Positions 1 through 64,000 of a stretch of DNA of 64,000 bases are shown here, in pieces. Source of the DNA: an uncultured Actinomycetes bacterium. Its GTDB lineage: Bacteria > Actinomycetota > Acidimicrobiia > Acidimicrobiales > RAAP-2. The notes under the pieces are model-generated. The model saw only the letters and a program-made list of their open reading frames with translations, was not told the origin of the DNA and did no database searches. A program made the position numbers and the translations under genes. Positions within the stretch are counted from its first letter, which is position 1; each line of letters begins with the position of its first letter. The stretch covers positions 1-64,000 of the forward strand of contig CAIQWC010000017.1 in the NCBI GenBank assembly GCA_903875425.1. Reading direction: 5' to 3'.

Positions 1-823
1 CTTCCACAACGAGGCCGAGTTCTCGATACGTTGCTACGAGAGCAGCAATAGTTTCTTCTTCACTCACGAGGGCGATCTCGAGACCGAGGTCACGCGCGAT
101 ATCTAGCGTGATCGCATCAACCTCGATGCCCCCGGCACAACCATCGGCGATGGTGTTTTCTAAAGCAGGGATCCCGTCGCCTCGAAGCAAACTTGCGAAC
201 GCCGCATTCTGTTTAACCTGAACACCCAGGGCTACGGCCTGGCTGTCGCGAAGAGCAAGTCCACTCCCACTGAGTAATCCACCCCCACCGACCGCAACCA
301 TGAAGGTGCCAAGCTCAGGTAACTGAGCCAGCGTTTCTTCGGCAGCTGTCGCTTGTCCAGCGATAACCCATGCGTTGTTGTAAGGCGAGATAAATCGCTT
401 TCTTCGCTGAGCGGCAAGGTCGAGGGCGAAAACTTCCGCCTCGTCGTAGGTCGTGCCATGCAAGATCAGCTCGATGGGATAGCTACGAAGTTTTTCGACT
501 TTGGCCGGTGACGCTGTCGTAGGCACGACGATGGTGGCAGGAATATCAAAGTACTGCGACGCATAGGCAATACCTAAGCCATGGTTTCCGGCCGAGCATG
601 CTACGACTGATTCAGAATTTCCGTGATGGGCGAGATGACCCAGCGCGCTCAGGGCGCCTCGAACCTTAAACGAGCCCGTAGGTTGTTCATCATCACGTTT
701 GAGCCACATCTCAACGCCGGCAATCGTCACGTGTTGGAGCGCTGTTGGCGTGATAACGCTTCGAACGATTTCTGAGGCCTCGGCCAATTCATCAGGGCTA
801 GGTACTCGGCTTTCAGGGTTCAT
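1..823 (-). CDS. Threonine/serine dehydratase, PLP-dependent (3' end outside window)
   Basis: About 274 residues from an ATG at 823 are visible; the C-terminus runs off the left edge. The fold-type II PLP motif S-F-K-V-R-G-A (the Lys that binds PLP) lies about 50 residues in. The A-G-N-H-G-L-G substrate loop and the glycine-rich V-G-G-G-G-L phosphate-binding loop follow in the order usual for threonine dehydratases. Such enzymes deaminate threonine or serine to 2-oxobutyrate or pyruvate. The missing end would show whether an ACT-type regulatory domain is present, so biosynthetic IlvA and catabolic TdcB types cannot be separated. It is divergent from the MFS gene at 867, with only 43 bp between. 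Confidence 0.85.
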   Translation of the reverse strand, partial: MNPESRVPSPDELAEASEIVRSVITPTALQHVTIAGVEMWLKRDDEQPTGSFKVRGALSALGHLAHHGNSESVVACSAGNHGLGIAYASQYFDIPATIVVPTTASPAKVEKLRSYPIELILHGTTYDEAEVFALDLAAQRRKRFISPYNNAWVIAGQATAAEETLAQLPELGTFMVAVGGGGLLSGSGLALRDSQAVALGVQVKQNAAFASLLRGDGIPALENTIADGCAGGIEVDAITLDIARDLGLEIALVSEEETIAALVATYRELGLVVE

Positions 824-866
824 ATCTTCAACGGTACTCAAGGCCACTAAGCACTAGCGTCGGCAT

Positions 867-2072
867 GTGTCCAAAGTGAACGAAACAGCCCAGCAGCCAG
901 GCTCGGACGACCGCTTTGTGAATCGTCTAGCCATCGTAACCTTTCTCGAATGGGTGGGCGCTGGCGCAATTCTTCCCTTACTCCCCATCTTTCTTACTCA
1001 CCACGGCGCGAGCGCAGGCATGGTCGGGCTCACTATGGCTGCGTTCTTTTTGGCGTCGCTGTGCGTGCAATACCCTGCGGGTCGTCTCGCTGATCAATAT
1101 GGAAGACGACCCGTCCTCATCGCTGGCCTGATCTTGTTTGCTGTCTCGTCGGCACTGTTCTTGTTGCCGCTTAACACGATTGGCTTCCTGATATTGCGCT
1201 TTATTCAAGGTGCCGCAACGGGCGCCAGTGAAGTAGCCGCTCTCGCTCTCGTTTCATCAGCTGTGCCCGATGAGCGACGAGGCCGAGCCATGAGCAAGAT
1301 CTACTCAGCGCAATTTACCGGGACCTCGATCGGACCGGTCTGCGGTGCACTCGTTGGCGTTGCTCAGATGGGCTTGCTGTTCACCGCAACTGCCATCTTG
1401 TGCATTGTTGCTGCGATTCCCGTGATTAGAAGTCAGATAATCAAAAGTCAGGACCGCCATCACTTTCGCGAAGGCCCCCTTCCTGTCATCAGCATCGACG
1501 CGGCCATCGTTGGGGCGCTATGCATTGCCGTAGCTTTTGGTCTCCTAATTGGCGTCTACGAATCAACATGGACGCTCTTGATGGACACTCGTCACGCTAC
1601 CCAATTACAGATCGCGCTCACGTGGACCGTATTTTCCTTGCCCTATATATTCTTGGTTCGAGTCGGCGGATGGCTTTCGGGGCGATTTGATCGACGCACA
1701 ATGGCAATTGGTGGCTTGGCGATTGGTTTGTTATTCCTCGCGCTGTGGCCACACATTTCATCGATTGTGGTGATCATTGCATTGTGTCCTATTGAGCCAT
1801 TCGGGTCTTCCATGATGCTGCCCTCGGTACAAGGCCTGCTGACGCAGAATCGAACACCGTCAGAGCTGGGCCGCATCCAAGGTCTCTACGCCACCGCGAA
1901 TACCGCGGCCATCGCGCTGAGCGCATCGGTATCGGGCTGGCTCTTTCAAATCGGTCATGCTCTTCCATACTCAATTGCAGCCGGTCTTGGGGCAGGTCTC
2001 CTCGTAGCGGCCGGTATCTCTTGGCGCTCCACGCCGGGTCGCGTAAACGTCTCACCTTTAGCCGAGCCTTGA
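867..2072 (+). CDS. MFS transporter (drug/metabolite efflux-like, 12 TM)
   Basis: 401 residues with about 12 hydrophobic segments. The loop after TM2 carries the MFS signature G-R-L-A-D-Q-Y-G-R-R (about residues 72-81), and the second half has a related loop (G-R-F-D-R-R). This is typical of DHA1-type major facilitators in the cytoplasmic membrane that exchange a small solute for protons. The start is GTG; an ATG two bases upstream is out of frame and closes after four codons. No clear Shine-Dalgarno is visible. The substrate cannot be told from sequence. Confidence 0.85.
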   Translation: MSKVNETAQQPGSDDRFVNRLAIVTFLEWVGAGAILPLLPIFLTHHGASAGMVGLTMAAFFLASLCVQYPAGRLADQYGRRPVLIAGLILFAVSSALFLLPLNTIGFLILRFIQGAATGASEVAALALVSSAVPDERRGRAMSKIYSAQFTGTSIGPVCGALVGVAQMGLLFTATAILCIVAAIPVIRSQIIKSQDRHHFREGPLPVISIDAAIVGALCIAVAFGLLIGVYESTWTLLMDTRHATQLQIALTWTVFSLPYIFLVRVGGWLSGRFDRRTMAIGGLAIGLLFLALWPHISSIVVIIALCPIEPFGSSMMLPSVQGLLTQNRTPSELGRIQGLYATANTAAIALSASVSGWLFQIGHALPYSIAAGLGAGLLVAAGISWRSTPGRVNVSPLAEP

Positions 2073-2231
2073 GGTTCTCACCAAGATCCACCACGTTTCG
2101 GCAAATGCGATAGAAACTAACGGTATTGAGTCGTTGGAGGCGGCTTAATGCCAGCGGGTTCAGACCCCGTTCACAGCGTGGTGAGCGCCCCGGGATGAGC
2201 CGATGAGCTGAACTACTACCTAGGAGGAACA
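2073..2231 (+). promoter_or_regulatory. Leader of the nucleobase permease with possible RNA structure
   Basis: This 159-bp gap upstream of the permease holds several short complementary segments: AACG/CGTT around 2130, GGG-TTCAGA-CCC near 2156-2167, and GTTCA (2169-2173) facing TGAAC (2209-2213), which would close a roughly 35-nt arm just upstream of the strong AGGAGG at 2222-2227. That layout could control translation. The piece TTAATGCCAGCG resembles the 3' arm of TPP riboswitches, but no CUGAGA element is present, so I do not call that class. Promoter elements are not clear. Confidence 0.3.
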
Positions 2232-3734
2232 GTGACCGCGACCCTTGAACCCAATTCCGGGTTTCCCGACGCCGATAAGGCATTCCACGTCGAACAGCAC
2301 GGAGTCGACTTCATCCCCGAGTCCGAACGTTGGGCTAAGCCCCGCGACATCGCCTCGATGTGGGGTGGGGCGAGCCTAAACATTGAATACCTTGTTTACG
2401 GCGCCATTCTCATGGGCTTCGGCTTTAACTTCTGGCAAGCACTCAGCCTCATCGTGATTGGAAACTTGTCATGGTTCCTCGTTGGCCTCGCTTCCCTGCA
2501 AGGTCCTCAGACAGGTACCACTGTCTTTGGTTCAAACCGAGCAGCTTTTGGCCCCAACGGATCCAAAGTGCCGGCATTCTTCAACTGGCTGACTCAGGTT
2601 GGATTCGAAATTGAAGGATTAATCTTGATTGTCGGAGCCGCCCTCGTACTCCTCAATAAAGCGGGCGTCCACAGCAGTGTTGGCTTAAAGATTGTCTTGA
2701 TCATTGTGGCCGTATCCATCCAGGCTGTCTTGCCTTTCTTTGGACACGCAACGATGGCCAAGGTGTTGAAGGCACTCATTATCCCCTTCCTGGTGATTTT
2801 CATTGTCCTCTTTATTTTCACCGCCCTGCATGCTCACCCTGGCATTAAGGCTCAGCCCTACGTTGACTGGCAGTTATGGACAGCCGGTCTCGCTTTTTCC
2901 ATCACCCTTTCGGGACTGGGTTGGACGGAATGTGGTAACGACTACAGCCGCTACCTCGACGTCGCGGTGGATAAGAAGAAAGTGGTCGGATGGCTCTTCC
3001 TCGGAACAGCAGTTCCGGAAATGATCATGATGACCTTAGGCGCTTTGGTCTTCACCTTCATCGGTAGCGTTTCCGTTTGGAACGGATCGAATCCCTTCGA
3101 AGCCTTCCAAGCGCAGCACGCGATTCCGAGTTGGTTCGTCGTTATCTTCATGCTCTTCGTGATTGTGCAGCTCTTCGGCATCAACTCCCTCGACCTCTAC
3201 TCCTCTGGCGTCACGCTTCAAGCCTTGGGGTTCAAACTCAAGCGCTACCAAGCGGTAGTGCTCGACAGCATTATTTGTATGGCGATCACCTTCTACGCAG
3301 TCTTCAACTCGAGCTTTAGCATCTACATGAAGGATTTCGTAGACCTCGTCATTATTTGGATCGCTCCCTGGGTTGCGATCTACCTCGTTGACTGGGTGCT
3401 GCGTAAGTACCGGTATGTTCCGGCAGAACTTCAAAAGACGGATAGGACCAGTATCTACTGGAGCGCCGGCGGTTGGAACTGGGCTGCCGTTATCTCCTTA
3501 GGCCTTGGTATGGTCGCCGCAATTTCCGCTCTCAACACCACGTTCCGTGTTCCCAGTTGGGTTAACCCCATTACGGTTTCGACCGGCAACTACTGGACCG
3601 GAGCCAGCCTGTCGGGGGCAGACTTCAGCGTCTTCATGGGCATGGGTGTTGGCGCGATCGCGTACCTGATCTTGGGAACCGCATCGGTTCGCCGCCAGGT
3701 CGCTAAGCAGAACGAATTACTCGGCACCAACTAA
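2232..3734 (+). CDS. NCS1-family nucleobase permease (probably cytosine)
   Basis: 500 residues with about 12 membrane segments. The early W-x-x-P-R-D-I-A-S-M-W-x-G-A-S-L-N region matches the first transmembrane segment of NCS1 transporters (cytosine, purines, uracil, allantoin, hydroxymethylpyrimidine). Later stretches such as G-W-T-E-C-G-N-D-Y-S-R-Y-L fit the same family. The GTG start at 2232 is set by AGGAGG five bases upstream. The genes that follow (a phosphoribosyltransferase, a yeast-type cytosine deaminase and upp) make cytosine the most likely substrate: import, deamination to uracil, conversion to UMP. Purines or hydroxymethylpyrimidine remain possible. A strong terminator follows directly. 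Confidence 0.82.
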   Translation: MTATLEPNSGFPDADKAFHVEQHGVDFIPESERWAKPRDIASMWGGASLNIEYLVYGAILMGFGFNFWQALSLIVIGNLSWFLVGLASLQGPQTGTTVFGSNRAAFGPNGSKVPAFFNWLTQVGFEIEGLILIVGAALVLLNKAGVHSSVGLKIVLIIVAVSIQAVLPFFGHATMAKVLKALIIPFLVIFIVLFIFTALHAHPGIKAQPYVDWQLWTAGLAFSITLSGLGWTECGNDYSRYLDVAVDKKKVVGWLFLGTAVPEMIMMTLGALVFTFIGSVSVWNGSNPFEAFQAQHAIPSWFVVIFMLFVIVQLFGINSLDLYSSGVTLQALGFKLKRYQAVVLDSIICMAITFYAVFNSSFSIYMKDFVDLVIIWIAPWVAIYLVDWVLRKYRYVPAELQKTDRTSIYWSAGGWNWAAVISLGLGMVAAISALNTTFRVPSWVNPITVSTGNYWTGASLSGADFSVFMGMGVGAIAYLILGTASVRRQVAKQNELLGTN

Positions 3735-3747
3735 CAGGAACTGGCAA

Positions 3748-3782
3748 ACGAGGGCGGGGTCTTCGGACTCCGCCCTCGTTTC
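3748..3782 (+). terminator. Rho-independent terminator after the permease
   Basis: A 14-bp stem (one G-T pair) closes on a TTCG tetraloop at 3762-3765 and is followed by TTT. It starts 13 bases after the permease stop. The stem is strong and GC-rich, and the UUCG-type loop is especially stable. It separates the permease from the convergent phosphoribosyltransferase gene. Confidence 0.9.
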
Positions 3783-3915
3783 CTATCGACCATGGCGCCA
3801 TCGTTGCGGCGACGACCCTTTCCCTTGCTATCAAACACAGGCAGGCACCCTATTCCCCTATGGATGTTGAAACCATCGCCGAGGGACTAGGTCTCGAGTC
3901 ACGGGAGCGCCCGAG

Positions 3916-4518
3916 TTAACCCCAATCTTCGATCAGGCTTCCGTCGCCTTCGCGGTGGAAGAGTGGCATACTCCCTAGTGAGTGGACAAGTTCCGCGTCC
4001 TCGCCCAGTGATGCTTTCCAAGCCGAACCTTCCGTAACTAAGCAGCCCAGGGCGACGGGCTCTCCACCAACTTTTCGAACCAACTTCAGGGCCGCCACGA
4101 TTGACCCACCCGTCGAGATCACGTCATCCACAATGGCCACACGCTTACCCTTTACGGCAGCGATGCGAGCTCGGTCAAAGAGGAGTCGTTGGTTCGCGTC
4201 AGTCGTGATGGATTTTACCGTCTCCCATTCGCCGTCCGCTAAGTGAATCTTTTGTGTCTTATGCAAAATCACGTAGTCATCCAAGTTGAGGGCGCGCGTG
4301 GTTTCAATAGCGAGGGGGATACCCATCGTGGCTACCGAGACAATGATGTCGATCTTGAGGTCGCTCAACTGCATGGCTAATTCTTCCCCAGCGATTCTTG
4401 CGAAGGATACGCCGTGATCCACGGTAATCAGTAATGCAATAGTGAGCGCCTCCGAGAGGTCGACCACGGGCAAGGTGAGGGTCTGTGACCCGACCTGGGT
4501 GACGTAGGTATTGTTCAT
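3916..4518 (-). CDS. Phosphoribosyltransferase (purine/pyrimidine PRTase type)
   Basis: 200 residues from ATG 4518; AGGAG eight bases upstream decides this start over a longer reading. The PRPP-binding motif V-A-I-V-D-D-V-I-S-T-G-G-S lies near residue 125, with the hydrophobic strand before two acidic residues as in type I PRTases. Family members join a nucleobase to PRPP to form a nucleotide in the cytosol. Overall shape resembles adenine/xanthine PRTases, and a regulatory role cannot be excluded. Only 37 bp separate it from the divergent cytosine deaminase, so the two promoters must overlap each other or the coding regions. Confidence 0.82.
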   Translation of the reverse strand: MNNTYVTQVGSQTLTLPVVDLSEALTIALLITVDHGVSFARIAGEELAMQLSDLKIDIIVSVATMGIPLAIETTRALNLDDYVILHKTQKIHLADGEWETVKSITTDANQRLLFDRARIAAVKGKRVAIVDDVISTGGSIVAALKLVRKVGGEPVALGCLVTEGSAWKASLGEDAELVHSLGSMPLFHREGDGSLIEDWG

Positions 4519-4555
4519 CGGTAGTACTCCTGAACCACTCGAAGGGAAGGCAGCG

Positions 4556-5026
4556 ATGCCCAGCAACTATGAGGCGCTTGACCTCGATCTCGCTCGCACC
4601 ATGCTACGCACCGCGCTAGAGGAGGCCCACATGGGTCTCGCCGAGGGGGGTATCCCTATTGGCGCAGCGCTCTACCACCGGAACGGAACGCTGCTCGGGG
4701 CCGGACATAACCGCCGAATTCAGGAACAAGACGCATCGATCCACGCTGAAACCGATGCATTTCGTAAAGCTGGCCGTCGTCGTGACTACCCCGAGACGGT
4801 TATGGTCACCACTCTGTCGCCCTGTTGGTACTGCTCAGGATTAGTGCGCCAGTTCAACATAGGTTGTGTGGTAATTGGTGAAGCGACCACCTTCCATGGT
4901 GGTCACGACTGGCTACAAGAACTCGGCGTTGAAGTCATTATTCTCGACGATCCCGAGTGCACGGAACTTCTCGCCACTTTCATCGCCGACCACCTTGATC
5001 TATGGAACGAAGATATCGGCTGCTAA
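4556..5026 (+). CDS. Cytosine deaminase, yeast Fcy1 type (CDA superfamily)
   Basis: 156 residues from ATG 4556, preceded by a purine-rich GAAGGGAAGG. The zinc site is H-A-E plus S-P-C-W-Y-C, as in the cytidine deaminase fold. Family features known from yeast cytosine deaminase are recognisable: E-G-G-(I/V)-P-I-G near residue 30, L-G-x-G-H-N-x-R, T-T-L-S-P-C, and a C-terminal W-x-E-D-I-G. It should convert cytosine to uracil, feeding upp. This is the small single-domain type, not the large amidohydrolase CodA of E. coli. Its stop interlocks with that of upp in a 4-nt CTAA. Confidence 0.88.
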   Translation: MPSNYEALDLDLARTMLRTALEEAHMGLAEGGIPIGAALYHRNGTLLGAGHNRRIQEQDASIHAETDAFRKAGRRRDYPETVMVTTLSPCWYCSGLVRQFNIGCVVIGEATTFHGGHDWLQELGVEVIILDDPECTELLATFIADHLDLWNEDIGC

Positions 5027-5664
5027 CTACGTTGCGGACCAAAGAGTCGGTCGCCCGCATCGCCAAGACCCGGCACCATGTAACCATGCTCATTGAGTTC
5101 CTCATCAAGGGCCCCCACGAAAACTCGAACATCGGGGTGTGCGTCGTAGACCGCTTGCGCTCCCGGGATAGAAGCGATCAGACAGATCGCGCGAATCTTC
5201 GATGCGCCTCGTTCCTTAACCATCTCAATGGCCTTCAGGAGCGAACCGCCCGTTGCCAGCATGGGATCGCAGATTGCCACGGTCATACCTGAGAGATCAT
5301 CGGGAAGACCGTCTACGTAGACGGCGGGTAACAAGGTTGCTTCATCGCGACGCAGGCCCACGAGACACAAGCGAGTGAGAGGCAGCAGATCCTGAAGAGC
5401 TGGAATCAGGGCAAGGCCAGCTCGTAAAATAGGAACCAAGACAACTTCCTCAGCAACCGCTTGCGCACTCCTGTCTTCGGCAACCGGAGTCACCACTGGT
5501 GAGGAGATCAGGCGAAGATCAGCAAAGGCCTCGTACCCAAGCATGCGCGAGATCCGAGCACTGAGCGCCACAAAGCCGTGCTGGTCTGTCTGTATGTCTC
5601 GTAATTGCGCCACGTAGTGGGCAACGAGCGGATGATCTGAAACAGTGAGATTCGGAATCGGCAC
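5023..5664 (-). CDS. upp: Uracil phosphoribosyltransferase
   Basis: 213 residues from GTG 5664, close to the usual 208 or so. The PRPP motif reads V-A-I-C-D-P-M-L-A-T-G-G-S near residue 130, where the D-P form is characteristic of Upp. The uracil-binding end Y-M-V-P-G-L-G-D-A-G-D-R-L-F-G is intact. It converts uracil and PRPP to UMP, completing the cytosine salvage route encoded here. The reading frame is open further upstream, but residues before V-P-I-P-N-L do not look like Upp, so the longer start is not used. No strong ribosome site is visible before the GTG. Confidence 0.92.
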   Translation of the reverse strand: MPIPNLTVSDHPLVAHYVAQLRDIQTDQHGFVALSARISRMLGYEAFADLRLISSPVVTPVAEDRSAQAVAEEVVLVPILRAGLALIPALQDLLPLTRLCLVGLRRDEATLLPAVYVDGLPDDLSGMTVAICDPMLATGGSLLKAIEMVKERGASKIRAICLIASIPGAQAVYDAHPDVRVFVGALDEELNEHGYMVPGLGDAGDRLFGPQRS

Positions 5665-5758
5665 GAGGCCAAGACTAACCCCGGCGACGCTTCGCCGTAT
5701 GTCCCTAGAATGACCCTGTGCCCGTCTCGTCGATGCCGTCCATTCCGGACCTGTTCTA

Positions 5759-7594
5759 GTGCGCGCCACTACCGAACAAGACCGCTCACCCTCTCCCCTT
5801 TTTCCCCTTAGTACCAACGCCCGCTACCGCCGACCAAATGCCACCGTCGATCCCGATACATCAAAGAAGTGGTGGCGTCGTTTTATCCCTATCGTGGCCA
5901 CGCGACGCATTCCCTTCATCGCCGCGCTGGTGTTCTCGGCAATCTCTCTTGTTCTCCAAGTTACGATCCCCAATTTGCTTAATCAGGCGATTGACAAGTC
6001 CATCGTCACCACCTCGATACCGCTCTCGCACTACGTGACCGAAATTATCTGGATAGCGCTCGCAGCAGGCATCGTCGGTTACTTCTCTCGATGGTTACTC
6101 TTTCGAACGGCCTACGATTTCGAATTCGACATTCGTAATTTGCTCTTCGAACACATGTCGCTACTCTCCTTCTCCTTCTACGATCAAGCGCAAACTGGTC
6201 AATTAATCTCACGAGCTAACGCCGATATTCGCTCGATTCAGCTCTATACGACCTTTGCGCCCTTGATTTTGGTTCAATGTGCAGTCGCTCTCGTGGCCTT
6301 TGGTTTCATGCTCTCCATTTCTGTACCCTTGGCCCTGATTGCCATGGTGACCATGCCCCTGCTGTTCTGGATCGGCGTTCGTATGCGTAAAGTCATGTTC
6401 CCCATCTCTTGGGTCATCCAAGCCCGCCTCGCCGACGTGGCCACGACCGTCGACGAGAGTGTCAATGGCATTCGAGTCATCAAGTCTTTCGCTCGAGAAG
6501 ATCACCAAATCAACACTCTGGCTGACGCCTCGGACAAGCTGGCCTGGAGTTACACCAAAGATGCCGACATCCGAGCCCGCTTTACACCAGCAATTCAGAA
6601 CCTTCCGCAACTAAGCCTTGTTTTGGTCTTAATTTTCGGCGGGATTATGGTGATCCATGGACACTTAGGTATTGGTGCCATCTTGGCGTTTAACGCCTAC
6701 CTCATGATCTTGCAAGCCCCCTTTATGATGCTCGGCATGCTCGTCATGATGGGGCAACGCGCTGCCGCTTCTGCGGATCGAATCTTCGAAATTTTAGATG
6801 TTGAAGCCGAGATCACCGATAAGCCTGGAGCCATAGATCTCGATATAGAGCGAGGCAGCGTCGCCTTTGACAAGGTCACCTTTGCCTACGGAGAAGGTCC
6901 CAACGTACTGAACAATTTCTCCCTATCCATCAACTCTGGAGAGACGGTCGCGCTTGTCGGACGCACTGGTTCGGGTAAATCGACAGCCGCCAAACTCTTA
7001 ATGCGTTTCTATGATCCTCAATCAGGGAGTATCAGCATCGATGGTCATGATCTCTGTGACCTGAGCGTTGCGTCGGTAAGAAATCAAGTTGGTATTGTCC
7101 TCGATGAGCCTTTTTTATTCTCCGCATCCATCGCTGACAACATCGCCTATGGAAAGCCAGACGCAAGCCGCGAATCCATAGAAGCGGCAGCGATAGCGGC
7201 TCACGCCGCTGAGTTCATTGCTCATCTCCCTCAGGGCTACGACACCGTCGTAGGCGAGCGTGGCTATACCCTTTCGGGTGGACAGCGCCAGAGAATTGCC
7301 ATTGCTCGCACCCTACTCCTTAATCCACCTCTCCTCATCCTCGATGATGCGACCAGCGCTGTTGATGTTCACGTGGAACAGTCCATTCACCGAGCACTCC
7401 ACGACTTACTGAGTGGCCGAAGCACCCTCATCATCGCGCACCGACTCTCAACCATCTCGCTGGCTGACCGCGTCGCCCTGATCCGTGACGGAACCGTCGT
7501 AGCAACAGGAACTCACGATGCACTCATGGCCCACAATGACGAGTATCGAGCGGTGTTGGCCACCATTGCATCCCCCGAAGAAGAGCGCATCTAG
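5759..7594 (+). CDS. ABC exporter subunit with degenerate ATPase site (heterodimer partner 1)
   Basis: 611 residues: six TM segments (about 30-330) followed by a nucleotide-binding domain. Walker A is G-R-T-G-S-G-K-S-T (about 400), the signature is a canonical L-S-G-G-Q (about 503), and the H-loop is A-H-R-L. The residue after the Walker B Asp is Asp rather than the catalytic Glu (I-L-D-D-A-T-S), and the Q-loop reads V-L-D-E-P instead of P-Q-E-P. These are hallmarks of the degenerate half of heterodimeric exporters. The next gene supplies the complementary half. GTG start; the genes overlap by 1 nt (TAGTG), so translation is probably coupled. Confidence 0.9.
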   Translation: MRATTEQDRSPSPLFPLSTNARYRRPNATVDPDTSKKWWRRFIPIVATRRIPFIAALVFSAISLVLQVTIPNLLNQAIDKSIVTTSIPLSHYVTEIIWIALAAGIVGYFSRWLLFRTAYDFEFDIRNLLFEHMSLLSFSFYDQAQTGQLISRANADIRSIQLYTTFAPLILVQCAVALVAFGFMLSISVPLALIAMVTMPLLFWIGVRMRKVMFPISWVIQARLADVATTVDESVNGIRVIKSFAREDHQINTLADASDKLAWSYTKDADIRARFTPAIQNLPQLSLVLVLIFGGIMVIHGHLGIGAILAFNAYLMILQAPFMMLGMLVMMGQRAAASADRIFEILDVEAEITDKPGAIDLDIERGSVAFDKVTFAYGEGPNVLNNFSLSINSGETVALVGRTGSGKSTAAKLLMRFYDPQSGSISIDGHDLCDLSVASVRNQVGIVLDEPFLFSASIADNIAYGKPDASRESIEAAAIAAHAAEFIAHLPQGYDTVVGERGYTLSGGQRQRIAIARTLLLNPPLLILDDATSAVDVHVEQSIHRALHDLLSGRSTLIIAHRLSTISLADRVALIRDGTVVATGTHDALMAHNDEYRAVLATIASPEEERI

Positions 7595-9570
7595 TGGGCT
7601 GGGGCGGAGGTGGCGGCTTCGGCGGAGGTGGCGGCTTCGGCGGAGGTGGCTTCGCCGGCGGCCGACCAACCGGGATGCCTTTTGGTGGAATTCCCTCAGA
7701 GCTACAAGAAGGTGTTGATGCGATTCTCAGCGAAGAACCGCCGCACGATCCCCATCGCCTTCCCTTCACGATGGAGCCCGAGGCTTCAGAACGGCAACGT
7801 CTGACCTTATGGAGACTACTCACGGCTCACCCCCGCCTGATGATTTGGTGCACGATGCTTGTGATCCTCGTGGCGATTACCAGCCAAGCCGGTCCCGCGC
7901 TTATCGAGTACGCCATCAACCAAGGCATGGTGCCGGGCCATCATTCGATACGCGTCATCTTGGTGGCAGCTAGCGCTTTCCTCGTCGTCACCCTAATCAG
8001 CGCCGTGGGTCAACGCTCACAAGTCAGAGCATCGGGACGTCTCGCTTCCGCCGTAATGCACCAACTACGCATTCGGGTCTTTCGCCATCTCCAACGTTTG
8101 AGCTTGAGCTTCTTCACTGAAGAAAAAGCTGGCGTCATCATGACCCGTATGACTAGTGATATCGATAACCTTCAGCAGCTCTTACAAGATGGTCTCAACC
8201 AGTTTGCCCTACAGGGCCTCACCATGATCGTCATCACGATCATCTTGTTCTTCATCAATCCTCTCTTGGCGCTCATCACGGTCGCCATGGTCATCCCGCC
8301 ACTCTTCGCTGCATCATGGTGGTTTAACCGCGCTTCGGATCGTGGCTACCAGCGAGTTCGAGACGGTATTGCCAGCGTCCTTACCCATCTCTCGGAGTCG
8401 CTACAGGGGGTTCGCGTCGTCTCGGCTCATAACCGCCAAGTACAGAACGCCATTCAACACCGAAACGTGGTTGGCGAATACCGTGATGCCAACGTCTATA
8501 CCGGTCAAGTGAACGCCATATACGGACCCGGTTCTCAGCTCATCGGTTTTCTCGTTCAGGCATTCCTACTCGCGATCGGTGGTTCCATGGTGCTCCACCA
8601 CCACCTCAGCGTTGGTGCCTTAGTCGCCTACTTCCTCTACGTGAATCGCTTCTTCCAGCCCATCCAACTCCTTGTCCAGCAATACAACTCGCTCCAACAA
8701 TCACAATCTTCCATTGTGAAGTTGCGCACCTTGCTCGAAACTGAACCAGACATCATAAATTCGCGAGACGCTCCCGATATTTCTTCTCTCAACGGAGCGA
8801 TTTCTTTTAACCACGTCGACTTTGGCTATCGTTCCGATCGCTTGGTACTCCATGATGTGACGTTTTCTATTGCCCCAGGAGAAACGATTGCCCTCGTCGG
8901 TCCTACTGGTGGAGGAAAATCTACGATCGCAAAACTCATCACCCGTTTTTACGATCCCAGCTCCGGAACCATCGCTATTGACGGCCATAATCTTCGAGAC
9001 ATCAATCAGCTTTCACTTCGCCGTCAACTCGGTGTCGTCCCCCAAGAGCCGTTCTTGTTTGCAGGTACAATCCGAGACAATCTCATCTTTGCCCGTGACT
9101 ACATCTCAGATGAAGAGCTCAATAGCGCCATCGATAAAATAGGCCTGCGAGAGATGATCGAGCGCTTGCCCGACGGTATTGATACGACGGTTCACGAACG
9201 AGGACAGTCACTCTCCACCGGAGAGCGCCAGTTGCTTGCTATCGGGCGAGCCTTTTTAGCAAATCCTCGGGTCCTTGTTCTTGACGAGGCCACGTCATCG
9301 CTTGATCTACAAAGCGAGGTAGCGGTTGAGCGAGCCCTTGACGCCATTCTCGAACAGCGCACGGCAATTCTCATCGCTCACCGTCTCTCCACTGCACAAC
9401 GAGCGGATCGAATTTTGGTGGTCCAAGGGGGCCGAATCACAGAGGAGGGGAGCCACCGTGAACTTATGGCCGAAGCGGGGCGCTATGCGGCACTGTTCAA
9501 TACCTGGCAAAAGAGCGCTACGAGCACTTCGAGTTTAATCGACGTTGATTTGAGTAATCAGACTCGATGA
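7594..9570 (+). CDS. ABC exporter subunit with intact Walker B and Gly-rich N-terminus (heterodimer partner 2)
   Basis: 658 residues. Residues 2-26 are almost only Gly, Phe and Ala, encoded by a short DNA repeat. Six TM segments follow (about 80-360), then the ATPase domain with Walker A G-P-T-G-G-G-K-S-T (about 435), Q-loop P-Q-E-P, signature L-S-T-G-E (about 539, degenerate) and Walker B V-L-D-E-A-T-S (about 563). With its partner this gives one canonical site (its Walker B with the LSGGQ of partner 1) and one dead site. Substrates of this class are drugs, lipids or peptides. The 3' end overlaps the convergent DMT gene by 36 bp. Confidence 0.9.
   Translation: MGWGGGGGFGGGGGFGGGGFAGGRPTGMPFGGIPSELQEGVDAILSEEPPHDPHRLPFTMEPEASERQRLTLWRLLTAHPRLMIWCTMLVILVAITSQAGPALIEYAINQGMVPGHHSIRVILVAASAFLVVTLISAVGQRSQVRASGRLASAVMHQLRIRVFRHLQRLSLSFFTEEKAGVIMTRMTSDIDNLQQLLQDGLNQFALQGLTMIVITIILFFINPLLALITVAMVIPPLFAASWWFNRASDRGYQRVRDGIASVLTHLSESLQGVRVVSAHNRQVQNAIQHRNVVGEYRDANVYTGQVNAIYGPGSQLIGFLVQAFLLAIGGSMVLHHHLSVGALVAYFLYVNRFFQPIQLLVQQYNSLQQSQSSIVKLRTLLETEPDIINSRDAPDISSLNGAISFNHVDFGYRSDRLVLHDVTFSIAPGETIALVGPTGGGKSTIAKLITRFYDPSSGTIAIDGHNLRDINQLSLRRQLGVVPQEPFLFAGTIRDNLIFARDYISDEELNSAIDKIGLREMIERLPDGIDTTVHERGQSLSTGERQLLAIGRAFLANPRVLVLDEATSSLDLQSEVAVERALDAILEQRTAILIAHRLSTAQRADRILVVQGGRITEEGSHRELMAEAGRYAALFNTWQKSATSTSSLIDVDLSNQTR
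7603..7653 (+). repeat. 18-bp tandem repeat encoding a Gly-rich tail
   Basis: Two exact copies of GGCGGAGGTGGCGGCTTC (7603-7620, 7621-7638) are followed by a 15-bp copy lacking one codon (7639-7653). They encode the Gly-Gly-Gly-Gly-Gly-Phe repeats at the N-terminus of the second ABC subunit. The length is a multiple of three, so copy-number change would lengthen or shorten the tail without shifting frame. Confidence 0.9.
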
Positions 9571-10383
9571 AGCAAGAATTTTCGCACCGCTTAGCAACAA
9601 GATAAGGCCGAGCGCCTCAGCGATAGTGGCGAGGGGGCTATGAGCCATGTGGTCACCAAAGACCACGATGCCGATAACCACGCTCAATAGTGGATCCACC
9701 GTCACCATGGCTGCACGAGACGCGGCAACGTGGCCTGCACGCATAGCTTGTTGAAAGAGCAAGAAGCCCACTGAACCGCCCACCATGAGCAAGTAGAGCG
9801 CCGGAGAGCGCAACACGTCTACGACTCGATGCTCGTTCGCGATGGCATCAGTCATCGCAGCTTGGTAAGCGAAGCACACAGCGGCGGCAGCTCCCAGCAC
9901 CGCCGCCTTAGCGCCGCCGGGCTGGAACCGATATCCCACCATCACCAAGCTCGTAACGAGAACTCCAAGAACCACGGTGAGTACCAGAATCCAATGCCAG
10001 GTCAAGGATGACCCTCCCCCGCCCGGACGCGCACTCACGAGGAAGACTACGAGACCACCCACGACCAGTGCTGCGCCCCCGAATTCACGAAACCCGGGTC
10101 GCTGGTGGTGGGTAACAACGACGAGGCCGAGTAGGAAAAGCAGTTCCGTGGTGAGCATGGGTTGGACCTGAGTGAGATTCCCTACCCGCAGTGCGAAGTA
10201 CTGGAAGAGCGGTGAGCCAACCATGACGATAAGGCCTACCCACCACCATGGCTTCGTTAAGGAATTAAGGAGGAGGCGAACGCCCTTCGCTTGACCTTCA
10301 TTGAGGCTACTGATTTCACGATCTTGAATCGCCGCCCCAGCGGCAGCACAGAACGCAGAGCAGATCGCTAGGAAATAGGTCAT
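9535..10383 (-). CDS. DMT-superfamily (EamA-like) membrane transporter
   Basis: 282 residues with about 9-10 hydrophobic helices and almost no soluble domain, in the two-fold repeat pattern of drug/metabolite transporters. The second half carries the M-R-A-G-H-V-A-A-S-R-A-A-M-V-T-V-D-P-L-L-S-V-V-I-type motif common in EamA proteins. The start ATG 10383 lies 3 bp after the stop of the F420 enzyme gene, suggesting one minus-strand operon. The substrate is unknown. Confidence 0.75.
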   Translation of the reverse strand: MTYFLAICSAFCAAAGAAIQDREISSLNEGQAKGVRLLLNSLTKPWWWVGLIVMVGSPLFQYFALRVGNLTQVQPMLTTELLFLLGLVVVTHHQRPGFREFGGAALVVGGLVVFLVSARPGGGGSSLTWHWILVLTVVLGVLVTSLVMVGYRFQPGGAKAAVLGAAAAVCFAYQAAMTDAIANEHRVVDVLRSPALYLLMVGGSVGFLLFQQAMRAGHVAASRAAMVTVDPLLSVVIGIVVFGDHMAHSPLATIAEALGLILLLSGAKILASSSLITQINVD

Positions 10384-10386
10384 GGC

Positions 10387-11445
10387 CTACGACGCTGAAT
10401 GAGCAAGGTCTTTAACCATCTCGATCAGTTGTGGTGCTGTCTGATCGCCAATCGCTACGGGTGTGATGTTGAGTTGGGTGACGCCAGCTTGCGCGAAGGC
10501 AGCAATTCGTTCAGCTACGTATCCCCGAGGTCCACAGAGGGTAGTGAGTTCTAGGAACTCGTCTGGCACCGCGGCCTCAGCCTCGGTTTTGTGGCCTGAG
10601 AGGTAGAGATCTTGGATCCGCTTCGCCTCTTTTTCAAATCCGTACCTAACGGCTAGATCGTTGTAAAAATTCTTGCCTGGAGCCCCCATTCCGCCCACGT
10701 AAAGAGCGATCATCCCCCGAGCTTGTTCTCGCACCTTGACGACGTCTTGCCCTTCACCAATAGCAAGGAGGCCTCCGGCGGAAATCTCCAAAGGTCCGAG
10801 ATCGGCCTGACGCTTGGCCCTTCCCCGAGCGAGGGCATCACCCCATGCCTGGTGAGCGAGTTCGGGGATAAACAGGAGGGGAAGCCACCCTTCAGCAATC
10901 TCCGCCGTGAGTTCTACATTGTTGTCACCGAGCGCAGCAAGCCAAATAGGAATCCGAGAACGAACTGGGTGAGCAATGATCTTGAGCGCCTTACCCAGAC
11001 CCGTACCCACTGATGGATCTAAAGGAATCTGGAACTGACTCCCCTGATAGGTCAAGGGGGCTTCTCGCAGCCAAACGTTGCGGCAAATTTCGACAAGCTC
11101 TCGAGTACGAGTAATCGGTGCGCGATACGCAACACCATGAAAGCCTTCGATAACTTGAGGGCCTGAAGCACCAAGACCCAAAGAAAAACGACCATCGCTG
11201 AGCGCATCGAGACCCGCAGCAGTCATCGCGAGCAATGTGGGCGTTCGGGTATATATGGGCATAATGCCCGAAGCGATCTCTACCCTCTCGGTTAAGGCTG
11301 CGAGGTAACCCATCAGCGAGGGGCTATCGAAGCCATAGGCTTCTGCGACCCACACAAGATCAAGTCCAGCCTTTTCCATATCGACAATTTCTTGAGCAGA
11401 CTGTCGAAAACCACCTGCGTAACTCATCGTCGTTGCGATCTTCAT
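10387..11445 (-). CDS. F420-dependent LLM-class oxidoreductase
   Basis: 352 residues from ATG 11445, with GGGTGG upstream; a TTG one codon earlier is possible. It has the luciferase-like TIM-barrel features M-K-I-A-T-T, W-V-A-E-A-Y-G-F-D-S, E-I-A-S-G-I-M-P-I-Y-T-R-T-P near residue 60, and G-R-F-S-L-G-L-G-A-S-G-P near 105. The pattern matches mycobacterial F420-dependent members (Rv3520c-like) more than FMN-dependent luciferases. The reaction would be hydride transfer with F420H2 to an unknown substrate. It sits upstream of the DMT transporter in the same direction. Confidence 0.82.
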   Translation of the reverse strand: MKIATTMSYAGGFRQSAQEIVDMEKAGLDLVWVAEAYGFDSPSLMGYLAALTERVEIASGIMPIYTRTPTLLAMTAAGLDALSDGRFSLGLGASGPQVIEGFHGVAYRAPITRTRELVEICRNVWLREAPLTYQGSQFQIPLDPSVGTGLGKALKIIAHPVRSRIPIWLAALGDNNVELTAEIAEGWLPLLFIPELAHQAWGDALARGRAKRQADLGPLEISAGGLLAIGEGQDVVKVREQARGMIALYVGGMGAPGKNFYNDLAVRYGFEKEAKRIQDLYLSGHKTEAEAAVPDEFLELTTLCGPRGYVAERIAAFAQAGVTQLNITPVAIGDQTAPQLIEMVKDLAHSAS

Positions 11446-11525
11446 CAACCCACCCTTGTCATCTGTCTCGTGAGACGCTTCCCGTCTTCTATCAGTGGCC
11501 TCGGGACGTCAAAATTCTTCTTGGA

Positions 11526-12599
11526 TTAGTTCGGGGCCGACACCGCGCAACGGTTTGGGCCAATCTCGAGATCAGATGCTGCTTCGGGCGAGGGTTCTTC
11601 GATGGCCATATTAAGGGCCACAATTTGCTGATAACTCGGCGGACGATTGGTCGCGGCGGCCGAGGCCCACGCCACAAACTCATCTTCTCCAAAGGCTAAG
11701 GCGGGTTGGTTCGTACGCAACGTCCCGATCGTGGTCTTGATCATTTCGCCAAAAGGTACCAGGAGTCGTGGTCCATAGTGAGCTGGGAACACTACGGCTT
11801 CATCGTCAAACTGCATCAGTGCTTGTAGCGACGCGTAGAGCTGGTGAGCGAATTCCTCGGCCTTATCAGCCAGATCAGGACGTCCAACACTCTCGATCAT
11901 GAGCACATCGCCGGTGAAGAGCGCGTGATCGTCGAGTACAAAAGTGGTTGATCCACGGGTATGGCCGGGCGTAAACATCACGCGCAACTTCGATCCACCG
12001 AAACCGATCTCTTGGCTATCGCAAAGTGATCCAGTACCTCTACCCACGTCGTCGGCGTCATTAACGAGATAATCCGCACCAGTCAGATTCGCTAACAAAG
12101 AGGCACCGCTGACATGATCAGCGTGTACGTGAGTATCGACCACGGTACCTACTCGCCACCCCTGTCCCTCGGCAAGTTCCATGATCCGCTCAACGTCAAG
12201 GGGAGGATCGATCACCACGCACTCGTCGCCGGAACCAACAAGGTACGCCAAGCAACCTTTACCGCGTCGTTGTAATTGAATGACCTTGACACTCCCAAAG
12301 CTTTGCGTGGCGGTAGAAAACGCACGGGCCCACGCGGCCATTCCCTGATCAAGAACATCTGGATCGAGGCCTAAATCCCGCAAGATCCCTGCCGCCTGTG
12401 TCGCGCGTGCGCCTCGGGCGCAGACCACTACGAGTTCACCCTCGGGAATTTCCCCAACACGGGAAGTCACATCGGCTAGGGGAATATTGATTGCACCGGG
12501 AATCGACCAGTCGACGAATTCCTCGGGTTCACGAACATCAAGAATTACCAACGGGTTTCCGTGGGTCATCTTCGCAACAAACTCTGCAATCTCAACCAT
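11526..12599 (-). CDS. Rhodanese plus metallo-beta-lactamase fusion (persulfide dioxygenase-like)
   Basis: 357 residues. Residues 1-95 are a rhodanese domain with D-V-R-E-P-E-E-F and an active-site Cys in V-V-V-C-A-R-G-A-R-A. Residues about 105-310 are a metallo-beta-lactamase fold with the T-H-V-H-A-D-H-V-S-G metal motif and G-H-T-R-G-S. This resembles ETHE1-type persulfide dioxygenases, which oxidise glutathione persulfide to sulfite. In the well-known natural fusions the rhodanese is C-terminal; here it comes first. It is divergent from a free-standing rhodanese 46 bp away, supporting a sulfur-handling role. Confidence 0.82.
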   Translation of the reverse strand: MVEIAEFVAKMTHGNPLVILDVREPEEFVDWSIPGAINIPLADVTSRVGEIPEGELVVVCARGARATQAAGILRDLGLDPDVLDQGMAAWARAFSTATQSFGSVKVIQLQRRGKGCLAYLVGSGDECVVIDPPLDVERIMELAEGQGWRVGTVVDTHVHADHVSGASLLANLTGADYLVNDADDVGRGTGSLCDSQEIGFGGSKLRVMFTPGHTRGSTTFVLDDHALFTGDVLMIESVGRPDLADKAEEFAHQLYASLQALMQFDDEAVVFPAHYGPRLLVPFGEMIKTTIGTLRTNQPALAFGEDEFVAWASAAATNRPPSYQQIVALNMAIEEPSPEAASDLEIGPNRCAVSAPN

Positions 12600-12645
12600 A
12601 CCTAGGCTCCTCGTTACTTACTACGCTTCACCTTAGACTTGACTC

Positions 12646-13008
12646 ATGAAGCACCACCGACAATCCGAGCCAATCTTGATACCTCAAATTGATGTGATGG
12701 AGGCTGCCCGACGTCAGGGTGAAGCCGCCATCTTGCTCGACGTTCGAACTCCCGAGGAATACCATGCCGGCCATGCCCCCAGCGCTATCTGGATTCCGCT
12801 CGATGAGATTGCAAATCGGATCGGCGAATTGGACCGCAACAAAGCGATTCTCGCGATCTGTCGAGCAGGAAGTCGCTCACAAAGCGCGGCTGAGTTCCTC
12901 GCACTACAGGGTTACTCCACTAGCAATGTGACAGGGGGAATGAGTGCTTGGGCTGCTGCCGGTTTGGATATCACCACCGACGGTACGGGCTCCGGCGAAA
13001 TTATCTAG
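12646..13008 (+). CDS. Single-domain rhodanese
   Basis: 120 residues: L-D-V-R-T-P-E-E-Y-H-A-G-H near residue 33 and the active-site loop I-C-R-A-G-S-R-S near 77 (Cys that carries the persulfide), ending with the typical G-G-M-S-A-W-A-A-A-G-L-D. It should move sulfane sulfur between low-molecular thiols or proteins in the cytosol. It is probably co-regulated with the divergent rhodanese-MBL gene. Confidence 0.88.
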   Translation: MKHHRQSEPILIPQIDVMEAARRQGEAAILLDVRTPEEYHAGHAPSAIWIPLDEIANRIGELDRNKAILAICRAGSRSQSAAEFLALQGYSTSNVTGGMSAWAAAGLDITTDGTGSGEII

Positions 13009-13040
13009 CCAATGATGACGCATCGTCGACCGTTGTGTTC

Positions 13041-13847
13041 ATGGCTGCGAATCTCAAGCAATACCTCCTCGATGATCTAGCCCAAGAAATTTCCCGGTTA
13101 CGAGAAAGCGAGCGATGGCACAACTACCTCAGCGTCCAAGCTCGCTTTCACCACTACAGCCCTCGTAACGTCCTCCTTATCTCTCTGCAACGTCCTAGTG
13201 CGAGCCAAGTGGCAGGCTTCACGACCTGGAGGGCTCTGGGCCGGAGTATTAAGCGGGGCGAACAAGCAATTTCTATTCTCGCTCCTATTCTTCGAACCGC
13301 CTCAGCCATCGACGAGGAGCAGCCACGCATTGGATACCGATGGGTCAACGTCTTTGATATCTCCCAGACGCACGGCGATGCCCTTCCTTCACCCGTCAAC
13401 CTGCTCGAAGGCCACGACCCCTGTGATTTCGAAGGTCTTATCGCGGTTCTAGCGTCAGAACTTGGTTACCCCATCAGGTACGAATTACTTCCCGACGGCG
13501 TGAATGGAGAGATTCGGTGGACGCACCGTACTATCGCGGTGCAGCAAGACAACTCGCCGCTACAGCGAATCAAAACCATCGCCCACGAACTCGGCCATGC
13601 CCTACTCCATGAACATGAGAGAGATAGGCGGCGCGCAGAAATGGAGGCCGAATCGGTGGCCTACGTCGTTCTTCATGCTCTGGGTATCGATTCGAGTCCC
13701 TACTCAGCCGGCTACGTCGCCTCATGGATGGGAGATACCGCTGAAGCACATGATGCGCTGTTGTCCTGTTGTGCCAATGTACAAGCAGCGTCTACAGCGA
13801 TTCTTGAGGGGCTTTCCCGTCTTAAAAGCTCGCACCACGCTGCTTAG
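13041..13847 (+). CDS. ArdC-like N-terminal domain with zincin (ImmA/IrrE-type) metalloprotease
   Basis: 268 residues from ATG 13041 (GTG two codons upstream possible). Residues about 5-95 match the ArdC N-terminal, ssDNA-binding-like pattern: Y-S-P-R-N-V-L-L-I-S, F-T-T-W-R-A-L-G-R-S-I-K-R-G-E-Q. Residues about 165-215 carry I-A-H-E-L-G-H-A-L-L-H followed by E-M-E-A-E-S-V-A-Y-V-V, the HExxH plus downstream Glu of ImmA/IrrE-type zincins. ArdC proteins are best known as plasmid anti-restriction factors; this chromosomal form's role is unknown. No mobile genes or cognate repressor are nearby. No clear ribosome-binding site. Confidence 0.75.
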   Translation: MAANLKQYLLDDLAQEISRLRESERWHNYLSVQARFHHYSPRNVLLISLQRPSASQVAGFTTWRALGRSIKRGEQAISILAPILRTASAIDEEQPRIGYRWVNVFDISQTHGDALPSPVNLLEGHDPCDFEGLIAVLASELGYPIRYELLPDGVNGEIRWTHRTIAVQQDNSPLQRIKTIAHELGHALLHEHERDRRRAEMEAESVAYVVLHALGIDSSPYSAGYVASWMGDTAEAHDALLSCCANVQAASTAILEGLSRLKSSHHAA

Positions 13848-13914
13848 GGGTCCTCGCTTCGCTTAGCCATTGCTGCCTAAGCCCTGGCCGAGCGAAACGC
13901 TTGATACAGGGACC

Positions 13915-14481
13915 ATGCAAGACTGCCTTGTGTCCTCTTCGAGTAACCCACTCTCGCTAATCGTTCCGATCGCCATTATCCTCATGATCATCCTCCGGCG
14001 CCAAGGCGTCCGGCAGGGTGCAGCCCTAGATCTCGGCCCCAAGGAACGACTTCGGCCTCTCCTCATGGTTTGGATTGATCCCCTCTTGGTATTTCTCTTC
14101 TCCGGAGAAATGCTCTGGACTATCGTGCATCGAAATGTCATGCACGCTACGGCCGCGGTTGTTGGTGGCCTCCTTGGTAGCGTCGTCGGTATTATCCGAG
14201 GTCGCATCGTCTTCATCAAAGCAGTGCCGCAACACAAGAGCGTGGTAATTAAACGCAACGCCATCGAATATGGACTCTTAATCGTCCTCTTGGCCTTACG
14301 AATTACGCAAGACGCCATTACTAAGCATCACTCCGGCATCGTTATTGTTATCCTCGGTGGGCTCATCGCTTTGGCGATCATCGAATCCATCACCCGCGCC
14401 GGTGCCCTCACCCAGCGTTACCGAAACGCCAAGCCTTTTGAGCTACTCGCTGAGAAGGCTGGACCAACGTCAGATCTTTAA
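13915..14481 (+). CDS. Hypothetical multi-pass membrane protein (CcdC/DUF1453-like)
   Basis: 188 residues from ATG 13915; a TTG at 13870 in the same frame would add 15 residues. Four to five hydrophobic helices alternate with short basic loops (L-R-R-Q-G-V-R-Q, F-I-K-A-V-P-Q-H-K-S). The layout, including an R-G-R-I-V loop and a late L-R-I-T-Q-D segment, suggests a CcdC-like membrane protein, but I do not recognise a firm function. Its stop interlocks with that of the convergent cfa gene in a 4-nt TTAA. Confidence 0.55.
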   Translation: MQDCLVSSSSNPLSLIVPIAIILMIILRRQGVRQGAALDLGPKERLRPLLMVWIDPLLVFLFSGEMLWTIVHRNVMHATAAVVGGLLGSVVGIIRGRIVFIKAVPQHKSVVIKRNAIEYGLLIVLLALRITQDAITKHHSGIVIVILGGLIALAIIESITRAGALTQRYRNAKPFELLAEKAGPTSDL

Positions 14482-15806
14482 GCGAACCAGCTTACGAGCT
14501 GATCTGGTTCATAGGCTTCGCGCAGTGCAAGAGGAGCTCGCCCAGCCATCGGCTTAACCATCAAGATTTGGTGAATCTCAAGCTGGTGCCTTTCAAAGCC
14601 AACCGCCGATCCGGCCATGTAGAGGCGCCAAACGCGAGCACGCTCTCTTCCTACTTCGTTGCAAGCAGCCTCAAAATTATCTTCTAGGTTTCGGACCCAC
14701 GCACGAAGCGTTAAGGCGTAGTGCTCACGAAGAGACTCTAGGTGTCGAACCTCAAGGCCATGGGCTTGGAACATCGAAACCATTGTCCCCACCTCATGGA
14801 GTTCTCCATCAGGGAATACGTAACGATCCATGAACTCACTCTTAACGCGCGATGGCCCCCGCATACCGGTAGCAATTTGGATTTGCCGGATTGCTTCACC
14901 GGCTCGTGTCGGCTTAGGATTTTCTTCTCGAGTTGCCGGACGCCCAATGGCATGGTTGAGGAGGCGTCCTCCGGGCTTGAGCACACGGTAAAGCGAAGCA
15001 ATGTAAGCCTCTAAGGAACGGCGGCCGACGTGCTCGGACATACCAATCGAGCTGATGGCGTCGAAGGGTCCGTCGGTAACGTCGCGGTAGTCTTGAACTC
15101 GGAATTCAACGAGATGACTGACGCCAGCTTCCTCGGCGCGCTCTTGAGCCCTCGCACGCTGAGGTTCCGACAAGGTAATACCAACAGCATGGCAGCCATA
15201 GGTTTTCGCAGCATGGATTGCCATCGTTCCCCAACCACAGCCGACATCCAAGAGGCGCTGACCCGGAGCGAGATTCAATTTTCGGGCGATGAGATCAACC
15301 TTTCGAAGTTGTGCCGTTTCGAGTGCTTCATCGGCGGTGGAGAATACCGCGCAGGAATAAACCATTGATGGCCCAAGGACCAGGGAGTAGAAGTAATTAG
15401 AGACGTCGTAATGGTGGGTTACTGCTTCGCGATCTCGCTCACGACTATGGAGCGCTCCGTGCGGTCGGGCCTCGATAGCTGGTGGCTCAACGGGCTTGAG
15501 CCCACTGATACCAATACTTCGGAGTAACTGCGCCATGGTTCCTGAGCGCACCAAAGCAACGGGTGATGGTGATTGCAGTGAAAAAAGTCCATCGAGTTCC
15601 CCATCGAGATCAATATCGCCCGCAACATACGCACGGGCCATACCTAACTCACCGGGACGGGTAACGATGCGGCGCACCGCATCTTCACTATTAAATCGAA
15701 CCGTCAGGGGAGCATCGTCGGGTCCCGCTACCGACCCATCGTAGGCCGTGACCTTAAAAGGCGGCTTGCCATCGAACAGTGCTGCAACAATGTCTGCTAG
15801 TCCCAT
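14478..15806 (-). CDS. cfa: Cyclopropane-fatty-acyl-phospholipid synthase family methyltransferase
   Basis: 442 residues. After an N-terminal lipid-binding-like domain (about 1-110), the SAM-binding core is clear: L-L-D-V-G-C-G-W-G-T-M-A near residue 196 and V-G-I-T-L-S-E-P-Q near 222, both typical of cyclopropane synthases, with H-Y-D-V-S-N-x-F-Y just before. It transfers the SAM methyl group onto the double bond of membrane phospholipid acyl chains (cyclopropane or methyl-branched products). ATG start at 15806; 14 bp separate it from the upstream membrane gene, so it is probably the last gene of a minus-strand operon beginning near 17.0 kb. Confidence 0.88.
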   Translation of the reverse strand: MGLADIVAALFDGKPPFKVTAYDGSVAGPDDAPLTVRFNSEDAVRRIVTRPGELGMARAYVAGDIDLDGELDGLFSLQSPSPVALVRSGTMAQLLRSIGISGLKPVEPPAIEARPHGALHSRERDREAVTHHYDVSNYFYSLVLGPSMVYSCAVFSTADEALETAQLRKVDLIARKLNLAPGQRLLDVGCGWGTMAIHAAKTYGCHAVGITLSEPQRARAQERAEEAGVSHLVEFRVQDYRDVTDGPFDAISSIGMSEHVGRRSLEAYIASLYRVLKPGGRLLNHAIGRPATREENPKPTRAGEAIRQIQIATGMRGPSRVKSEFMDRYVFPDGELHEVGTMVSMFQAHGLEVRHLESLREHYALTLRAWVRNLEDNFEAACNEVGRERARVWRLYMAGSAVGFERHQLEIHQILMVKPMAGRAPLALREAYEPDQLVSWFA

Positions 15807-15820
15807 ACCACTCCTTAGCC

Positions 15821-16378
15821 TTACCTGTTGTCTTCAGATATATCTTGATCCACTCGACGTTGGCGCATCATTATCCCCATGGCACCGAAACCTAAACCAG
15901 TAACAAATAATACGGCGGGCACCGCGTAACTAATAACTCCAACGTGCCCGGACTTCGCCACCATCACCGTCTCGATAACAGCGAGATCCTTGGGGTCAGC
16001 AATAACAGGCACGATCGTACCCGTTTGAGTAAACGTACCCAAACCCCCGATAACCGAGACGTAGTGGTTTCCCCCTATGACATAACGCCCCGAACAGGTA
16101 TAACTCGCTAGCGTGCTGCCACTGCCGCCAAGATTGCCCCGACACAGCGTCACGCTCGCCACCGTTTCTATACCGTGGTTCTTCACGCGACTCACTCGAG
16201 AGGTATTTCCAATAGCCGTAGCAAAGAGAGCAACAGAGATACCGATCGAGGCAACGGCCCAGGCGATCAGGAGCCACGCTCCAACAACACGAGACGGTTG
16301 TGCCACCTGGGGACCGCGCAGCGGCGTAGATGGTCCACTCACGCTTGAAGCTCCGATCGATTTCTTGCCATGATCCAT
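15821..16378 (-). CDS. Hypothetical membrane protein (DUF3592-like)
   Basis: 185 residues from ATG 16378 (a start at 16417 would overlap the upstream gene by 29 bp). Two hydrophobic segments flank an extracytoplasmic part: about 35-55 and 135-160. Between them lie two Cys (V-T-L-C-R-G and Y-T-C-S-G-R-Y) and a beta-rich stretch ending in I-V-P-V-I-A-D-P-K-D, the layout of DUF3592 proteins. The function is unknown. It sits between a methyltransferase gene and cfa, all in one direction. Confidence 0.55.
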   Translation of the reverse strand: MDHGKKSIGASSVSGPSTPLRGPQVAQPSRVVGAWLLIAWAVASIGISVALFATAIGNTSRVSRVKNHGIETVASVTLCRGNLGGSGSTLASYTCSGRYVIGGNHYVSVIGGLGTFTQTGTIVPVIADPKDLAVIETVMVAKSGHVGVISYAVPAVLFVTGLGFGAMGIMMRQRRVDQDISEDNR

Positions 16379-16388
16379 TGCTTGGAAC

Positions 16389-17024
16389 TCATAGCCCCAC
16401 GCTAGCAATCTCGTCATCAGCTCGGCGTACTAACACGGTCCAAGAAAATGCCTGGGGAATACCTTGGGGTGTCTCATGTGTCGATGTCATTTCGAATATG
16501 ACTTCGAACGCGTCGCCCATGGCAGCGCCAATATCCTTCGAGCTAGCCCGGTGTACTTCCAAACCACTACATTGCTTCGGGCCATCAGGCGAGAACCCAC
16601 CAATCACTGCAATTCCTCCCGGTGCAAGGGAGCTGGCCACACGCGTGGCGTATCGATGCCGATCGGTTTCATCGACCAGGAAGTGAAAGACGGCCCTGTC
16701 GTGCCAGACTGTGTACTGACGCGGGGGTGCAAAGTCTCGAATATCAGAGACGATCAATGTCACTACGTCGGCATAACTCCCAAGGTTCGAACGAAGTAAC
16801 GCCAGTGCACGAGGCGAGACATCGAGCGCAGTGAGGTCTTCCCAGCCATCCTCGGCCAGCATTCTTATGAGATCTGAAGTTCCCGAACCGACATCAATAC
16901 AACCACGCCTACTCGGGGAAAACCGCCCCACTAGCTCCAAAGAAATAACAGGAGAAGCCTCGAACCAACTCACCTCACTACCTCGAGCGTCGTACACTTC
17001 GTTCCAGTATTCGCCTAGGTCCAC
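16389..17024 (-). CDS. Class I SAM-dependent methyltransferase
   Basis: 211 residues from GTG 17024. The start Y-W-N-E-V-Y resembles thiopurine/trans-aconitate-type methyltransferases, and motif I is C-I-D-V-G-S-G-T-S-D-L (about residue 42), followed by L-T-A-L-D-V-S-P-R-A-L and the W-H-D-R-A-V-F-H-F motif near 105. The substrate is unknown. It is first of three co-directed genes with the DUF3592-like protein and cfa. Confidence 0.8.
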   Translation of the reverse strand: MDLGEYWNEVYDARGSEVSWFEASPVISLELVGRFSPSRRGCIDVGSGTSDLIRMLAEDGWEDLTALDVSPRALALLRSNLGSYADVVTLIVSDIRDFAPPRQYTVWHDRAVFHFLVDETDRHRYATRVASSLAPGGIAVIGGFSPDGPKQCSGLEVHRASSKDIGAAMGDAFEVIFEMTSTHETPQGIPQAFSWTVLVRRADDEIASVGL

Positions 17025-17077
17025 GTACCCATCTTGTGGCGATTCGACACTGATTACAACTCGTTAGGGAAAAGATT

Positions 17078-17112
17078 CGAGCCCGGTACCTACCTGATAG
17101 GTACCGGGCTCG
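17078..17112 (-). terminator. Strong intrinsic terminator for the small membrane-protein gene
   Basis: A perfect 15-bp stem with a 5-nt loop (17093-17097). Read on the minus strand it is followed by TCTTTTCC, giving a U-rich tail. It therefore ends transcription coming from the small gene at 17153-17311 and insulates the methyltransferase operon. Confidence 0.85.
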
Positions 17113-17152
17113 CCCTTGTCGCCCAAGGTTGCCGCGATGAGCAACACCGTTC

Positions 17153-17311
17153 TTAGGAAACACCCACTAACGCTGGCGTTACAGCCGGCTCTGAGGCCAT
17201 ACGCCTATCGGCTTCGTCCCGATAATGGTGCACTACACCGATGAGAACAGGGATGATTGCGGCAGCGATGCCAACGGTGGCCAGACATGCGGTCAAGATT
17301 ACTGTCGTCAT
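17153..17311 (-). CDS. Small single-pass membrane protein, 52 residues
   Basis: ATG 17311 is preceded by AAAGGAG seven bases upstream, which decides this short start over a longer one at 17362. One hydrophobic helix (about residues 4-28) is followed by a charged segment H-H-Y-R-D-E-A-D-R-R-M. No family is recognised. Its own terminator and good ribosome-binding site support a real gene. It is divergent from the metal-permease gene, so a joint role is conceivable. Confidence 0.6.
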   Translation of the reverse strand: MTTVILTACLATVGIAAAIIPVLIGVVHHYRDEADRRMASEPAVTPALVGVS

Positions 17312-17375
17312 TGGAATCTCCTTTGTTAGTAATTCAACAACAAGTCCATTGTGCCCGGGCACTATGAGAAAACCC

Positions 17376-17397
17376 TGAAACTGATATCAAAGTTTCA
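17376..17397. promoter_or_regulatory. Palindromic candidate operator between divergent genes
   Basis: TGAAACT (17376-17382) and AGTTTCA (17391-17397) form a perfect 7-bp inverted repeat with an 8-bp spacer, and the centre contains a second palindrome, TGATATCA. It lies between the small membrane-protein gene and the YHS permease gene, where a metal-responsive regulator would be expected to bind. No cognate regulator gene is in the immediate area. Confidence 0.45.
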
Positions 17398-17490
17398 TAA
17401 GAAGCAAATTTCCTGATACTGCACCAGTGCAACGTCGATAGATGACGGCAGATACGGTATAGAAAAGACAAATCGCCTTAGGAGACTCGT

Positions 17491-19023
17491 GTGCTTGGCC
17501 TGAGTGTCGCCCGCTTTTTAACAGACCTAGGTCATGGCATGTTCGAAGCCTTCTACATGTTCTTCGAGACCTTCTGGGCTCTCGTCCTTGGATTCGGTCT
17601 CTCAGGTGCGGTTCAAGCGTTCGTCCCCCGTGATGCCATGCGCAAAAAACTTGGAGGGCACCGTCCATCGCACGTAGCGAGAGCCTCGGGTTACGGGATG
17701 GCGTCTTCGAGCTGCAGCTACGCCGCTTCAGCCATGGCCAAATCACTCTTTGCTAAAGGTGCCGACTTCACGAGTTCCATGATCTTCATGGTTGCATCAA
17801 CCAATTTGGTGATCGAACTCGGCCTCGTCCTCTTGGTGCTCATGGGCTGGCAGTTCACCCTCGCCGAATTCGTCGGGGGTTCCATCATGATTTCTCTGCT
17901 TGCCCTCTTGGGCAGTATTGCCTTCACGGCCTCTCTCGTTTCGATCGCACGCAAACGGTTACGCGACCCCGCACCCGAGGTACCAGTATCCGCACGTGGC
18001 GCAGACTCGAAAGCGCCCATCAAAACGCTGGCTGGCTGGAGTGACGCAGCGTCGTATGCCGTCGCCGACGTCACCATGCTCCGTAAAGAGCTCATCATTG
18101 GCTACGGCGTTGCGGGATTCCTCACTGCCCTCGTACCCATGAAGCTCTGGTCTGACCTATTTCTCCATGGCCATGGAGCGTGGTCCTCTATTGAAAATGC
18201 ATTCGTCGGACCATTGATTGCCGTCGTGAGTTGGGTGTGCTCAGTAGGTAATGTGCCGCTTGCTGCGGCACTCTGGTCAGGTGGTATTTCCTTTGGAGGT
18301 GTCATCGCCTTTGTCTTCGCCGACCTCATCACGATGCCACTGCTTTTCATTTATCGCCGCTATTACGGTGGCAAGCTGACTTTACGTATCTTTGTTGTGT
18401 TCTACCTCATCATGGTCACCACTGGCCTGATTGTGGGAGCGCTCTTTGGTGCCCTCCACCTCATCCCACAGCGGCGTAGCTTTTCCCCGTCAGCTGATCA
18501 CCTCAGTTGGAATTACACGACCATCCTGAACATTGCATTTTTGGCGCTTGGCCTTGCGCTGTGGTGGCTCGCAAGAAAGCAAGAACGTTTTGGTGGTGGT
18601 GTGGGGTACGCCATCGATCCGGTATGTCACATGCAAGTGCGGACCAGCCAAGCACCCGGCCACTTATTGTGTCACGGTACGCACTATTACTTTTGCTCCG
18701 ACCACTGCTTGCACGCATTCGAAGCGGATACGCAACGATATCTCCCGGCTGATGGCCCTACACCCATGGCTGAAGCTGCAGGCGGCGGTCCGATATCGCT
18801 CGGGTCAGCCATTGGTACCGCGGCACCTCGCGCTGACACAGGAATTGATCCCATGTGCGGCATGACCGTTCGCCTTGATCACCCTGCTGCCGAGCGATAC
18901 CGCGATGGCCATCGTTTTGTATTTTGTAATCCAGGCTGTGCAGCACAATTCGATGAACTCGGTGATATGACATCCGCCCCCCACTTTTCTGAAGCGTCGA
19001 TGCAGCGTCAGGACGGTCTTTAG
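17491..19023 (+). CDS. ArsP-like permease with two C-terminal YHS domains
   Basis: 510 residues from GTG 17491, with AGGAG seven bases upstream. Residues 1-370 hold about eight TM helices in two repeats, each with a Cys-Ser motif: S-S-S-C-S-Y near 70 and S-W-V-C-S-V-G-N-V-P near 247, as in the ArsP/DUF318 permease family. Two YHS domains follow: I-D-P-V-C-H-M with F-C-S-D-H-C (about 373-415) and I-D-P-M-C-G-M with F-C-N-P-G-C (about 450-490). YHS domains bind metal in copper and heavy-metal proteins. A role in export or handling of a metal or metalloid is likely; the ion is not known. Confidence 0.78.
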   Translation: MLGLSVARFLTDLGHGMFEAFYMFFETFWALVLGFGLSGAVQAFVPRDAMRKKLGGHRPSHVARASGYGMASSSCSYAASAMAKSLFAKGADFTSSMIFMVASTNLVIELGLVLLVLMGWQFTLAEFVGGSIMISLLALLGSIAFTASLVSIARKRLRDPAPEVPVSARGADSKAPIKTLAGWSDAASYAVADVTMLRKELIIGYGVAGFLTALVPMKLWSDLFLHGHGAWSSIENAFVGPLIAVVSWVCSVGNVPLAAALWSGGISFGGVIAFVFADLITMPLLFIYRRYYGGKLTLRIFVVFYLIMVTTGLIVGALFGALHLIPQRRSFSPSADHLSWNYTTILNIAFLALGLALWWLARKQERFGGGVGYAIDPVCHMQVRTSQAPGHLLCHGTHYYFCSDHCLHAFEADTQRYLPADGPTPMAEAAGGGPISLGSAIGTAAPRADTGIDPMCGMTVRLDHPAAERYRDGHRFVFCNPGCAAQFDELGDMTSAPHFSEASMQRQDGL

Positions 19024-19033
19024 ACTGAAGGCC

Positions 19034-19579
19034 ATGATTCAGGATTGTGTTTTTGTACGTCGAGGCGACGAGCGAGTGACGGAGCTCATCCGTGATTTTT
19101 CGGCTCCGCGCGCCGAGGTATTCCAAGCCTGGACTACGGCAGGATCCATTGAGCAATGGTGGGGACCCCATTTCGTTTTCATTACGGATTGCCACTTCGA
19201 AGCACGCAGGGGGGGTAGCTATCGCATTGAGATGACCGGAGACGAGGGCCAGCGCTATCCCATCTATGGCATGGTTCGCGAATACCATGCCAACGAGCGA
19301 CTCGCTTGGCAGGTGTGTCTTGACGAACACCCCGAAAGTTGGACGGGAATATTCCGACCACGGGGAACGCACCTCGAACACGTCATCATGGAGTGGGAAT
19401 ACGAGATTACGTTCCAAGATGTCCCTGGCGGCACCCGCGTCACCGTTACATCCACGTACCCTGTGGAAGAAGATATCCTCACCATGTTGGCCGCTGGCGC
19501 AACCGTGGGCTGGGGAGAGAGTTTTGAAAAGCTTGATCGCCTCTTAGCAACTTCAGGAGCCGACGAGCGGTCGCACTAA
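19034..19579 (+). CDS. SRPBCC / AHSA1-like domain protein
   Basis: 181 residues. The stretch F-S-A-P-R-A-E-V-F-Q-A-W-T near residue 22, followed by W-W-G-P and the G-G-S-Y-R-I-E-M motif, is typical of the START-like AHSA1 (Aha1 C-terminal-like) domain, which forms a hydrophobic cavity. Bacterial members are usually of unknown function and often chromosomal singletons. It begins 10 bp after the YHS permease stop and is probably in the same transcript. Confidence 0.75.
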   Translation: MIQDCVFVRRGDERVTELIRDFSAPRAEVFQAWTTAGSIEQWWGPHFVFITDCHFEARRGGSYRIEMTGDEGQRYPIYGMVREYHANERLAWQVCLDEHPESWTGIFRPRGTHLEHVIMEWEYEITFQDVPGGTRVTVTSTYPVEEDILTMLAAGATVGWGESFEKLDRLLATSGADERSH

Positions 19580-19609
19580 GACCATTATTCCCGAAGCGCT
19601 CAATACGGA

Positions 19610-19957
19610 TTAGGGCCACGCATCGCCGGGACCTTCAACGAATCCTCCTGTTTGCTCATGTAGTGCAAGCAAGACACCGCGAAGCAGCGCCATCATCTCG
19701 GGGTCGCCTTGGATATCCCCGTCCCAATGAGATTTGCGCTGAATCATAAACAGACAGGTTCGTAAGTCATCGACATTCGCCTTGCAGATTCCATGCTTTT
19801 CATAGCCGGCAGCGACCTTGTCGAATACCCTTCCTACCTTTTGCGTTCCACCACGTCGTTCGTATGCGTTGTAGGTGAGTGCGAAACCTTCAACATCGAT
19901 CCATGTGGAGTCGGGGTCGGGAATCTCAATCTGTTCTTCGAATTGATAACGGTTCAC
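19610..19957 (-). CDS. Conserved-looking hypothetical protein, 115 residues
   Basis: GTG 19957 is preceded by AGGAGG at about 19962-19967, a strong start signal. The protein is soluble, rich in acidic and aromatic residues (I-P-D-P-D-S-T-W-I-D-V-E-G near residue 13), with helical segments and no signal peptide. I do not recognise a family. It lies downstream of a gene-free stretch and convergent to the SRPBCC gene with 30 bp between. Confidence 0.55.
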   Translation of the reverse strand: MNRYQFEEQIEIPDPDSTWIDVEGFALTYNAYERRGGTQKVGRVFDKVAAGYEKHGICKANVDDLRTCLFMIQRKSHWDGDIQGDPEMMALLRGVLLALHEQTGGFVEGPGDAWP

Positions 19958-20306
19958 GACGCCTCCTACCGGCCTTCGCAGGCGCGAAGGCTCCCATCAG
20001 TATGGGAAATAGTTGTGACAGACGAAGGGTTACAGGGTGGCTACACGCACCAATACCTTTTCGTGCTTAGACCAGATCGGTATCGCCACCAGCAATCACT
20101 AAGGGAGTCGTCCCCAGGTGCACAGGAGTTATCCCGCTCATCGGAGTGATCCACCACATGCCAAGACTCAAAGGAAATCCCATCACAGTTCGTTCACCTA
20201 CATCAGGAACGCTTGAGAGCGCCTTCTCCTAGATGCTTTTTCCACCAAGGGTGCAGCCATAGGTGAGCGAGCGTAACGCTCCACCTACCACGGTCGGGTC
20301 GGTGGA
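19958..20306. other. Gene-free stretch with two small hairpins
   Basis: No convincing gene on either strand; the longest candidates are short, lack ribosome sites and look random. Two inverted repeats stand out: GCCTTCGC (19972-19979) with GCGAAGGC (19984-19991), in the 5' leader of the hypothetical gene at 19957, and GGTGAGCG (20262-20269) with CGCT-C-CACC (20277-20285), just after the Kelch gene stop, possibly a weak terminator without a U-tail. The stretch should also hold the promoter of the 19957 gene. Confidence 0.5.
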
Positions 20307-21746
20307 CTATGAGTTTCTCGTACCCGAGAGCGTTGCCACCTGACTCTTTCCATAGGCATTCAACGCCCATACGTGAATGGTGTAGCGCTGGCCATGCACA
20401 ATGGTCGCCGCTTTATTACACCAATCAACTTTTGATGGAGCGCAGGTTTTGATTTGATGGGTCACCGTTGCTCGGTAGCCCGTCAAGGGGCCGCCGCCGT
20501 CAAAGGCAGGAATATTCCACCGCACGGTTGCGCGGTCGCCATCGAATATGACTTTCACATGTCTCGGCATACTTGGGACTGCCGGCACGGCTGCAGCTGT
20601 CCACGTGTCGTTCTGACCGCCCCCGCCATTCATCACGATTTGATTCGTCGCTGGGTCAAGAGCCATGGAAATGGTGTCTCGAGCCGATGGAGATCCAGCG
20701 CAAGCTGTTCCCCCCACGATGTTCCCACAGGCGGCGTTACCGGCATTATCGATCTGATGCCAGTAACTTCCATTCCAAGCCCAGGTGTCGTTGTATTCAC
20801 TAGCACCGTAGTGATTCATGCCGCCGAAGACGATTACTTCACCAATCGCTGGATCAAAGGCCATGCCAAAACCCACTCGCCCAGGCGGGCTCATGGGACA
20901 TGGGTTCGCCGTTGGCAATGTTGCCCCGCATCCAGCGTGCGTACCGTTACCGTCATCGACCTGCTGCCAGATCGTTCCGGTCCAAATCCAGGTTGCGTTT
21001 GTTCCATCAGCGTTACCAGCGGTGACTTCTCCACCCCACAGTACCAATTGATTAGTCGCCGGATCCCAGGTCATTTGACCTACGTTTCGAGCCGGAGGAC
21101 TCGAGGTGCAAGCCGTCGTGCAGCCAGCGTCACCGCTGTCATCGACTTGACTCCACGAGTATGTCCCATTGACATACGAAAGGACCCAGGTGTAGTTGAG
21201 GTTGGAGAAGGCATTGTTTTCTCCACCAAACATCACCATTTGCTTTGTTGCCGGGTCGTAGGCCATTTGGGAACCCGGGGTCGATTGAGGGCTGATCGTG
21301 CAACTACCCGTGCAGCCAGGATCACCGGCATCGGCAACTTGTCGCCATGACGTTCCATTCCAAGCCCACGTCTGGTTACCATCTCCACCAAACATGACGA
21401 GCTGTTGGGATTGAGGGTCAAACACTAACTCCATCGTGTTTTCGTTGGGTCCATTAGTGCATCCCCAGGCCTGCGCATTACAGCCGGCACTATCAAGCTG
21501 TGTCCAAGCAGTCCCGCTCCATGACCACGTTGAGTTGGTATTCCCCTCCAACAAAATCAACTGGTGCGTTGCTGGGTCATAGGCCATCGATCCGCCTGGG
21601 CCCCCTGGAACTCCACCCGTTGTCGCTTGATGCCAATTCACCGACGGCGCCGCCACGAGTGAGGAAGCGCTGAGCGAGGGAGCAAGTGCGAAGACCGAAG
21701 AGAGCAGCGCCGTAGCGCCAAGAAAGGTTGCGAACTTGCGAACCAT
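20307..21746 (-). CDS. Secreted Kelch-like beta-propeller with C-terminal fibronectin III domain
   Basis: 479 residues from ATG 21746 (AGGTAGG upstream). An N-terminal signal peptide (M-V-R-K-F, hydrophobic core, A-S-A-type end at about 35) marks it as exported. Six to seven repeats follow, each with M-(A/T)-(Y/F/W)-D-P-A-T, then (V/L)-(M/L/V)-x-G-G and T-W-x-W-x-(G/N), the Kelch-type blade pattern, with regularly placed Cys pairs that may form disulfides. Residues about 390-475 form a fibronectin III domain (S-M-P-R-H-V-K-V, Y-R-A-T-V). Likely an extracellular binding protein. The partner is unknown. Confidence 0.75.
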   Translation of the reverse strand: MVRKFATFLGATALLSSVFALAPSLSASSLVAAPSVNWHQATTGGVPGGPGGSMAYDPATHQLILLEGNTNSTWSWSGTAWTQLDSAGCNAQAWGCTNGPNENTMELVFDPQSQQLVMFGGDGNQTWAWNGTSWRQVADAGDPGCTGSCTISPQSTPGSQMAYDPATKQMVMFGGENNAFSNLNYTWVLSYVNGTYSWSQVDDSGDAGCTTACTSSPPARNVGQMTWDPATNQLVLWGGEVTAGNADGTNATWIWTGTIWQQVDDGNGTHAGCGATLPTANPCPMSPPGRVGFGMAFDPAIGEVIVFGGMNHYGASEYNDTWAWNGSYWHQIDNAGNAACGNIVGGTACAGSPSARDTISMALDPATNQIVMNGGGGQNDTWTAAAVPAVPSMPRHVKVIFDGDRATVRWNIPAFDGGGPLTGYRATVTHQIKTCAPSKVDWCNKAATIVHGQRYTIHVWALNAYGKSQVATLSGTRNS

Positions 21747-21856
21747 GGATGCCTACCTTTTGTTAGGGTACGGTCGATCCGAGGGGGAACTGCCTCGTCG
21801 CCACCAACGTAACAGATGAGGCATAGCAATTCTTCGCACAACGCTGTATTCCTGTA

Positions 21857-21932
21857 TGGCAGTCCCAACGGGATTTGAACCCGTGTCTCCACCTTGAGAG
21901 GGTGATGTCCTAGGCCACTAGACGATGGGACC
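21857..21932 (-). tRNA. tRNA-Glu (anticodon CTC), 3' CCA encoded
   Basis: A cloverleaf can be drawn: acceptor GGTCCCA/TGGGACT (a G-T first pair), D-arm with TAGTGGCCTA, anticodon stem ACCCT(CTC)AAGGT-type loop giving CTC, T-arm with GGTTCAAATCC. CCA follows the discriminator G directly in the DNA. It lies 34 bp from tRNA-Gln and about 0.8 kb downstream of gltX, the synthetase that charges it. Confidence 0.95.
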
Positions 21933-21966
21933 TTGTGAAGTTGCCCGTTTCCGAACTCCTTCGCAG

Positions 21967-22039
21967 CTCGGGGGGGAGGACTCGAACCTCCAACATACGG
22001 ATTCAGAGTCCGTTGTTCTGCCAATTGAACTACCCCCGA
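21967..22039 (-). tRNA. tRNA-Gln (anticodon CTG)
   Basis: A complete cloverleaf: acceptor TCGGGGG/CCCCCGA with discriminator G, D-arm with TAGTTCAATTGGCA, anticodon stem ACGGA/TCCGT with loop CTCTGAA (anticodon CTG), and T-arm GGAGG-TTCGAGT-CCTCC. CCA is not encoded, unlike in the neighbouring tRNA-Glu. It is downstream of gltX and the DUF218 gene in the same direction and may be co-transcribed. Confidence 0.95.
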
Positions 22040-22076
22040 AGGCGGATCTCCAATGTTAGCCGATTGAAATCAGCCG

Positions 22077-22712
22077 CTACCCACCGGTGATGGGGCTGAT
22101 ATGCCGCTCATTCGACAAAAAGCTATAGCCCGTGATCCTACCGACACCGACAGCCACCGTCTCTCGGAGGTAGTACGGCAATTGGGCCCAGCCCTGAATT
22201 GGTGAATTACTCGTCGGACTCGGATACGGTGAAAACCCGAACGTCGAAGCAATGGCCATGGAGCGATCCTCGTGGAAAGGATCGGTAACTACCAGTACGG
22301 TCGAGACGCCTCTCGCTTTCAGTGTTGGAGATACTGATTGAATGTTTTGGTAGGTATCAGATCCTGAGCCTGTAATGATGGCAGCCGCTGGCACGCCTTT
22401 GGAGCGAAGGTAGCTTGCTGAAGTCCCCGCCTCGGTAAACATGTCACCCGGTAACTTGCCACCCGTCACCGCAATGAGTGGAGCTCGCCCGGCTTCATAG
22501 AGTACAAAGGCTTGATTGAGTCGAGCCGCTAAGTCAGGCGAGGGCGTACCGTTATATTCAGCCGCGCCCAGAACCACAATGGCTTGGGCGCCGTGACTCG
22601 AATGCTGCCGACCGGTCATCCATACTTGTACCAAGGTGATGGCGAAGTAAAGAACAATCAGACTAATAGTCGCCGAGATAATCTTAAAGATCAGCTTGAA
22701 AGGGAACAGCAT
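22077..22712 (-). CDS. YdcF/SanA family DUF218 membrane protein
   Basis: 211 residues. One N-terminal TM helix (about 7-30) precedes the DUF218 domain: A-I-V-V-L-G-A-A-E-Y near residue 44, the R-L-N-Q-A-F-V-L-Y-E segment, V-T-G-G, S-D-T-Y-Q-N-I and V-T-D-P-F-H. Such proteins (ElyC, SanA, YdcF) act in the cell envelope, with links to peptidoglycan and exclusion of large drugs. The start codon overlaps the gltX stop by 1 nt (TAATG), so the two are probably translationally coupled. Confidence 0.82.
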   Translation of the reverse strand: MLFPFKLIFKIISATISLIVLYFAITLVQVWMTGRQHSSHGAQAIVVLGAAEYNGTPSPDLAARLNQAFVLYEAGRAPLIAVTGGKLPGDMFTEAGTSASYLRSKGVPAAAIITGSGSDTYQNIQSVSPTLKARGVSTVLVVTDPFHEDRSMAIASTFGFSPYPSPTSNSPIQGWAQLPYYLRETVAVGVGRITGYSFLSNERHISPITGG

Positions 22713-24154
22713 TAGCCCTGCGCGATGACCACGGCGGCGTTGAGGCGCTTCAGCACCTCATCAAGGCCAAGGATCACCATAGATTCGAAGAGCGGTGGTC
22801 CAACGGAGGTACCGGTAAGCGCCACCCGGATGGGAGCTTGGGTCTTGCGAAGTTTCATACCCATTGCTTCGCTCAGGTCAGCCAGGGCCGCATGAAGCAC
22901 CTCGGGCACGAAGTCCGTTACTGAGAAAACCTCAATGGCTCGCTCAAGTATCAAAACAGCATCCGCATCATTCACCAATACTTTGGTGACAGCCGCCTCG
23001 TCGAACCGGGGAGTCTCCAGGAACAGGAAGTCGATCATTGCGGTAACTTCGCTCAGCATCGTGATGCGTTCTTGGACGAAGGGAGCAATGACTCGCCAGC
23101 GGTCTTCTTGAAAACGTTCCCGAGTCCATGGAATTTCATGATCAGAAGGAACCCAGTCGCCTTCGTCGGGATGTACCCAGGGTTTCGCGCTCTCCATGAA
23201 CGCATCAACCGTCATCGCTCGGAGATACTCTCCATTGATGTGAGTCATTTTGGCGATATCAAAGAATGCCGGTGCGTGATTGACATCTTCTAAGCGAAAC
23301 TGCTCTACGAGTTGTTCGAGGCTCAGAATCTCATCCTTACCCTTTGGTGCCCAGCCAAGTAACGAGAGATAGTTCACGAATGCTTGCGGAAGGTATCCCT
23401 TGTCACGATACGACTCCACTGCCACCGGGTCTTTACGCTTACTTAACTTCTTGCGCTGTTCATTAACCAGCATGGGTAGGTGAGCATACGCGGGAAGGTC
23501 GAGCGTCACGTCAATCTCATTAAGGGCCTGCCACATCAAAATTTGTTTCGGTGCAGTGGGAAGGAGATCTTCGCCACGAATCACATGGGTAATCTCCATC
23601 TCGCGATCATCGATCATGTTGGCTAAGGGAAATAGTGGTGCTCCCGAGGACTTCACCGCCATGAAGTCCTCCATCGCGTCATGGGGAAAGACGACGTCTC
23701 CACGAATGACATCACGGACCACCGTCTCACCGAGATCAGGAGTTCGAAATCGAAGACCAGTCGTTTCGCTTCGCATAACACCTCGGTCACGGCAGTAGCC
23801 GTCGTATCCCGGCGTTTTACGATCCTTCGTGCGCGTATCAATTTGGTCACGCTTACAGTCGCACGCGTAGAGAAAACCTGACTCGTACAACTTTTCGGCG
23901 AGTTCTCGGTGGCGGAGCTCAAAACTTGATTGGCGAAACGGTCCCTCGTCAGCCGACAGACCCAACCACGCCATCGCCGTGATGATGCCCGCAAGCCACT
24001 CTTCGCGACCACGTTCAGCATCGGTATCTTCGATACGTAAAATAAAGGTCCCTCCGCTTTGGCGAGCGTAGAGCCAATTGAAGAGAGACGTACGCGCACT
24101 ACCTACGTGGAAGTAACCCGTCGGTGACGGCGCAAAGCGAACGCGTGGAGTCAA
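22712..24154 (-). CDS. gltX: Glutamyl-tRNA synthetase
   Basis: 480 residues, the usual length. M-T-P-R-V-R-F-A-P-S-P-T-G opens the protein, H-V-G-S is the HIGH-type motif, and K-L-S-K-R near residue 248 is the KMSKS equivalent. A C-x-C near residue 97 and a later C-x3-H/Y-type cluster (D-G-Y-C-R-D) suggest a zinc site. The start is TTG at 24154, supported by AAGGA upstream and by homology at the first residues. I see no glutaminyl-tRNA synthetase here; in most actinobacteria this enzyme also charges tRNA-Gln with Glu for GatCAB amidation. Both tRNAs are close by. Confidence 0.95.
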   Translation of the reverse strand: MTPRVRFAPSPTGYFHVGSARTSLFNWLYARQSGGTFILRIEDTDAERGREEWLAGIITAMAWLGLSADEGPFRQSSFELRHRELAEKLYESGFLYACDCKRDQIDTRTKDRKTPGYDGYCRDRGVMRSETTGLRFRTPDLGETVVRDVIRGDVVFPHDAMEDFMAVKSSGAPLFPLANMIDDREMEITHVIRGEDLLPTAPKQILMWQALNEIDVTLDLPAYAHLPMLVNEQRKKLSKRKDPVAVESYRDKGYLPQAFVNYLSLLGWAPKGKDEILSLEQLVEQFRLEDVNHAPAFFDIAKMTHINGEYLRAMTVDAFMESAKPWVHPDEGDWVPSDHEIPWTRERFQEDRWRVIAPFVQERITMLSEVTAMIDFLFLETPRFDEAAVTKVLVNDADAVLILERAIEVFSVTDFVPEVLHAALADLSEAMGMKLRKTQAPIRVALTGTSVGPPLFESMVILGLDEVLKRLNAAVVIAQG

Positions 24155-24166
24155 GGAGTCCTTGTC

Positions 24167-24361
24167 TCAGTCCTCGGAGATAGCAATAGCGCCGTTGGGG
24201 CAACCCTTTACTGCTTCTTCAAGTTTGCCGCGAAGGTCCTCGCTCGGGTTCTCATCGAGCACGTAGAGGTAGCCATCATCTCGAACTTCAAAGAGTTCTG
24301 GAGCGACGCCCATACATACAGCGTTAGACGTGCAGAGGTCGTAGTTAACGTTGATCTTCAT
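24167..24361 (-). CDS. Small ferredoxin, [3Fe-4S] type
   Basis: 64 residues from ATG 24361, with CAGGAGG eight bases upstream; a longer reading to 24490 overlaps the upstream gene and is not used. Cysteines occur as C-x5-C (C-T-S-N-A-V-C) near the N-terminus and C-P near the C-terminus (K-G-C-P-N-G-A-I), the three-Cys pattern of cytochrome P450-partner 3Fe-4S ferredoxins. The surrounding sequence is strongly acidic, as expected. It would pass electrons to a P450 or another oxygenase; none is adjacent. Confidence 0.88.
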   Translation of the reverse strand: MKINVNYDLCTSNAVCMGVAPELFEVRDDGYLYVLDENPSEDLRGKLEEAVKGCPNGAIAISED

Positions 24362-24443
24362 TATTCGCCTCCTGGAGAGAACCGAGCGACACCGCCGCTG
24401 GCTCTCCGATGTTACCGGCCCAGGAGACTTCAGGGGGTTGGTT

Positions 24444-25910
24444 TCAGGCCGCTTCTTGCAACAGTGCCCTAAGAAATTCAGGGTCCGCAAGAATAGGCGA
24501 ATCTTTCAAGAATAATTTCCCGTATCGCTCGAAATACATCAGCTGTTTACCTAGTAAAAAGTAACCCCGATCGAAATCACTCATCAGGCCTCCCGAATCA
24601 GTGGCCATTTTGTGAATCCGCCGCTGCAGACGCATACGCTTGATCACGGATCGAATCGAGTAATCCGAGAACTCCACACCGTGAGCCTTCGCTACCTGAA
24701 CTTGGGTTGCGTTCATCATTTCGGCGAAGCTGACCTCGCCAAAGGGTTTGAGAAGCACTGGCTCGATCATGCCCCTGATGAAGAGAGCAAGCTGCTCGTC
24801 GTCCATACCCATCGCTTCGCCAATGGCGGGACCATAGGTCTTAACCACGTGGGCAGTCACATCGTCCCAAGCCTGCTGTTCGCCAAGAACGGCCGCGAGC
24901 ATACGACAGAGGAACCAATGTGTTTCATCATCAAGCCGTCCAACAATGCCCCAGTCAATAACGCCGATACGTCCGTCTTTCAACAGCAGTAAGTTTCCTG
25001 CGTGAACATCGCCGTGGAAGACGCGATATTTGACCGTCATCATAAAGAAGCCACGGATGAGTTGCTCAATCAGCGGGGCTGGGTCCGCGCCATGGGCTAC
25101 CACCCCTTCGAGGTCATCAACGGCAAAGCCATCAAGGAACTCCATGGTGAGCACGCTACGACTCGAAAATTCCGGGAACGGCTCCGGAACCGCTACGAGG
25201 TCTAAGTTCAATTCAGTGTTGAGATTACGAAACGTCTCCATCGCCCGGGCTTCGTTTCGTAGGTCCATCTCCTCGCCAATTTGAAGACGGAACCCATCGA
25301 GTTGCTGAAAGATGGCACCGGCAATCTGTGCCCCCGTCCAGCGGGCTAGCAACTCAAACATCGGCTCCATCAAATCGAGATCCGTTGCTACGAGGTGCTC
25401 GATACCTGGCCTCAATACCTTGACCGCAACCTCTCGACCATCGAGCAAGGTGGCACGGTGGACAACGGCGATCGACGCACGGCCAATAGGGTTGGGGTCG
25501 AAGTATGCGAACACATCGCTCAGCGAACAACCAAGCTCGTCTTCAATGATCGCAGTTACCTGAGCGAGGGGAACTTCAGGTCCGGTATCAAGGCAGCTTC
25601 GAAATTCATCAGAAATTTCTGGGCCGAATACTCCTGGAGATGAAGCCAAGATCTGGCCGAATTTAATGAACGTTCCGCCTAAGTCTTCAAAGGCGAGGCG
25701 GAGTGGCTTGGCCAAGAGTGCAGGAGGCAAAAGACCATCCTTGGCCTTGCGTGCTTGCTGGATACCGATCTTCGAAAAACGACGCGCGAAAGCAGCGGCA
25801 ATGAATGCGCCGCGAGCGCTGAGGGAACGCTTTGTCGGAGTTGGGAGCTTCCTTGGGTGAGCTCGTGGCGCCTTTGAGGGCAAGGTGCTGGGTATTTCGT
25901 TAGGGGTCAC
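24444..25910 (-). CDS. AarF/UbiB (ABC1/ADCK) family atypical kinase
   Basis: 488 residues. The family-specific K-x-G-Q motif appears as G-G-T-F-I-K-F-G-Q-I near residue 83. The ATP-binding V-A-V-K-V-L-R-P-G follows near 165, then the catalytic loop F-H-G-D-V-H-A-G-N and the D-W-G metal motif (V-I-D-W-G). Members support lipid or quinone metabolism. The start is GTG 25910, and the ribosome site is unclear. The first 40 residues are Pro/Ser/Arg-rich and may not be conserved, so a later start is possible. An 82-bp gap separates it from the ferredoxin gene downstream. Confidence 0.87.
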   Translation of the reverse strand: MTPNEIPSTLPSKAPRAHPRKLPTPTKRSLSARGAFIAAAFARRFSKIGIQQARKAKDGLLPPALLAKPLRLAFEDLGGTFIKFGQILASSPGVFGPEISDEFRSCLDTGPEVPLAQVTAIIEDELGCSLSDVFAYFDPNPIGRASIAVVHRATLLDGREVAVKVLRPGIEHLVATDLDLMEPMFELLARWTGAQIAGAIFQQLDGFRLQIGEEMDLRNEARAMETFRNLNTELNLDLVAVPEPFPEFSSRSVLTMEFLDGFAVDDLEGVVAHGADPAPLIEQLIRGFFMMTVKYRVFHGDVHAGNLLLLKDGRIGVIDWGIVGRLDDETHWFLCRMLAAVLGEQQAWDDVTAHVVKTYGPAIGEAMGMDDEQLALFIRGMIEPVLLKPFGEVSFAEMMNATQVQVAKAHGVEFSDYSIRSVIKRMRLQRRIHKMATDSGGLMSDFDRGYFLLGKQLMYFERYGKLFLKDSPILADPEFLRALLQEAA

Positions 25911-26064
25911 CTCTACAGACTAAGGGTGCTGGGAGTTAGTCCAAACTCTGGCGTAGACCCAAGCACCCTCATATCATCGTGGCCTTGGCCCGAGATGGAA
26001 GCGTCTAAGGATTCAGGTCGCACGACAGAGAGCGATAGGGTTGGCCACACCCTAGGAGGTAGGC

Positions 26065-26988
26065 ATGCAACAACGCTCGATTGGCTCCCTTTCGGTATCC
26101 CTTGTTGGTATCGGTTGCAACAACTTCGGTGGCCGACTCGACCAACATGGCACTGACCTCGTCGTCCACGCTGCTATCGACGAGGGTATGACCTTGTTTG
26201 ATACCGCCGATGTCTACGGCGACACGCAATCAGAAGTATTTCTGGGACGAGCCTTAGGGAGCCGGCGCGATCAGGTCATTGTGGCAACCAAATTCGGTAT
26301 CCCCTATGAACAAGAGCCCGGTGGCGCAAGTGCTTCATTCATACGTCATGCCCTGACTCGGAGCCTCGAGAGACTCGGGACCGATTACGTAGATCTCTAT
26401 CAACTCCACGCCCCCGACCCTGCTACCCCAATTGCGGACACCATGGGCGCCCTCGGTGAGCTCGTGGCCGAAGGACTGGTGCGAGAAATTGGCTGCTCCA
26501 ACTTCACCCCCGCAATGCTTTCCGAAGCAAATGCGGCTGGACCGGTTCCCTTCTCGTCAGTGCAGAACCATTACTCATTACTCTTTCGCGAACCCGAGCA
26601 AGGTCTGATCGAGCTCCTTGAGCACGACGGGATTAGTTTGCTTCCTTACTATCCCCTCGCCAATGGACTACTGACCGGCAAGTACGCGAAGGGCCAAGAC
26701 CTCCCCGAGGGGGCAAGGCTCGCGATCATGCCGGCCGAACGAACTGAACTCTGGCTCACTGACGATTTACTCGATGCGGTAGAGCGCATTCGATCGGTGA
26801 GCCAAGCATGCGGCATCGACATGGTGACGCTGGCGTTTTCGTGGCTCGCCGCTAAGGGCTGTGTCTCTTCCGTCATTGCCGGAGCATCAACACCTGCCCA
26901 GGTCCAGGCCAATGCCCAAGCCATCATCGTTCTGAGCGATGATGTAACCGCAGCGCTGGATGAAGCAGGGGCCTCGCTCCTTAGCTAA
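26065..26988 (+). CDS. Aldo/keto reductase
   Basis: 307 residues from ATG 26065; TAGGAGGTAGGC gives a strong ribosome site. The AKR tetrad is visible: D-T-A-D-V-Y-G near residue 50 (Asp, Tyr), K in V-A-T-K-F-G near 79, and L-H in Y-Q-L-H-A-P-D near 115. An NADPH-binding end (A-G-A-S-T-P-A-Q-V) follows. It reduces a carbonyl in the cytosol; the substrate is unknown. The stop interlocks with that of convergent pntB (CTAA). Confidence 0.9.
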   Translation: MQQRSIGSLSVSLVGIGCNNFGGRLDQHGTDLVVHAAIDEGMTLFDTADVYGDTQSEVFLGRALGSRRDQVIVATKFGIPYEQEPGGASASFIRHALTRSLERLGTDYVDLYQLHAPDPATPIADTMGALGELVAEGLVREIGCSNFTPAMLSEANAAGPVPFSSVQNHYSLLFREPEQGLIELLEHDGISLLPYYPLANGLLTGKYAKGQDLPEGARLAIMPAERTELWLTDDLLDAVERIRSVSQACGIDMVTLAFSWLAAKGCVSSVIAGASTPAQVQANAQAIIVLSDDVTAALDEAGASLLS

Positions 26989-28379
26989 GAAGCGTGTACC
27001 GATGCCACAAGCTTCGTTAGCGATTCCTTGGCATCGCCAAAGAGCAATGTGGTCTTCTCGTTGTAAAGCAACTCATTATCGATACCAGCGAAACCAGGTC
27101 GCATAGAGCGCTTCAGGAAGATCACGGAACCAGCCTCATCAGCATTGATGATGGGCATCCCCGAAATCGGGCTCCCGGGCTCGCGCGCAGCTGGGTTCAC
27201 CGTGTCGTTTGCTCCTACAACGAGAGCGACATCACATTGGCTTAACTGCGGATTCGCTTCATCCATTTCGAGCAACTTTTCGTAGGGCACATTGGCCTCG
27301 GCGAGCAAGACGTTCATATGGCCGGGCATGCGGCCGGCCACCGGGTGGATGGCATAGAAGACCTCGATACCCTTGGCTTCGAGTTCATCGGCGAGTTCCC
27401 GGATCGTGTGCTGTGCCTGGGCGACGGCCAAGCCGTAGCCAGGAATGATTGCGACCTTGGAGGCGTAGGACAGCATGACGCCAATGTCTTCGGCGGAGGC
27501 TGAACGAACAGGGCGCTCGACACCGCTACCGCCACTTGAGGCCACTGCTGATCCAAAGGCACTGAACAAAATATTCGGCAAACTACGTCCCATGGCCTTG
27601 CACATCATGAGGGTCAACAGCAGTCCTGAGGCGCCGACCAAGGTGCCCGCGATGATGAGGACATCGTTGCCCAGCGTGAAGCCTGATGCTGCAACGGCAA
27701 GACCCGTCAGCGCGTTAAGCAGCGATATTAAAACAGGGACGTCGGCGCCCCCGATGGGAAGCACCACGGCGATACCAATAACGAAGCTAACGGCAAGCAA
27801 GATCCATAGCAAGGCAGTCGAAGACGTAATGAGTACGGTGATAATCAGACCGATAGCAGCCAAAGCCAAGAGAGCATTCACAACCTTCTGGCCGGGATAG
27901 GTAATGGGACGGCCCGTGATGAGTTCTTGGAGCTTGACGAAGGCAATGGCGGATCCCGAGAACGAGATGGTGCCGATCAGCACGCCGAGGAGAACTTCAA
28001 GAACAACGTAGGTGGCTTGTTCCTTGGGGTTATGACTGATGAACTCAGTGATCGACACCAAGGCCGCAGCGCCACCACCAACACCGTTGAAAATAGCCAC
28101 GAGCTGCGGCATCGCGGTCATCTTGACAAAGCGTGACGTTGGGATACCAATCACCGAACCAATCACCATCGCGATGACAATGAGCCAAATGTGGTGCAGG
28201 TGCGGCTGAAAGAACGTGGCACCAATGGCGACGGCCATGCCCAGCATGGCCAGAAAGTTTCCATTACGAGCCCGCCTGGGGTTCGAAAGTCCCTTCAGGG
28301 CCAAAATAAAGGTGACCCCAGCAAAGAGGTAGCAGATTTCTAGAATGGTGCCGCGAGCGATAACCGTGGCCAGCATCAC
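26985..28379 (-). CDS. pntB: NAD(P) transhydrogenase subunit beta
   Basis: 464 residues: about eight to nine TM helices (1-265) and a soluble NADP(H)-binding domain. The latter contains P-G-Y-G-L-A-V-A-Q-A-Q, the H-P-V-A-G-R-M-P-G-H-M-N-V-L-L-A-E-A stretch and V-G-A-N-D-T-V-N-P-A-A, all diagnostic for PntB. The enzyme uses the proton gradient to make NADPH from NADH. The start overlaps pntAB by 4 nt (ATGA). It is the third gene of a pntAA-pntAB-pntB operon. Confidence 0.95.
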   Translation of the reverse strand: MMLATVIARGTILEICYLFAGVTFILALKGLSNPRRARNGNFLAMLGMAVAIGATFFQPHLHHIWLIVIAMVIGSVIGIPTSRFVKMTAMPQLVAIFNGVGGGAAALVSITEFISHNPKEQATYVVLEVLLGVLIGTISFSGSAIAFVKLQELITGRPITYPGQKVVNALLALAAIGLIITVLITSSTALLWILLAVSFVIGIAVVLPIGGADVPVLISLLNALTGLAVAASGFTLGNDVLIIAGTLVGASGLLLTLMMCKAMGRSLPNILFSAFGSAVASSGGSGVERPVRSASAEDIGVMLSYASKVAIIPGYGLAVAQAQHTIRELADELEAKGIEVFYAIHPVAGRMPGHMNVLLAEANVPYEKLLEMDEANPQLSQCDVALVVGANDTVNPAAREPGSPISGMPIINADEAGSVIFLKRSMRPGFAGIDNELLYNEKTTLLFGDAKESLTKLVASVHAS

Positions 28380-28690
28380 TTGCCCACCTCCTGCTTCTGG
28401 CGATCGCTTGGCTTGGTCTTAAACATGCCGAGCATTCGGTCCGTCACCGTGAAACCACCAACCACATTGAGGGTCGCGAGAATCATGGCCACGAAACCGA
28501 GGATGGTCTCAGCTGTCGTCGTGGCATTGCCGAGCACAATCATGGATCCCACGATGATGACACCATGGATGGCATTGGAACCTGACATCAATGGGGTGTG
28601 CAGGATAGATGGAACTTTCGAAATCACCTCGATGCCGACAAAGATCGACAAGATGAAGACCGTTAGGTAAACAAGCAGTGGGTTGCCCAT
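28376..28690 (-). CDS. pntAB: NAD(P) transhydrogenase subunit alpha part 2 (membrane)
   Basis: 104 residues with three to four TM helices and the motif P-L-M-S-G-S-N-A-I-H-G, which marks the membrane part of the alpha subunit. In E. coli this is fused to PntA; here it is a separate gene, as in many actinobacteria and alphaproteobacteria. ATG start 28690, 5 bp after the pntAA stop. Confidence 0.93.
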   Translation of the reverse strand: MGNPLLVYLTVFILSIFVGIEVISKVPSILHTPLMSGSNAIHGVIIVGSMIVLGNATTTAETILGFVAMILATLNVVGGFTVTDRMLGMFKTKPSDRQKQEVGK

Positions 28691-28695
28691 GGTGC

Positions 28696-29862
28696 TTAGG
28701 CCTCCTCAGGGGTCTCGGGGACAGTAATGGGTTGATGAGTGACGCCGAGTGTCTCAGCGGCTAGCGCATTTACTGCTTCGCCATCACGCACGATCGTGGT
28801 ACCAATGACAATTTCGTCAGTCCAGTCGGGAGCGACAGCCCCTTCAGCAGTAAAGAGTTCCAGCAGATTCGAAACATTGCGAGAATACAGCGCGCTAGCG
28901 TGCGTCGGCATCAACGAGGGCGGGTTGGTGAGACCCACCACCGTGCAGTGTCCCCGCACGATGGCTTCACCAGCAACGGTAACCTCACAGTTGCCGCCAC
29001 CGTCTGCGGCCATGTCCACGATGACCGAGCCCGGTCCCATCTCATCGACCATCGCAGCAGTGACGAGGATGGGAGCCTTGCGGCCCGGAACCGCTGCGGT
29101 AGTGATGACGACGTCACAGCTTGAAATTTGCTTCGCCAAGGCGGCTTGTTGGGCCGCAAGTTCTTCCGCGGAAAGCTCGCGAGCATAACCACCTGTTCCC
29201 TCAGCGGTCACGCCAAGGTCCAGAAACTTCGCCCCCAAACTCTCTGCTTCTTCTTTTGCTGCACTTCGGACGTCATAGGCCAAGACCTGCGCACCAAGAC
29301 GCTTTGCGGTAGCGATGGCTTGGAGTCCTGCGACACCCACGCCCATAATGAGCACCTTTGCCGGCGGGATCGTGCCAGCAGCGGTCATAAACATAGGGAA
29401 GAACTTGGTTTGCCGTTGTGCAGCTTCTAAGCCTGCGCGATATCCCGACACGAGTGCTTGGGAACTCAAGGCGTCCATGGACTGTGCGCGACTGATTCTT
29501 GGCAAGAGATCAAAACTAACTACCGTTGCGCGTTTGGCGACAAGGGCACGGAGCGTCTCGGCGTTAGCGGCGATTTGGAAGAAGCTGATCAGCAACGTCC
29601 CCTCTCGATACTGAGCGACCTCTTGGGGGCTGGGCGCGTTTACCTTGGCGACAACGTCAGCCTCACCAACCGTCTCAGCAGCGCTAGCACCGATCCGAGC
29701 ACCAACATCTCGGTATGCCTGATCGGTAAAGGTTGCTGCGTCACCGGCACCTGACTCGACGACGACGTCGGCTCCTGACGCTGTCAATTTCTTGACTACT
29801 TCGGGCACGAGGGAAACCCTTGTCTCCCCTAACCGCGACTCTTTGGGAACTGCAATAATCAT
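28696..29862 (-). CDS. pntAA: NAD(P) transhydrogenase subunit alpha part 1 (NAD-binding)
   Basis: 388 residues. M-I-I-A-V-P-K-E-S-R-L-G-E-T-R-V at the start and the Rossmann glycine motif M-G-V-G-V-A-G-L-Q near residue 172, followed by A-Y-D-V-R, identify the NAD(H)-binding part of transhydrogenase. It also resembles alanine dehydrogenase, but the pnt operon context settles the call. First gene of the operon; its promoter lies in the 51 bp shared with the divergent exporter gene. Confidence 0.93.
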   Translation of the reverse strand: MIIAVPKESRLGETRVSLVPEVVKKLTASGADVVVESGAGDAATFTDQAYRDVGARIGASAAETVGEADVVAKVNAPSPQEVAQYREGTLLISFFQIAANAETLRALVAKRATVVSFDLLPRISRAQSMDALSSQALVSGYRAGLEAAQRQTKFFPMFMTAAGTIPPAKVLIMGVGVAGLQAIATAKRLGAQVLAYDVRSAAKEEAESLGAKFLDLGVTAEGTGGYARELSAEELAAQQAALAKQISSCDVVITTAAVPGRKAPILVTAAMVDEMGPGSVIVDMAADGGGNCEVTVAGEAIVRGHCTVVGLTNPPSLMPTHASALYSRNVSNLLELFTAEGAVAPDWTDEIVIGTTIVRDGEAVNALAAETLGVTHQPITVPETPEEA

Positions 29863-29913
29863 CCTTGATTATTAGCAGGTTTTTGACCTCAAGCGATACC
29901 TTTAGGTCCAAAG

Positions 29914-31452
29914 ATGGACCCTGATGGATGGTTCAGAGGCGGCTCCTATGCTTACGGCATGGTCGTACCCGAGCTAACCCCCGAAATCAAGCGACGCGAA
30001 TCAATCATTCTGGCCATTGCGTGTGTCGCCCAATTCATGGTGGTCTTGGATGTTTCGGTCGTTAACGTTGCCCTTCCATCCATCGGCAAAGCACTGCATT
30101 ACTCCCCGACAGGATTGCAATGGGTGGTCAATGCCTATGTGTTGAGCTTTGCCGGCTTCTTGCTACTCGGCGGTCGAGCAGCCGATATTTTTGGCCGACG
30201 ACGCGTTTTTCTCTTCGGCGTAATCTTGTTTTCGGTTACGAGTCTCATCGGTGGTTTCGCCGTAACCGCAAACATGCTCACCGGTGCTCGCGTCGCCCAG
30301 GGTCTGGGAGCAGCCATCGTGTCGCCAGCCACCCTCACGATCATTATCACCACCTTTCGGGGGGCTCGTCTCCCGCGGGCACTTGGTGCGTGGGGTGCAA
30401 TGGGCGGTGCAGGTGGTGCGGTCGGCACCTTGGCTGGCGGCGTCTTGACCTCAGGCTTGTCGTGGCGATGGGTTCTCTTTATCAATGTTCCCATTGGCAT
30501 CTTGTTGACCATCGCAGCCATTGCCTATCTGCCTGAACTCGCGACGCACACCTCGGGAAGAAAGCTTGATGTTCCTGGAGCAGTTCTCGTGACCGCTGGC
30601 TTGTCTACGGTTGTCTACGCCATCGTCAATACCGACGCGCATGCTTGGAGTTCCCCAACCACCCTGATCACCTTGGGGATTGGCCTTGCCCTGCTACTCG
30701 CCTTCGCACTCGTCGAACAGTTTGTGGCGAAGGACCCCCTTGTTTCGCTCTCGTTTTTTAATAACCGCTATGTCAACGGATCGAACCTCGTGATGTTTTT
30801 GATCGGAGGTGCCTTCTTCTCCATGTGGTACTTCCTGACCTTGTACTTACAAGAGGTGCTCCGCATGAGCGCTTTACGTACTGGCTTTGCCTTTGCCCCT
30901 ATGGCTATCGCCATCATCGTTGGTGCTCAACTCACCGGTCGGATTATGGCGAAAATCGGTCCTTGGAAAATTATTTTGATAGGTACGACGATTGCCTCCG
31001 TCGGCTTCTTCTGGCTCAGCGCCTTAAGCGCGACGGGCACGTACTGGGTCGATGTCTTCGGGCCAGCGGTCATCATTGCTTTTTCACTTGGCCTACTCTT
31101 TAGCCCCCTCGCGGCCGTCGCAACCTCCCATGTTGCCCGCGCCCAAGTGGGCCTCGCTTCTGGCGTCTTGAACAGTGCCCGCCAAATTGGTGGATCACTT
31201 GGCTTGGCTGTGCTGGCCACCGTGGCAGTCGATGCTTCCCTCAAGCAACTCGGCGGCGGCTCTTACGCCCATGCGTTGATCTACTCTCCAAGCACCCAAG
31301 CAGCCCGCGCAGCAGTCACCCATGGCTATTCGCTCGCCTTTGTGATCGCCGGTTGCATCTGCGTAGGGGGCGTTGCCTCCACGTTTATCATTCCCCGCCG
31401 TCTCGGTAGCACTCCGACGCCGGCAACAGCCGGAGCTGATGCCGGACACTAA
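29914..31452 (+). CDS. DHA2-family MFS exporter (EmrB/QacA-like, 14 TM)
   Basis: 512 residues, or 497 if ATG 29959 is used. Motifs for the 14-TM class are present: L-D-V-S-V-V-N-V-A-L-P in TM1, W-V-V-N-A-Y-V-L, G-R-A-A-D-I-F-G-R-R-R-V-F after TM2, and G-A-M-G-G-A-G-G-A-V-G motif C in TM5. Proton-driven drug or metabolite efflux is likely. No clear ribosome site is seen for either start. The 3' end overlaps ogt by 14 bp. Confidence 0.88.
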   Translation: MDPDGWFRGGSYAYGMVVPELTPEIKRRESIILAIACVAQFMVVLDVSVVNVALPSIGKALHYSPTGLQWVVNAYVLSFAGFLLLGGRAADIFGRRRVFLFGVILFSVTSLIGGFAVTANMLTGARVAQGLGAAIVSPATLTIIITTFRGARLPRALGAWGAMGGAGGAVGTLAGGVLTSGLSWRWVLFINVPIGILLTIAAIAYLPELATHTSGRKLDVPGAVLVTAGLSTVVYAIVNTDAHAWSSPTTLITLGIGLALLLAFALVEQFVAKDPLVSLSFFNNRYVNGSNLVMFLIGGAFFSMWYFLTLYLQEVLRMSALRTGFAFAPMAIAIIVGAQLTGRIMAKIGPWKIILIGTTIASVGFFWLSALSATGTYWVDVFGPAVIIAFSLGLLFSPLAAVATSHVARAQVGLASGVLNSARQIGGSLGLAVLATVAVDASLKQLGGGSYAHALIYSPSTQAARAAVTHGYSLAFVIAGCICVGGVASTFIIPRRLGSTPTPATAGADAGH

Positions 31453-31939
31453 TCCCCTGGCCAGCGCTACGGTCGCCACCCCTTGGGGGTCCATGGTGGT
31501 GGTCGGTGATACGGCTGGCATCAGCCACATTCGCTTCCCCCATGAGTCAGAGCGACACGTAGTTGGAGTTACCAACGAGGTGGTACTCGAAGCCGCTACG
31601 CAGTTACGTGCCTACTTTGCCGGGACGAGAAGCAGCTTCACACTCCCACTGAAGCCTGAGGGAACTGAGTTTCAAATAGCGGTATGGACTGCTACCCAAG
31701 CAATTCCCTTCGGCGAGACCATGACCTACGGCGACCTTGCAAGCGCGATAGGGAGACCCAATGCATGTCGCGCAGTCGGTCAAGCCTTGGGGCGTAACCC
31801 CATTCCCATCGTCATTCCCTGTCACCGCGTGCTCAGTCGACACGGCGAAGGTGGATTTAGCGGGGGTCTCGCAATGAAACGAGCGCTGCTCGCCCTTGAA
31901 TCAATGGGCCAAGACGTAACGCGCTGCTCGCTCACCTGA
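31439..31939 (+). CDS. ogt: Methylated-DNA--protein-cysteine methyltransferase
   Basis: 166 residues from ATG 31439; the frame is open further upstream inside the exporter gene, but residues before this Met look unrelated. The active site is I-P-C-H-R-V near residue 123, with G-E-T-M-T-Y-G-D-L-A before it (the winged helix and Asn/Arg hinge R-A-V-G-Q-A-L-G-R-N-P). It repairs O6-alkylguanine by irreversible transfer to its Cys. The 3' end overlaps the convergent flavoprotein by 39 bp. Confidence 0.92.
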   Translation: MPDTNPLASATVATPWGSMVVVGDTAGISHIRFPHESERHVVGVTNEVVLEAATQLRAYFAGTRSSFTLPLKPEGTEFQIAVWTATQAIPFGETMTYGDLASAIGRPNACRAVGQALGRNPIPIVIPCHRVLSRHGEGGFSGGLAMKRALLALESMGQDVTRCSLT

Positions 31940-33109
31940 CGCCATGGCGCCTTGGAGCGAGGGCGTCGCAACAACATCTCCTGCCACAATGATGCCGTTG
32001 TGGTTAATAGGGGGTGTCATTGAGGTACCTGGCAACATGACCGGTAGCGCATCGGTGATTTCAGAGACTGCGATAAGGCGCAGTGCGGCGGGATCGAGCC
32101 GGTGAAGCCGAGCGCAGCTCCGCGCCGCTTCCTCATCGCTGGGTTTCCGCGGACCATTCGCTGACGTTGCGAAGAGATGCTGACCGACCGGGGCGTAGGC
32201 CGATGCTGACGCCGTGAGTTCGAGAGAGTTGGTGAACCCGGACTTCGTAGCGTCCACGACGAGTCGAGATCCTTCGTGGGAGCGTTCTTCGCAAGCATGC
32301 CACCACGTCGTGACCGACCGTTGCGATTTGGGGACGAAACCAAGATCCTCACCAGCCCCCGCTGAAACCGCAAGTACGACACGATCACCACGAAATGCAC
32401 CGTGCGTACTTTCGACCGTCGTAGCGCTGATCTTGGTAACACGACAATTCATAAGCATGGTCGTGTCGGTCAATCGCTTCGCCATCTGGGCCGGAATAGC
32501 TGCCATACCCTGCATAGGCACGGCGGGTCGTCCTCGAAGAAACGCGCGAATGATTAGTGCCACCGTCTTAGCGTCAGTCTCAAGGTCGGCTTCGAGCAAA
32601 ACTCCAGCCATGAAGGGAGCAATCAACTCTCGTAGGGTCGGCTCATCCACGCCGCACGCGCTGAGCCACTGAGCCGCTGATTCAGAGGCCGAGATATTCC
32701 AGCTTCGAGGATTACCAAGTCCTAATCGGGCTGCGAGCATGCCAAATCTGAGTCGGCCGGTCCTTGTTCCAGGGCCGGCTACCAAGGAGCGAAGGCCGCT
32801 AAGCGGAGCGCGCAGTGGATCTCCAAGACGAGTGCGACTCGCTTCTGATGCCACGACGACTTCTGGAGAGAAGCGTGCGAGATGAAGAGCAGCAAGATCC
32901 AGTGCCCGCCCAACTTGCGGGTAAGCCGGATTGATCACCTGAAATCCCCGGTCGATGGTAAAGCCATCGACGACGTCACTTGCCACGCGTCCGCCAATTC
33001 GATCTGATGCTTCTAGCAGCGTGACCCTGATGCCGGCGGCGTTGAGGACTTGCGCGCACCGTAATCCCGCGACACCAGCACCAACAATGAGTACGTGACC
33101 TTCAAGCAC
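31901..33109 (-). CDS. FAD-dependent oxidoreductase, amine oxidase/protoporphyrinogen oxidase-like
   Basis: 402 residues from GTG 33109. The FAD site V-L-I-V-G-A-G-V-A-G-L is at residue 5, followed by L-L-E-A-S-D-R-I-G-G-R-V, the signature of the flavin amine oxidase/phytoene desaturase superfamily. The C-terminal G-I-I-V-A-G-D-V-V-A-T-P-S-L-Q-G-A-M-A-S-G fits FAD contact. The substrate is unknown. It may be carotenoid- or sterol-like, but nothing around it confirms this. Confidence 0.8.
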   Translation of the reverse strand: MLEGHVLIVGAGVAGLRCAQVLNAAGIRVTLLEASDRIGGRVASDVVDGFTIDRGFQVINPAYPQVGRALDLAALHLARFSPEVVVASEASRTRLGDPLRAPLSGLRSLVAGPGTRTGRLRFGMLAARLGLGNPRSWNISASESAAQWLSACGVDEPTLRELIAPFMAGVLLEADLETDAKTVALIIRAFLRGRPAVPMQGMAAIPAQMAKRLTDTTMLMNCRVTKISATTVESTHGAFRGDRVVLAVSAGAGEDLGFVPKSQRSVTTWWHACEERSHEGSRLVVDATKSGFTNSLELTASASAYAPVGQHLFATSANGPRKPSDEEAARSCARLHRLDPAALRLIAVSEITDALPVMLPGTSMTPPINHNGIIVAGDVVATPSLQGAMASGERAARYVLAH

Positions 33110-33127
33110 GACCCCAACTTAAAGCAC

Positions 33128-33159
33128 GGGTGGCTCTGTGATGCCTTCGTTAGCCACCC
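33128..33159 (-). terminator. Possible terminator hairpin after the histidine kinase
   Basis: GGGTGGCT (33128-33135) pairs with AGCCACCC (33152-33159), an 8-bp perfect stem with a 16-nt loop, immediately after the histidine kinase stop in its direction of transcription. The U-tail is poor (GCTTTAAG), so efficiency is uncertain. Confidence 0.4.
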
Positions 33160-33161
33160 AA

Positions 33162-34511
33162 TTAGCGACGGGCCATGAGGCGCAGTTCAACACAGGCACC
33201 ATGCTCGACCTCAAGGAACCGCACACTCCCTCCATGGGCTTTCGCGGCCGCGGCCACAATCGCTAAACCTAGTCCGGCTCCCCCCGAGCGGCGCTGGCGC
33301 GAACGATCAAGTCGGGCAAATCTCTCAAAGAGAACGTCTGGATCTTCTGAACCTAGGCCTGGGCCATCATCGGCCACGGTGAGTACTGCTCCATCATCGT
33401 CCATACGCAAGCCAACCGTGATCACGTCGGCTGCATAGCGACACGCATTATCCATCAAGTTTCTAATCGCGCCCTCAACCATCACCTGGTCACCTTCGAT
33501 ACGAGCTGCCGAAATACTCGATGCGTTAACGCTAATCTCACCCAAGAGTCGTACCCGATCAACTTCGCGAAGTACCAACTCGTCAAGATCTATGGGGTCT
33601 AACTTAATTACCAGGGCACGTTCATCCCCTGATGCCAACAGTAGTAAATCATCGACCAACCTACTCAGACGATTGCCTTCAGCAGTGACCACCTCACAAA
33701 TCTGTGTCCAAGCAACTCGCTCCGGATAGCGTTGGGCGACCTGTACCGTTGCCAGGAGCGATGCAATGGGACTCCTCAACTCATGGCTGGCGTCAGAGAC
33801 GAAGGAACGCTGCCGAATTCTCGCGGTATCGAGTCGCTCCAAGAGATCATTGAGCGTGTGTGCAAGCCGCGCGATTTCATCATCGCCTGGTTGTGTCTCC
33901 ACACGAGCGTTAATCTCCTCTTCTCCAATCGCATCAACGCGTCGGCGCATTCGATCAACGGGGCGTAGCGCCAAAGCTGTTAGCAGCCACGTGAGAGCGC
34001 CGATCACTAAGAGGATTGTCGGGAGAATGAAGTAAAGCTCTCGAATAGTAGAACTCTCTGCGGCTTTCATCTGGCTCGCGTTCGAAACGGAGTAAACAGT
34101 GACCGTACCTTCACTGGTCAAGACGGTCATCGCGCCAATGGCAGCGACGCTGCTTTGGTCCGGGAAATTGGGATTAACGGGAACCACTCGATTCACCGTA
34201 AGTGCCGGTATCTGGTTAGAAACTCGTGGCTGACCGAGCAGTGAGGCGGAATGGCCAATAATCGTACCTTTTTTATTCACAAACTGAAGGTCCGTACCGA
34301 GGGTTGCTGCCTTCGCCACGCTCGTGCCATAGGACAGGGCGAGCCCAATACTTTGTGACTCGCTCAGCGCTCGATTCACGGCACTGTCATGGAGCGAACG
34401 ATGCTGCACGGTTACTAGCGCAGTTCCCGCTATCGAAAGCACAATACCGACGATGACGATGGACGAAACGGTAAGTCGTACTCGAATCGAGCTGACGAAA
34501 CGACGAAGCAT
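33162..34511 (-). CDS. Sensor histidine kinase (HAMP, HisKA, HATPase)
   Basis: 449 residues from ATG 34511; an upstream start at 34583 would overlap the regulator by 65 bp. TM helices at about 12-38 and 172-195 enclose an extracytoplasmic sensor of about 130 residues. HAMP follows (A-L-R-P-V-D-R-M), then the H-box F-V-S-D-A-S-H-E-L-R-S-P near 255, the N-box L-M-D-N-A-C-R-Y-A, and D-D-G-P-G-L-G with G-G-A-G-L-G-L-A. It phosphorylates the regulator encoded just upstream. The signal may relate to the DoxX-Rieske gene that precedes the pair. Confidence 0.92.
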   Translation of the reverse strand: MLRRFVSSIRVRLTVSSIVIVGIVLSIAGTALVTVQHRSLHDSAVNRALSESQSIGLALSYGTSVAKAATLGTDLQFVNKKGTIIGHSASLLGQPRVSNQIPALTVNRVVPVNPNFPDQSSVAAIGAMTVLTSEGTVTVYSVSNASQMKAAESSTIRELYFILPTILLVIGALTWLLTALALRPVDRMRRRVDAIGEEEINARVETQPGDDEIARLAHTLNDLLERLDTARIRQRSFVSDASHELRSPIASLLATVQVAQRYPERVAWTQICEVVTAEGNRLSRLVDDLLLLASGDERALVIKLDPIDLDELVLREVDRVRLLGEISVNASSISAARIEGDQVMVEGAIRNLMDNACRYAADVITVGLRMDDDGAVLTVADDGPGLGSEDPDVLFERFARLDRSRQRRSGGAGLGLAIVAAAAKAHGGSVRFLEVEHGACVELRLMARR

Positions 34512-34518
34512 GAGGGGC

Positions 34519-35190
34519 TTAGTCCGCGTCGAGGTCGAGGCGGTAACCAACGCCACGAACCGTCTGAATACTGTGTTTGTCAAAGGGAAGATCTAACTTT
34601 TTCCTTAAATAGCCGACATAGACCTCAACGATATTGGGATCCCCGTCAAAGTGTTCTCCCCAAACGGCATGCAGTAAGTCAACCTTGCTTACCACTTCGC
34701 CAACGTTAGCCAGGAGACATTCGATGAGCGCCGTTTCGCGAGTCGTGAGCTCCACACTCACGCCATCGCGTTGCACTCGGTGACTCGCAGCGTCGACAAT
34801 GAACCCTTGTGCGCCGAAACCGCGATGCAGCGTACCTCGACGCAGCAGCGCATTAAGTCGCGCTACGAGAACAACGTAGTTGAAAGGTTTACGAAGAAAG
34901 TCATCAGCACCAGTATCGAGTGCTTCGGCTTCGTCGAGTTCTCCGTCTTTGGCGGTAAGCATGAGGATGGGTGTTGTCACTCCTCGACTCCGTAACTCAC
35001 CGCAGACTTTGAACCCATTCATCTTAGGCAACAAGATGTCGAGCACTATGGCGTCATAGTCGCCCGTGACACCTTCATCGAAACCTCGCTGGCCATCGGT
35101 GACCAAGGTGGTTTCAAATCCTTCGGCGTTAAGGCCTTGCTCAAGAGCTTGACCAAGGTTCGTTTCGTCTTCAACAATAAGGACTCGCAT
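34519..35190 (-). CDS. OmpR-family response regulator
   Basis: 223 residues. The receiver has the acidic pair E-D-E near residue 8, phospho-Asp in I-V-L-D-I-L-L-P near 51 and the Lys of R-K-P-F near 101. The winged-helix DNA-binding domain (about 125-220) includes L-T-x-R-E-x-x-L-I-x-L-L, H-A-V-W-G and V-R-G-V-G-Y-R-L. The kinase gene follows 7 bp later. The DoxX-Rieske gene ends 23 bp upstream, so all three may be one transcript. Confidence 0.95.
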   Translation of the reverse strand: MRVLIVEDETNLGQALEQGLNAEGFETTLVTDGQRGFDEGVTGDYDAIVLDILLPKMNGFKVCGELRSRGVTTPILMLTAKDGELDEAEALDTGADDFLRKPFNYVVLVARLNALLRRGTLHRGFGAQGFIVDAASHRVQRDGVSVELTTRETALIECLLANVGEVVSKVDLLHAVWGEHFDGDPNIVEVYVGYLRKKLDLPFDKHSIQTVRGVGYRLDLDAD

Positions 35191-35213
35191 ACAGCGAATC
35201 TAAACCCCTATTG

Positions 35214-36386
35214 CTATGCCTGGAGGTACAAGTTCCCGTTTACGTCCTTCACGGTATATTTCTTCAGCGGAGTAGGGGCTGGACCGGTGAGGGGATTACC
35301 GGTCGTCAACGAGAACTGAGAGCCGTGACACGGACAGATGATCATCCCTCCTGAGTAGCCAACTGTGCATCCCGCATGGGTACAAACCGCGTCGTAGCAC
35401 TCATAGACCCCTGCCGACGTCTGGATCACGATGGCTGGATCCCCATTCGGGAGGGTGAAAGAGCCAGCCGCACCAACGGGAAGCTTTGACGCGGCGCCGA
35501 TCAAGGTCCCATTGGCCGACGTCGTTGGCGTTGCCGCAGCGCTTGTCGTTGTTGTACTTGCACTCAATGCGTTGGTATTCGACGATCCCGATGAGCCAAG
35601 CATCCGACCGATGCCTGCCGCTGCTCCGGCCAAGACCACACTGCCAGCGGCCACACTCGAAGCAATGACGACGCTGCGCCGGTCCAAGGTTCCCATGGGG
35701 GACGGTGCTGTCTCATCGATATCGGTACCGCGCAGTACCGGACAACGCTCCGGTCCACAGGCCGTACCCTTGCGCTGAGCAGCACAGCGACCATCTTGAT
35801 AGGACACACACGAGGCAGCCAGGGATGCAAACGAGGTCACAACCACTGAAACATCGCCGAGATAGGCATCATCAGCCCTTCGTTGCGTCAAGAATTGATC
35901 AAGGCTCAAGACGCCACCAGATCCAGCAATGACAAAGGGGATCCACGCAAACACAAAGACGATGTCAGCACCCGTGTAGTAGGGGTGAGCGTGAAAACTT
36001 ACGGTTAAGAACAGCATGAAGGAGAGTGCGAGGCCGCCGAGTGCGGCGATACGCGACCAAAAGCCCAAGAGGGCTCCAATACCAATGGCGAGCTCACCGA
36101 CGGCGATGGCAATGCCAACAGGTACCGCCACGCCAACAAGGTGCTTGTTGAGCGCACCAATGGGACTGAAGTGCTCCGAGGCGATGAGCTGCGCCTGAAT
36201 TGATGCAGGATTGGATGCTTGGAAAAACGAGGGGTTCGCCAGCTTCTGTAAGGAGGCGAAAATGAAGGTGATACCGAGGAATCCTCGGAGTGGCAAGAGC
36301 GCCCAGCCCGCGAGCAAGGTAGCCCTCGGAGGAGGCGAGAGAGCCTTCGTCGGGCTGGTGGGTGGTAGATCGTTGTTTCTAGGCAT
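35214..36386 (-). CDS. DoxX-like membrane domain fused to a Rieske [2Fe-2S] domain
   Basis: 390 residues. Residues about 25-160 hold four TM helices in DoxX/DoxD style (F-I-F-A-S-L-Q-K-L-A-N-P, then the G-A-L-L-G-F-W-S-R-I-A-A-L-G-G helix). Residues about 190-222 form a loop with five Cys: A-S-C, R-C, A-C, R-C. A hydrophobic segment preceded by D-R-R-S-V-V follows (about 235-262, Tat/TM-like), then a Thr/Ser/Ala linker. The last 90 residues are Rieske: C-T-H-A-G-C and C-P-C-H-G-S-Q-F, both His-Cys pairs intact. Likely a membrane electron-transfer protein, perhaps a thiosulfate or sulfide:quinone-type oxidoreductase. Confidence 0.82.
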   Translation of the reverse strand: MPRNNDLPPTSPTKALSPPPRATLLAGWALLPLRGFLGITFIFASLQKLANPSFFQASNPASIQAQLIASEHFSPIGALNKHLVGVAVPVGIAIAVGELAIGIGALLGFWSRIAALGGLALSFMLFLTVSFHAHPYYTGADIVFVFAWIPFVIAGSGGVLSLDQFLTQRRADDAYLGDVSVVVTSFASLAASCVSYQDGRCAAQRKGTACGPERCPVLRGTDIDETAPSPMGTLDRRSVVIASSVAAGSVVLAGAAAGIGRMLGSSGSSNTNALSASTTTTSAAATPTTSANGTLIGAASKLPVGAAGSFTLPNGDPAIVIQTSAGVYECYDAVCTHAGCTVGYSGGMIICPCHGSQFSLTTGNPLTGPAPTPLKKYTVKDVNGNLYLQA

Positions 36387-36485
36387 CCTCTAAGCGTGAC
36401 ACATTGCAACAGCAAAGTACATCCGAGATTGTAATAAATCGCTAAGAAGCACCCTAAGCCGGAACGCCTCTGAGAAGATAGGTAC

Positions 36486-37286
36486 ATGGCCACGGCGAGA
36501 TACTTCGGACTCAAGGTCGGCGAGATCGTCGGCCTCTCGATAGCAATTGTGATCATCATTGTGATGATCGTGCTCGGAGCACCTCTCGTCCATACGGTCC
36601 TCGACCATCTCTTGACGCTCAACCCGACCTTGGTCTACGTCGTAGTCGGTTTGTTGGTATTCGCCGAAGCTGCCCTCTTTTTCGGCTTTATCTTCCCGGG
36701 CGAGACCGCCGTTATTATTGGCGGCGTCGTAGCAAGCCAAGGCCGCGTGAATATTGTCGCTCTCAGCGCCCTCGTCGTGATAACGGCCATCATCGGTGAT
36801 TCGGTTGGTTACGGCATTGGTCACAGATTTGGCGACCGAATCCTCAAGATGAAAGTAATTGCATCTCGGAGGGCCGGTATTGATTGGGCGCTGGACCTGC
36901 TCGGTAAGCGTGGCGCTATCGCTGTCTTCATTGGTCGCTTCACCGCGTTCTTGCGAGCCGTCATGCCCGCGCTCGCGGGAGCCGCGCGCATGCACTACCG
37001 GACCTTCTTCCTCGCCAACGCCAGTGGCGGCATCGTGTGGGGTATCAGTTTCACGCTCTTGGGCTTCGGCTTAGGCAGCGCCTATAAAAAGGCCGAGAAA
37101 TACGCGAGTTGGGCCTCAACAGCCCTTCTCGTTCTGATTGCCATTGTTGCTATCTCCGTGTTCATCAACAACAAGCGTCGAGAATTTAGGGCGGAGCAGG
37201 CCGTGAAGGGCCATCTCGATGCACAAGGTAAAAGTGAAGACCCAGCCGAAGGCCTGAGGGAACTGAGAGAGCCCGACGCGCTGTAG
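36486..37286 (+). CDS. DedA-family (VTT domain) membrane protein
   Basis: 266 residues with about five to six TM helices. The DedA features are clear: F-I-F-P-G-E-T-A-V-I-I-G-G near residue 75, then G-D-S-V-G-Y-G-I-G-H-R-F-G, then the F-I-G-R-F-T-A-F-L-R-A-V-M-P-A-L-A-G signature near 145. DedA proteins act as lipid flippases or in proton-motive-force homeostasis. The C-terminal about 40 residues are charged and cytosolic. The gene is divergent from the DoxX-Rieske gene across 99 bp. Confidence 0.9.
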   Translation: MATARYFGLKVGEIVGLSIAIVIIIVMIVLGAPLVHTVLDHLLTLNPTLVYVVVGLLVFAEAALFFGFIFPGETAVIIGGVVASQGRVNIVALSALVVITAIIGDSVGYGIGHRFGDRILKMKVIASRRAGIDWALDLLGKRGAIAVFIGRFTAFLRAVMPALAGAARMHYRTFFLANASGGIVWGISFTLLGFGLGSAYKKAEKYASWASTALLVLIAIVAISVFINNKRREFRAEQAVKGHLDAQGKSEDPAEGLRELREPDAL

Positions 37287-37351
37287 GTCGCCTGAGCCTC
37301 CGGGGGCTAGCGTTCAAGGCGAAACGCCAGACTCAAACCCAGGAGGTACTC

Positions 37352-38119
37352 ATGGCAGATGAACTACTGAGAGAACGACGCGGTCACCTCGAAATCCTTA
37401 CTATCAATCGACCCGAAGCACGAAATGCGATCAACCTAGCCACCGCCACTGCACTCAGCGACGCCCTCGACGAGATCGAAAGCAATGACGACATCTGGGT
37501 AGTGATTCTGACCGCGGCTGGCGATAAGGCCTTCTCTGCTGGCATGGACCTCAAAGAATTTGCAGAAGGCAGGACTCCTTTCACCGCCAACGGTGGTTTC
37601 GGGGGGATCTGCTCCCGTAATTTTCCAAAACCCATCATCGCTGCTGCAGCAGGCTCAGCACTAGCTGGTGGCTTTGAAATCATGTTGTCGTGCGACCTCG
37701 TCGTTGCGGCCGATACTGCGTACTTCGGCATCCCCGAAGTCACCCGAGGGCTTATCGCCGGAGCTGGTGGCCTCATCCGACTTCCAAAGCGCATCCCCAA
37801 GGCCATCGCGTTGGAGATGGCGCTTACCGGTGACCCCATTGATGCACAACGGGCCGCTGAACTAGGCATTGTGAACCGTGTCGTACCGGCGGATTCAGTC
37901 CTTGACGTTGCGGTAGCCCTAGCTGAGAGAATTGCTAAGAATGCACCCCTAGCCGTTCGGTACTCAAAAGAGGTATTGACAAAGGCTGCCGAGATGCCAG
38001 AGCAAGAGGCATGGCCACTCACGAATGAGCTATTTGCCAGAGCCGGCAAAACCGAGGATGCCCACGAGGGAGCCGTAGCCTTTGCCGAAAAGCGTGAGCC
38101 GAACTGGAACGGTCGCTAG
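37352..38119 (+). CDS. Enoyl-CoA hydratase/isomerase (crotonase), paralogue A
   Basis: 255 residues from ATG 37352, with AGGAGG at seven bases. The crotonase oxyanion segments are present: A-F-S-A-G-M-D-L-K-E-F near residue 65 and A-L-A-G-G-F-E near 105, followed by the acidic pair around F-G-I-P-E-V-T-R-G-L near 130. The end W-N-G-R is typical of short actinobacterial members. A near twin lies at 43110-43877. Start codons, the M-A-D-E opening and the N-W-N/T-W-S end match closely, indicating duplication. Confidence 0.88.
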   Translation: MADELLRERRGHLEILTINRPEARNAINLATATALSDALDEIESNDDIWVVILTAAGDKAFSAGMDLKEFAEGRTPFTANGGFGGICSRNFPKPIIAAAAGSALAGGFEIMLSCDLVVAADTAYFGIPEVTRGLIAGAGGLIRLPKRIPKAIALEMALTGDPIDAQRAAELGIVNRVVPADSVLDVAVALAERIAKNAPLAVRYSKEVLTKAAEMPEQEAWPLTNELFARAGKTEDAHEGAVAFAEKREPNWNGR

Positions 38120-38121
38120 GA

Positions 38122-38538
38122 GTGGCCGCCACCGAGCTCACCTCCGTCGTTACGGGTATTCGCTTGACGCTCCACGTCTTAGCCGCCACCATTTGGGTCG
38201 GCGGCCAGTACGTGATGGTGGGCCTGCTACCCACTGCACGATCCCTTGGGAGCGACGCGGCGAAGCGTTTGGCGGGAGCGTTCGGGCGCCTGAGTTGGCC
38301 GGCCTTTTGGGTCTTGATCGCCACGGGTATTTGGAATGTCATTGCCGTCCAGGGCCACAAACCCTCGGCAGCTTGGAGCGCCGTCCTTGGCATCAAGATG
38401 GTGCTCGTAGCCTTGGCGGGCCTTGGTGCGTTCCTTCACGGTCGTGCAACAACGAAGCGTGGGCTCGCCATCTGGGGCTCCGTGGCAGGACTTGGCTCGA
38501 CAGCTGCGCTGATATTGGGAGTATTTCTGGTTGGCTAA
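38122..38538 (+). CDS. Small membrane protein, CopD-like
   Basis: 138 residues from GTG 38122, beginning 2 bp after the crotonase stop. Four hydrophobic helices; H-V-L-A-A-T-I-W-V-G-G in helix 1 and F-W-V-L-I-A-T-G-I-W-N in helix 2 resemble CopD-type copper-resistance or haem-binding membrane domains. Its position before tatA and the oxidase genes makes a link to copper or haem supply for the oxidase plausible, but that is inference. Confidence 0.65.
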   Translation: MAATELTSVVTGIRLTLHVLAATIWVGGQYVMVGLLPTARSLGSDAAKRLAGAFGRLSWPAFWVLIATGIWNVIAVQGHKPSAAWSAVLGIKMVLVALAGLGAFLHGRATTKRGLAIWGSVAGLGSTAALILGVFLVG

Positions 38539-38591
38539 GCCAAAACCGTCTAGATTGATAAACAGTTCACCCCTTACCTCTTGGAGGACCC

Positions 38592-38801
38592 ATGATTATT
38601 GCTGAACTTTTCGGTGGCGATCTCGTGATTGTCGTGATCGTGCTGGCGGTCGTCCTCTTTGGTGGTGCAGCGATCCCCAAACTCGCCCGTAGCCTTGGCT
38701 CTGCCAAAACAGAATTTGAAAAGGGTATAAAAGAAGGCGGAAAAACGGGTTCTGATGATGCCCAGGGGGATACCCCAGACTCATCAGTCAAACCCTCCTG
38801 A
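38592..38801 (+). CDS. tatA: Twin-arginine translocase TatA-like
   Basis: 69 residues from ATG 38592, with TTGGAGG eight bases upstream. A short N-terminal helix (about 9-24) ends in L-F-G-G, then comes the amphipathic segment A-I-P-K-L-A-R-S-L-G-S-A-K-T-E-F-E-K-G and a charged tail. This is the TatA/TatE architecture. No tatB or tatC is adjacent. A Tat substrate candidate, the Rieske fusion, lies 2 kb away. Confidence 0.88.
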   Translation: MIIAELFGGDLVIVVIVLAVVLFGGAAIPKLARSLGSAKTEFEKGIKEGGKTGSDDAQGDTPDSSVKPS

Positions 38802-38923
38802 TCCATTCTTGAGCCTCAGGCCCAAACGGCCGAGGGCGGCCTAAAATTCGCTAGATTAGAAGGGTGCCCTCGGATACCCCCCCATCCGGGCCACACGCCA
38901 AGAACGGCGGCGTTAGGAAGTTC

Positions 38924-39730
38924 ATGACTTCTCGTCGCGCCGCCCTGCTTGCCGTGATTGCGCCCCTTGTACTTGCTGGCTGTCAGTTGCCTTCGTTCGG
39001 TGCTTACCATGGCATCACCAAAGGCGGCACGCAATCCTACGAACTGTGGCAGGGTTTCTCGGTTATCGCTGCCGTTGTCGGTGGAGGTACGTTCTTACTT
39101 ATCCTTTGGGCTGCCCTTCGCTACCGACGCCGCGGCGACACCATCCCGAGACAAACGCAGTACAACGTTCCCCTCGAAGTGATCTACACCATCGTTCCAA
39201 TTCTGATTGTCATTGGCCTTTTTGCCGCCACGGTAGTCGTCGAAAATCAAGTCCTATCCGAACCAACCCCTAAGGCGACGGTGAATATCACTGCCTTCCA
39301 GTGGGGTTGGAAGTTTGTCTACCCAGGCGAAAACGTTGTTGTCATTGGCCAGACCACGCAGAATCCCACCATGGTCGTCCCCGAAGGTGTCAACGTCAAA
39401 ATGAACCTCGTGTCCTCCGATGTGGTGCACGGATTTTACGTTCCGGCTTTGAATTTCTCCCGCTTTGCGCAGCCCGGTCTCAATAACACCTTTACCTTCA
39501 ACTTTGATAAGACCGGAACGTTTAAGGGTCAGTGCACACAGTTGTGCGGTTTGTACCACTCGCTGATGTACTTCCAACTTCAAGTCGTTACCCCAACTCA
39601 GTACCGGACATGGCTCAAAGCCAATGCTTTGACTCCGGCACAAGCGGCGGCCGCAGCCGCCGCAAGCGCTAACCAAATCAATGCAGGAATTCCCGTGAAG
39701 CCCGCCCAAACCAGCTACGGAGTGAACTGA
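38924..39730 (+). CDS. ctaC: Cytochrome c oxidase subunit II
   Basis: 268 residues from ATG 38924 (AGGAAG close upstream); a GTG at 38864 would add 20 residues. The start M-T-S-R-R-A leads to a lipobox L-V-L-A-G-C near residue 18, so it is probably a lipoprotein. Two TM helices follow, then the cupredoxin domain with W-G-W-K-F, the V-V-H-G-F-Y-V-P His and C-T-Q-L-C-G-L-Y-H-S-L-M, all ligands of the CuA centre. It receives electrons from cytochrome c. The stop overlaps the ctaD start by 1 nt. Confidence 0.95.
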   Translation: MTSRRAALLAVIAPLVLAGCQLPSFGAYHGITKGGTQSYELWQGFSVIAAVVGGGTFLLILWAALRYRRRGDTIPRQTQYNVPLEVIYTIVPILIVIGLFAATVVVENQVLSEPTPKATVNITAFQWGWKFVYPGENVVVIGQTTQNPTMVVPEGVNVKMNLVSSDVVHGFYVPALNFSRFAQPGLNNTFTFNFDKTGTFKGQCTQLCGLYHSLMYFQLQVVTPTQYRTWLKANALTPAQAAAAAAASANQINAGIPVKPAQTSYGVN

Positions 39731-41448
39731 TGACCGACCTTATTGAACGCCACGATATCGAGTCATCAGATGATCATGGTGATCATGGTGTAAGTCACCA
39801 TGATCACCACGGCCCTTCGGGACTCTTGAAATGGCTGACCTCAACCGATCACAAGGTCATCGGCATTAACTACACCGTGACCTCTGTGTTGATGTTGATT
39901 CTTGGAGGTGCGCTCGCGGAAATCATTCGAGCTCAATTAGTGTCACCTACCTCCACGCTGGTTTCTTTTGCTCAGTACAACCAACTGTTCACGATGCACG
40001 GCAGCATTATGATTTACCTCTTTGCCGGTCCCTTCGCTTTCGCCGGTTTGGCGAACTATATGGTTCCCTTGCAAATTGGTGCTCCCGACATGGCGTTCCC
40101 TCGACTAAACGCACTGTCTTACTGGCTCTACCTCGGCGGCACCATCAGTATGGTGCTTGGCTTCTTCGCCACTGGTGGCCCCGCTGCCTTCGGCTGGGTT
40201 GGTTACGCTCCCCTGACCTCGGCGGTCAACGCACCTGGCGTGGGTCCTGACCTATGGATCGGTGCCTTGATGTTGACTGGCTTCTCAGCCATCTTCTCCG
40301 GTGTGAACTTGGTAGCCACGATCTTCTACTTACGCGCACCTGGCATGACGTTGTTCCGTATGCCTATCTTCACGTGGAACATGCTGGTTACCGGCTTGTT
40401 GATCCTCTTGGCCTTCCCTGTCCTCACCGCTGCTCTTGTGATGCTTTACTGCGACCGACACTTTGGTACCCATATCTTTGAAGTCCAAGGTGGCGGAGTT
40501 CCCATACTCTGGCAGCACATGTTCTGGTTCTGGGGGCACCCTGAGGTGTACATCCTCGCGCTTCCCTTCTTCGGAATGGTTTCTGAAGTTATCCCCGTAT
40601 TCTCCAAGAAGCCGATGTTCGGTTATAAGGGAATGGTCTTTGCCACCATGACCATCGCTGCGCTATCGCTCGGCGTATGGGCTCACCACATGTTCACGAC
40701 GGGTGCGGTCTTACTCCCCTTCTTCTCCATCATGAGTCTTCTGATTGCCGTACCGACGGGTATCAAAATCTTTAACTGGATCGGAACGATGTGGAAGGGC
40801 CAGGTGGAGTACACCTCGTCGATGCTCTTCGCCATCGGCTTTGTTATTACGTTTTTGATTGGTGGTATCACCGGTATCTACCTAGCATCGCCGCCACTTG
40901 ACTTCTTCACGCACGACACCTACTTCGTCGTTGCTCACTTCCACTCCGTCGTGATGGCCTTGGTGATTGGCGCCATGGCTGGTATCTACTTCTGGGGTCC
41001 CAAGATCACGGGCTACAAGCTTCATGAAGGGTGGGGTAAGGCGCAATTCTGGTTCTTGTTCATTGGGACCCAGGTCTTCACCTTCCCGGGCTACTGGCTC
41101 GGGCTCAAGGGGATGGCTCGTCGTATGGCGGTCTACCCCAATAACCCCAGTTGGCAGACGCTGAACGACTGGTCAACTATCGGCGCCATCATGATTGGTA
41201 TCTCAACCTTGTTCTTCATCATCAATCTCTTGGTCTCGTGGCGTAAGCCCATTCCGGCCGGTGATAACCCATGGGATGCAAATGCCTTGGAGTGGTTTAC
41301 GACGTCACCGCCACCCCATCACAACTTCTTGAGCCTGCCTCCGGTTCGTTCTGAGCGCCCAACCTGGGACTACTACCACCCAGAACACCCGGCGCTCGGG
41401 CATGGTGACCACGTATCGGGTCATGCCGAACAGAAAGTAAGCAACTAA
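39730..41448 (+). CDS. ctaD: Cytochrome c oxidase subunit I
   Basis: 572 residues with 12 TM helices. Haem and CuB ligands are in place: M-H-G-S-I-M (low-spin haem His), W-G-H-P-E-V-Y for CuB with the cross-linked Tyr, W-A-H-H-M-F for the His pair, and H-F-H-S-V-V near 425. This is an aa3-type terminal oxidase core. The first 32 residues are unusual: about nine His and several Asp (D-D-H-G-D-H-G-V-S-H-H-D-H-H-G), a possible metal-binding tail. It overlaps ctaC and ctaF by 1 nt each (TGATG and TAATG). Confidence 0.97.
   Translation: MTDLIERHDIESSDDHGDHGVSHHDHHGPSGLLKWLTSTDHKVIGINYTVTSVLMLILGGALAEIIRAQLVSPTSTLVSFAQYNQLFTMHGSIMIYLFAGPFAFAGLANYMVPLQIGAPDMAFPRLNALSYWLYLGGTISMVLGFFATGGPAAFGWVGYAPLTSAVNAPGVGPDLWIGALMLTGFSAIFSGVNLVATIFYLRAPGMTLFRMPIFTWNMLVTGLLILLAFPVLTAALVMLYCDRHFGTHIFEVQGGGVPILWQHMFWFWGHPEVYILALPFFGMVSEVIPVFSKKPMFGYKGMVFATMTIAALSLGVWAHHMFTTGAVLLPFFSIMSLLIAVPTGIKIFNWIGTMWKGQVEYTSSMLFAIGFVITFLIGGITGIYLASPPLDFFTHDTYFVVAHFHSVVMALVIGAMAGIYFWGPKITGYKLHEGWGKAQFWFLFIGTQVFTFPGYWLGLKGMARRMAVYPNNPSWQTLNDWSTIGAIMIGISTLFFIINLLVSWRKPIPAGDNPWDANALEWFTTSPPPHHNFLSLPPVRSERPTWDYYHPEHPALGHGDHVSGHAEQKVSN
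39777..39809. repeat. Perfect 14-bp inverted repeat inside ctaD
   Basis: TGGTGATCATGGTG (39777-39790) is repeated inverted at 39796-39809 with a 5-nt spacer, TAAGT. It lies about 50 nt after the ctaD start and encodes the His-rich tail. In mRNA it would form a very stable hairpin near the ribosome entry region. Confidence 0.9.
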
Positions 41449-41846
41449 TGCTTAAGCAAGAGTCCTACATTCTCATCGCCTTCGGCATCTTCGCAGGCAT
41501 CATTGGAGCGGTCTACTGGTTTTGGGGCCATGAAGATAGTGGTGGCGTCATGTTGGTTGGAGCCATCTTGCTTGGGCTTATGCCCGGCCTCTACTACTAC
41601 TACTGGTACCGCCGTAGCGGAGGGCAGCGCCCCGAAGACCGGCCCGATGCAACGGTTGCCGATGGTGCTGGCACCGTTGATGCCTTCCCCTCGACTTCGA
41701 TCTGGCCATTCGTGTTGGGTTCAGGTTGCTTTTTCTTCGTCTTGGCCTTGGTCTTTGGCATTTGGTTACTCGTCCCTGGTCTCAGCTTGGTGCTTGCCGC
41801 GTTCATTGGTGCCACCGCTGAAAGCCGCCGAGGCGGTAGCGTCTGA
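41448..41846 (+). CDS. ctaF: Cytochrome c oxidase subunit IV (actinobacterial)
   Basis: 132 residues. Two N-terminal helices (about 8-27 and 34-50) with F-W-G-H-E-D-S-G-G between them and L-M-P-G-L-Y-Y-Y-Y-W-Y-R-R, then a polar loop and two further helices, matching the small CtaF subunit of actinobacterial aa3 oxidases. It follows ctaD with a 1-nt overlap. Subunit III (ctaE) is not in the window. Confidence 0.88.
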   Translation: MLKQESYILIAFGIFAGIIGAVYWFWGHEDSGGVMLVGAILLGLMPGLYYYYWYRRSGGQRPEDRPDATVADGAGTVDAFPSTSIWPFVLGSGCFFFVLALVFGIWLLVPGLSLVLAAFIGATAESRRGGSV

Positions 41847-43084
41847 GCACGGACGCGAACCCTGAATCTCCCAAGCAAGCGCCCCACTCAAGTGGGGCGC
41901 TTCTTGCATGTCTGGCCATTGCCACCGGATCCATCGTGGCGAACCTCTACTACCTTCAGCCACTGCTTGATCAAGTAACCAAGGCCTTTGCCGTTGGTAC
42001 AGCCGCTGCCGGCTTTCTCGTGACCCTGTTACAAATTGGCTATGGCTTCGGACTCGCCTTCTTGGTTCCCCTGGGCGATTTGATACCGAGACGGCGACTC
42101 GTCGTTGCTGTCTTCTTTGCTTCAGCGGTCGCTATGGCTGCGGGTGGTCTAGTCCACTCCTACCTTGTCTTTGCAATCTTGGCGGTCGTCATAGGCATGA
42201 CCTCAATCGCAGGCCAAATCCTCATCCCCTTCTCGGCCGATACCGCCGCTCCGAACCGCCGAGCTCGCACCGTTGCCATTTTAATGTCGGGCATGTTGAG
42301 TGGCATCTTGTTTTCGAGATCGGTTTCAGGTGTCGTCGCTCAATTAGCAGGATGGCGAAGTGTTTACTTTGGAGCAGCAGTGCTCTTAGGCATTGAAGGT
42401 ATTGCCTTGGCCATCTTGCTCCCCAACGAGCAAGCTCGACCTCGGCGTAAGCTCTCTGACACCTTGCTCGGAAGTATTCGATTAGTGCGCACGCACGCCC
42501 AACTTCGTCGGCGTGGCCTCTCAGGTGGCCTCGCTATGGCTACCTTTAGCGCGCTATGGACGACCATCGCGTTCCACTTATCCGCCGCACCTTTCAATCT
42601 TTCTAAAGCCAGCATCGGAGCGCTTGGCCTTCTCGGAATAGCGGGCATCGCCGCTGCTAACGGTGCGGGACGACTGAGCGACCGCCAACATCAATGGGCC
42701 TCATCGCTCACCGCAGCGATCTTCATGCTCTTTGGCTATGTCTTATTACTGCTATCGGGTTCATCGCTATTGATCGTCGCTCTTGGCATGTTCATCCTTG
42801 ATGCGGGTATCTGGGCCAATCAGGTGACGAATCAGTCAATCATTTTTGAACTCGCCCCCCAGGAGCGAAGCCAGACAACGAGCGCCTACATGGTGATGTA
42901 CTTCGGTGGTGGCGCCGTGGGGTCTGGACTTGCCGGTTGGATCTACGAGATGCACGGCTGGATGGGAGCTTCCTGGTTTGGGGTAAGCCTAGGCATTGCC
43001 TCCGTGATCGTGGCCTTAGTGTTACCTCCACGACTGCCTAGCGAGGTCCTCCACGTAGATGGATCGCACTATGCAAGCAACTAA
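41843..43084 (+). CDS. MFS transporter, probable CTG start overlapping ctaF stop
   Basis: About 413 residues if read from CTG 41843, which overlaps the ctaF TGA (CTGA) with GAGG about 9 nt upstream. A GTG at 41936 is the first conventional start, but it falls inside TM1. The in-frame residues before it (A-C-L-A-I-A-T-G-S-I-V) continue directly into A-N-L-Y-Y-L-Q-P-L-L, the typical first helix of this DHA1 group, and G-D-L-I-P-R-R-R-L-V follows TM2. Twelve helices in total. It is probably an efflux protein. The exact start is uncertain; the family assignment is not. Confidence 0.7.
   Translation: MSTDANPESPKQAPHSSGALLACLAIATGSIVANLYYLQPLLDQVTKAFAVGTAAAGFLVTLLQIGYGFGLAFLVPLGDLIPRRRLVVAVFFASAVAMAAGGLVHSYLVFAILAVVIGMTSIAGQILIPFSADTAAPNRRARTVAILMSGMLSGILFSRSVSGVVAQLAGWRSVYFGAAVLLGIEGIALAILLPNEQARPRRKLSDTLLGSIRLVRTHAQLRRRGLSGGLAMATFSALWTTIAFHLSAAPFNLSKASIGALGLLGIAGIAAANGAGRLSDRQHQWASSLTAAIFMLFGYVLLLLSGSSLLIVALGMFILDAGIWANQVTNQSIIFELAPQERSQTTSAYMVMYFGGGAVGSGLAGWIYEMHGWMGASWFGVSLGIASVIVALVLPPRLPSEVLHVDGSHYASN
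41877..41902. repeat. 12-bp inverted repeat, terminator-like, inside the proposed MFS start region
   Basis: AAGCGCCCCACT (41877-41888) and AGTGGGGCGCTT (41891-41902) with a 2-nt spacer, followed by TTCTTG-like sequence with a weak U-run. It lies 31 bp after ctaF and would normally be called its terminator. If the MFS gene starts at 41843, the hairpin is translated, and read-through would be needed for MFS expression. Confidence 0.75.
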
Positions 43085-43109
43085 TCTTGAACAAAGTTGA
43101 AGGAGCGCT

Positions 43110-43877
43110 ATGGCAGATGAAATTCTTCGAGAGAGACGAGATCGAATAGAGATTGTCACCATCAATCGTCCCGACGTACGCAACGCCATTGACTATGCGA
43201 CATCGGTCCAGATTTCCGAGGCCTTCGACGAAATCGAAATCGACGACGATGTCTGGGTGGTCATCCTCACCGCAACCGGAGACAAGGCATTCTCCGCAGG
43301 TATGGACCTCAAGGCATTTAGCAGTGGTGAGCTGCCCGAAACCCCTGGCATGGGATTCGCCGGAATCTGCGAACGTAAGTTCCCTAAACCGCTCATCGCC
43401 GCCGTCAACGGTGCCGCCCTCGCTGGCGGCTTTGAGCTCGTCCTCGCCTGCGACCTCGTGGTGGCGAGCGAGAACGCCATCTTTGGCGTTCCAGAAGTTA
43501 CCAGAGGCCTCTTCCCGGGAGCAGGTGGACTGATTAGGCTCCCTAGACGGATCCCCCGCGCTAAGGCTTGGGAAATGGCGCTCACCGGACAAGCTATTAC
43601 TGCCCAAGAGGCCAAGGACGTAGGACTCGTCAACTACGTCGTGCCCTTCAGCGAGGTGCTACCCAAAGCCTTGGACTTAGCTGGGACGATCGCGAGGAAT
43701 GCTCCCTTGGCCGTAAAGCTCGCTAAGCAGGTCCTCGCTCAGGCCCCTGATCTACCAGAATCCCAAGCGTGGGTTATCAACAATGAACTCCTCAACCTTG
43801 TCCGTGCGAGTAACGACGCCCGTGAAGGTGCGCTCTCCTTTGCCGAGAAGCGTCCACCTACTTGGAGCGGCTCCTAG
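43110..43877 (+). CDS. Enoyl-CoA hydratase/isomerase (crotonase), paralogue B
   Basis: 255 residues from ATG 43110, with AAGGAG upstream. It has A-F-S-A-G-M-D-L-K-A-F near residue 65, A-L-A-G-G-F-E near 105 and G-V-P-E-V-T-R-G near 130. Length and most landmarks equal those of the 37352-38119 gene, so these are recent paralogues about 6 kb apart on either side of the oxidase genes. It could serve fatty acid or dicarboxyl-CoA beta-oxidation in the adjacent catabolic island. Confidence 0.88.
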   Translation: MADEILRERRDRIEIVTINRPDVRNAIDYATSVQISEAFDEIEIDDDVWVVILTATGDKAFSAGMDLKAFSSGELPETPGMGFAGICERKFPKPLIAAVNGAALAGGFELVLACDLVVASENAIFGVPEVTRGLFPGAGGLIRLPRRIPRAKAWEMALTGQAITAQEAKDVGLVNYVVPFSEVLPKALDLAGTIARNAPLAVKLAKQVLAQAPDLPESQAWVINNELLNLVRASNDAREGALSFAEKRPPTWSGS

Positions 43878-43895
43878 GGCACAGGAATAAAACAA

Positions 43896-43934
43896 GGCCC
43901 GGGCTCCAAGGCGCAATACCAAGGAACCCGGGCC
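43896..43934 (-). terminator. Terminator between crotonase B and the alcohol dehydrogenase gene
   Basis: GGCCCGGG (43896-43903) pairs with CCCGGGCC (43927-43934); three more pairs (TCC/GGA) follow after one mismatch. On the minus strand it is followed by TTGTTTTATT, a good U-tail, so it ends the transporter-ALDH-ADH transcript. It may also slow transcripts from the other side. Confidence 0.8.
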
Positions 43935-43947
43935 CCAAGGGGGATCG

Positions 43948-45084
43948 TTACCAGTCGGCCTCTGTGTAACGAATAAGGCCGCGAATGTTATTACCGGCGT
44001 TCATGTCGGCGTAGCCCTCGTTGATCTGTTCCAAGGTGTACTCCTTGGTCACCAATTCGTCGAGGTACAAACTTCCGTCCATGTAGAACTTCAACAAGTT
44101 TGGAATATCGAAGCGGGGATTAGCCGCGCCGAAGATAGAACCTTGAAGACGCTTTTGGTACATCGAGAACTCGAAGAGGTTCAGCTTGACGTCCATTTCC
44201 ATCAAGTTGCCCAAGCCCGTCACAACTGCGGTTCCGCCCTTGCTAACTAAGGGCATCATCTCGGCGATGTATTCGCCGCGCATGCGACCAACGCAGATGA
44301 TGGCCTTGCCAGCCATCATGCCCCAAGTGAGATCACGTACAGGCTCGTACGCTTCCGCCATCGATGCGAAGGTATGGGTCGCGCCCATCTTTACTGCGAA
44401 TTCGCGCTTCATCGCTACTGGGTCGATGGCAATGATGTGGCGAGCACCCGCCATACGGGCTCCCTGAATCGCGTTCTGACCAATGCCACCACAACCTATA
44501 ACGACAACCGTGTCGTTAGGGCCGACCTCTGCTGAGTACACCGAAGAGCCCCAGCCGGTGGTGACACCACAGCCAACCAGGGCTGCCTTTTCTAGAGGAA
44601 CGTCATCGGGGATCTTGATGGCTGCTGACTCGTGAATCGTTACATAGGGCGAAAACGTTCCAAGCAAGCACATTGGTGAGGCCGGCTTATCGCCAACAAA
44701 GATACGGTTCGTACCGTCAGCGATAGCTTGACCACTCAACAAGGTGGCTCCGAGATCACAGAGGTTTTGGTGCCCCGTTGCGCACATAGGGCAACGACCA
44801 CACGCAGGCAGGAAGCTCAAGACGACATGGTCGCCTTCTTTAACGCTCATAACACCAGCGCCAACCTTGGTAACAACACCGGCACCTTCGTGACCACCGA
44901 TGAAGGGGAAGTCACCCGGAGGGACCATGGGCATATCGCCAATATGGACGTGCTCATCGGAGTGGCACAACCCAGATGCGGCAAGACGAACTTGAACTTC
45001 ACCCGCGACCGGATCGCCAAGTTCAACCTCTTCTACTTGCCAGTCTTGGTTGGCACCCCACAACACTGCTGCTTTCGTCTTCAT
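43948..45084 (-). CDS. Zinc alcohol dehydrogenase, NDMA-dependent type
   Basis: 378 residues. The catalytic zinc ligands appear in A-S-G-L-C-H-S-D near residue 38 and G-G-H-E-G-A-G near 63; the structural zinc Cys cluster is C-G-R-C-P-M-C-A-T-G-H-Q-N-L-C near 95. The NAD motif is V-V-I-G-C-G-G-I-G near 197. The sequence fits mycobacterial/Rhodococcus alcohol dehydrogenases of the NDMA-dependent class, whose cofactor stays tightly bound. It would oxidise an alcohol in the catabolic island. The ALDH gene ends 26 bp upstream. Confidence 0.9.
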   Translation of the reverse strand: MKTKAAVLWGANQDWQVEEVELGDPVAGEVQVRLAASGLCHSDEHVHIGDMPMVPPGDFPFIGGHEGAGVVTKVGAGVMSVKEGDHVVLSFLPACGRCPMCATGHQNLCDLGATLLSGQAIADGTNRIFVGDKPASPMCLLGTFSPYVTIHESAAIKIPDDVPLEKAALVGCGVTTGWGSSVYSAEVGPNDTVVVIGCGGIGQNAIQGARMAGARHIIAIDPVAMKREFAVKMGATHTFASMAEAYEPVRDLTWGMMAGKAIICVGRMRGEYIAEMMPLVSKGGTAVVTGLGNLMEMDVKLNLFEFSMYQKRLQGSIFGAANPRFDIPNLLKFYMDGSLYLDELVTKEYTLEQINEGYADMNAGNNIRGLIRYTEADW

Positions 45085-45110
45085 CGTATTTGCTCCCGTT
45101 TCTTCTCGAT

Positions 45111-46592
45111 TTAGAGTTGCATCGCCTTGGTCTCGAGAAACTCCTCGATGCCAGCGGCTCCGGCTTCTCGACCTTGACCTGATTGCTTGAAACCACCAAA
45201 GGGGGCCGCCGGGTTGAAGGCTCCGCCATTCACAATGATTTGACCAGTACGAATTTTCCTCGCGACAGCCACGGCGTGGTCTTTGTCACCGGCCCAGACG
45301 GCACCGCCGAGACCATAAACCGTATCGTTGGCGATCTCGATGGCCTCTTCCTCAGTGTCATAAGGAATGATCGAAATAACAGGACCAAATATCTCTTCGC
45401 GAGCAATTGTCATATCATTCGATACATCTGAAAATACCGTTGGAGTGACAAAGTAGCCCTTGTCGCGACCCGACTCGAGACCACCTGTAACCAGACGGGC
45501 ACCCTCATCAAGGCCCGTTTGTATGTAGCCACGAACCTTGTCGTATTGAACCTTGCTGACCAGCGGGCCCAGCACCGTACCCTCCTCATCCCAAGCACCA
45601 ATGGTGTAGGCCGAAGCTTGTGCGGCAGCAATGGCTTCAACCTCTGCCAACTTGGAACGAGGAGCTACAAATCGAGTCAGCGCGGTACAGGCCTGGCCGG
45701 TATTGAGACCAATAGAGTTCATCAGGCCCCCCGCGACGGCAGCCTCTAGGTCAGCATCTTCCAAGATGACGTTGGCTGACTTACCACCCAACTCAAGCGC
45801 GACTCGCTTGAGGCTGCCAGCGGCAACCTCTGAGATGCGACGCCCCGCCCGGGTAGAGCCCGTGAACGAGATCATGTCCACATCGCGATGAGCAACCAAC
45901 GCCTCACCCACCACTGAACCTTCGCCACTAATCATGTTGAATACACCTTCTGGCAAACCAACCTCGTCGAAGACGTCAGCAAGCGCGTATGCCAGTAGGG
46001 GGGCCACTTCTGAAGGCTTAACCACAACGGTGCAGCCAGCAGCCCAAGCGGCTGCAACTTTCAACGCGATCTGGTGAGCCGGAAAGTTCCAAGGGGTAAT
46101 GCACCCAACAACACCAATGGGCTCCTTGGTGACGAGAGAGTTACCGATCATCTCACCATCGAAGTTATATGAGCCAGCAAGGTCGCCGTAGAAACCAAAG
46201 TTGAAAATGGGGAGGCCCATCTGAACGAGCTTGGATGCCTCCACCGGAGCGCCTACGTCGCGTGAGGCGAGTTCTGCGAACTCCTCGAGGCGCTCAAGAA
46301 CAATTCCTTGAATTTTGGTCAAGTACGAGCCACGATCAGCCGCCGGTGTGGCAGCCCAGGCCGGTTGGGCAGCCTTGGCTGCAGCGACCGCACGGTCAAC
46401 ATCGCCGGTGCTACCTGAGGCGACCTGCGCGATGACATCTTCAGTGGCCGGACCCACGACGTCAATGACTCCCGAACCACTTGAGTTCGTCCATTCCCCA
46501 TCAACATAGATCGCGGTTGCGTCTACAACCTTGCCCGCACGAAGCGCATCGAGCATGGTCTTTAATGTGGGCTTTACAACAGCATCTGACAT
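45111..46592 (-). CDS. NAD-dependent aldehyde dehydrogenase
   Basis: 493 residues from ATG 46592 (GGGAGT upstream). The catalytic Cys is in N-T-G-Q-A-C-T-A-L near residue 300 and the general base Glu in L-E-L-G-G-K-S near 265. The Asn is in P-W-N-F-P near 170. It should oxidise the aldehyde made by the neighbouring alcohol dehydrogenase to an acid. Same direction as the transporter genes, with a 34-bp gap. Confidence 0.95.
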   Translation of the reverse strand: MSDAVVKPTLKTMLDALRAGKVVDATAIYVDGEWTNSSGSGVIDVVGPATEDVIAQVASGSTGDVDRAVAAAKAAQPAWAATPAADRGSYLTKIQGIVLERLEEFAELASRDVGAPVEASKLVQMGLPIFNFGFYGDLAGSYNFDGEMIGNSLVTKEPIGVVGCITPWNFPAHQIALKVAAAWAAGCTVVVKPSEVAPLLAYALADVFDEVGLPEGVFNMISGEGSVVGEALVAHRDVDMISFTGSTRAGRRISEVAAGSLKRVALELGGKSANVILEDADLEAAVAGGLMNSIGLNTGQACTALTRFVAPRSKLAEVEAIAAAQASAYTIGAWDEEGTVLGPLVSKVQYDKVRGYIQTGLDEGARLVTGGLESGRDKGYFVTPTVFSDVSNDMTIAREEIFGPVISIIPYDTEEEAIEIANDTVYGLGGAVWAGDKDHAVAVARKIRTGQIIVNGGAFNPAAPFGGFKQSGQGREAGAAGIEEFLETKAMQL

Positions 46593-46626
46593 GTTTTACT
46601 CCCTAAGGTACGTTACGTTACGAAAA

Positions 46627-47706
46627 CTACTCGGCACCTGAACCAGCGGCGTGATTCAGTGCCTCATTCAACTCGACTGATGGCGATTCGTCCAGTGATG
46701 ATGGCGACTCAATCGTGACCATCTCATTTTGTTTAATGTCTTTACGCTTGCCTTCAGAGCGCTGGCGCGATACGGCGAAGGCGACGGCTGCGATGAGCGC
46801 GACGCCGTTGAAGAGGCCATCAAGCCATGGAGCTTGAATCACAAACTGCAGGCCCTGGACACCGGTGGCAAGAACGAAGATCGCAAGCAAAGTTCCCCAT
46901 ACATTGAAACGACCAGGGGTGAGTTGCGTAGAGCCCAAGAACACGGCAGCGAATGCCGGGAGTAAGAGACCAGATCCAAAGGAAAGTGAAGGGCCGGTCT
47001 GAGAGGAGAAGAGGACTCCGGCAAAGCCAGCCAGAAACCCAGAGCAGGCGAGCGAAGACCAGATCCAAAAATCAGCCGAGACGCCCGAGAGTCGAGCCGC
47101 TTCGGAGTTAGAGCCAATGGCGAAAAGGTAGCGACCTGCGGGCGTAAAGGACAGAACCCACCACAGTAAAAATGCGAGGGCGACTAGGTAGAAGATTCCT
47201 ACTTGAAATCCTCCGCCAAAGAACGCTTGGGTTAAATTCCCCCACGTCAGCGACGTTGGAAGCAGCGGTTGAAGGCCACCACACTCCCACGTTACCAACG
47301 CAATAACGATGCTTCCCATGCCAAGAGTAGCAATGAAGGAGTTCACATGGAGTTTGACGACAACAAAACCATTGATGAGTCCGATACCAAGACCAATCAG
47401 GATTGTGAGGACAATGGATAACCACATGTTCATGTGGTATTGCGTCTGGAAGCTAACCGAGAAAATAGAGCCCATAATCGCGGAAGATCCCACTGACAAG
47501 TCGAAGACACCAGCAATGAGTGGAATCATGACGGCAAAGGCCATTACACCAGTGACAACTTGCGCCGAGGCGATACTCGAGGCGGTTGCCATGGTCAGAA
47601 AGTACTTGGGTACCCAAATGGCGAAAATGATTATGAAAATTCCCCATACGTAGAGCCCGCTGAATCGAGCCATTCCAAGGTTGAATTTCCGCTTTGTAGT
47701 ACTCAT
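46627..47706 (-). CDS. ABC importer permease (RbsC-like, BPD_transp_2)
   Basis: 359 residues with about nine to ten TM helices. The signature V-F-D-L-S-V-G-S near residue 65 is typical of ribose-type (CUT2) permeases, and G-R-Y-L-F-A-I-G-S-N-S-E-A-A-R-L-S-G-V near 200 is the ATPase-contact motif. Start codon and ATPase stop overlap in ATGA. The tail of about 50 polar residues is unusually long. It is part of a binding-protein-dependent importer. Confidence 0.9.
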   Translation of the reverse strand: MSTTKRKFNLGMARFSGLYVWGIFIIIFAIWVPKYFLTMATASSIASAQVVTGVMAFAVMIPLIAGVFDLSVGSSAIMGSIFSVSFQTQYHMNMWLSIVLTILIGLGIGLINGFVVVKLHVNSFIATLGMGSIVIALVTWECGGLQPLLPTSLTWGNLTQAFFGGGFQVGIFYLVALAFLLWWVLSFTPAGRYLFAIGSNSEAARLSGVSADFWIWSSLACSGFLAGFAGVLFSSQTGPSLSFGSGLLLPAFAAVFLGSTQLTPGRFNVWGTLLAIFVLATGVQGLQFVIQAPWLDGLFNGVALIAAVAFAVSRQRSEGKRKDIKQNEMVTIESPSSLDESPSVELNEALNHAAGSGAE

Positions 47707-49313
47707 TGACCAGCACCCTCCGTTTGATCTGAGTTTGAAGTTACGAGCGAAGCCCGCGTTACATTTACTACCGTGAGATCTGCACCCGTGAGTTCTTCAG
47801 CGATGTGGCCGTGTCGAAGTACGAGAACGCGATGACAAACGGCCACTAGTTCATCGACGTCGGCAGAACTAATAACCAGTGCGCTACCTGCAGCCGACGC
47901 TTCACTGAACTGGCGATAGATCTCAGCCTTTGCACCAACATCGACGCCCTGGGTTGGCTCCTCGAAGAGCATCACCTTGGGACCCAAACGCATCCACTTA
48001 CCCATGATGACTTTTTGCTGGTTTCCTCCACTAAAAGAACCCAGCACCGCAGCGATGGCTCCAAGTGGCTGTACCGCCAAACGCTCAAACCAATCGATCG
48101 CATCTGAAGATTCGGCTTTTCTATTGATGCGAGGAAATTTCCAGAATTTATTCAATCCACTAATTGAAATATTCTCTCTAGCGCTAAGACTCATGAGTCC
48201 ACCATGGATTTTTCGATCCGCGGGGACGAACGCGATACCCGCTCTGATGGCAAGGTCGGGTCTATTTGGCTTGATCTCCATACCGTCACAGTTCACGCTG
48301 CCACCGAGCCTCGTCGTGGCACCGAACACTGCTGAGTTAATCAACTCTCGTCCGGACCCTGTAACGCCCGAAAAGCCAAGCACCTCTCCGGGTTTCACAT
48401 CAAAGGAGAGCCCACTCACGAGTGGGGTTTCGAGACCTTCCACTCGCAGCACTGGTTTGACGGTCTTGGCAAACGTAGCTCCGGATGTTCCCTGAACAAC
48501 TTCAAGTACCTCACTACCTACGATGTGCGCCACGAGATCGTCACGCGTCAAATCTGAGGAATCAGTTGTCAGTACTTCGATCCCGCCACGAAGAACCGTC
48601 ACCTTCGAGGGGAGTTCAAACACTTCATCGAAGCGGTGTGTCACGTAAATAACTGCCACACCACTATTAGCAATGCGCTTCACCGTAGTGAGTAACTGCT
48701 CAACTTCCGCAGCTGGCAGCGTCGCCGTTGGCTCATCGAGTACCAGGAGACGAATGGATCCTTCATCGCTCAGTCCGATAGCGCGCGCAATGGCGACACC
48801 GGTTTTTTGGACTGCAGTCAGGTCTCTCACCAGTGTTCGGTGGTTAAGGTCAAGACCGACTTCTGCTAACGCAGCGTTTGTACGTTGCTTTGCCTGGCGG
48901 GCGTCAACCGTCCCAAATCGGACCGGGAATTTATCCGTCATGAACATGTTGTCCAAAATTGAACTATCTTCAACGAGCCCTAAATCTTGATGCACGAAGC
49001 GAGCACCCAACTGATGTGCCCCGTGCGCACTCGCGTCGGGGAGGGGCACTCCGCCGATACGTATCTCTCCACCCTCATCTTTGTGGTGGTACCCCGACAA
49101 GATTTTGATGAAGGTTGATTTGCCTGATCCGTTGCCACCAAGCAACATGCGAATTTCGCCAGGCTCCAAAGTCATGGAGACATCCGATAGAACACGATTC
49201 CCAGAAAATGTCTTGGAAACCGACATGGCGGCAAGCGCCGGCACGACCTCTCCCGGAGGAGAGATCGTGCCGGCTTGCAAACCGTCAGAGTTGGGATTTA
49301 GCCCAGTCGCCAT
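47703..49313 (-). CDS. ABC importer ATP-binding protein, double domain (RbsA-like)
   Basis: 536 residues with two ATPase domains. The first has Walker A G-G-N-G-S-G-K-S-T (about 60) and L-V-L-D-E-P-T-A-T (about 190). The second has a variant Walker A region (G-V-T-G-S-G-R-E-L) and signature F-S-G-G-N-Q-Q-K-V, as usual for sugar-type RbsA/MglA proteins. Its ATG 49313 overlaps the binding-protein gene by 16 bp. The usual substrate class is pentoses and similar small polar molecules; here the context suggests a catabolic substrate or a derivative. Confidence 0.92.
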   Translation of the reverse strand: MATGLNPNSDGLQAGTISPPGEVVPALAAMSVSKTFSGNRVLSDVSMTLEPGEIRMLLGGNGSGKSTFIKILSGYHHKDEGGEIRIGGVPLPDASAHGAHQLGARFVHQDLGLVEDSSILDNMFMTDKFPVRFGTVDARQAKQRTNAALAEVGLDLNHRTLVRDLTAVQKTGVAIARAIGLSDEGSIRLLVLDEPTATLPAAEVEQLLTTVKRIANSGVAVIYVTHRFDEVFELPSKVTVLRGGIEVLTTDSSDLTRDDLVAHIVGSEVLEVVQGTSGATFAKTVKPVLRVEGLETPLVSGLSFDVKPGEVLGFSGVTGSGRELINSAVFGATTRLGGSVNCDGMEIKPNRPDLAIRAGIAFVPADRKIHGGLMSLSARENISISGLNKFWKFPRINRKAESSDAIDWFERLAVQPLGAIAAVLGSFSGGNQQKVIMGKWMRLGPKVMLFEEPTQGVDVGAKAEIYRQFSEASAAGSALVISSADVDELVAVCHRVLVLRHGHIAEELTGADLTVVNVTRASLVTSNSDQTEGAGQ

Positions 49314-50443
49314 AGGTGGCGGTAGCCGGAGATGTAGCCCGCAGGCTTTCCAACAAGGTTGAAGCCAATAGATACGTTGCTGGGGGTAACCAGCTGGTAC
49401 GGCTGACCAAGGTTGCTCTGAGCAGGGTTCATCCCCTCAGAGAGCCGAAGCGCAGCGTCAGCAATCGCCCAACCACCAACGGTGTTGTTGTTCGCCACAA
49501 ACGCCGACTCTTGTCCAGCCTGAAGGGCCGAGAAGTCCGGTGGATTCGGCTGAGCACCGATGATCTTGACGTTGTTGAGTCCAGCGGTATTCAGCGCTGA
49601 ACGCAGGCCACCGGTGAAGGTCAAGTCAGTAGTCATCACGTAGTTGTACGTGGGGTTCTGACGCAACCAAGAAACGATCTGCCCGTTTGTCGTAGCCGAG
49701 TTCGTTGCCCACGTCGTCAGGTCCATCGGCAGGTAGTGGATTTTGCAAGCCGAGCAGTTTGCCCGGAAAGCCTGCCTAAAACCCGTGTACGCCGTAGTCA
49801 AAATCGGGTAGACGTTGACGTCACTGACCAGTACGTTCGCGTGACCGTTTGCGTCCGCAATCGTCCAGTCACCCAACGCTGCACCACCCTGGAGGAATGA
49901 TGAAATGTTGGCACCAATTGGGTAAGCCGGGTATGTGGTCGCCTGCGGTCCGACAACCGAAGGGATGAGCCACACGTGAGCAGCTTTATATGCGGCTACT
50001 ACCGAGCCCCAAACCGCTTCGGTGGCACCGGCGAAGCTAACAGCGAAGGGGTGCTGAGCCAACGCAGTACGAAGCTCGGTTACCAGCGTCGAAGGGTTAG
50101 CAGTGAACCACTCGAGCTCAGAGGTCTGCCAACCAGCAGCCTGCAAACCAGCGATTGCACCGTTACCGATTACCTGCGACTGCTGAATGTCGTCGTAGAT
50201 AAAGATGAACTTGTGGCTCGTTGGCTTGGTCTTAAGCCGAGTCGTCTGCAAGATGTGCGTTGGCACACGCTCAGCTGCTGTTGCAACCGCCCTAGCACGG
50301 GTTACACCCGCAGAACCCGAGCTCGCGCCTGCCGGGATAACAGCGCTAATAGTCAAGGCGGCGGCTGCCACCGTGCCCAACAAGGCTGTCCTGGCCAAAC
50401 GCGACCCGCGCACGCGGCGTGCGGTCTTGTTTGTAATTTCCAT
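49298..50443 (-). CDS. ABC importer substrate-binding protein (RbsB-like)
   Basis: 381 residues from ATG 50443 with GAGGG upstream. A signal sequence (R-R-V-R-G-S-R near residue 10, hydrophobic core to about 40, A-G-A-S end) directs export; the paired Arg residues resemble a Tat signal but lack the full motif. The mature part has the periplasmic-binding-protein-like I pattern, F-I-F-I-Y-D-D-I-Q-Q-S near residue 78 and A-G-A-T-E-A-V-W. Ligand unknown. First gene of the transporter-ALDH-ADH operon, behind the operator-promoter at 50644-50674. Confidence 0.85.
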   Translation of the reverse strand: MEITNKTARRVRGSRLARTALLGTVAAAALTISAVIPAGASSGSAGVTRARAVATAAERVPTHILQTTRLKTKPTSHKFIFIYDDIQQSQVIGNGAIAGLQAAGWQTSELEWFTANPSTLVTELRTALAQHPFAVSFAGATEAVWGSVVAAYKAAHVWLIPSVVGPQATTYPAYPIGANISSFLQGGAALGDWTIADANGHANVLVSDVNVYPILTTAYTGFRQAFRANCSACKIHYLPMDLTTWATNSATTNGQIVSWLRQNPTYNYVMTTDLTFTGGLRSALNTAGLNNVKIIGAQPNPPDFSALQAGQESAFVANNNTVGGWAIADAALRLSEGMNPAQSNLGQPYQLVTPSNVSIGFNLVGKPAGYISGYRHLWRLG

Positions 50444-50643
50444 GGTTACTACCCTCTTTCTTGTTGTTTAGGTGGACTCTGACGCAGATGTTAAGTCCTG
50501 GGCCGCGCCGAAATCTTGGCAGGAGAACAAGTAGGTAAAAGATTTCGACAAAATATTTGATTCGTCACCATTGTTGTTGACTAGCCGCATTTTGTTAGCT
50601 ATCGAGTACGCCACTTGCTTCCCCCCTATTCCCAGTAAATTGA

Positions 50644-50672
50644 AATATAAACACAAATGTTGATATTGTCAA
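50644..50672 (-). promoter_or_regulatory. Promoter of the importer operon
   Basis: On the minus strand TTGACA (50672-50667), 17-bp spacer, TATATT (50649-50644). Both hexamers are near consensus and the spacing is ideal. The start of transcription would be near 50637, giving a leader of about 195 nt before the binding-protein ATG. The -35 lies inside the operator palindrome. Confidence 0.75.
50648..50663. promoter_or_regulatory. Operator site A (TCAACACATATGTTGA-like)
   Basis: TAAACACAAATGTTGA differs at two of 16 positions from the perfect-type site at 59219-59234. It overlaps the importer -10 and spacer. A second, weaker half (TCAAC at 50669) adjoins it. Confidence 0.6.
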
Positions 50673-50674
50673 CA
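50658..50674. promoter_or_regulatory. Palindrome between TetR and importer promoters
   Basis: TGTTGA-TATTG-TCAACA, a perfect 6-bp inverted repeat with 5-bp spacer. Both divergent -35 hexamers (TTGACA minus, TTGATA plus) lie in it. A dimeric regulator bound here would block both directions. Confidence 0.75.
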
Positions 50675-50688
50675 CAAGCGTCTAAATT
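50660..50688 (+). promoter_or_regulatory. Promoter of the tetR transcript
   Basis: TTGATA (50660-50665), 17-bp spacer, TAAATT (50683-50688). Transcription should start near 50695 and run through a small leader reading frame into tetR. The remainder of this 407-bp intergenic stretch (50444-50850) is AT-rich leader sequence without other genes. Confidence 0.6.
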
Positions 50689-50770
50689 AGTTAGTAAATG
50701 CTAATAGTTGCGAGAAGAGAATCCCAATAGTCCTTGTTAAAAGGCCAAATTGGGGTTTAAGGGGAGGTTG

Positions 50771-50854
50771 ATGATTGTCATGAGGAGCATGAGTAGACCT
50801 TTCAGACGGTGGGTGGAGCTAGCCATGCACGGAACTAACCTCTCAGAGCGATGA
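50771..50854 (+). CDS. Possible 27-codon leader peptide upstream of tetR
   Basis: An ATG at 50771 (others in frame at 50780 and 50789) with GGGGAGG just upstream opens a frame that ends in a TGA overlapping the tetR ATG (ATGA). The peptide is basic and Met/Arg-rich (M-I-V-M-R-S-M-S-R-P-F-R-R-W). The spacing is short for 50771 and long for 50780. Since tetR itself has only CTCTCAGAG upstream, translation may depend on coupling from this frame. Confidence 0.4.
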   Translation: MIVMRSMSRPFRRWVELAMHGTNLSER

Positions 50855-51501
50855 AAGATAAAAGCAGTATCGGAAAACGACGCGCTGCTGCAATCGAAAA
50901 GAATTCAACGGGCTATAACGCTCGCCGAGAAGAGATCATCAATGCAGCTGCCCAGGTATTCAAGGTACGTGGCTACCGAGGAACAAAATTGGCAGACATC
51001 GCCACAGTCCTCGGCATTGATCGCGTTTCGCTCTACTACTACATCAGTTCGAAAGATGAAGTATTCGAAGAGGTAGTGACCGCTGTTGTCATTAGCAATA
51101 CCGAACATATTCTAGAAATCCGCGATTCGTCGATCCCAGTCGAACAAAAACTTCGAGACACCATCGAACACGTGATGAATGCGTACGCAGATAACTACCC
51201 ATTCCTCTACGTTTATCTCCAAGAGAACCTGAGCCACGTGGCGCCCAACCGGATGGAGTGGGCAAGCAAAATGCGAGAGATAAACCGTCGATACACGCAA
51301 GCACTCGTCGAGATCATTCAACAGGGGTACGACTCAGGAACATTCCGTGAAGTTGCGCCGGCTGGCGTTGTTGCTAACGGCGTGCTCGGTATGGTCTCAT
51401 GGACCAACCGGTGGTTCGACCCCAACCGAAGCCAGGTCACGGCTGAGGTAATCGGACGAGGCTATGCCGACATCATCCTTGATGGCTTGAGCAAGACGTA
51501 A
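50851..51501 (+). CDS. TetR-family regulator, probable controller of the catabolic island
   Basis: 216 residues. The N-terminal helix-turn-helix reads A-A-A-Q-V-F-K-V-R-G-Y-R-G-T-K-L-A-D-I-A near residue 32, then L-G-I-D-R-V-S-L-Y-Y-Y-I-S-S-K-D-E-V, the classic TetR form. The C-terminal about 140 residues form the ligand and dimer domain, with a KstR-like layout (M-N-A-Y-A-D-N-Y-P-F-L-Y-V-Y). Such regulators are usually repressors released by an acyl-CoA or substrate. It is divergent from the importer operon, and copies of its candidate operator occur at three places in the island. Confidence 0.88.
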   Translation: MKDKSSIGKRRAAAIEKNSTGYNARREEIINAAAQVFKVRGYRGTKLADIATVLGIDRVSLYYYISSKDEVFEEVVTAVVISNTEHILEIRDSSIPVEQKLRDTIEHVMNAYADNYPFLYVYLQENLSHVAPNRMEWASKMREINRRYTQALVEIIQQGYDSGTFREVAPAGVVANGVLGMVSWTNRWFDPNRSQVTAEVIGRGYADIILDGLSKT

Positions 51502-51513
51502 CCCTTACGGCGT

Positions 51514-52413
51514 ATGGCTATCCATCCTGACGCGCAAGCACTCCTCGATCGATACGAAAGTCTCGGGGCAAAACCGCTTCGAGATCTCGGCGTGATTCGT
51601 GCTCGAGCTGCAGTTGCTACTTCAGTAGAATTTGCGGGCCCAAAAGAAAAGGTCGACAGCATTGTTGATGACGTGATCGAAGCGCACGACCGAGCAATCC
51701 CTATTCGCCGCTACCGCTCAAGTCCTGAACCAAAGGCCACAATTCTCTACCTCCATGGGGGTGGCTGGGTGGCTGGCGATGTAGCCACGGCAGATCCCGC
51801 GTGCCGAGCATTAGCTAATGCCAGTAACTGCGAAGTGGTCTCCGTCGAGTACCGACGCAGTCCTGAAACTCGTTATCCCGGACCGCTCGAGGACGCGGCT
51901 TGTGTCCTGCGTACCATAACGACTTCGTCCAAGGGACCGCTCTTTGTTGCTGGTGATAGCGCCGGTGGTGGCCTCGCCGCAAGTCTTGCGTTCATCGCAC
52001 GCGACGAATCGATTCCTTTGACCGGCCAGATACTCCTCTATCCCGCTATCGATCCACAAACCAGTTTCGGTGACCCTGATGCCGGTCAGACCTCGGGCCT
52101 CTCTCGAGGCGACATGGCATTTTTCTGGAACAACTACCTTGGCGACGCAATGCAAGGACAAGGCTATGCAGCCCCATTGCTCATCGAAGACGTTTCAGGG
52201 CTCGCCCCTGCTCTCATCATCAGCGCGGAGATTGACATTCTCCGCGATGAAAACGAGCGTTACGTAGTCAAGCTCGGCGACGCTGGCTGCTCGGTAATTC
52301 ACGTCATCGCGGCAGGCATGATCCACGGCTTCTTCTGGCAGTTTGGTGCAGTACCCACGGCTCGCCGATGCCTAACGAGCATCAGCGAATTCATAGATAC
52401 CCGGCTCTCCTAG
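51514..52413 (+). CDS. Alpha/beta-hydrolase, HSL-type esterase
   Basis: 299 residues. H-G-G-G-W near residue 86 is the oxyanion motif of the hormone-sensitive lipase family, the nucleophile is in G-D-S-A-G-G near 151, and E-I-D-I-L-R-D-E near 240 and I-H-G-F near 270 supply Asp and His. It could hydrolyse the ester or lactone made by a Baeyer-Villiger enzyme. It starts 12 bp after tetR. The stop interlocks with that of the convergent SDR in a 4-nt CTAG. Confidence 0.88.
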   Translation: MAIHPDAQALLDRYESLGAKPLRDLGVIRARAAVATSVEFAGPKEKVDSIVDDVIEAHDRAIPIRRYRSSPEPKATILYLHGGGWVAGDVATADPACRALANASNCEVVSVEYRRSPETRYPGPLEDAACVLRTITTSSKGPLFVAGDSAGGGLAASLAFIARDESIPLTGQILLYPAIDPQTSFGDPDAGQTSGLSRGDMAFFWNNYLGDAMQGQGYAAPLLIEDVSGLAPALIISAEIDILRDENERYVVKLGDAGCSVIHVIAAGMIHGFFWQFGAVPTARRCLTSISEFIDTRLS

Positions 52414-53174
52414 AGCGTGGTCCAAATCCCTCCATCGACGGGCAAAATTACGCCGGTCACCCATGATGCGCCAGGAGACGTTAGATACACTGCCGCAGCC
52501 TCCATATCTTCGGATTTACCGATACGCCCAAGCGGTGAGGAAGCAACAAACTCTTCTCCCTTTACGGCAAGCGTTGCCGCCATCATCTTCGAGGGGAAGG
52601 GTCCTGGGGCAATCGCATTCACCGTGATGTTGCGCGGCCCTAGTTCCTTTGCCAAAACACGGGTGAGCATATGTACACCCGCTTTCGAAGCGGTGTAGGA
52701 GTAATTGTTAAAATCAGGAACGCGCATCCCATCGATGCTGCCAACGTTAATAATTCGAGCCGGGTTATCCGCTGTGCCTGAGCGCTCGAGTTGCGGCACA
52801 AATGCGCGACTAGTGAAGAACGGGGCTTTCAAGTTCAGGTCGAGGACCTTATCCCAGCCAGCTGCAGGGAACTCTGCCAAGGGGGCTCCCCAAGCCGCTC
52901 CCGCGTTATTAACAAGAATGTGTGCGCCACCAAGCTCTTCAGCTGCCGCGGCAAGGTCGGTCGAAGCCTCCTCTAGGGATAGGTCGGCTGCAACGAATAG
53001 TGCCTCGCCGAATTCGCTAAGTTCAGCAACTGCTTCAGCACCCGCATCGGCTTTGCGGGCAGTCACGATGACTCGCGCTCCTGCTTGGACGAGGCCACGC
53101 GAAATCATTAATCCAATACCTCGTGTGCCACCGGTCACTACTGCAGTCTTCCCTGTGAGATTAAACATATCCAT
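52410..53174 (-). CDS. Short-chain dehydrogenase/reductase 1
   Basis: 254 residues from ATG 53174 (AGGAGAAG upstream). T-G-G-T-R-G-I-G cofactor motif near residue 15, N-N-A-G near 90, Ser in I-N-V-G-S-I-D-G near 145, and the catalytic Y-T-A-S-K. It is the last gene of the crotonase-ligase-SDR-SDR operon. An alcohol/ketone or 3-hydroxyacyl substrate is likely. Confidence 0.88.
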   Translation of the reverse strand: MDMFNLTGKTAVVTGGTRGIGLMISRGLVQAGARVIVTARKADAGAEAVAELSEFGEALFVAADLSLEEASTDLAAAAEELGGAHILVNNAGAAWGAPLAEFPAAGWDKVLDLNLKAPFFTSRAFVPQLERSGTADNPARIINVGSIDGMRVPDFNNYSYTASKAGVHMLTRVLAKELGPRNITVNAIAPGPFPSKMMAATLAVKGEEFVASSPLGRIGKSEDMEAAAVYLTSPGASWVTGVILPVDGGIWTTL

Positions 53175-53199
53175 ATTTCTCTTCTCCTTGTTTTAGGAA

Positions 53200-53949
53200 C
53201 TAATCGATAGGTCCGCCGGAGACATAGAGTGTCTGGCCACTGACAAAACCAGCTCGCTCGTCGGCAAAGAATGAGACAGCATTAGCAATATCTTCTGGTG
53301 TGCCAGCTCGACCGATGGGAATCTTACTGGCCATTTCGCTCACCATTTTTTCGAAATCTATACCGTCACGCTCAGCAACGGCTCGAGTCATATCCGTAAT
53401 CGTAAAGCCAGGAGCGACGGCATTAGCAGTAATACCATGGCGGCCTAATTCGAGCGCGATGGTCTTGGTGAAACCCAAGATGCCAGCCTTGGCGGCTGCG
53501 TAGTTTGCTTGACCGACGAAGCCAACTGCTGCAATGCTCGAGATACTGATGATACGCCCCCACTGGGCACTTCGCATGTAGGGCTGACAAGCCCGCGTCA
53601 TCAGAAATGTGCCACCAAGGTGAACATCGAGAACGAGTTGCCACTCTTCAAGGCTCATGTTCGCCAAGGTTTTATTTCTTAAGATCCCTGCGTTGTTGAC
53701 TAAGACCACAGGATCACCCAACTCGGAAGAAATACGCTCGACAGCAGCAGTAACCGCATCTTCACTAGTGATATTTGCGCCTATGCCAAGAGCACGCTGA
53801 CCTGTGACCTCTATGGCGTTGACAGTCTCGGCACAAGCATCCTCATCAAGATCTACCACCGCTACGTCGTGACCATCACGGGCAAGTCGTAGGGCAATTG
53901 CGGCACCGATACCGCGTGCTCCACCGGTAATGACGGCTACTCTGCTCAT
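53200..53949 (-). CDS. Short-chain dehydrogenase/reductase 2 (FabG-like)
   Basis: 249 residues from ATG 53949, which overlaps the ligase stop (TGATG). T-G-G-A-R-G-I-G motif, N-N-A-G near 86, S-I-S-S-I-A-A-V-G near 137 and Y-A-A-A-K active site near 153; it resembles 3-oxoacyl reductases/3-hydroxyacyl dehydrogenases. Asp in V-V-D-L-D after strand 2 favours NAD over NADP. Likely role: oxidation of a hydroxyl group in the pathway. Confidence 0.9.
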   Translation of the reverse strand: MSRVAVITGGARGIGAAIALRLARDGHDVAVVDLDEDACAETVNAIEVTGQRALGIGANITSEDAVTAAVERISSELGDPVVLVNNAGILRNKTLANMSLEEWQLVLDVHLGGTFLMTRACQPYMRSAQWGRIISISSIAAVGFVGQANYAAAKAGILGFTKTIALELGRHGITANAVAPGFTITDMTRAVAERDGIDFEKMVSEMASKIPIGRAGTPEDIANAVSFFADERAGFVSGQTLYVSGGPID

Positions 53950-55673
53950 CAAAATATCTCTTTCTCGATTTCCTGGCGCGCGCGCTCTGCGAGTAAAAAC
54001 TTTCGTGGCCTACCACTCGGCGTCGTCGGTACATCTTCGATTGCAATCACCCGAACATGCCGCGGTACTTTAAATCGCGCAAGGCGTTCTTCGCAGTGCG
54101 CGATGATCTCGTCAGGATCTACGGCGTAACCTTCACGGGCAACGATATAGGCGACGCCAACCTCTCCAGCTCGAGGATCGGGTAGTGCTACGACGTGAAC
54201 TTGCAAGATCTCGGGTCGAATTGCAATGGCGTCTTCGACTTCTTTGGGCATGACCTGCTCGCCGCCCGTTCGGAACGTTTCCTTTACCCGTCCAACCAAC
54301 ACAAGGTAGCCCTGTTCGTCGAAGTAGCCTAAGTCGCCCGTATGTAACCAACCCTCGGCATCAATCGTTTCCGCAGTTTCCTCTGGCTTCTTGTAGTAAC
54401 CCTTAGTTACGCCCGGTCCGTGACAGACGAGTTCGCCAACCTGACCAGGATCCACGTCAACTCCGCTTCGGGTATCGACAACTCGATAGCGAACAAGGTA
54501 GCCCCCCTCTACGTCTCGTCCAGCAGCACCTACCGTGCGAAGTTTGCCGTTCGTGTTTTCTCGACGTTCGCTGGGATCATCGGGCGCAGTGACGGTACTC
54601 GATCCAGAAGTTTCGCTCATGCCGTATCCGGTTGTGAGCTCGATCTCTCCCAGGAGCGCGAAGATACGATCCCAAATCCCTGGGGGCGAAATACCACCTG
54701 AGGTAATCATCGAAGTAAGTGAGGAGAGATCGTAGGCAGCGGGATCTTTTTCGTAAGCATCGAGGAGGCCAGACGTCATTGTAGGAATAAAGAGCACATC
54801 CTCAGCCCGGTGGCGCGAAATCGTGTTGAGCGTACCAACTGGCCTGAATGTCAATTCCGGGATAATGGCGCCTCCAACAAACGGCACCGCCAACATTCCT
54901 TCGACTAAGCCGTAGACGTGGTACATCGGTAACGAAAACGTTACCTTCCGACCGTCTTGGAACGCCCTGCCGTACACACTGCCGAAGGCAGTACGAAGCA
55001 ACATATCGTGGGTGAGGAGCACACCTTTTGGCTCCCCAGTGGTTCCAGAGGTGTAGAGAATATCTGCAAGCGCTTCTCCACCGATCGTGTCAAGTGGATC
55101 AACGAGTACCGGAGTATCAAGATCGCATAGAGCATCGAACGAGAGTGCTCCCGCAGGAAGCGCCCGCTCTGAGGTCTGAAACATCACTACGTTCTTGAGC
55201 AGCGGGAACTCATCTCCACCACCTTGGCTCTGCCAACCCGAACAAATCGCATCGAGGTCCGCAACGTAGTCCAGGTCTCGAAAGGTATCCATTGTGATCA
55301 AAGCGACCGCATCTGATTGGCGCAGGACGTAAGCCAACTCATGGCGACGATTGAGAAAATTAATCGGAATACATGTAGCGCCCGCACGGGCAATTCCGTA
55401 TTTTGCCGCTACAAACTCGGGATAATTCGCCATCAAAAGACCAACGTGATCCCCGGGTTTCACCCCGAGTTTAATTAACCCTGCCGCTACACGCGTTGAC
55501 CAGTCTGAGATCTGTGTGTACGACCACTCACCTCGGTCAGTGATGACGTAGGGGCGATCGGGGAATGCTTTCGCTGCGGTATCGAGCATCTGATCAATCC
55601 GCTTCGGTACCCACTGAGGGTATCGAGCATCTAGATCGCCCTGTCTCTCAGCTACTGACGCGAGTAAGCCCAC
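53949..55673 (-). CDS. Acyl-CoA synthetase (AMP-forming) with Arg at the catalytic Lys position
   Basis: 574 residues from GTG 55673. Motif A3 (Y-T-S-G-T-T-G-E-P-K-G) near residue 215, A5 (G-Y-G-M-S-E-T-S-G), A7 (G-W-L-H-T-G-D-L-G-Y) and A8 (G-R-V-K-E-T-F-R-T-G-G-E) identify an ANL-family ligase making an acyl-CoA. Near the C-terminus, where most members have G-K, this protein has T-P-S-G-R-P-R-K-F (Arg555; a Lys follows at 558). It is second gene in the operon behind the crotonase, with a 24-bp gap. Confidence 0.88.
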   Translation of the reverse strand: MGLLASVAERQGDLDARYPQWVPKRIDQMLDTAAKAFPDRPYVITDRGEWSYTQISDWSTRVAAGLIKLGVKPGDHVGLLMANYPEFVAAKYGIARAGATCIPINFLNRRHELAYVLRQSDAVALITMDTFRDLDYVADLDAICSGWQSQGGGDEFPLLKNVVMFQTSERALPAGALSFDALCDLDTPVLVDPLDTIGGEALADILYTSGTTGEPKGVLLTHDMLLRTAFGSVYGRAFQDGRKVTFSLPMYHVYGLVEGMLAVPFVGGAIIPELTFRPVGTLNTISRHRAEDVLFIPTMTSGLLDAYEKDPAAYDLSSLTSMITSGGISPPGIWDRIFALLGEIELTTGYGMSETSGSSTVTAPDDPSERRENTNGKLRTVGAAGRDVEGGYLVRYRVVDTRSGVDVDPGQVGELVCHGPGVTKGYYKKPEETAETIDAEGWLHTGDLGYFDEQGYLVLVGRVKETFRTGGEQVMPKEVEDAIAIRPEILQVHVVALPDPRAGEVGVAYIVAREGYAVDPDEIIAHCEERLARFKVPRHVRVIAIEDVPTTPSGRPRKFLLAERARQEIEKEIF

Positions 55674-55697
55674 TGCACTAATCCGCGAGGATGAAGA

Positions 55698-56588
55698 TCA
55701 GCTTTGCTTGGAGGCAAGGTACGCCTCCCAGTACGTGCGGTGGTGCGAGAAGGGTTCGTCACGATCTTCCACGGCTTTGCGAACACCCTCGGTCTCTTGG
55801 ATGCGTTTAAAATCGGCCATCGCAGGACCCGCGATAGCCATGGCATCGGCGTCGTTTGCAGCCGCAATTGCTGATGCAATCCCCATAGCGTCATACCAAC
55901 GATTAGTTGACTCTTTGTGGGAGTAAAGCATCTCAAGCGGTACATGGCTGATGCGATCCGCATAGGCGCGGGCCACCGCCATGACTTCATCAGCAGGAAC
56001 CGCACGGTTAACCAAACCCTGTTCGGCTGCTTCGACGCCAGTCATGGAGTCACCAGTGAACAGCCACTCCTTGGTTCGGCGCATACCGAGGTGAATCGGC
56101 CACATCCCGAATACGTGAATCTCACCCATGCTTCTCGCTTCGGGCTGGCCGAAAGTAGCATCTTCAGCAGCGAAGACCACGTCAAGCACGCCGGCAAGAT
56201 CAAGACCACCAGCTACACAAGCTCCACGGATAACGCCAATCGTTGCTTGACGGATACGCCATAAGCGCATCCAACGCTCACGAGATTCATGAAATTCTCG
56301 TCGCGAAAAAATAGGAGCTCGCCGATGTTCGCGAGTGTCTTCAGGACGAGAGGGCGTTCCCGTCCCCCAGAGGTAACCCCACTCGTTGAGGTCATAGCCG
56401 GTGCAAAAATTCTTCCCGTTGGAGGTGACGATCAAAACACGGGTGTCATCATCGCGATCGAGGTCATCTAGGACGAGATCCATCTCGTCGCGAAGGGCAC
56501 GACAGAGTGCGTTGCCCTTGTTGGGTCGGTTCAGCGTCAGCGTCGCAATCCGATCTTCCTTCTCATAGATAAGGTGCTCAAACTCCAT
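55698..56588 (-). CDS. Enoyl-CoA hydratase/crotonase family, catabolic island
   Basis: 296 residues from ATG 56588 (AGGG upstream); an earlier GTG at 56615 lies in the leader. Oxyanion segments: K-N-F-C-T-G-Y-D-L near residue 63 and A-C-V-A-G-G-L-D near 122. A long insert rich in Arg and Trp (R-R-E-F-H-E-S-R-E-R-W-M-R-L-W-R) separates these and is not seen in the two short crotonases of the window. It may hydrate or open a ring of a pathway CoA ester. First gene of its operon. Confidence 0.85.
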   Translation of the reverse strand: MEFEHLIYEKEDRIATLTLNRPNKGNALCRALRDEMDLVLDDLDRDDDTRVLIVTSNGKNFCTGYDLNEWGYLWGTGTPSRPEDTREHRRAPIFSRREFHESRERWMRLWRIRQATIGVIRGACVAGGLDLAGVLDVVFAAEDATFGQPEARSMGEIHVFGMWPIHLGMRRTKEWLFTGDSMTGVEAAEQGLVNRAVPADEVMAVARAYADRISHVPLEMLYSHKESTNRWYDAMGIASAIAAANDADAMAIAGPAMADFKRIQETEGVRKAVEDRDEPFSHHRTYWEAYLASKQS

Positions 56589-56630
56589 AATCCCTGTCTG
56601 TCCTCTCCTGTCCACTGGACCGCTATTTAA

Positions 56631-56646
56631 TCAACATAGACGTTGA
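56631..56646. promoter_or_regulatory. Operator site B1
   Basis: TCAACATAGACGTTGA: TCAAC and GTTGA arms with a 6-bp spacer, as in the 59219 site. It covers the -10 of the minus-strand promoter. Confidence 0.65.
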
Positions 56647-56661
56647 TAACTTTCTGCGCAA
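56633..56661 (-). promoter_or_regulatory. Promoter of the crotonase-ligase-SDR operon
   Basis: On the minus strand TTGCGC (56661-56656), 17-bp spacer, TATGTT (56638-56633). The transcript would start near 56626 with a leader of about 38 nt to ATG 56588. The -10 lies within operator B1. Confidence 0.5.
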
Positions 56662-56680
56662 GCGTTGACTTCATCAACGC
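56662..56680. promoter_or_regulatory. Second palindrome between crotonase and monooxygenase
   Basis: GCGTTGA-CTTCA-TCAACGC, a perfect 7-bp inverted repeat with 5-bp spacer, the same arm orientation as the palindrome at 50658-50674. It shares its right arm with operator B3, so this region holds three overlapping or adjacent sites. Confidence 0.7.
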
Positions 56681-56689
56681 ATATGTTGA
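56674..56689. promoter_or_regulatory. Operator site B3
   Basis: TCAACGCATATGTTGA differs from the 59219-59234 site at a single position, and the match extends by CAA on the right. It overlaps the -35 of the monooxygenase promoter. Confidence 0.75.
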
Positions 56690-56714
56690 CAATATGAAAA
56701 TAATTGGTTACCTT
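56686..56714 (+). promoter_or_regulatory. Promoter of the monooxygenase gene, likely leaderless
   Basis: TTGACA (56686-56691), 17-bp spacer, TACCTT (56709-56714), then 7 nt to ATG 56722. The expected start of transcription is at or next to the A of the ATG, so the mRNA would lack a leader. No Shine-Dalgarno precedes the ATG, consistent with this. Confidence 0.6.
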
Positions 56715-56721
56715 GATAAAT

Positions 56722-58332
56722 ATGACGATGAGTAGCCCCCTACGCGATCCCGACGTTCTTGTGATTGGAGCCGGTTTTGCTGGCCTCAAAGCGATTGTCA
56801 GCATGCGAGCAAGCGGCCACAGCGTCACGGCCCTTGAAGCCGGTGATGGGGTGGGTGGTGTCTGGTTCTGGAACCGATATCCGGGCGCGCGCTGTGATGT
56901 TGAAAGTTACGACTACTCCTACCGTTTCTCGGAGGAGCTTGAACAAGAATGGCGCTGGAGCGAGCGCTACGCCACGCAACCGGAGATTCTCTCCTACATC
57001 AACCACGTGGCGGATCGTTTCGACCTACGAGACGACATTATTTTCAACCAGAAGATGACTGATGCGGTGTTCAACGAAGCGGTGAAGCGTTGGGAAGTCA
57101 CCACTGCTGACGGTTCACAATTTTCAGGGCGCTACCTCATTATGGCAACGGGTAGCTTGTCGGCAGCCAAAGACGTTCTCCTTCCCGGCCAGGACGAGTT
57201 TGCTGGTGAGATTTACTGGTCGTCGCGCTGGCCCAAGGAGGGCGTGGACCTCACCGCCAAACGAGTCGGAATCATTGGCACCGGTTCCTCTGGCATGCAA
57301 ATGGTTCCCGTAGTTGCTCAGCTATGCGAGCACCTCACTGTCTTCCAGCGCACCCCCAACTACTCCATTCCTGCAGCCAATGGCCCCGTCAGCGACGAAG
57401 AAGATGCGGCGGTAAAAGCCAGCTATCGGTCTCGGCGTGAGGCGGCAAGAAACTCCCCATCTGGTCTCAATTTTCTAGCCTCAGGTATCTCGGCGCTAGA
57501 GGTGAGTGATGAAGAACGCGAGGCCGAGTTTGAAAAGGCTTGGGCTCGATACGGTTTTGGCTTCGTCTTGTGTTTTCGTGATCTGATCACCGATGAGAAA
57601 GCCAATACCTATGCTTCTGATTTCATCCGACGCAAAATCGGAGAACAGGTTAGTGACCCCGAGGTTCGTCGGCACATCGTTCCTGCCAACTTCCCTTTTG
57701 GGACCAAACGGCCTTCGGTTGATGCGAACTACTACCCAACCTTCAATCGGCCTAACGTTACCTTGGCTGATTTACGCGATGAGCCAATCGATTACCTCGA
57801 TAAGACGGGACTTGCCACAACGTCCAAGCACTATGACTTGGATGTCTTAGTTTTCGCTACGGGCTTCGACGCCCTGACTGGCTCCTTCCTCAAGCCCAAT
57901 ATTTTTGGGCGTGGCGGCAGAGCACTTCGCGATCACTGGGCCAACGGACCCCTAACCTACCTCGGCTTGTGCTCATCTGGCTTTCCCAATATGTTCATTA
58001 TCGCAGGCCCTGGTAGCCCCTCGCTGTTGAGCAACGTGATGATGTCCATCGAGGAGGGCATCGATTGGCTAACCGAGATGATCATGTTTTCTGAATCCTC
58101 CGGCTACGCAGCACTTGAGCCCACCGTCGACGCTGAAACGAAGTGGGTTCAGCACGTTAATGAAAAGGCAGACGAGACCTTGTATCCAAAGGTCCCCTCC
58201 TACTACAACGGCGATAACGTTCCGGGCAAACCACGGGTCTTTATGCCCTACACGGGTGGCGTGCGGGGATACCGTCGCATTCTCGAGCGTGTAGCGGCTA
58301 ACGGCTACGAAGGCATGGTGTTCTCAAAGTGA
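56722..58332 (+). CDS. Flavin-containing Baeyer-Villiger-type monooxygenase (PAMO/CHMO-like) with altered fingerprint
   Basis: 536 residues from ATG 56722 (TTG 56704 and ATG 56728 are alternatives). FAD motif V-I-G-A-G-F-A-G-L near residue 13; N-R-Y-P-G-A-R-C-D-V-E-S-Y and the long C-terminal part (A-G-P-G-S-P-S, H-V-N-E-x-A-D-E-T-L-Y-P, N-V-P-G-K-P-R-V-F-M) follow phenylacetone monooxygenase closely. NADPH motif G-T-G-S-S-G near 190. Catalytic Arg region T-K-R near 330 is kept. The family fingerprint F-x-G-x3-H-x3-W is F160...W166...W170 here, so His is replaced by Trp. It would convert a ketone to an ester or lactone, or do a related flavin oxygenation. Confidence 0.85.
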   Translation: MTMSSPLRDPDVLVIGAGFAGLKAIVSMRASGHSVTALEAGDGVGGVWFWNRYPGARCDVESYDYSYRFSEELEQEWRWSERYATQPEILSYINHVADRFDLRDDIIFNQKMTDAVFNEAVKRWEVTTADGSQFSGRYLIMATGSLSAAKDVLLPGQDEFAGEIYWSSRWPKEGVDLTAKRVGIIGTGSSGMQMVPVVAQLCEHLTVFQRTPNYSIPAANGPVSDEEDAAVKASYRSRREAARNSPSGLNFLASGISALEVSDEEREAEFEKAWARYGFGFVLCFRDLITDEKANTYASDFIRRKIGEQVSDPEVRRHIVPANFPFGTKRPSVDANYYPTFNRPNVTLADLRDEPIDYLDKTGLATTSKHYDLDVLVFATGFDALTGSFLKPNIFGRGGRALRDHWANGPLTYLGLCSSGFPNMFIIAGPGSPSLLSNVMMSIEEGIDWLTEMIMFSESSGYAALEPTVDAETKWVQHVNEKADETLYPKVPSYYNGDNVPGKPRVFMPYTGGVRGYRRILERVAANGYEGMVFSK

Positions 58333-59204
58333 GCCACCCCACAGCACAGCAGAAGATTGCGATTATTGGTGCTGGCACGATGGGGGTGGGTATTGCCTAC
58401 GTTTTTGCTGCCGCCAATTGGGAAACCTACGTCGTCGAACCAGACGACGTACGCACAAACGCCGCGAGGGTAACGATCGCTAAGGCCGCAGAAAATGGCT
58501 ACGACCGTGGCCGACTCAACGCTGTGGATGTAGCCCGTCTCAACCACGACATCGTCTTCGTCAAAGCCCCCATTGAAGCACCCCTTGGCATAGATCTGGT
58601 TATCGAGACCGTTCCTGAGCAATTGGATCTCAAGCGAGAGGTACTACGTGCTGCTGAAGCACTCGAGCCTGCGATCCTCGCAAGTAATACCTCGTCGCTC
58701 TCCATTGATGAACTCGCCAAGGGTCTCGCTCGGCCAGACCGTTTTATCGGCATGCACTTTTTTAATCCCGTGTGGTCATTTAGCCTGGTCGAAATCGTGC
58801 GAGGTAGCTCCACCGTTGATGCCTGCTTGAACGCGGCACTCGAGGTAGTCGAATCCATTGGCAAACAACCTGCCGTCGTGAAGGACTCACCAGGATTTGC
58901 CACGAGCCGCCTTGACCTCATCGCCGCCCTTGAAGCGATTCGAATGGTGGAGCAAGGCGTTGGCAGCCCCGAAGATATTGACCGAGCCATTCAACTGGCC
59001 TACCGACACCCGGTTGGTCCCCTTAAGTTAAGCGACATCGTGGGTCTTGATGTTCGCCTCGATATCGCACGACGACTCAGCGAGTCACTCGGCGATCGAT
59101 TCTCACCTCCCCAGCTCCTCATTGAGATGGTCGCACAAGGAAAATTGGGAGAGAAATCAGGGCAGGGTTTCTACGATTGGCCAAGCAGCGTTGACGAACC
59201 CTAG
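58329..59204 (+). CDS. 3-Hydroxyacyl-CoA dehydrogenase
   Basis: 291 residues from GTG 58329, overlapping the monooxygenase stop (GTGA). NAD motif I-G-A-G-T-M-G-V-G near residue 13; E-T-V-P-E near 93, S-N-T-S-S near 120, H-F-F-N-P near 143 (catalytic His) and the D-S-P-G-F end of the N-domain are canonical. The C-terminal part fits the HAD dimer domain. It oxidises 3-hydroxyacyl-CoA in beta-oxidation. Confidence 0.94.
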   Translation: MSHPTAQQKIAIIGAGTMGVGIAYVFAAANWETYVVEPDDVRTNAARVTIAKAAENGYDRGRLNAVDVARLNHDIVFVKAPIEAPLGIDLVIETVPEQLDLKREVLRAAEALEPAILASNTSSLSIDELAKGLARPDRFIGMHFFNPVWSFSLVEIVRGSSTVDACLNAALEVVESIGKQPAVVKDSPGFATSRLDLIAALEAIRMVEQGVGSPEDIDRAIQLAYRHPVGPLKLSDIVGLDVRLDIARRLSESLGDRFSPPQLLIEMVAQGKLGEKSGQGFYDWPSSVDEP

Positions 59205-59219
59205 GCTCCGTCCTACAAT
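59191..59219 (+). promoter_or_regulatory. Promoter of the acyl-CoA dehydrogenase gene, likely leaderless
   Basis: TTGACG (59191-59196, inside the end of the preceding gene), 17-bp spacer, TACAAT (59214-59219), then 8 nt to ATG 59228. Start of transcription at the ATG is expected. No ribosome-binding site precedes the start. Confidence 0.65.
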
Positions 59220-59234
59220 CAACACATATGTTGA
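59219..59234. promoter_or_regulatory. Operator site C, covering the start codon
   Basis: TCAACACATATGTTGA: 6-bp arms TCAACA/TGTTGA with a 4-bp centre. It overlaps the last base of the -10 and the ATG of the acyl-CoA dehydrogenase gene. Bound regulator would block RNA polymerase directly. It is the best example of the shared operator. Confidence 0.8.
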
Positions 59235-60424
59235 CAACTAAAGGAACCCCCTCACCCATCTCGGAACTAAACGTCGATGACACGCCTGAGCGCGCAGAAT
59301 TACGGGCAACCGTTTCGAAGTTGGCTCGAAGTTACGGCCGCGCCTACCTCAAGGAGGTAGTCAAGGAACAGCGCAAACCAAGCGAACTCTGGAATGATCT
59401 CGGCAAGGCGGGCTTCCTCGGCGTCCACCTTCCCGAAGAATTCGGAGGCGGTGGTGGGGGCATGACTGACCTAGCCATTGTTATCGAAGAGAACGCGGCG
59501 GCTGGTATCCCCTTATTCATGATCGTTATCTCGCCGTCGATCGCCGGTCCTATCCTTGCTGCACACGGCACGACTGAGCAAAAGCAGAACTGGCTTCCTG
59601 GCATTGCCTCGGGAGAACTCAAAGTTGCCTTCTCCATCACCGAACCTGACGCTGGGCTCAATACGCACAACATCACGACAACGGCGACGCCACGTCCCGG
59701 TGGAGGGTGGAGTTTAAATGGCCAAAAGTACTGGACCTCAGGGGCCGATGAAGCTGATGCGCTCTTGGTTGTTGCCCGCAGCGACGAACCTGATGAACGC
59801 GGTCGCACTCGGCTCTCACTCTTTCTCGTCCCTACCGATACTCCCGGTATCGTCATGCAAGAAATCGACTCGGCATTGGCACTTCCCGAGAAGCAGTTCG
59901 TGATCTTCTACGACGATGTCGAAGTGCTCGAGCACAACATCATCGGTACCGAGCATGAAGGGCTACGACAAGTATTCGCTGGGCTCAACCCTGAGCGTAT
60001 TGCTGCAGCAGCGGTGGCTAACGGCATCGGCCGCTACGCAATTGAAGCGGGTGCGAACTACGCGGCGAACCGCCAGGTCTGGAGCACACCCATTGGTGCC
60101 CACCAAGGCGTGGCCCACCCCTTGGCTCGCTCCCACATAGAGGTACAAAGCTCACGCCTCCTTGCCGCCCACGCCGCCCAGCTCTTTGATGCAGGGCTCG
60201 ATGCTGGTGAGGCTTCAAACATGGCTAAATTCTGTGCGGGCCAAGCCGCCACCAACGCCCTGGACCGTGCAATTCAAGTACATGGTGGGAACGGACTCTC
60301 CAATGAGTTCGGCCTTTCTGACCTTTGGTTCGTAGCGAGAATGTTCCGCACGGCTCCCGTAAGTGAAGAGATGATCCTCAACCACGTGGCGCAGCACAGC
60401 TTGGGACTACCAAAGAGTTACTGA
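59228..60424 (+). CDS. Acyl-CoA dehydrogenase
   Basis: 398 residues. L-G-K-A-G-F-L-G-V-H-L-P-E-E-F-G-G-G-G-G near residue 53, the F-S-I-T-E-P-D-A-G flavin motif near 137, K-Y-W-T-S-G near 170, and Q-V-H-G-G-N-G near 355 are family landmarks. It introduces the alpha-beta double bond into an acyl-CoA. The start codon sits inside operator C. The next gene starts 1 bp after its stop. Confidence 0.94.
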   Translation: MLTTKGTPSPISELNVDDTPERAELRATVSKLARSYGRAYLKEVVKEQRKPSELWNDLGKAGFLGVHLPEEFGGGGGGMTDLAIVIEENAAAGIPLFMIVISPSIAGPILAAHGTTEQKQNWLPGIASGELKVAFSITEPDAGLNTHNITTTATPRPGGGWSLNGQKYWTSGADEADALLVVARSDEPDERGRTRLSLFLVPTDTPGIVMQEIDSALALPEKQFVIFYDDVEVLEHNIIGTEHEGLRQVFAGLNPERIAAAAVANGIGRYAIEAGANYAANRQVWSTPIGAHQGVAHPLARSHIEVQSSRLLAAHAAQLFDAGLDAGEASNMAKFCAGQAATNALDRAIQVHGGNGLSNEFGLSDLWFVARMFRTAPVSEEMILNHVAQHSLGLPKSY

Positions 60425-60425
60425 G

Positions 60426-61934
60426 ATGTCTAAGTCTGAGTCAAAATTTTCTCTTGCCAACGTCGTCCGACGATTTGCCAGTGAGACCCCCGAAAGCCCC
60501 GCACTCTCAGACGCCGAGAGAACGATTACCTTCTCGGAGCTTGATGCGAACACCTCACGAATCGCACAGTTCTTAGCCGCACAGGGCGTGACGAGTGGTT
60601 CGCGCGTTGCTGTTATGGCTAGAAACTCTCTCCTGCATTTTGAGACCCTGTTAGCCATCTCAAAACTGGGTGCTGTAACCGCCGGCATAAACTTCCGACT
60701 CTCGGCACACGAACTCGCAACATTGCTCGACGATGCCGATCCCATCGTACTCATCGTCGATCAAGAACGTGCATCTCTCGTGCCCAGTGGTGTTCACTAC
60801 CTCATCTTCGATGACGCCTTCGATGCCGACGTGGCTACCTTCGAAGCTATCGACCCGATGGGTGAATTCGATGGTGATATCGCCCTCCAGCTCTACAGTT
60901 CGGGTACTACGGGCCTCCCCAAGGGCACGATGTTGACCAACGCCAACTTGGCTTGGACACCCAAGATGGGCGGGGAGGTTTACCAGATGAGCTCGGCTTC
61001 GGTCAATCTCCTCACCTCTCCGCTCTTTCACATTGGCGGTACCGGATATGGACTTACGACCTTTGGTAACGGCGGCCACACCGTCGTTGCACCTAACATG
61101 GAGCCAGCGACGCTGCTCGATCTCATCGAAGAATACAGGATCACCCATGCCTTCTGGGTCCCTACGGTGATCCGTTCGGTGCTCCAGGCCTTGGAATCGC
61201 ACGCGGTCAACCTTGGAAGTCTTGAACTCGTTGCCTATGGCGCAGCTCCCATTGATGATGCAACCTTACTCAATGCCATCGACCTCTTGGGGTGTCAATT
61301 CCTCGGTGTTTACGGCATGACCGAAACAGCGGGAAGCGTAACTGCCTTGCTTCCCGGCGACCACGACCCGGGCGGCCCGCGAAGTCACCTTCTTCGGTCG
61401 GTGGGCAAAGCCCTGCCTTGGCACCGCGTCTTGATCTTTAACCCAGAAACTGGCCTTGCTTGCACCACCGAGGAGGTTGGTGAAATTTGGATCCAGAGTG
61501 ACCAGAACATGGCCGGCTACTGGAAACAGCCGGAGCTCACGACGCAAGCCCTTGATGTTGACGGATGGTTCCGAACCGGAGATGCGGGCTGGCTCGATGA
61601 GAACGGATACCTTTTTATGCATGACCGAATTAAGGACATCATCATCACCGGCGGTGAGAACGTCTACCCGGTCGAAGTCGAACGCGTCCTCAATACTCAC
61701 CCCCTCGTCAGTCAGGCCATCGTCATTGGCGTCCCCGACGAGCGATGGGGTGAGACGGTAAAGGCAGTGGTCATCGCAACGCAGGCCGTAGAGGCTACTG
61801 ACCTCATCGACTACTGCCGAGAATACCTAGCCCACTACAAGTGCCCCACGACTGTTGCCTTCGTCGATTCATTTCCCCTTAACGCAGCGGGGAAAATACT
61901 GAAGCGCGAGTTACGCGAACGCTACGGTGCCTGA
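60426..61934 (+). CDS. Acyl-CoA synthetase (AMP-forming)
   Basis: 502 residues. Motifs: Y-S-S-G-T-T-G-L-P-K-G near 155, Y-G-M-T-E-T near 297, G-W-F-R-T-G-D-A-G-W near 380, and the canonical C-terminal A-A-G-K-I-L-K-R with catalytic Lys near 492. It activates a free acid, perhaps the diacid or hydroxyacid formed in the pathway. The two ligases of the island differ in length and in this Lys. Confidence 0.93.
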   Translation: MSKSESKFSLANVVRRFASETPESPALSDAERTITFSELDANTSRIAQFLAAQGVTSGSRVAVMARNSLLHFETLLAISKLGAVTAGINFRLSAHELATLLDDADPIVLIVDQERASLVPSGVHYLIFDDAFDADVATFEAIDPMGEFDGDIALQLYSSGTTGLPKGTMLTNANLAWTPKMGGEVYQMSSASVNLLTSPLFHIGGTGYGLTTFGNGGHTVVAPNMEPATLLDLIEEYRITHAFWVPTVIRSVLQALESHAVNLGSLELVAYGAAPIDDATLLNAIDLLGCQFLGVYGMTETAGSVTALLPGDHDPGGPRSHLLRSVGKALPWHRVLIFNPETGLACTTEEVGEIWIQSDQNMAGYWKQPELTTQALDVDGWFRTGDAGWLDENGYLFMHDRIKDIIITGGENVYPVEVERVLNTHPLVSQAIVIGVPDERWGETVKAVVIATQAVEATDLIDYCREYLAHYKCPTTVAFVDSFPLNAAGKILKRELRERYGA

Positions 61935-62727
61935 GATGACCTCAGGCCCTCATCCTCTCTCGCTCTTGCTCCGTGGTTTCTGTGTTGACTGGATTGCTGG
62001 AGCCCAAGAACAAGCTGCATCGAAATTTCTGGCTCCCACCTACACCGCACACGTGGGTGGTGTGACCTTTGCGGGTCTCGAACAGTACATCCCCGCAGTT
62101 CTTGGACAACTCCATACCTACCCCGGTCTTAGCCTTACGGTCCATGATGTCCTGCTCGGTGATGAAGGTATCGCCATGGTCTTTTCCGAACATGGCGCTA
62201 CCACCGATGGGGTGGCTGCTGCCTGGCGAGGGGTGGGGCTCTTTGCCTGGGATGGGAACCAATTGATCGAGAACTGGACCGAAGAGGATTACTACGCCCG
62301 GCGACGCCAACTGGTCTCCAAGAATCCCGACGCCGTTCCCACCCCCGCCACCGCTCCTTGGGCGACGCCATGGATGGAGGCGGATGAGGAACATCGATCT
62401 ACGGTCGTCGCATGGCTCACATCTGGGCTCATGGAATCCACCCCTACCGTCACCTTGGACGACGGCCTCGAAACTTCCACTTTGCTTAACCAAGACACAA
62501 TCACCATCAGCCACAGCGTGAGTGCTGGATCACGTGTTGCCTTCCAGGCAAGCGTGGAAGGCACCTTTCTCGGTGGTCTCGATATCGTGGATGCCGCGAT
62601 TGGCACCCCCGCAACTATGGGCGTCTCCGGTTTGGTCTCCGTGCAGAGCGATGGAAGCATCTCGGGCCAGGTCGTGCGAGACCGCTTAGGTCTGCGTCGC
62701 GCGCTTAGTATCGCTGGTCGAAATTAA
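61927..62727 (+). CDS. Tandem SnoaL-like (NTF2-fold) protein
   Basis: 266 residues from GTG 61927 (ATG 61936 possible). Residues about 8-125 look like a SnoaL/NTF2-like domain: W-I-A-G near the start and the G-L-F-A-W-D-G-N-Q-L-I-E-N-W-T-E-E-D end. Residues about 150-262 seem to be a second copy, ending in D-G-S-I-S-G-Q-V-V-R-D-R-L-G-L-R-R-A-L. Such proteins bind or isomerise small hydrophobic molecules. Last gene of the plus-strand part of the island; its stop interlocks with the convergent glcF-like gene (TTAA). Confidence 0.6.
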   Translation: MPEMTSGPHPLSLLLRGFCVDWIAGAQEQAASKFLAPTYTAHVGGVTFAGLEQYIPAVLGQLHTYPGLSLTVHDVLLGDEGIAMVFSEHGATTDGVAAAWRGVGLFAWDGNQLIENWTEEDYYARRRQLVSKNPDAVPTPATAPWATPWMEADEEHRSTVVAWLTSGLMESTPTVTLDDGLETSTLLNQDTITISHSVSAGSRVAFQASVEGTFLGGLDIVDAAIGTPATMGVSGLVSVQSDGSISGQVVRDRLGLRRALSIAGRN

Positions 62728-63875
62728 CCTCGAAGTGCTTGTGCTAGCAGACTCAAGGGGTGCACGCTTTTCACGCCCGCTGCTTGTAGGTGCATAGAGC
62801 AGCCTGGATTCGCACTCGCCACGACGTCAGGGTTCGCTCGATCGATAGCGGCGACTTTTCGATCACGAATCTGACCAGCAAGTTCGGGTTCGAGGGCTGA
62901 GTACGATCCCCCAGCGCCACAGCACAGGCCCTCATCGTCGAGTTCAACGAGTTCTCGAACAAAAGGTCGCAGAAGATCTCTGGTTGCAAGATGAACACGC
63001 TGAACATGGCGCAGGTGGCAAGGATCCTGAACAGCTACACGCAGATCTAACACACCAGGGGCTTCTAAGGTTCCAGGGTTTGCAACCAGCCACTCGGCTA
63101 CGTCAAAGACCCGAGATCCAAAGGCTTTCGCTTCGTCAGTACCAAGTAGCGATCCGTACTCCTTCATGGCCGCGCCACAACCAGCCGAATCCACCAAGAT
63201 CGGAATCGCTCCATCGAGTGTCTCGATCACGTGGCGAGCCATTTTCCTGGAACGGTCTCCAAGTCCAGCATGCGTATGGAGCGCGCCACAACACGACGCA
63301 TTCGTAGTAGGAATAACGCCGAATCCCGCTCGCTCAAGCACGTATTGCACATCACGGTGCACATCACGCTGCCAGACATCCATAACGCAACCCGTAAAGA
63401 GGTAGACATCCCCAGCGACACTGCCCGCCGAAGATTCCATGGCAGGAGATCGAAGCGGGATGCGTGGTACACCCAGGCGCTTCGGTACGATCTTCACTCG
63501 CTGTGCCACGGCAAGAGCCTTAGAGCCCGCCGAGAGTAAACCTGGATGATCGAGTGCTCCGAGGGCAAAGCGTTGCCATGAGGGGGTGATCTCGTGAGCC
63601 TTGGCGAGAGCTTCGCGCGTTTTCTCCATAAGGTGTCCGAATTTCACGCCGCTTGGGCATGCAGTTTCACAACCTCGACACTGCACGCACGTCTCAAAAG
63701 AGCGCTTCACCTCTTCGGTGATCGGAGCACCATCCTCCACGCTACGCATGAGTGCGATACGCCCACGTGGCGACATCGACTCATCACCGCTGACGCGGAA
63801 GGTGGGGCAGTGTGGCAAGCACAGGCCACACTGCACGCAGGAGGCAAGTTCGTCGGGATCAAGGTTCAAGGTCAT
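62724..63875 (-). CDS. glcF: Glycolate/lactate oxidase iron-sulfur subunit (GlcF-like)
   Basis: 383 residues. Two ferredoxin motifs: C-V-Q-C-G-L-C-L-P-H-C-P near residue 13 and C-V-Q-C-R-G-C-E-T-A-C-P-S near 63, for two [4Fe-4S] clusters. Two C-terminal Cys-rich CCG domains follow (N-A-S-C-C-G-A near 192 and E-G-L-C-C-G-A-G-G-S near 318). It takes electrons from the FAD subunit encoded just upstream (ATGA overlap) and passes them to the membrane. It is outside the TetR island by direction and lack of operator. Confidence 0.9.
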   Translation of the reverse strand: MTLNLDPDELASCVQCGLCLPHCPTFRVSGDESMSPRGRIALMRSVEDGAPITEEVKRSFETCVQCRGCETACPSGVKFGHLMEKTREALAKAHEITPSWQRFALGALDHPGLLSAGSKALAVAQRVKIVPKRLGVPRIPLRSPAMESSAGSVAGDVYLFTGCVMDVWQRDVHRDVQYVLERAGFGVIPTTNASCCGALHTHAGLGDRSRKMARHVIETLDGAIPILVDSAGCGAAMKEYGSLLGTDEAKAFGSRVFDVAEWLVANPGTLEAPGVLDLRVAVQDPCHLRHVQRVHLATRDLLRPFVRELVELDDEGLCCGAGGSYSALEPELAGQIRDRKVAAIDRANPDVVASANPGCSMHLQAAGVKSVHPLSLLAQALRG

Positions 63876-64000
63876 GGGCGTCCTTGCAAAACATCTCGGC
63901 CGGGGCTCAAGCGCCCGGTGGGGTCAAATGCTGTCTTCACGCGCTCGGTGAGCGCGATGAGTGCTGGTGAAACGGTGGCTCGGGGCTGAGGAAGTGAAGC
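63872..64000 (-). CDS. FAD-linked oxidase (GlcE/GlcD-like), C-terminal fragment
   Basis: Only the last 42 codons are in the window; the start lies to the right. The end A-L-T-E-R-V-K-T-A-F-D-P-T-G-R-L-S-P-G-R is the typical C-terminus of FAD-dependent glycolate/lactate oxidase subunits. TGA overlaps the glcF ATG (ATGA), indicating one operon. Confidence 0.8.
   Translation of the reverse strand, partial: ASLPQPRATVSPALIALTERVKTAFDPTGRLSPGRDVLQGRP

What the first reader, a model, noticed from the sequence alone, without database searches (positions are those of the whole stretch)
50644..59234. A shared palindrome marks one TetR regulon across the island
Near-identical sites occur at three separate control regions: TCAACACATATGTTGA at 59219, TCAACGCATATGTTGA at 56674 (one difference), TAAACACAAATGTTGA at 50648 (two differences), and the looser TCAACATAGACGTTGA at 56631. 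All lie on or beside a -35/-10 pair. The only regulator gene in the island (TetR, 50851) is beside one of the sites. The genes controlled fit one catabolic route. I see no such palindrome in the other control regions of the window that I read.
Basis: partly seen in the sequence, partly recalled or inferred. Interest (0 to 1): 0.85.

Follow-up and report, generated by a model that had tools for sequence, protein, structure and literature searches.

The report
TetR operator palindrome marking catabolic regulon
A repeated DNA palindrome in this actinobacterial genome is very probably the docking site of a neighbouring TetR repressor that controls a whole ketone-degradation gene cluster, and the same repressor-and-palindrome pair recurs in distant bacteria; the kind of switch is ordinary, but this one seems undescribed.

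Summary
The palindromes are real and not chance. TCAAC-N6-GTTGA occurs exactly at 4 places in the 1.61-Mb genome, 3 of them in this island. A blind count of six-base gapped palindromes in 13 loci around related TetR genes, window and genus mate left out, ranks GTCAAC-N6-GTTGAC first; only spacer 6 stands out (27, at most 4 elsewhere). Of 70 TetR genes, 10 of 13 close and 1 of 57 distant relatives have a site nearby. Sites found later by motif alone precede BVMO (twice), thiolase, aldehyde dehydrogenase and etfBA genes. Best reading: an autoregulated local TetR repressor on gTCAACR-N4-YGTTGAc, controlling up to five transcripts of a Baeyer-Villiger / acyl-CoA route and its importer; effector probably a CoA thioester (inferred). 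No binding or expression data. Against: three close TetR genes lack a near site; two distant TetR loci have sites 1.8 kb off; substrate unknown. New member of a known kind: an apparently undescribed TetR subfamily and motif.

The parts
50648..50663 (.). operator-like palindrome TAAACACAAATGTTGA between SBP and tetR
   Evidence: 17.3 bits
50669..50684 (.). degenerate second palindrome TCAACACAAGCGTCTA, 21 bp from the first; better in the genus mate (16.1 bits there, 10.0 here)
   Evidence: 15.9 bits
56631..56646 (.). palindrome TCAACATAGACGTTGA before ECH
   Evidence: 22.8 bits
56674..56689 (.). palindrome TCAACGCATATGTTGA before BVMO
   Evidence: 24.7 bits
59219..59234 (.). palindrome TCAACACATATGTTGA over -10 end and start codon of ACAD
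   Evidence: 24.9 bits
50644..50672 (-). promoter-like TTGACA-N17-TATATT reading to the SBP operon
   Evidence: (11 of 12), kept in genus mate
50660..50688 (+). promoter-like TTGATA-N17-TAAATT reading to tetR
   Evidence: 9 of 12
56686..56714 (+). possible promoter TTGACA-N17-TACCTT of BVMO, ATG at 56722 (own reading, not in the tool's list)
56633..56661 (-). possible promoter TTGCGC-N17-TATGTT of ECH (own reading, weak)
59191..59219 (+). promoter-like TTGACG-N17-TACAAT of ACAD (TATAAT in genus mate)
   Evidence: 10 of 12
50851..51501 (+). TetR regulator, 216 aa
51514..52413 (+). alpha/beta hydrolase (HSL-like)
43948..50443 (-). SBP, ABC ATPase, permease, aldehyde dehydrogenase, zinc alcohol dehydrogenase; presumed transcript
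52410..56588 (-). ECH, acyl-CoA synthetase ACS1, SDR2, SDR1; presumed transcript
56722..58332 (+). type I Baeyer-Villiger monooxygenase
58329..59204 (+). 3-hydroxyacyl-CoA dehydrogenase
59228..62727 (+). acyl-CoA dehydrogenase, acyl-CoA synthetase ACS2, SnoaL-like protein; presumed transcript

Best explanation
The palindrome gTCAACR-N4-YGTTGAc is the operator of the TetR protein encoded at 50851-51501. A TetR homodimer binds one 16-18-bp palindrome. Sites lie over or between promoter boxes of up to five transcripts: SBP-ABC-ALDH-ADH (left), tetR-hydrolase (right, autoregulation), ECH-ACS1-SDR2-SDR1 (left), BVMO-HCDH (right) and ACAD-ACS2-SnoaL (right), so the bound repressor blocks RNA polymerase; at ACAD the site runs from the -10 box over the start codon of a probably leaderless mRNA. 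Pairs 21 bp (50648/50669) and 43 bp (56631/56674) apart, about 2 and 4 helical turns, would favour binding on one face of the helix. A catabolic intermediate, most likely a CoA thioester made by ACS1 or ACS2, releases the repressor. The gene set fits import of a ketone or secondary alcohol, Baeyer-Villiger oxidation to an ester, hydrolysis, oxidation to an acid, CoA activation and beta-oxidation. Shown: the sites, their conservation, their promoter-proximal place, their co-distribution with this TetR clade. Inferred: binding, repression, effector, substrate, transcript boundaries.
For: Sites real and clustered. Blind count puts GTCAAC-N6-GTTGAC first of 61,440 half-site/spacer combinations in 13 loci without window and genus mate; 0 exact in 134 kb of 29 control loci. 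Only spacer 6 enriched: 27, at most 4 at any other spacer 0-18, 0 for the reversed half-sites. Matrix from 27 outside sites ranks the island sites 1-5 in the window; three of them (24.9, 24.7, 22.8 bits) exceed the best of 20 Markov sequences of 64 kb (17.7). Arms kept in the genus mate. 10 of 13 against 1 of 57 TetR genes have a site nearby (Fisher 8e-9; 8 of 11 without window and genus mate, 2e-7); the 13 form one branch, support 100/98. In 7 genomes 14 of 38 core-perfect sites lie within 20 kb of the TetR gene, 0.57 expected. On 4 annotated plasmid loci 17 of 17 core-perfect sites lie within 190 bp upstream of an annotated start, 16 of 17 between genes. Of 6 further sites fetched, 5 stand before catabolic genes: BVMO in Luminiphilus and Klenkia, thiolase in Klenkia, aldehyde dehydrogenase in Conexibacter, etfBA in the genome of L039. 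The 6 other own-genome places with one mismatch in the 12 fixed bases lie inside open frames. Fold neighbours PfmR, KstR2, FadR, AibR.
Against: No binding or expression data. The TetR nearest outside the genus (L039, 58%) has no site near it; its genome has 2 core-perfect sites, neither near the TetR gene, and no close homologue of the island's ECH (best 36% over part), though one site precedes etfBA. L079 and one of two Sphingopyxis TetR genes lack a site within the scanned stretch. Two loci with TetR of only 30-31% identity (L081, L082) hold 5 core-perfect sites 1.8-8.1 kb from their TetR, one inside an open frame; the nearest lie just outside the 1.5 kb scanned, so the motif may not be exclusive to the clade. 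50648 (17.3), 50565 (15.9) and 50669 (10.0 bits) lie within the range of best random scores (9.1-17.7) and rest on conservation. Loose matches are in excess genome-wide (142 against 52). Three other TetR_N places in the genome are not excluded as binders.
Confidence: 0.87

Rival explanations
1. The sites belong to a different regulator (one of the other TetR genes of the genome or a global factor), and the island TetR merely lies beside them.
For: The genome has 3 other TetR_N places over the cut-off; two loci with distant TetR genes hold core-perfect sites; L039 shows a close TetR without a near site.
Against: The motif tracks this TetR clade (10 of 13 against 1 of 57) and clusters within 20 kb of it in 5 of 7 genomes (14 of 38 sites); no other TetR in the own genome matched the island TetR at E 0.001.
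Confidence: 0.07
2. The palindromes are promoter parts only: TTGACA-type -35 boxes with chance symmetry, in an A+T-rich intergenic stretch.
For: The right arm TGTTGACA contains a -35 box at 56674 and its mirror at 50669; loose matches are common.
Against: At 59219 and 56631 the site is not at a -35 box; the left arm is kept as well as the right in the genus mate; spacer 6 alone is enriched in 13 loci.
Confidence: 0.04
3. The TetR acts mainly as an activator, or as repressor and activator, rather than as a simple repressor.
For: Multiple sites at helical spacing and the 50565 site away from the promoter boxes would allow it; some TetR proteins activate (FasR is named an activator).
Against: Sites at ACAD, ECH and the divergent pair cover -10, spacer or start point, the usual layout for repression.
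Confidence: 0.1

Closest known systems
PfmR (TTHB023), Thermus thermophilus, PDB 3vpr
   Same: Best PDB sequence hit (5.3e-28) and best fold match (Z 18.9, rmsd 3.0, 182 aligned); TetR protein with a 16-bp palindrome at several promoters (PMC7022988, passages seen)
   Different: Its consensus, tested around CTGACCGATCGGTCAG, differs; 29% identity in the fold alignment; the targets named there are fatty acid biosynthesis genes
KstR2, Mycobacterium tuberculosis, PDB 4w97/4w1u
   Same: Same fold (Z 18.7); repressor of a CoA-thioester catabolic regulon with several promoters (recalled)
   Different: Steroid-ring regulon; its motif (recalled, about AnCAAGnnCTTGnT) differs
SACE_5754, Saccharopolyspora erythraea (PMC6346578)
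   Same: TetR-like repressor whose footprinted site holds TCAACA-n2-TGTTGA, the same half-sites; one target encodes a FAD-binding monooxygenase (passages seen)
   Different: Gap between TCAAC and GTTGA is 4, not 6; kinship to this TetR not tested
pdc progesterone cluster, Caenibius tardaugens (PMC12239570)
   Same: Type I BVMO beside a TetR gene that the authors suggest may repress it (abstract, passages and section 7 seen)
   Different: Carries LuxR and luciferase-like genes and not the acyl-CoA set; no operator described in what I saw; its TetR was not compared here

Membership tests
TetR family of transcriptional regulators | N-terminal TetR_N helix-turn-helix | tested here: met
   PF00440 54.4 bits, cut-off 24
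TetR family of transcriptional regulators | all-helical TetR fold over the chain | tested here: met
   AlphaFold2 pLDDT 81.3; best matches TetR regulators with Z up to 18.9
TetR family of transcriptional regulators | dimer binding a palindromic operator | not testable with these tools
   palindromes present and conserved; binding not measurable here
Named TetR subfamilies of NCBIfam | curated cut-off of a subfamily model | tested here: not met
   19 models match, best 45.2 bits against cut-off 150; none reaches its cut-off
PfmR | operator like CTGACCGATCGGTCAG | tested here: not met
   consensus GTCAAC-N6-GTTGAC against PMC7022988
Acyl-CoA-responsive TetR repressors (KstR2, FadR, AibR) | release by an acyl-CoA | not testable with these tools
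   only fold likeness and two acyl-CoA synthetases in the predicted regulon
Type I Baeyer-Villiger monooxygenase | full-length homology to PAMO/STMO/CHMO | tested here: met
   phmmer 8.4e-180 to PAMO, 7.4e-175 to STMO
Type I Baeyer-Villiger monooxygenase | fingerprint FxGxxxHxxxW (recalled) with its His | tested here: not met
   window FAGEIYWSSRWP and genus mate FEGKIYWSSRWP have Trp at the His place; 5 of 6 other BVMO-like proteins looked at have His, in the sixth (L047) the pattern was not found
pdc progesterone cluster | BVMO + TetR + LuxR + luciferase-like gene together | tested here: not met
   no LuxR or luciferase-like gene among the 20 ORFs scanned at 39.7-63.9 kb; a luciferase-like gene lies about 40 kb away at 10387-11448

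The most novel reading that the evidence does not exclude
A portable, undescribed TetR-operator-BVMO module: one TetR subfamily with a near-invariant operator (gTCAACR-N4-YGTTGAc, in some genomes doubled with a 6-bp offset) has travelled with a Baeyer-Villiger / acyl-CoA catabolic set between Actinomycetota, Gammaproteobacteria and alphaproteobacterial plasmids while its DNA code stayed unchanged, so that the motif alone finds parts of such pathways (BVMO, thiolase, aldehyde dehydrogenase, electron-transfer flavoprotein) in new genomes.
Probability: 0.5. Interest if true: 0.5.

Novelty: new member of a known kind. Interest (0 to 1): 0.42.

Why it matters
It gives a testable operator and regulon for a TetR subfamily that reaches no NCBIfam cut-off and that my literature searches in an open-access library did not reveal. 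The motif can serve as a search handle for Baeyer-Villiger pathway genes that lie apart, as in Luminiphilus and Klenkia, and the TetR with its operator could be tried as a sensor for ketone-derived metabolites. The type of control itself is ordinary.

Tried and rejected
Steroid catabolism: the BVMO resembles steroid monooxygenase, but among the 40 window ORFs that I gave to Pfam (not all ORFs) I recognised no steroid-ring set. I did not search the genome for one, so this stays open. The progesterone pdc cluster was considered and not accepted as the same system; a TetR query from the Sphingopyxis plasmid returned no Novosphingobium record, so the TetR beside the BVMO of plasmid pNL2 was not compared.

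Genome-wide regulon: with up to 2 mismatches to the 12 fixed bases the own genome has 142 places (reversed control 52) and the tool listed 50 of them; I followed only the 9 with one mismatch (3 in the island, 6 inside open frames). The excess of loose matches is unexplained (word bias of coding DNA is my guess). A regulon member elsewhere in the genome is not excluded.

Further sites: of the 38 core-perfect sites in 7 genomes I fetched 6 outside the first loci because they lay near the TetR, in pairs, or in the genome of L039; the sixth (L114:3747) falls at the edge of open frames and could not be read. The remaining far sites were not examined, except C43 of the own genome.

L039 was followed to its whole genome: no site near its TetR and no close ECH, but one exact 18-base site 39 bp before the mechanical start of an etfB-etfA pair.

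Rows dropped before counts: in the 70-TetR comparison I left out duplicate loci (L005-L007, L035, L049-L054), L080 (cut near-copy of L079), L001-L004 and L037 (not TetR loci) and L085-L092; some of the 57 distant loci are shortened by contig ends. The tree used 35 of the 70, and on it the site label needs 5 changes, not 1. The control set (134 kb) is shorter than the test set (282 kb), so about 4 exact sites would be expected there at equal density. A phylum search (396 genomes) gave one TetR beyond window and genus mate at E 1e-40, so the clade is thinly sampled. The 20 papers listed (of 853) were judged by their titles and abstracts to be unrelated and not read; of the 69 papers, 15 were listed and none read apart from passages named here. 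PMC6534649 (TetR of a desulfurization operon) was looked at in passages only and names no palindrome.
Full report
Observation. Allowing three mismatches to TCAACRYATATGTTGA, the 64-kb window contains these four places and no others (8 strand matches; shuffles mean 0.97, largest 6). In the whole genome (1.61 Mb, 97.7% complete) TCAAC-N6-GTTGA occurs exactly 4 times, 3 of them in this island; the fourth is a hairpin-like repeat where convergent open frames meet. With one mismatch in GTCAAC-N6-GTTGAC there are 9 places: 3 in the island between genes, 6 elsewhere, all 6 inside open frames. Looser matches are in general excess and say nothing.

Surroundings. To the left of the TetR gene run a substrate-binding protein, an ABC ATPase, a permease, an aldehyde and an alcohol dehydrogenase; to the right the TetR (PF00440 and PF17932 over cut-off), an alpha/beta hydrolase, two short-chain dehydrogenases, an acyl-CoA synthetase, a crotonase, a type I Baeyer-Villiger monooxygenase (BVMO), a 3-hydroxyacyl-CoA dehydrogenase, an acyl-CoA dehydrogenase, a second acyl-CoA synthetase and a SnoaL-like protein (below its Pfam cut-off). 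The BVMO is of the phenylacetone/steroid monooxygenase group (8.4e-180 to PAMO). No further regulator was found among the 20 ORFs scanned there.

Genus mate.

Independent recovery of the motif. Related TetR genes were collected from genomes and plasmids. Counting all perfect six-base gapped palindromes with spacer 0-14 in 13 such loci, window and genus mate left out, GTCAAC-N6-GTTGAC came first (6 loci, 9 copies), followed by its shifted forms; 29 control loci of distant TetR genes had no exact copy. Over spacers 0-18 the TCAAC/GTTGA pair occurs 27 times at spacer 6 and at most 4 times elsewhere; those 4, at spacer 12, can be read as doubled sites with a 6-bp offset. Caveat: 5 of the 27 sites come from two loci with only 30-31%-identical TetR genes, one of them inside an open frame.

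Co-distribution. Of 13 TetR genes at 35% identity or more, 10 have a site within 1.5 kb upstream to about 2.1 kb downstream of the gene start; of 57 below, 1. The two loci L081 and L082 have sites 1.8 kb off, just outside that stretch. The 13 form one branch (support 100/98), with sites in its actinobacterial, gammaproteobacterial and alphaproteobacterial members. In 7 genomes 14 of 38 core-perfect sites lie within 20 kb of the TetR gene, 0.57 expected. On the four annotated plasmid loci all 17 core-perfect sites lie within 190 bp upstream of an annotated start, among them BVMO-type, acyl-CoA dehydrogenase, aldehyde dehydrogenase, transporter, luciferase-like monooxygenase and TonB receptor genes.

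Out-of-sample check. Genome-wide scans for the motif alone led to sites outside the loci first fetched; I looked at 6. In Luminiphilus one lies 116 bp before a BVMO frame (54% identity); in Klenkia, on another contig, one lies 46 bp before a BVMO frame (55%) and one 46 bp before a thiolase frame; in Conexibacter one lies 58 bp before an aldehyde dehydrogenase (43%); in the genome of L039 one exact 18-base site lies 39 bp before an etfB-etfA pair, the electron acceptor of acyl-CoA dehydrogenases; the sixth, in Conexibacter, could not be read. Starts are those of mechanical open frames.

Failures. L039, whose TetR is 58% identical, has no site near it and no close island ECH in its genome; L079 and one of two Sphingopyxis TetR genes also lack a near site. 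Either these have other targets or the linkage is looser than the clade picture suggests.

Mechanism. Promoter-like boxes lie at the sites: TTGACA-N17-TATATT reading left and TTGATA-N17-TAAATT reading right share the 50648/50669 pair; TTGACG-N17-TACAAT (TATAAT in the genus mate) ends at 59219 and the ATG at 59228 follows after 8 bases, so the ACAD message is probably leaderless and the operator covers -10 end, start point and start codon. The BVMO promoter TTGACA-N17-TACCTT with ATG 7 bases on is my reading; the tool lists TTGACT-N17-GACAAT there instead. For ECH, TTGCGC-N17-TATGTT across 56631 is kept in the genus mate but weak. Steric repression follows from this layout. The predicted structure is a TetR fold nearest to PfmR, KstR2 and relatives; FadR with stearoyl-CoA and AibR with isovaleryl-CoA are among the matches, so a CoA thioester is the likeliest effector. 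The pathway (ketone to ester to acid to CoA ester to beta-oxidation) is inferred from families only.

Known or new. The regulator reaches no NCBIfam subfamily cut-off. In the open-access library I found no paper on this TetR or this spaced motif. The nearest in DNA code is SACE_5754 with the same half-sites at another spacing; the nearest in gene neighbourhood is the progesterone pdc cluster. It is a new member of a known kind.

Noticed in passing
window 56722-58332; L038:14822-16471: The BVMO fingerprint FxGxxxHxxxW (recalled) reads FAGEIYWSSRWP: Trp in place of the His, also in the genus mate; 5 of 6 other BVMO-like proteins looked at keep His and in one the pattern was not found. The enzyme may be altered in activity.
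   Followed up: partly
window 59191-59236 and 56686-56724: ACAD and probably BVMO look leaderless, with the ATG 7-8 bases after the -10 box; the ACAD start codon lies inside the operator.
   Followed up: partly
window 55698-56588: The crotonase ECH is unusually conserved: 98% to the genus mate (other island genes 69-94%) and 86% to Klenkia, where ACS1, BVMO and TetR show 50-58%.
   Followed up: no
L036:8014, L040:8988, L041:9846, L048:15934: TCAAC-N12-GTTGA, readable as two overlapping sites 6 bp apart, as if two dimers bound together.
   Followed up: partly
L045:4821-5474 and 15974-16651: The Sphingopyxis FD7 plasmid pSFD01 carries two TetR genes of this clade in one catabolic cluster, next to protocatechuate 4,5-cleavage genes.
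   Followed up: no
L081:7233 and 8626; L082:6448 and 7849: Loci with TetR genes only 30-31% identical to the window's still hold core-perfect sites 1.8-3.2 kb away; the motif may reach beyond the clade.
   Followed up: no
whole genome G000: GTCAAC-N6-GTTGAC with up to 2 mismatches has 142 places against 52 for the reversed pattern; the excess outside the island is unexplained.
   Followed up: no
L117:2822 (genome of L039): An exact 18-base site stands 39 bp before the mechanical start of an electron-transfer flavoprotein beta-alpha pair, far from the TetR gene.
   Followed up: partly
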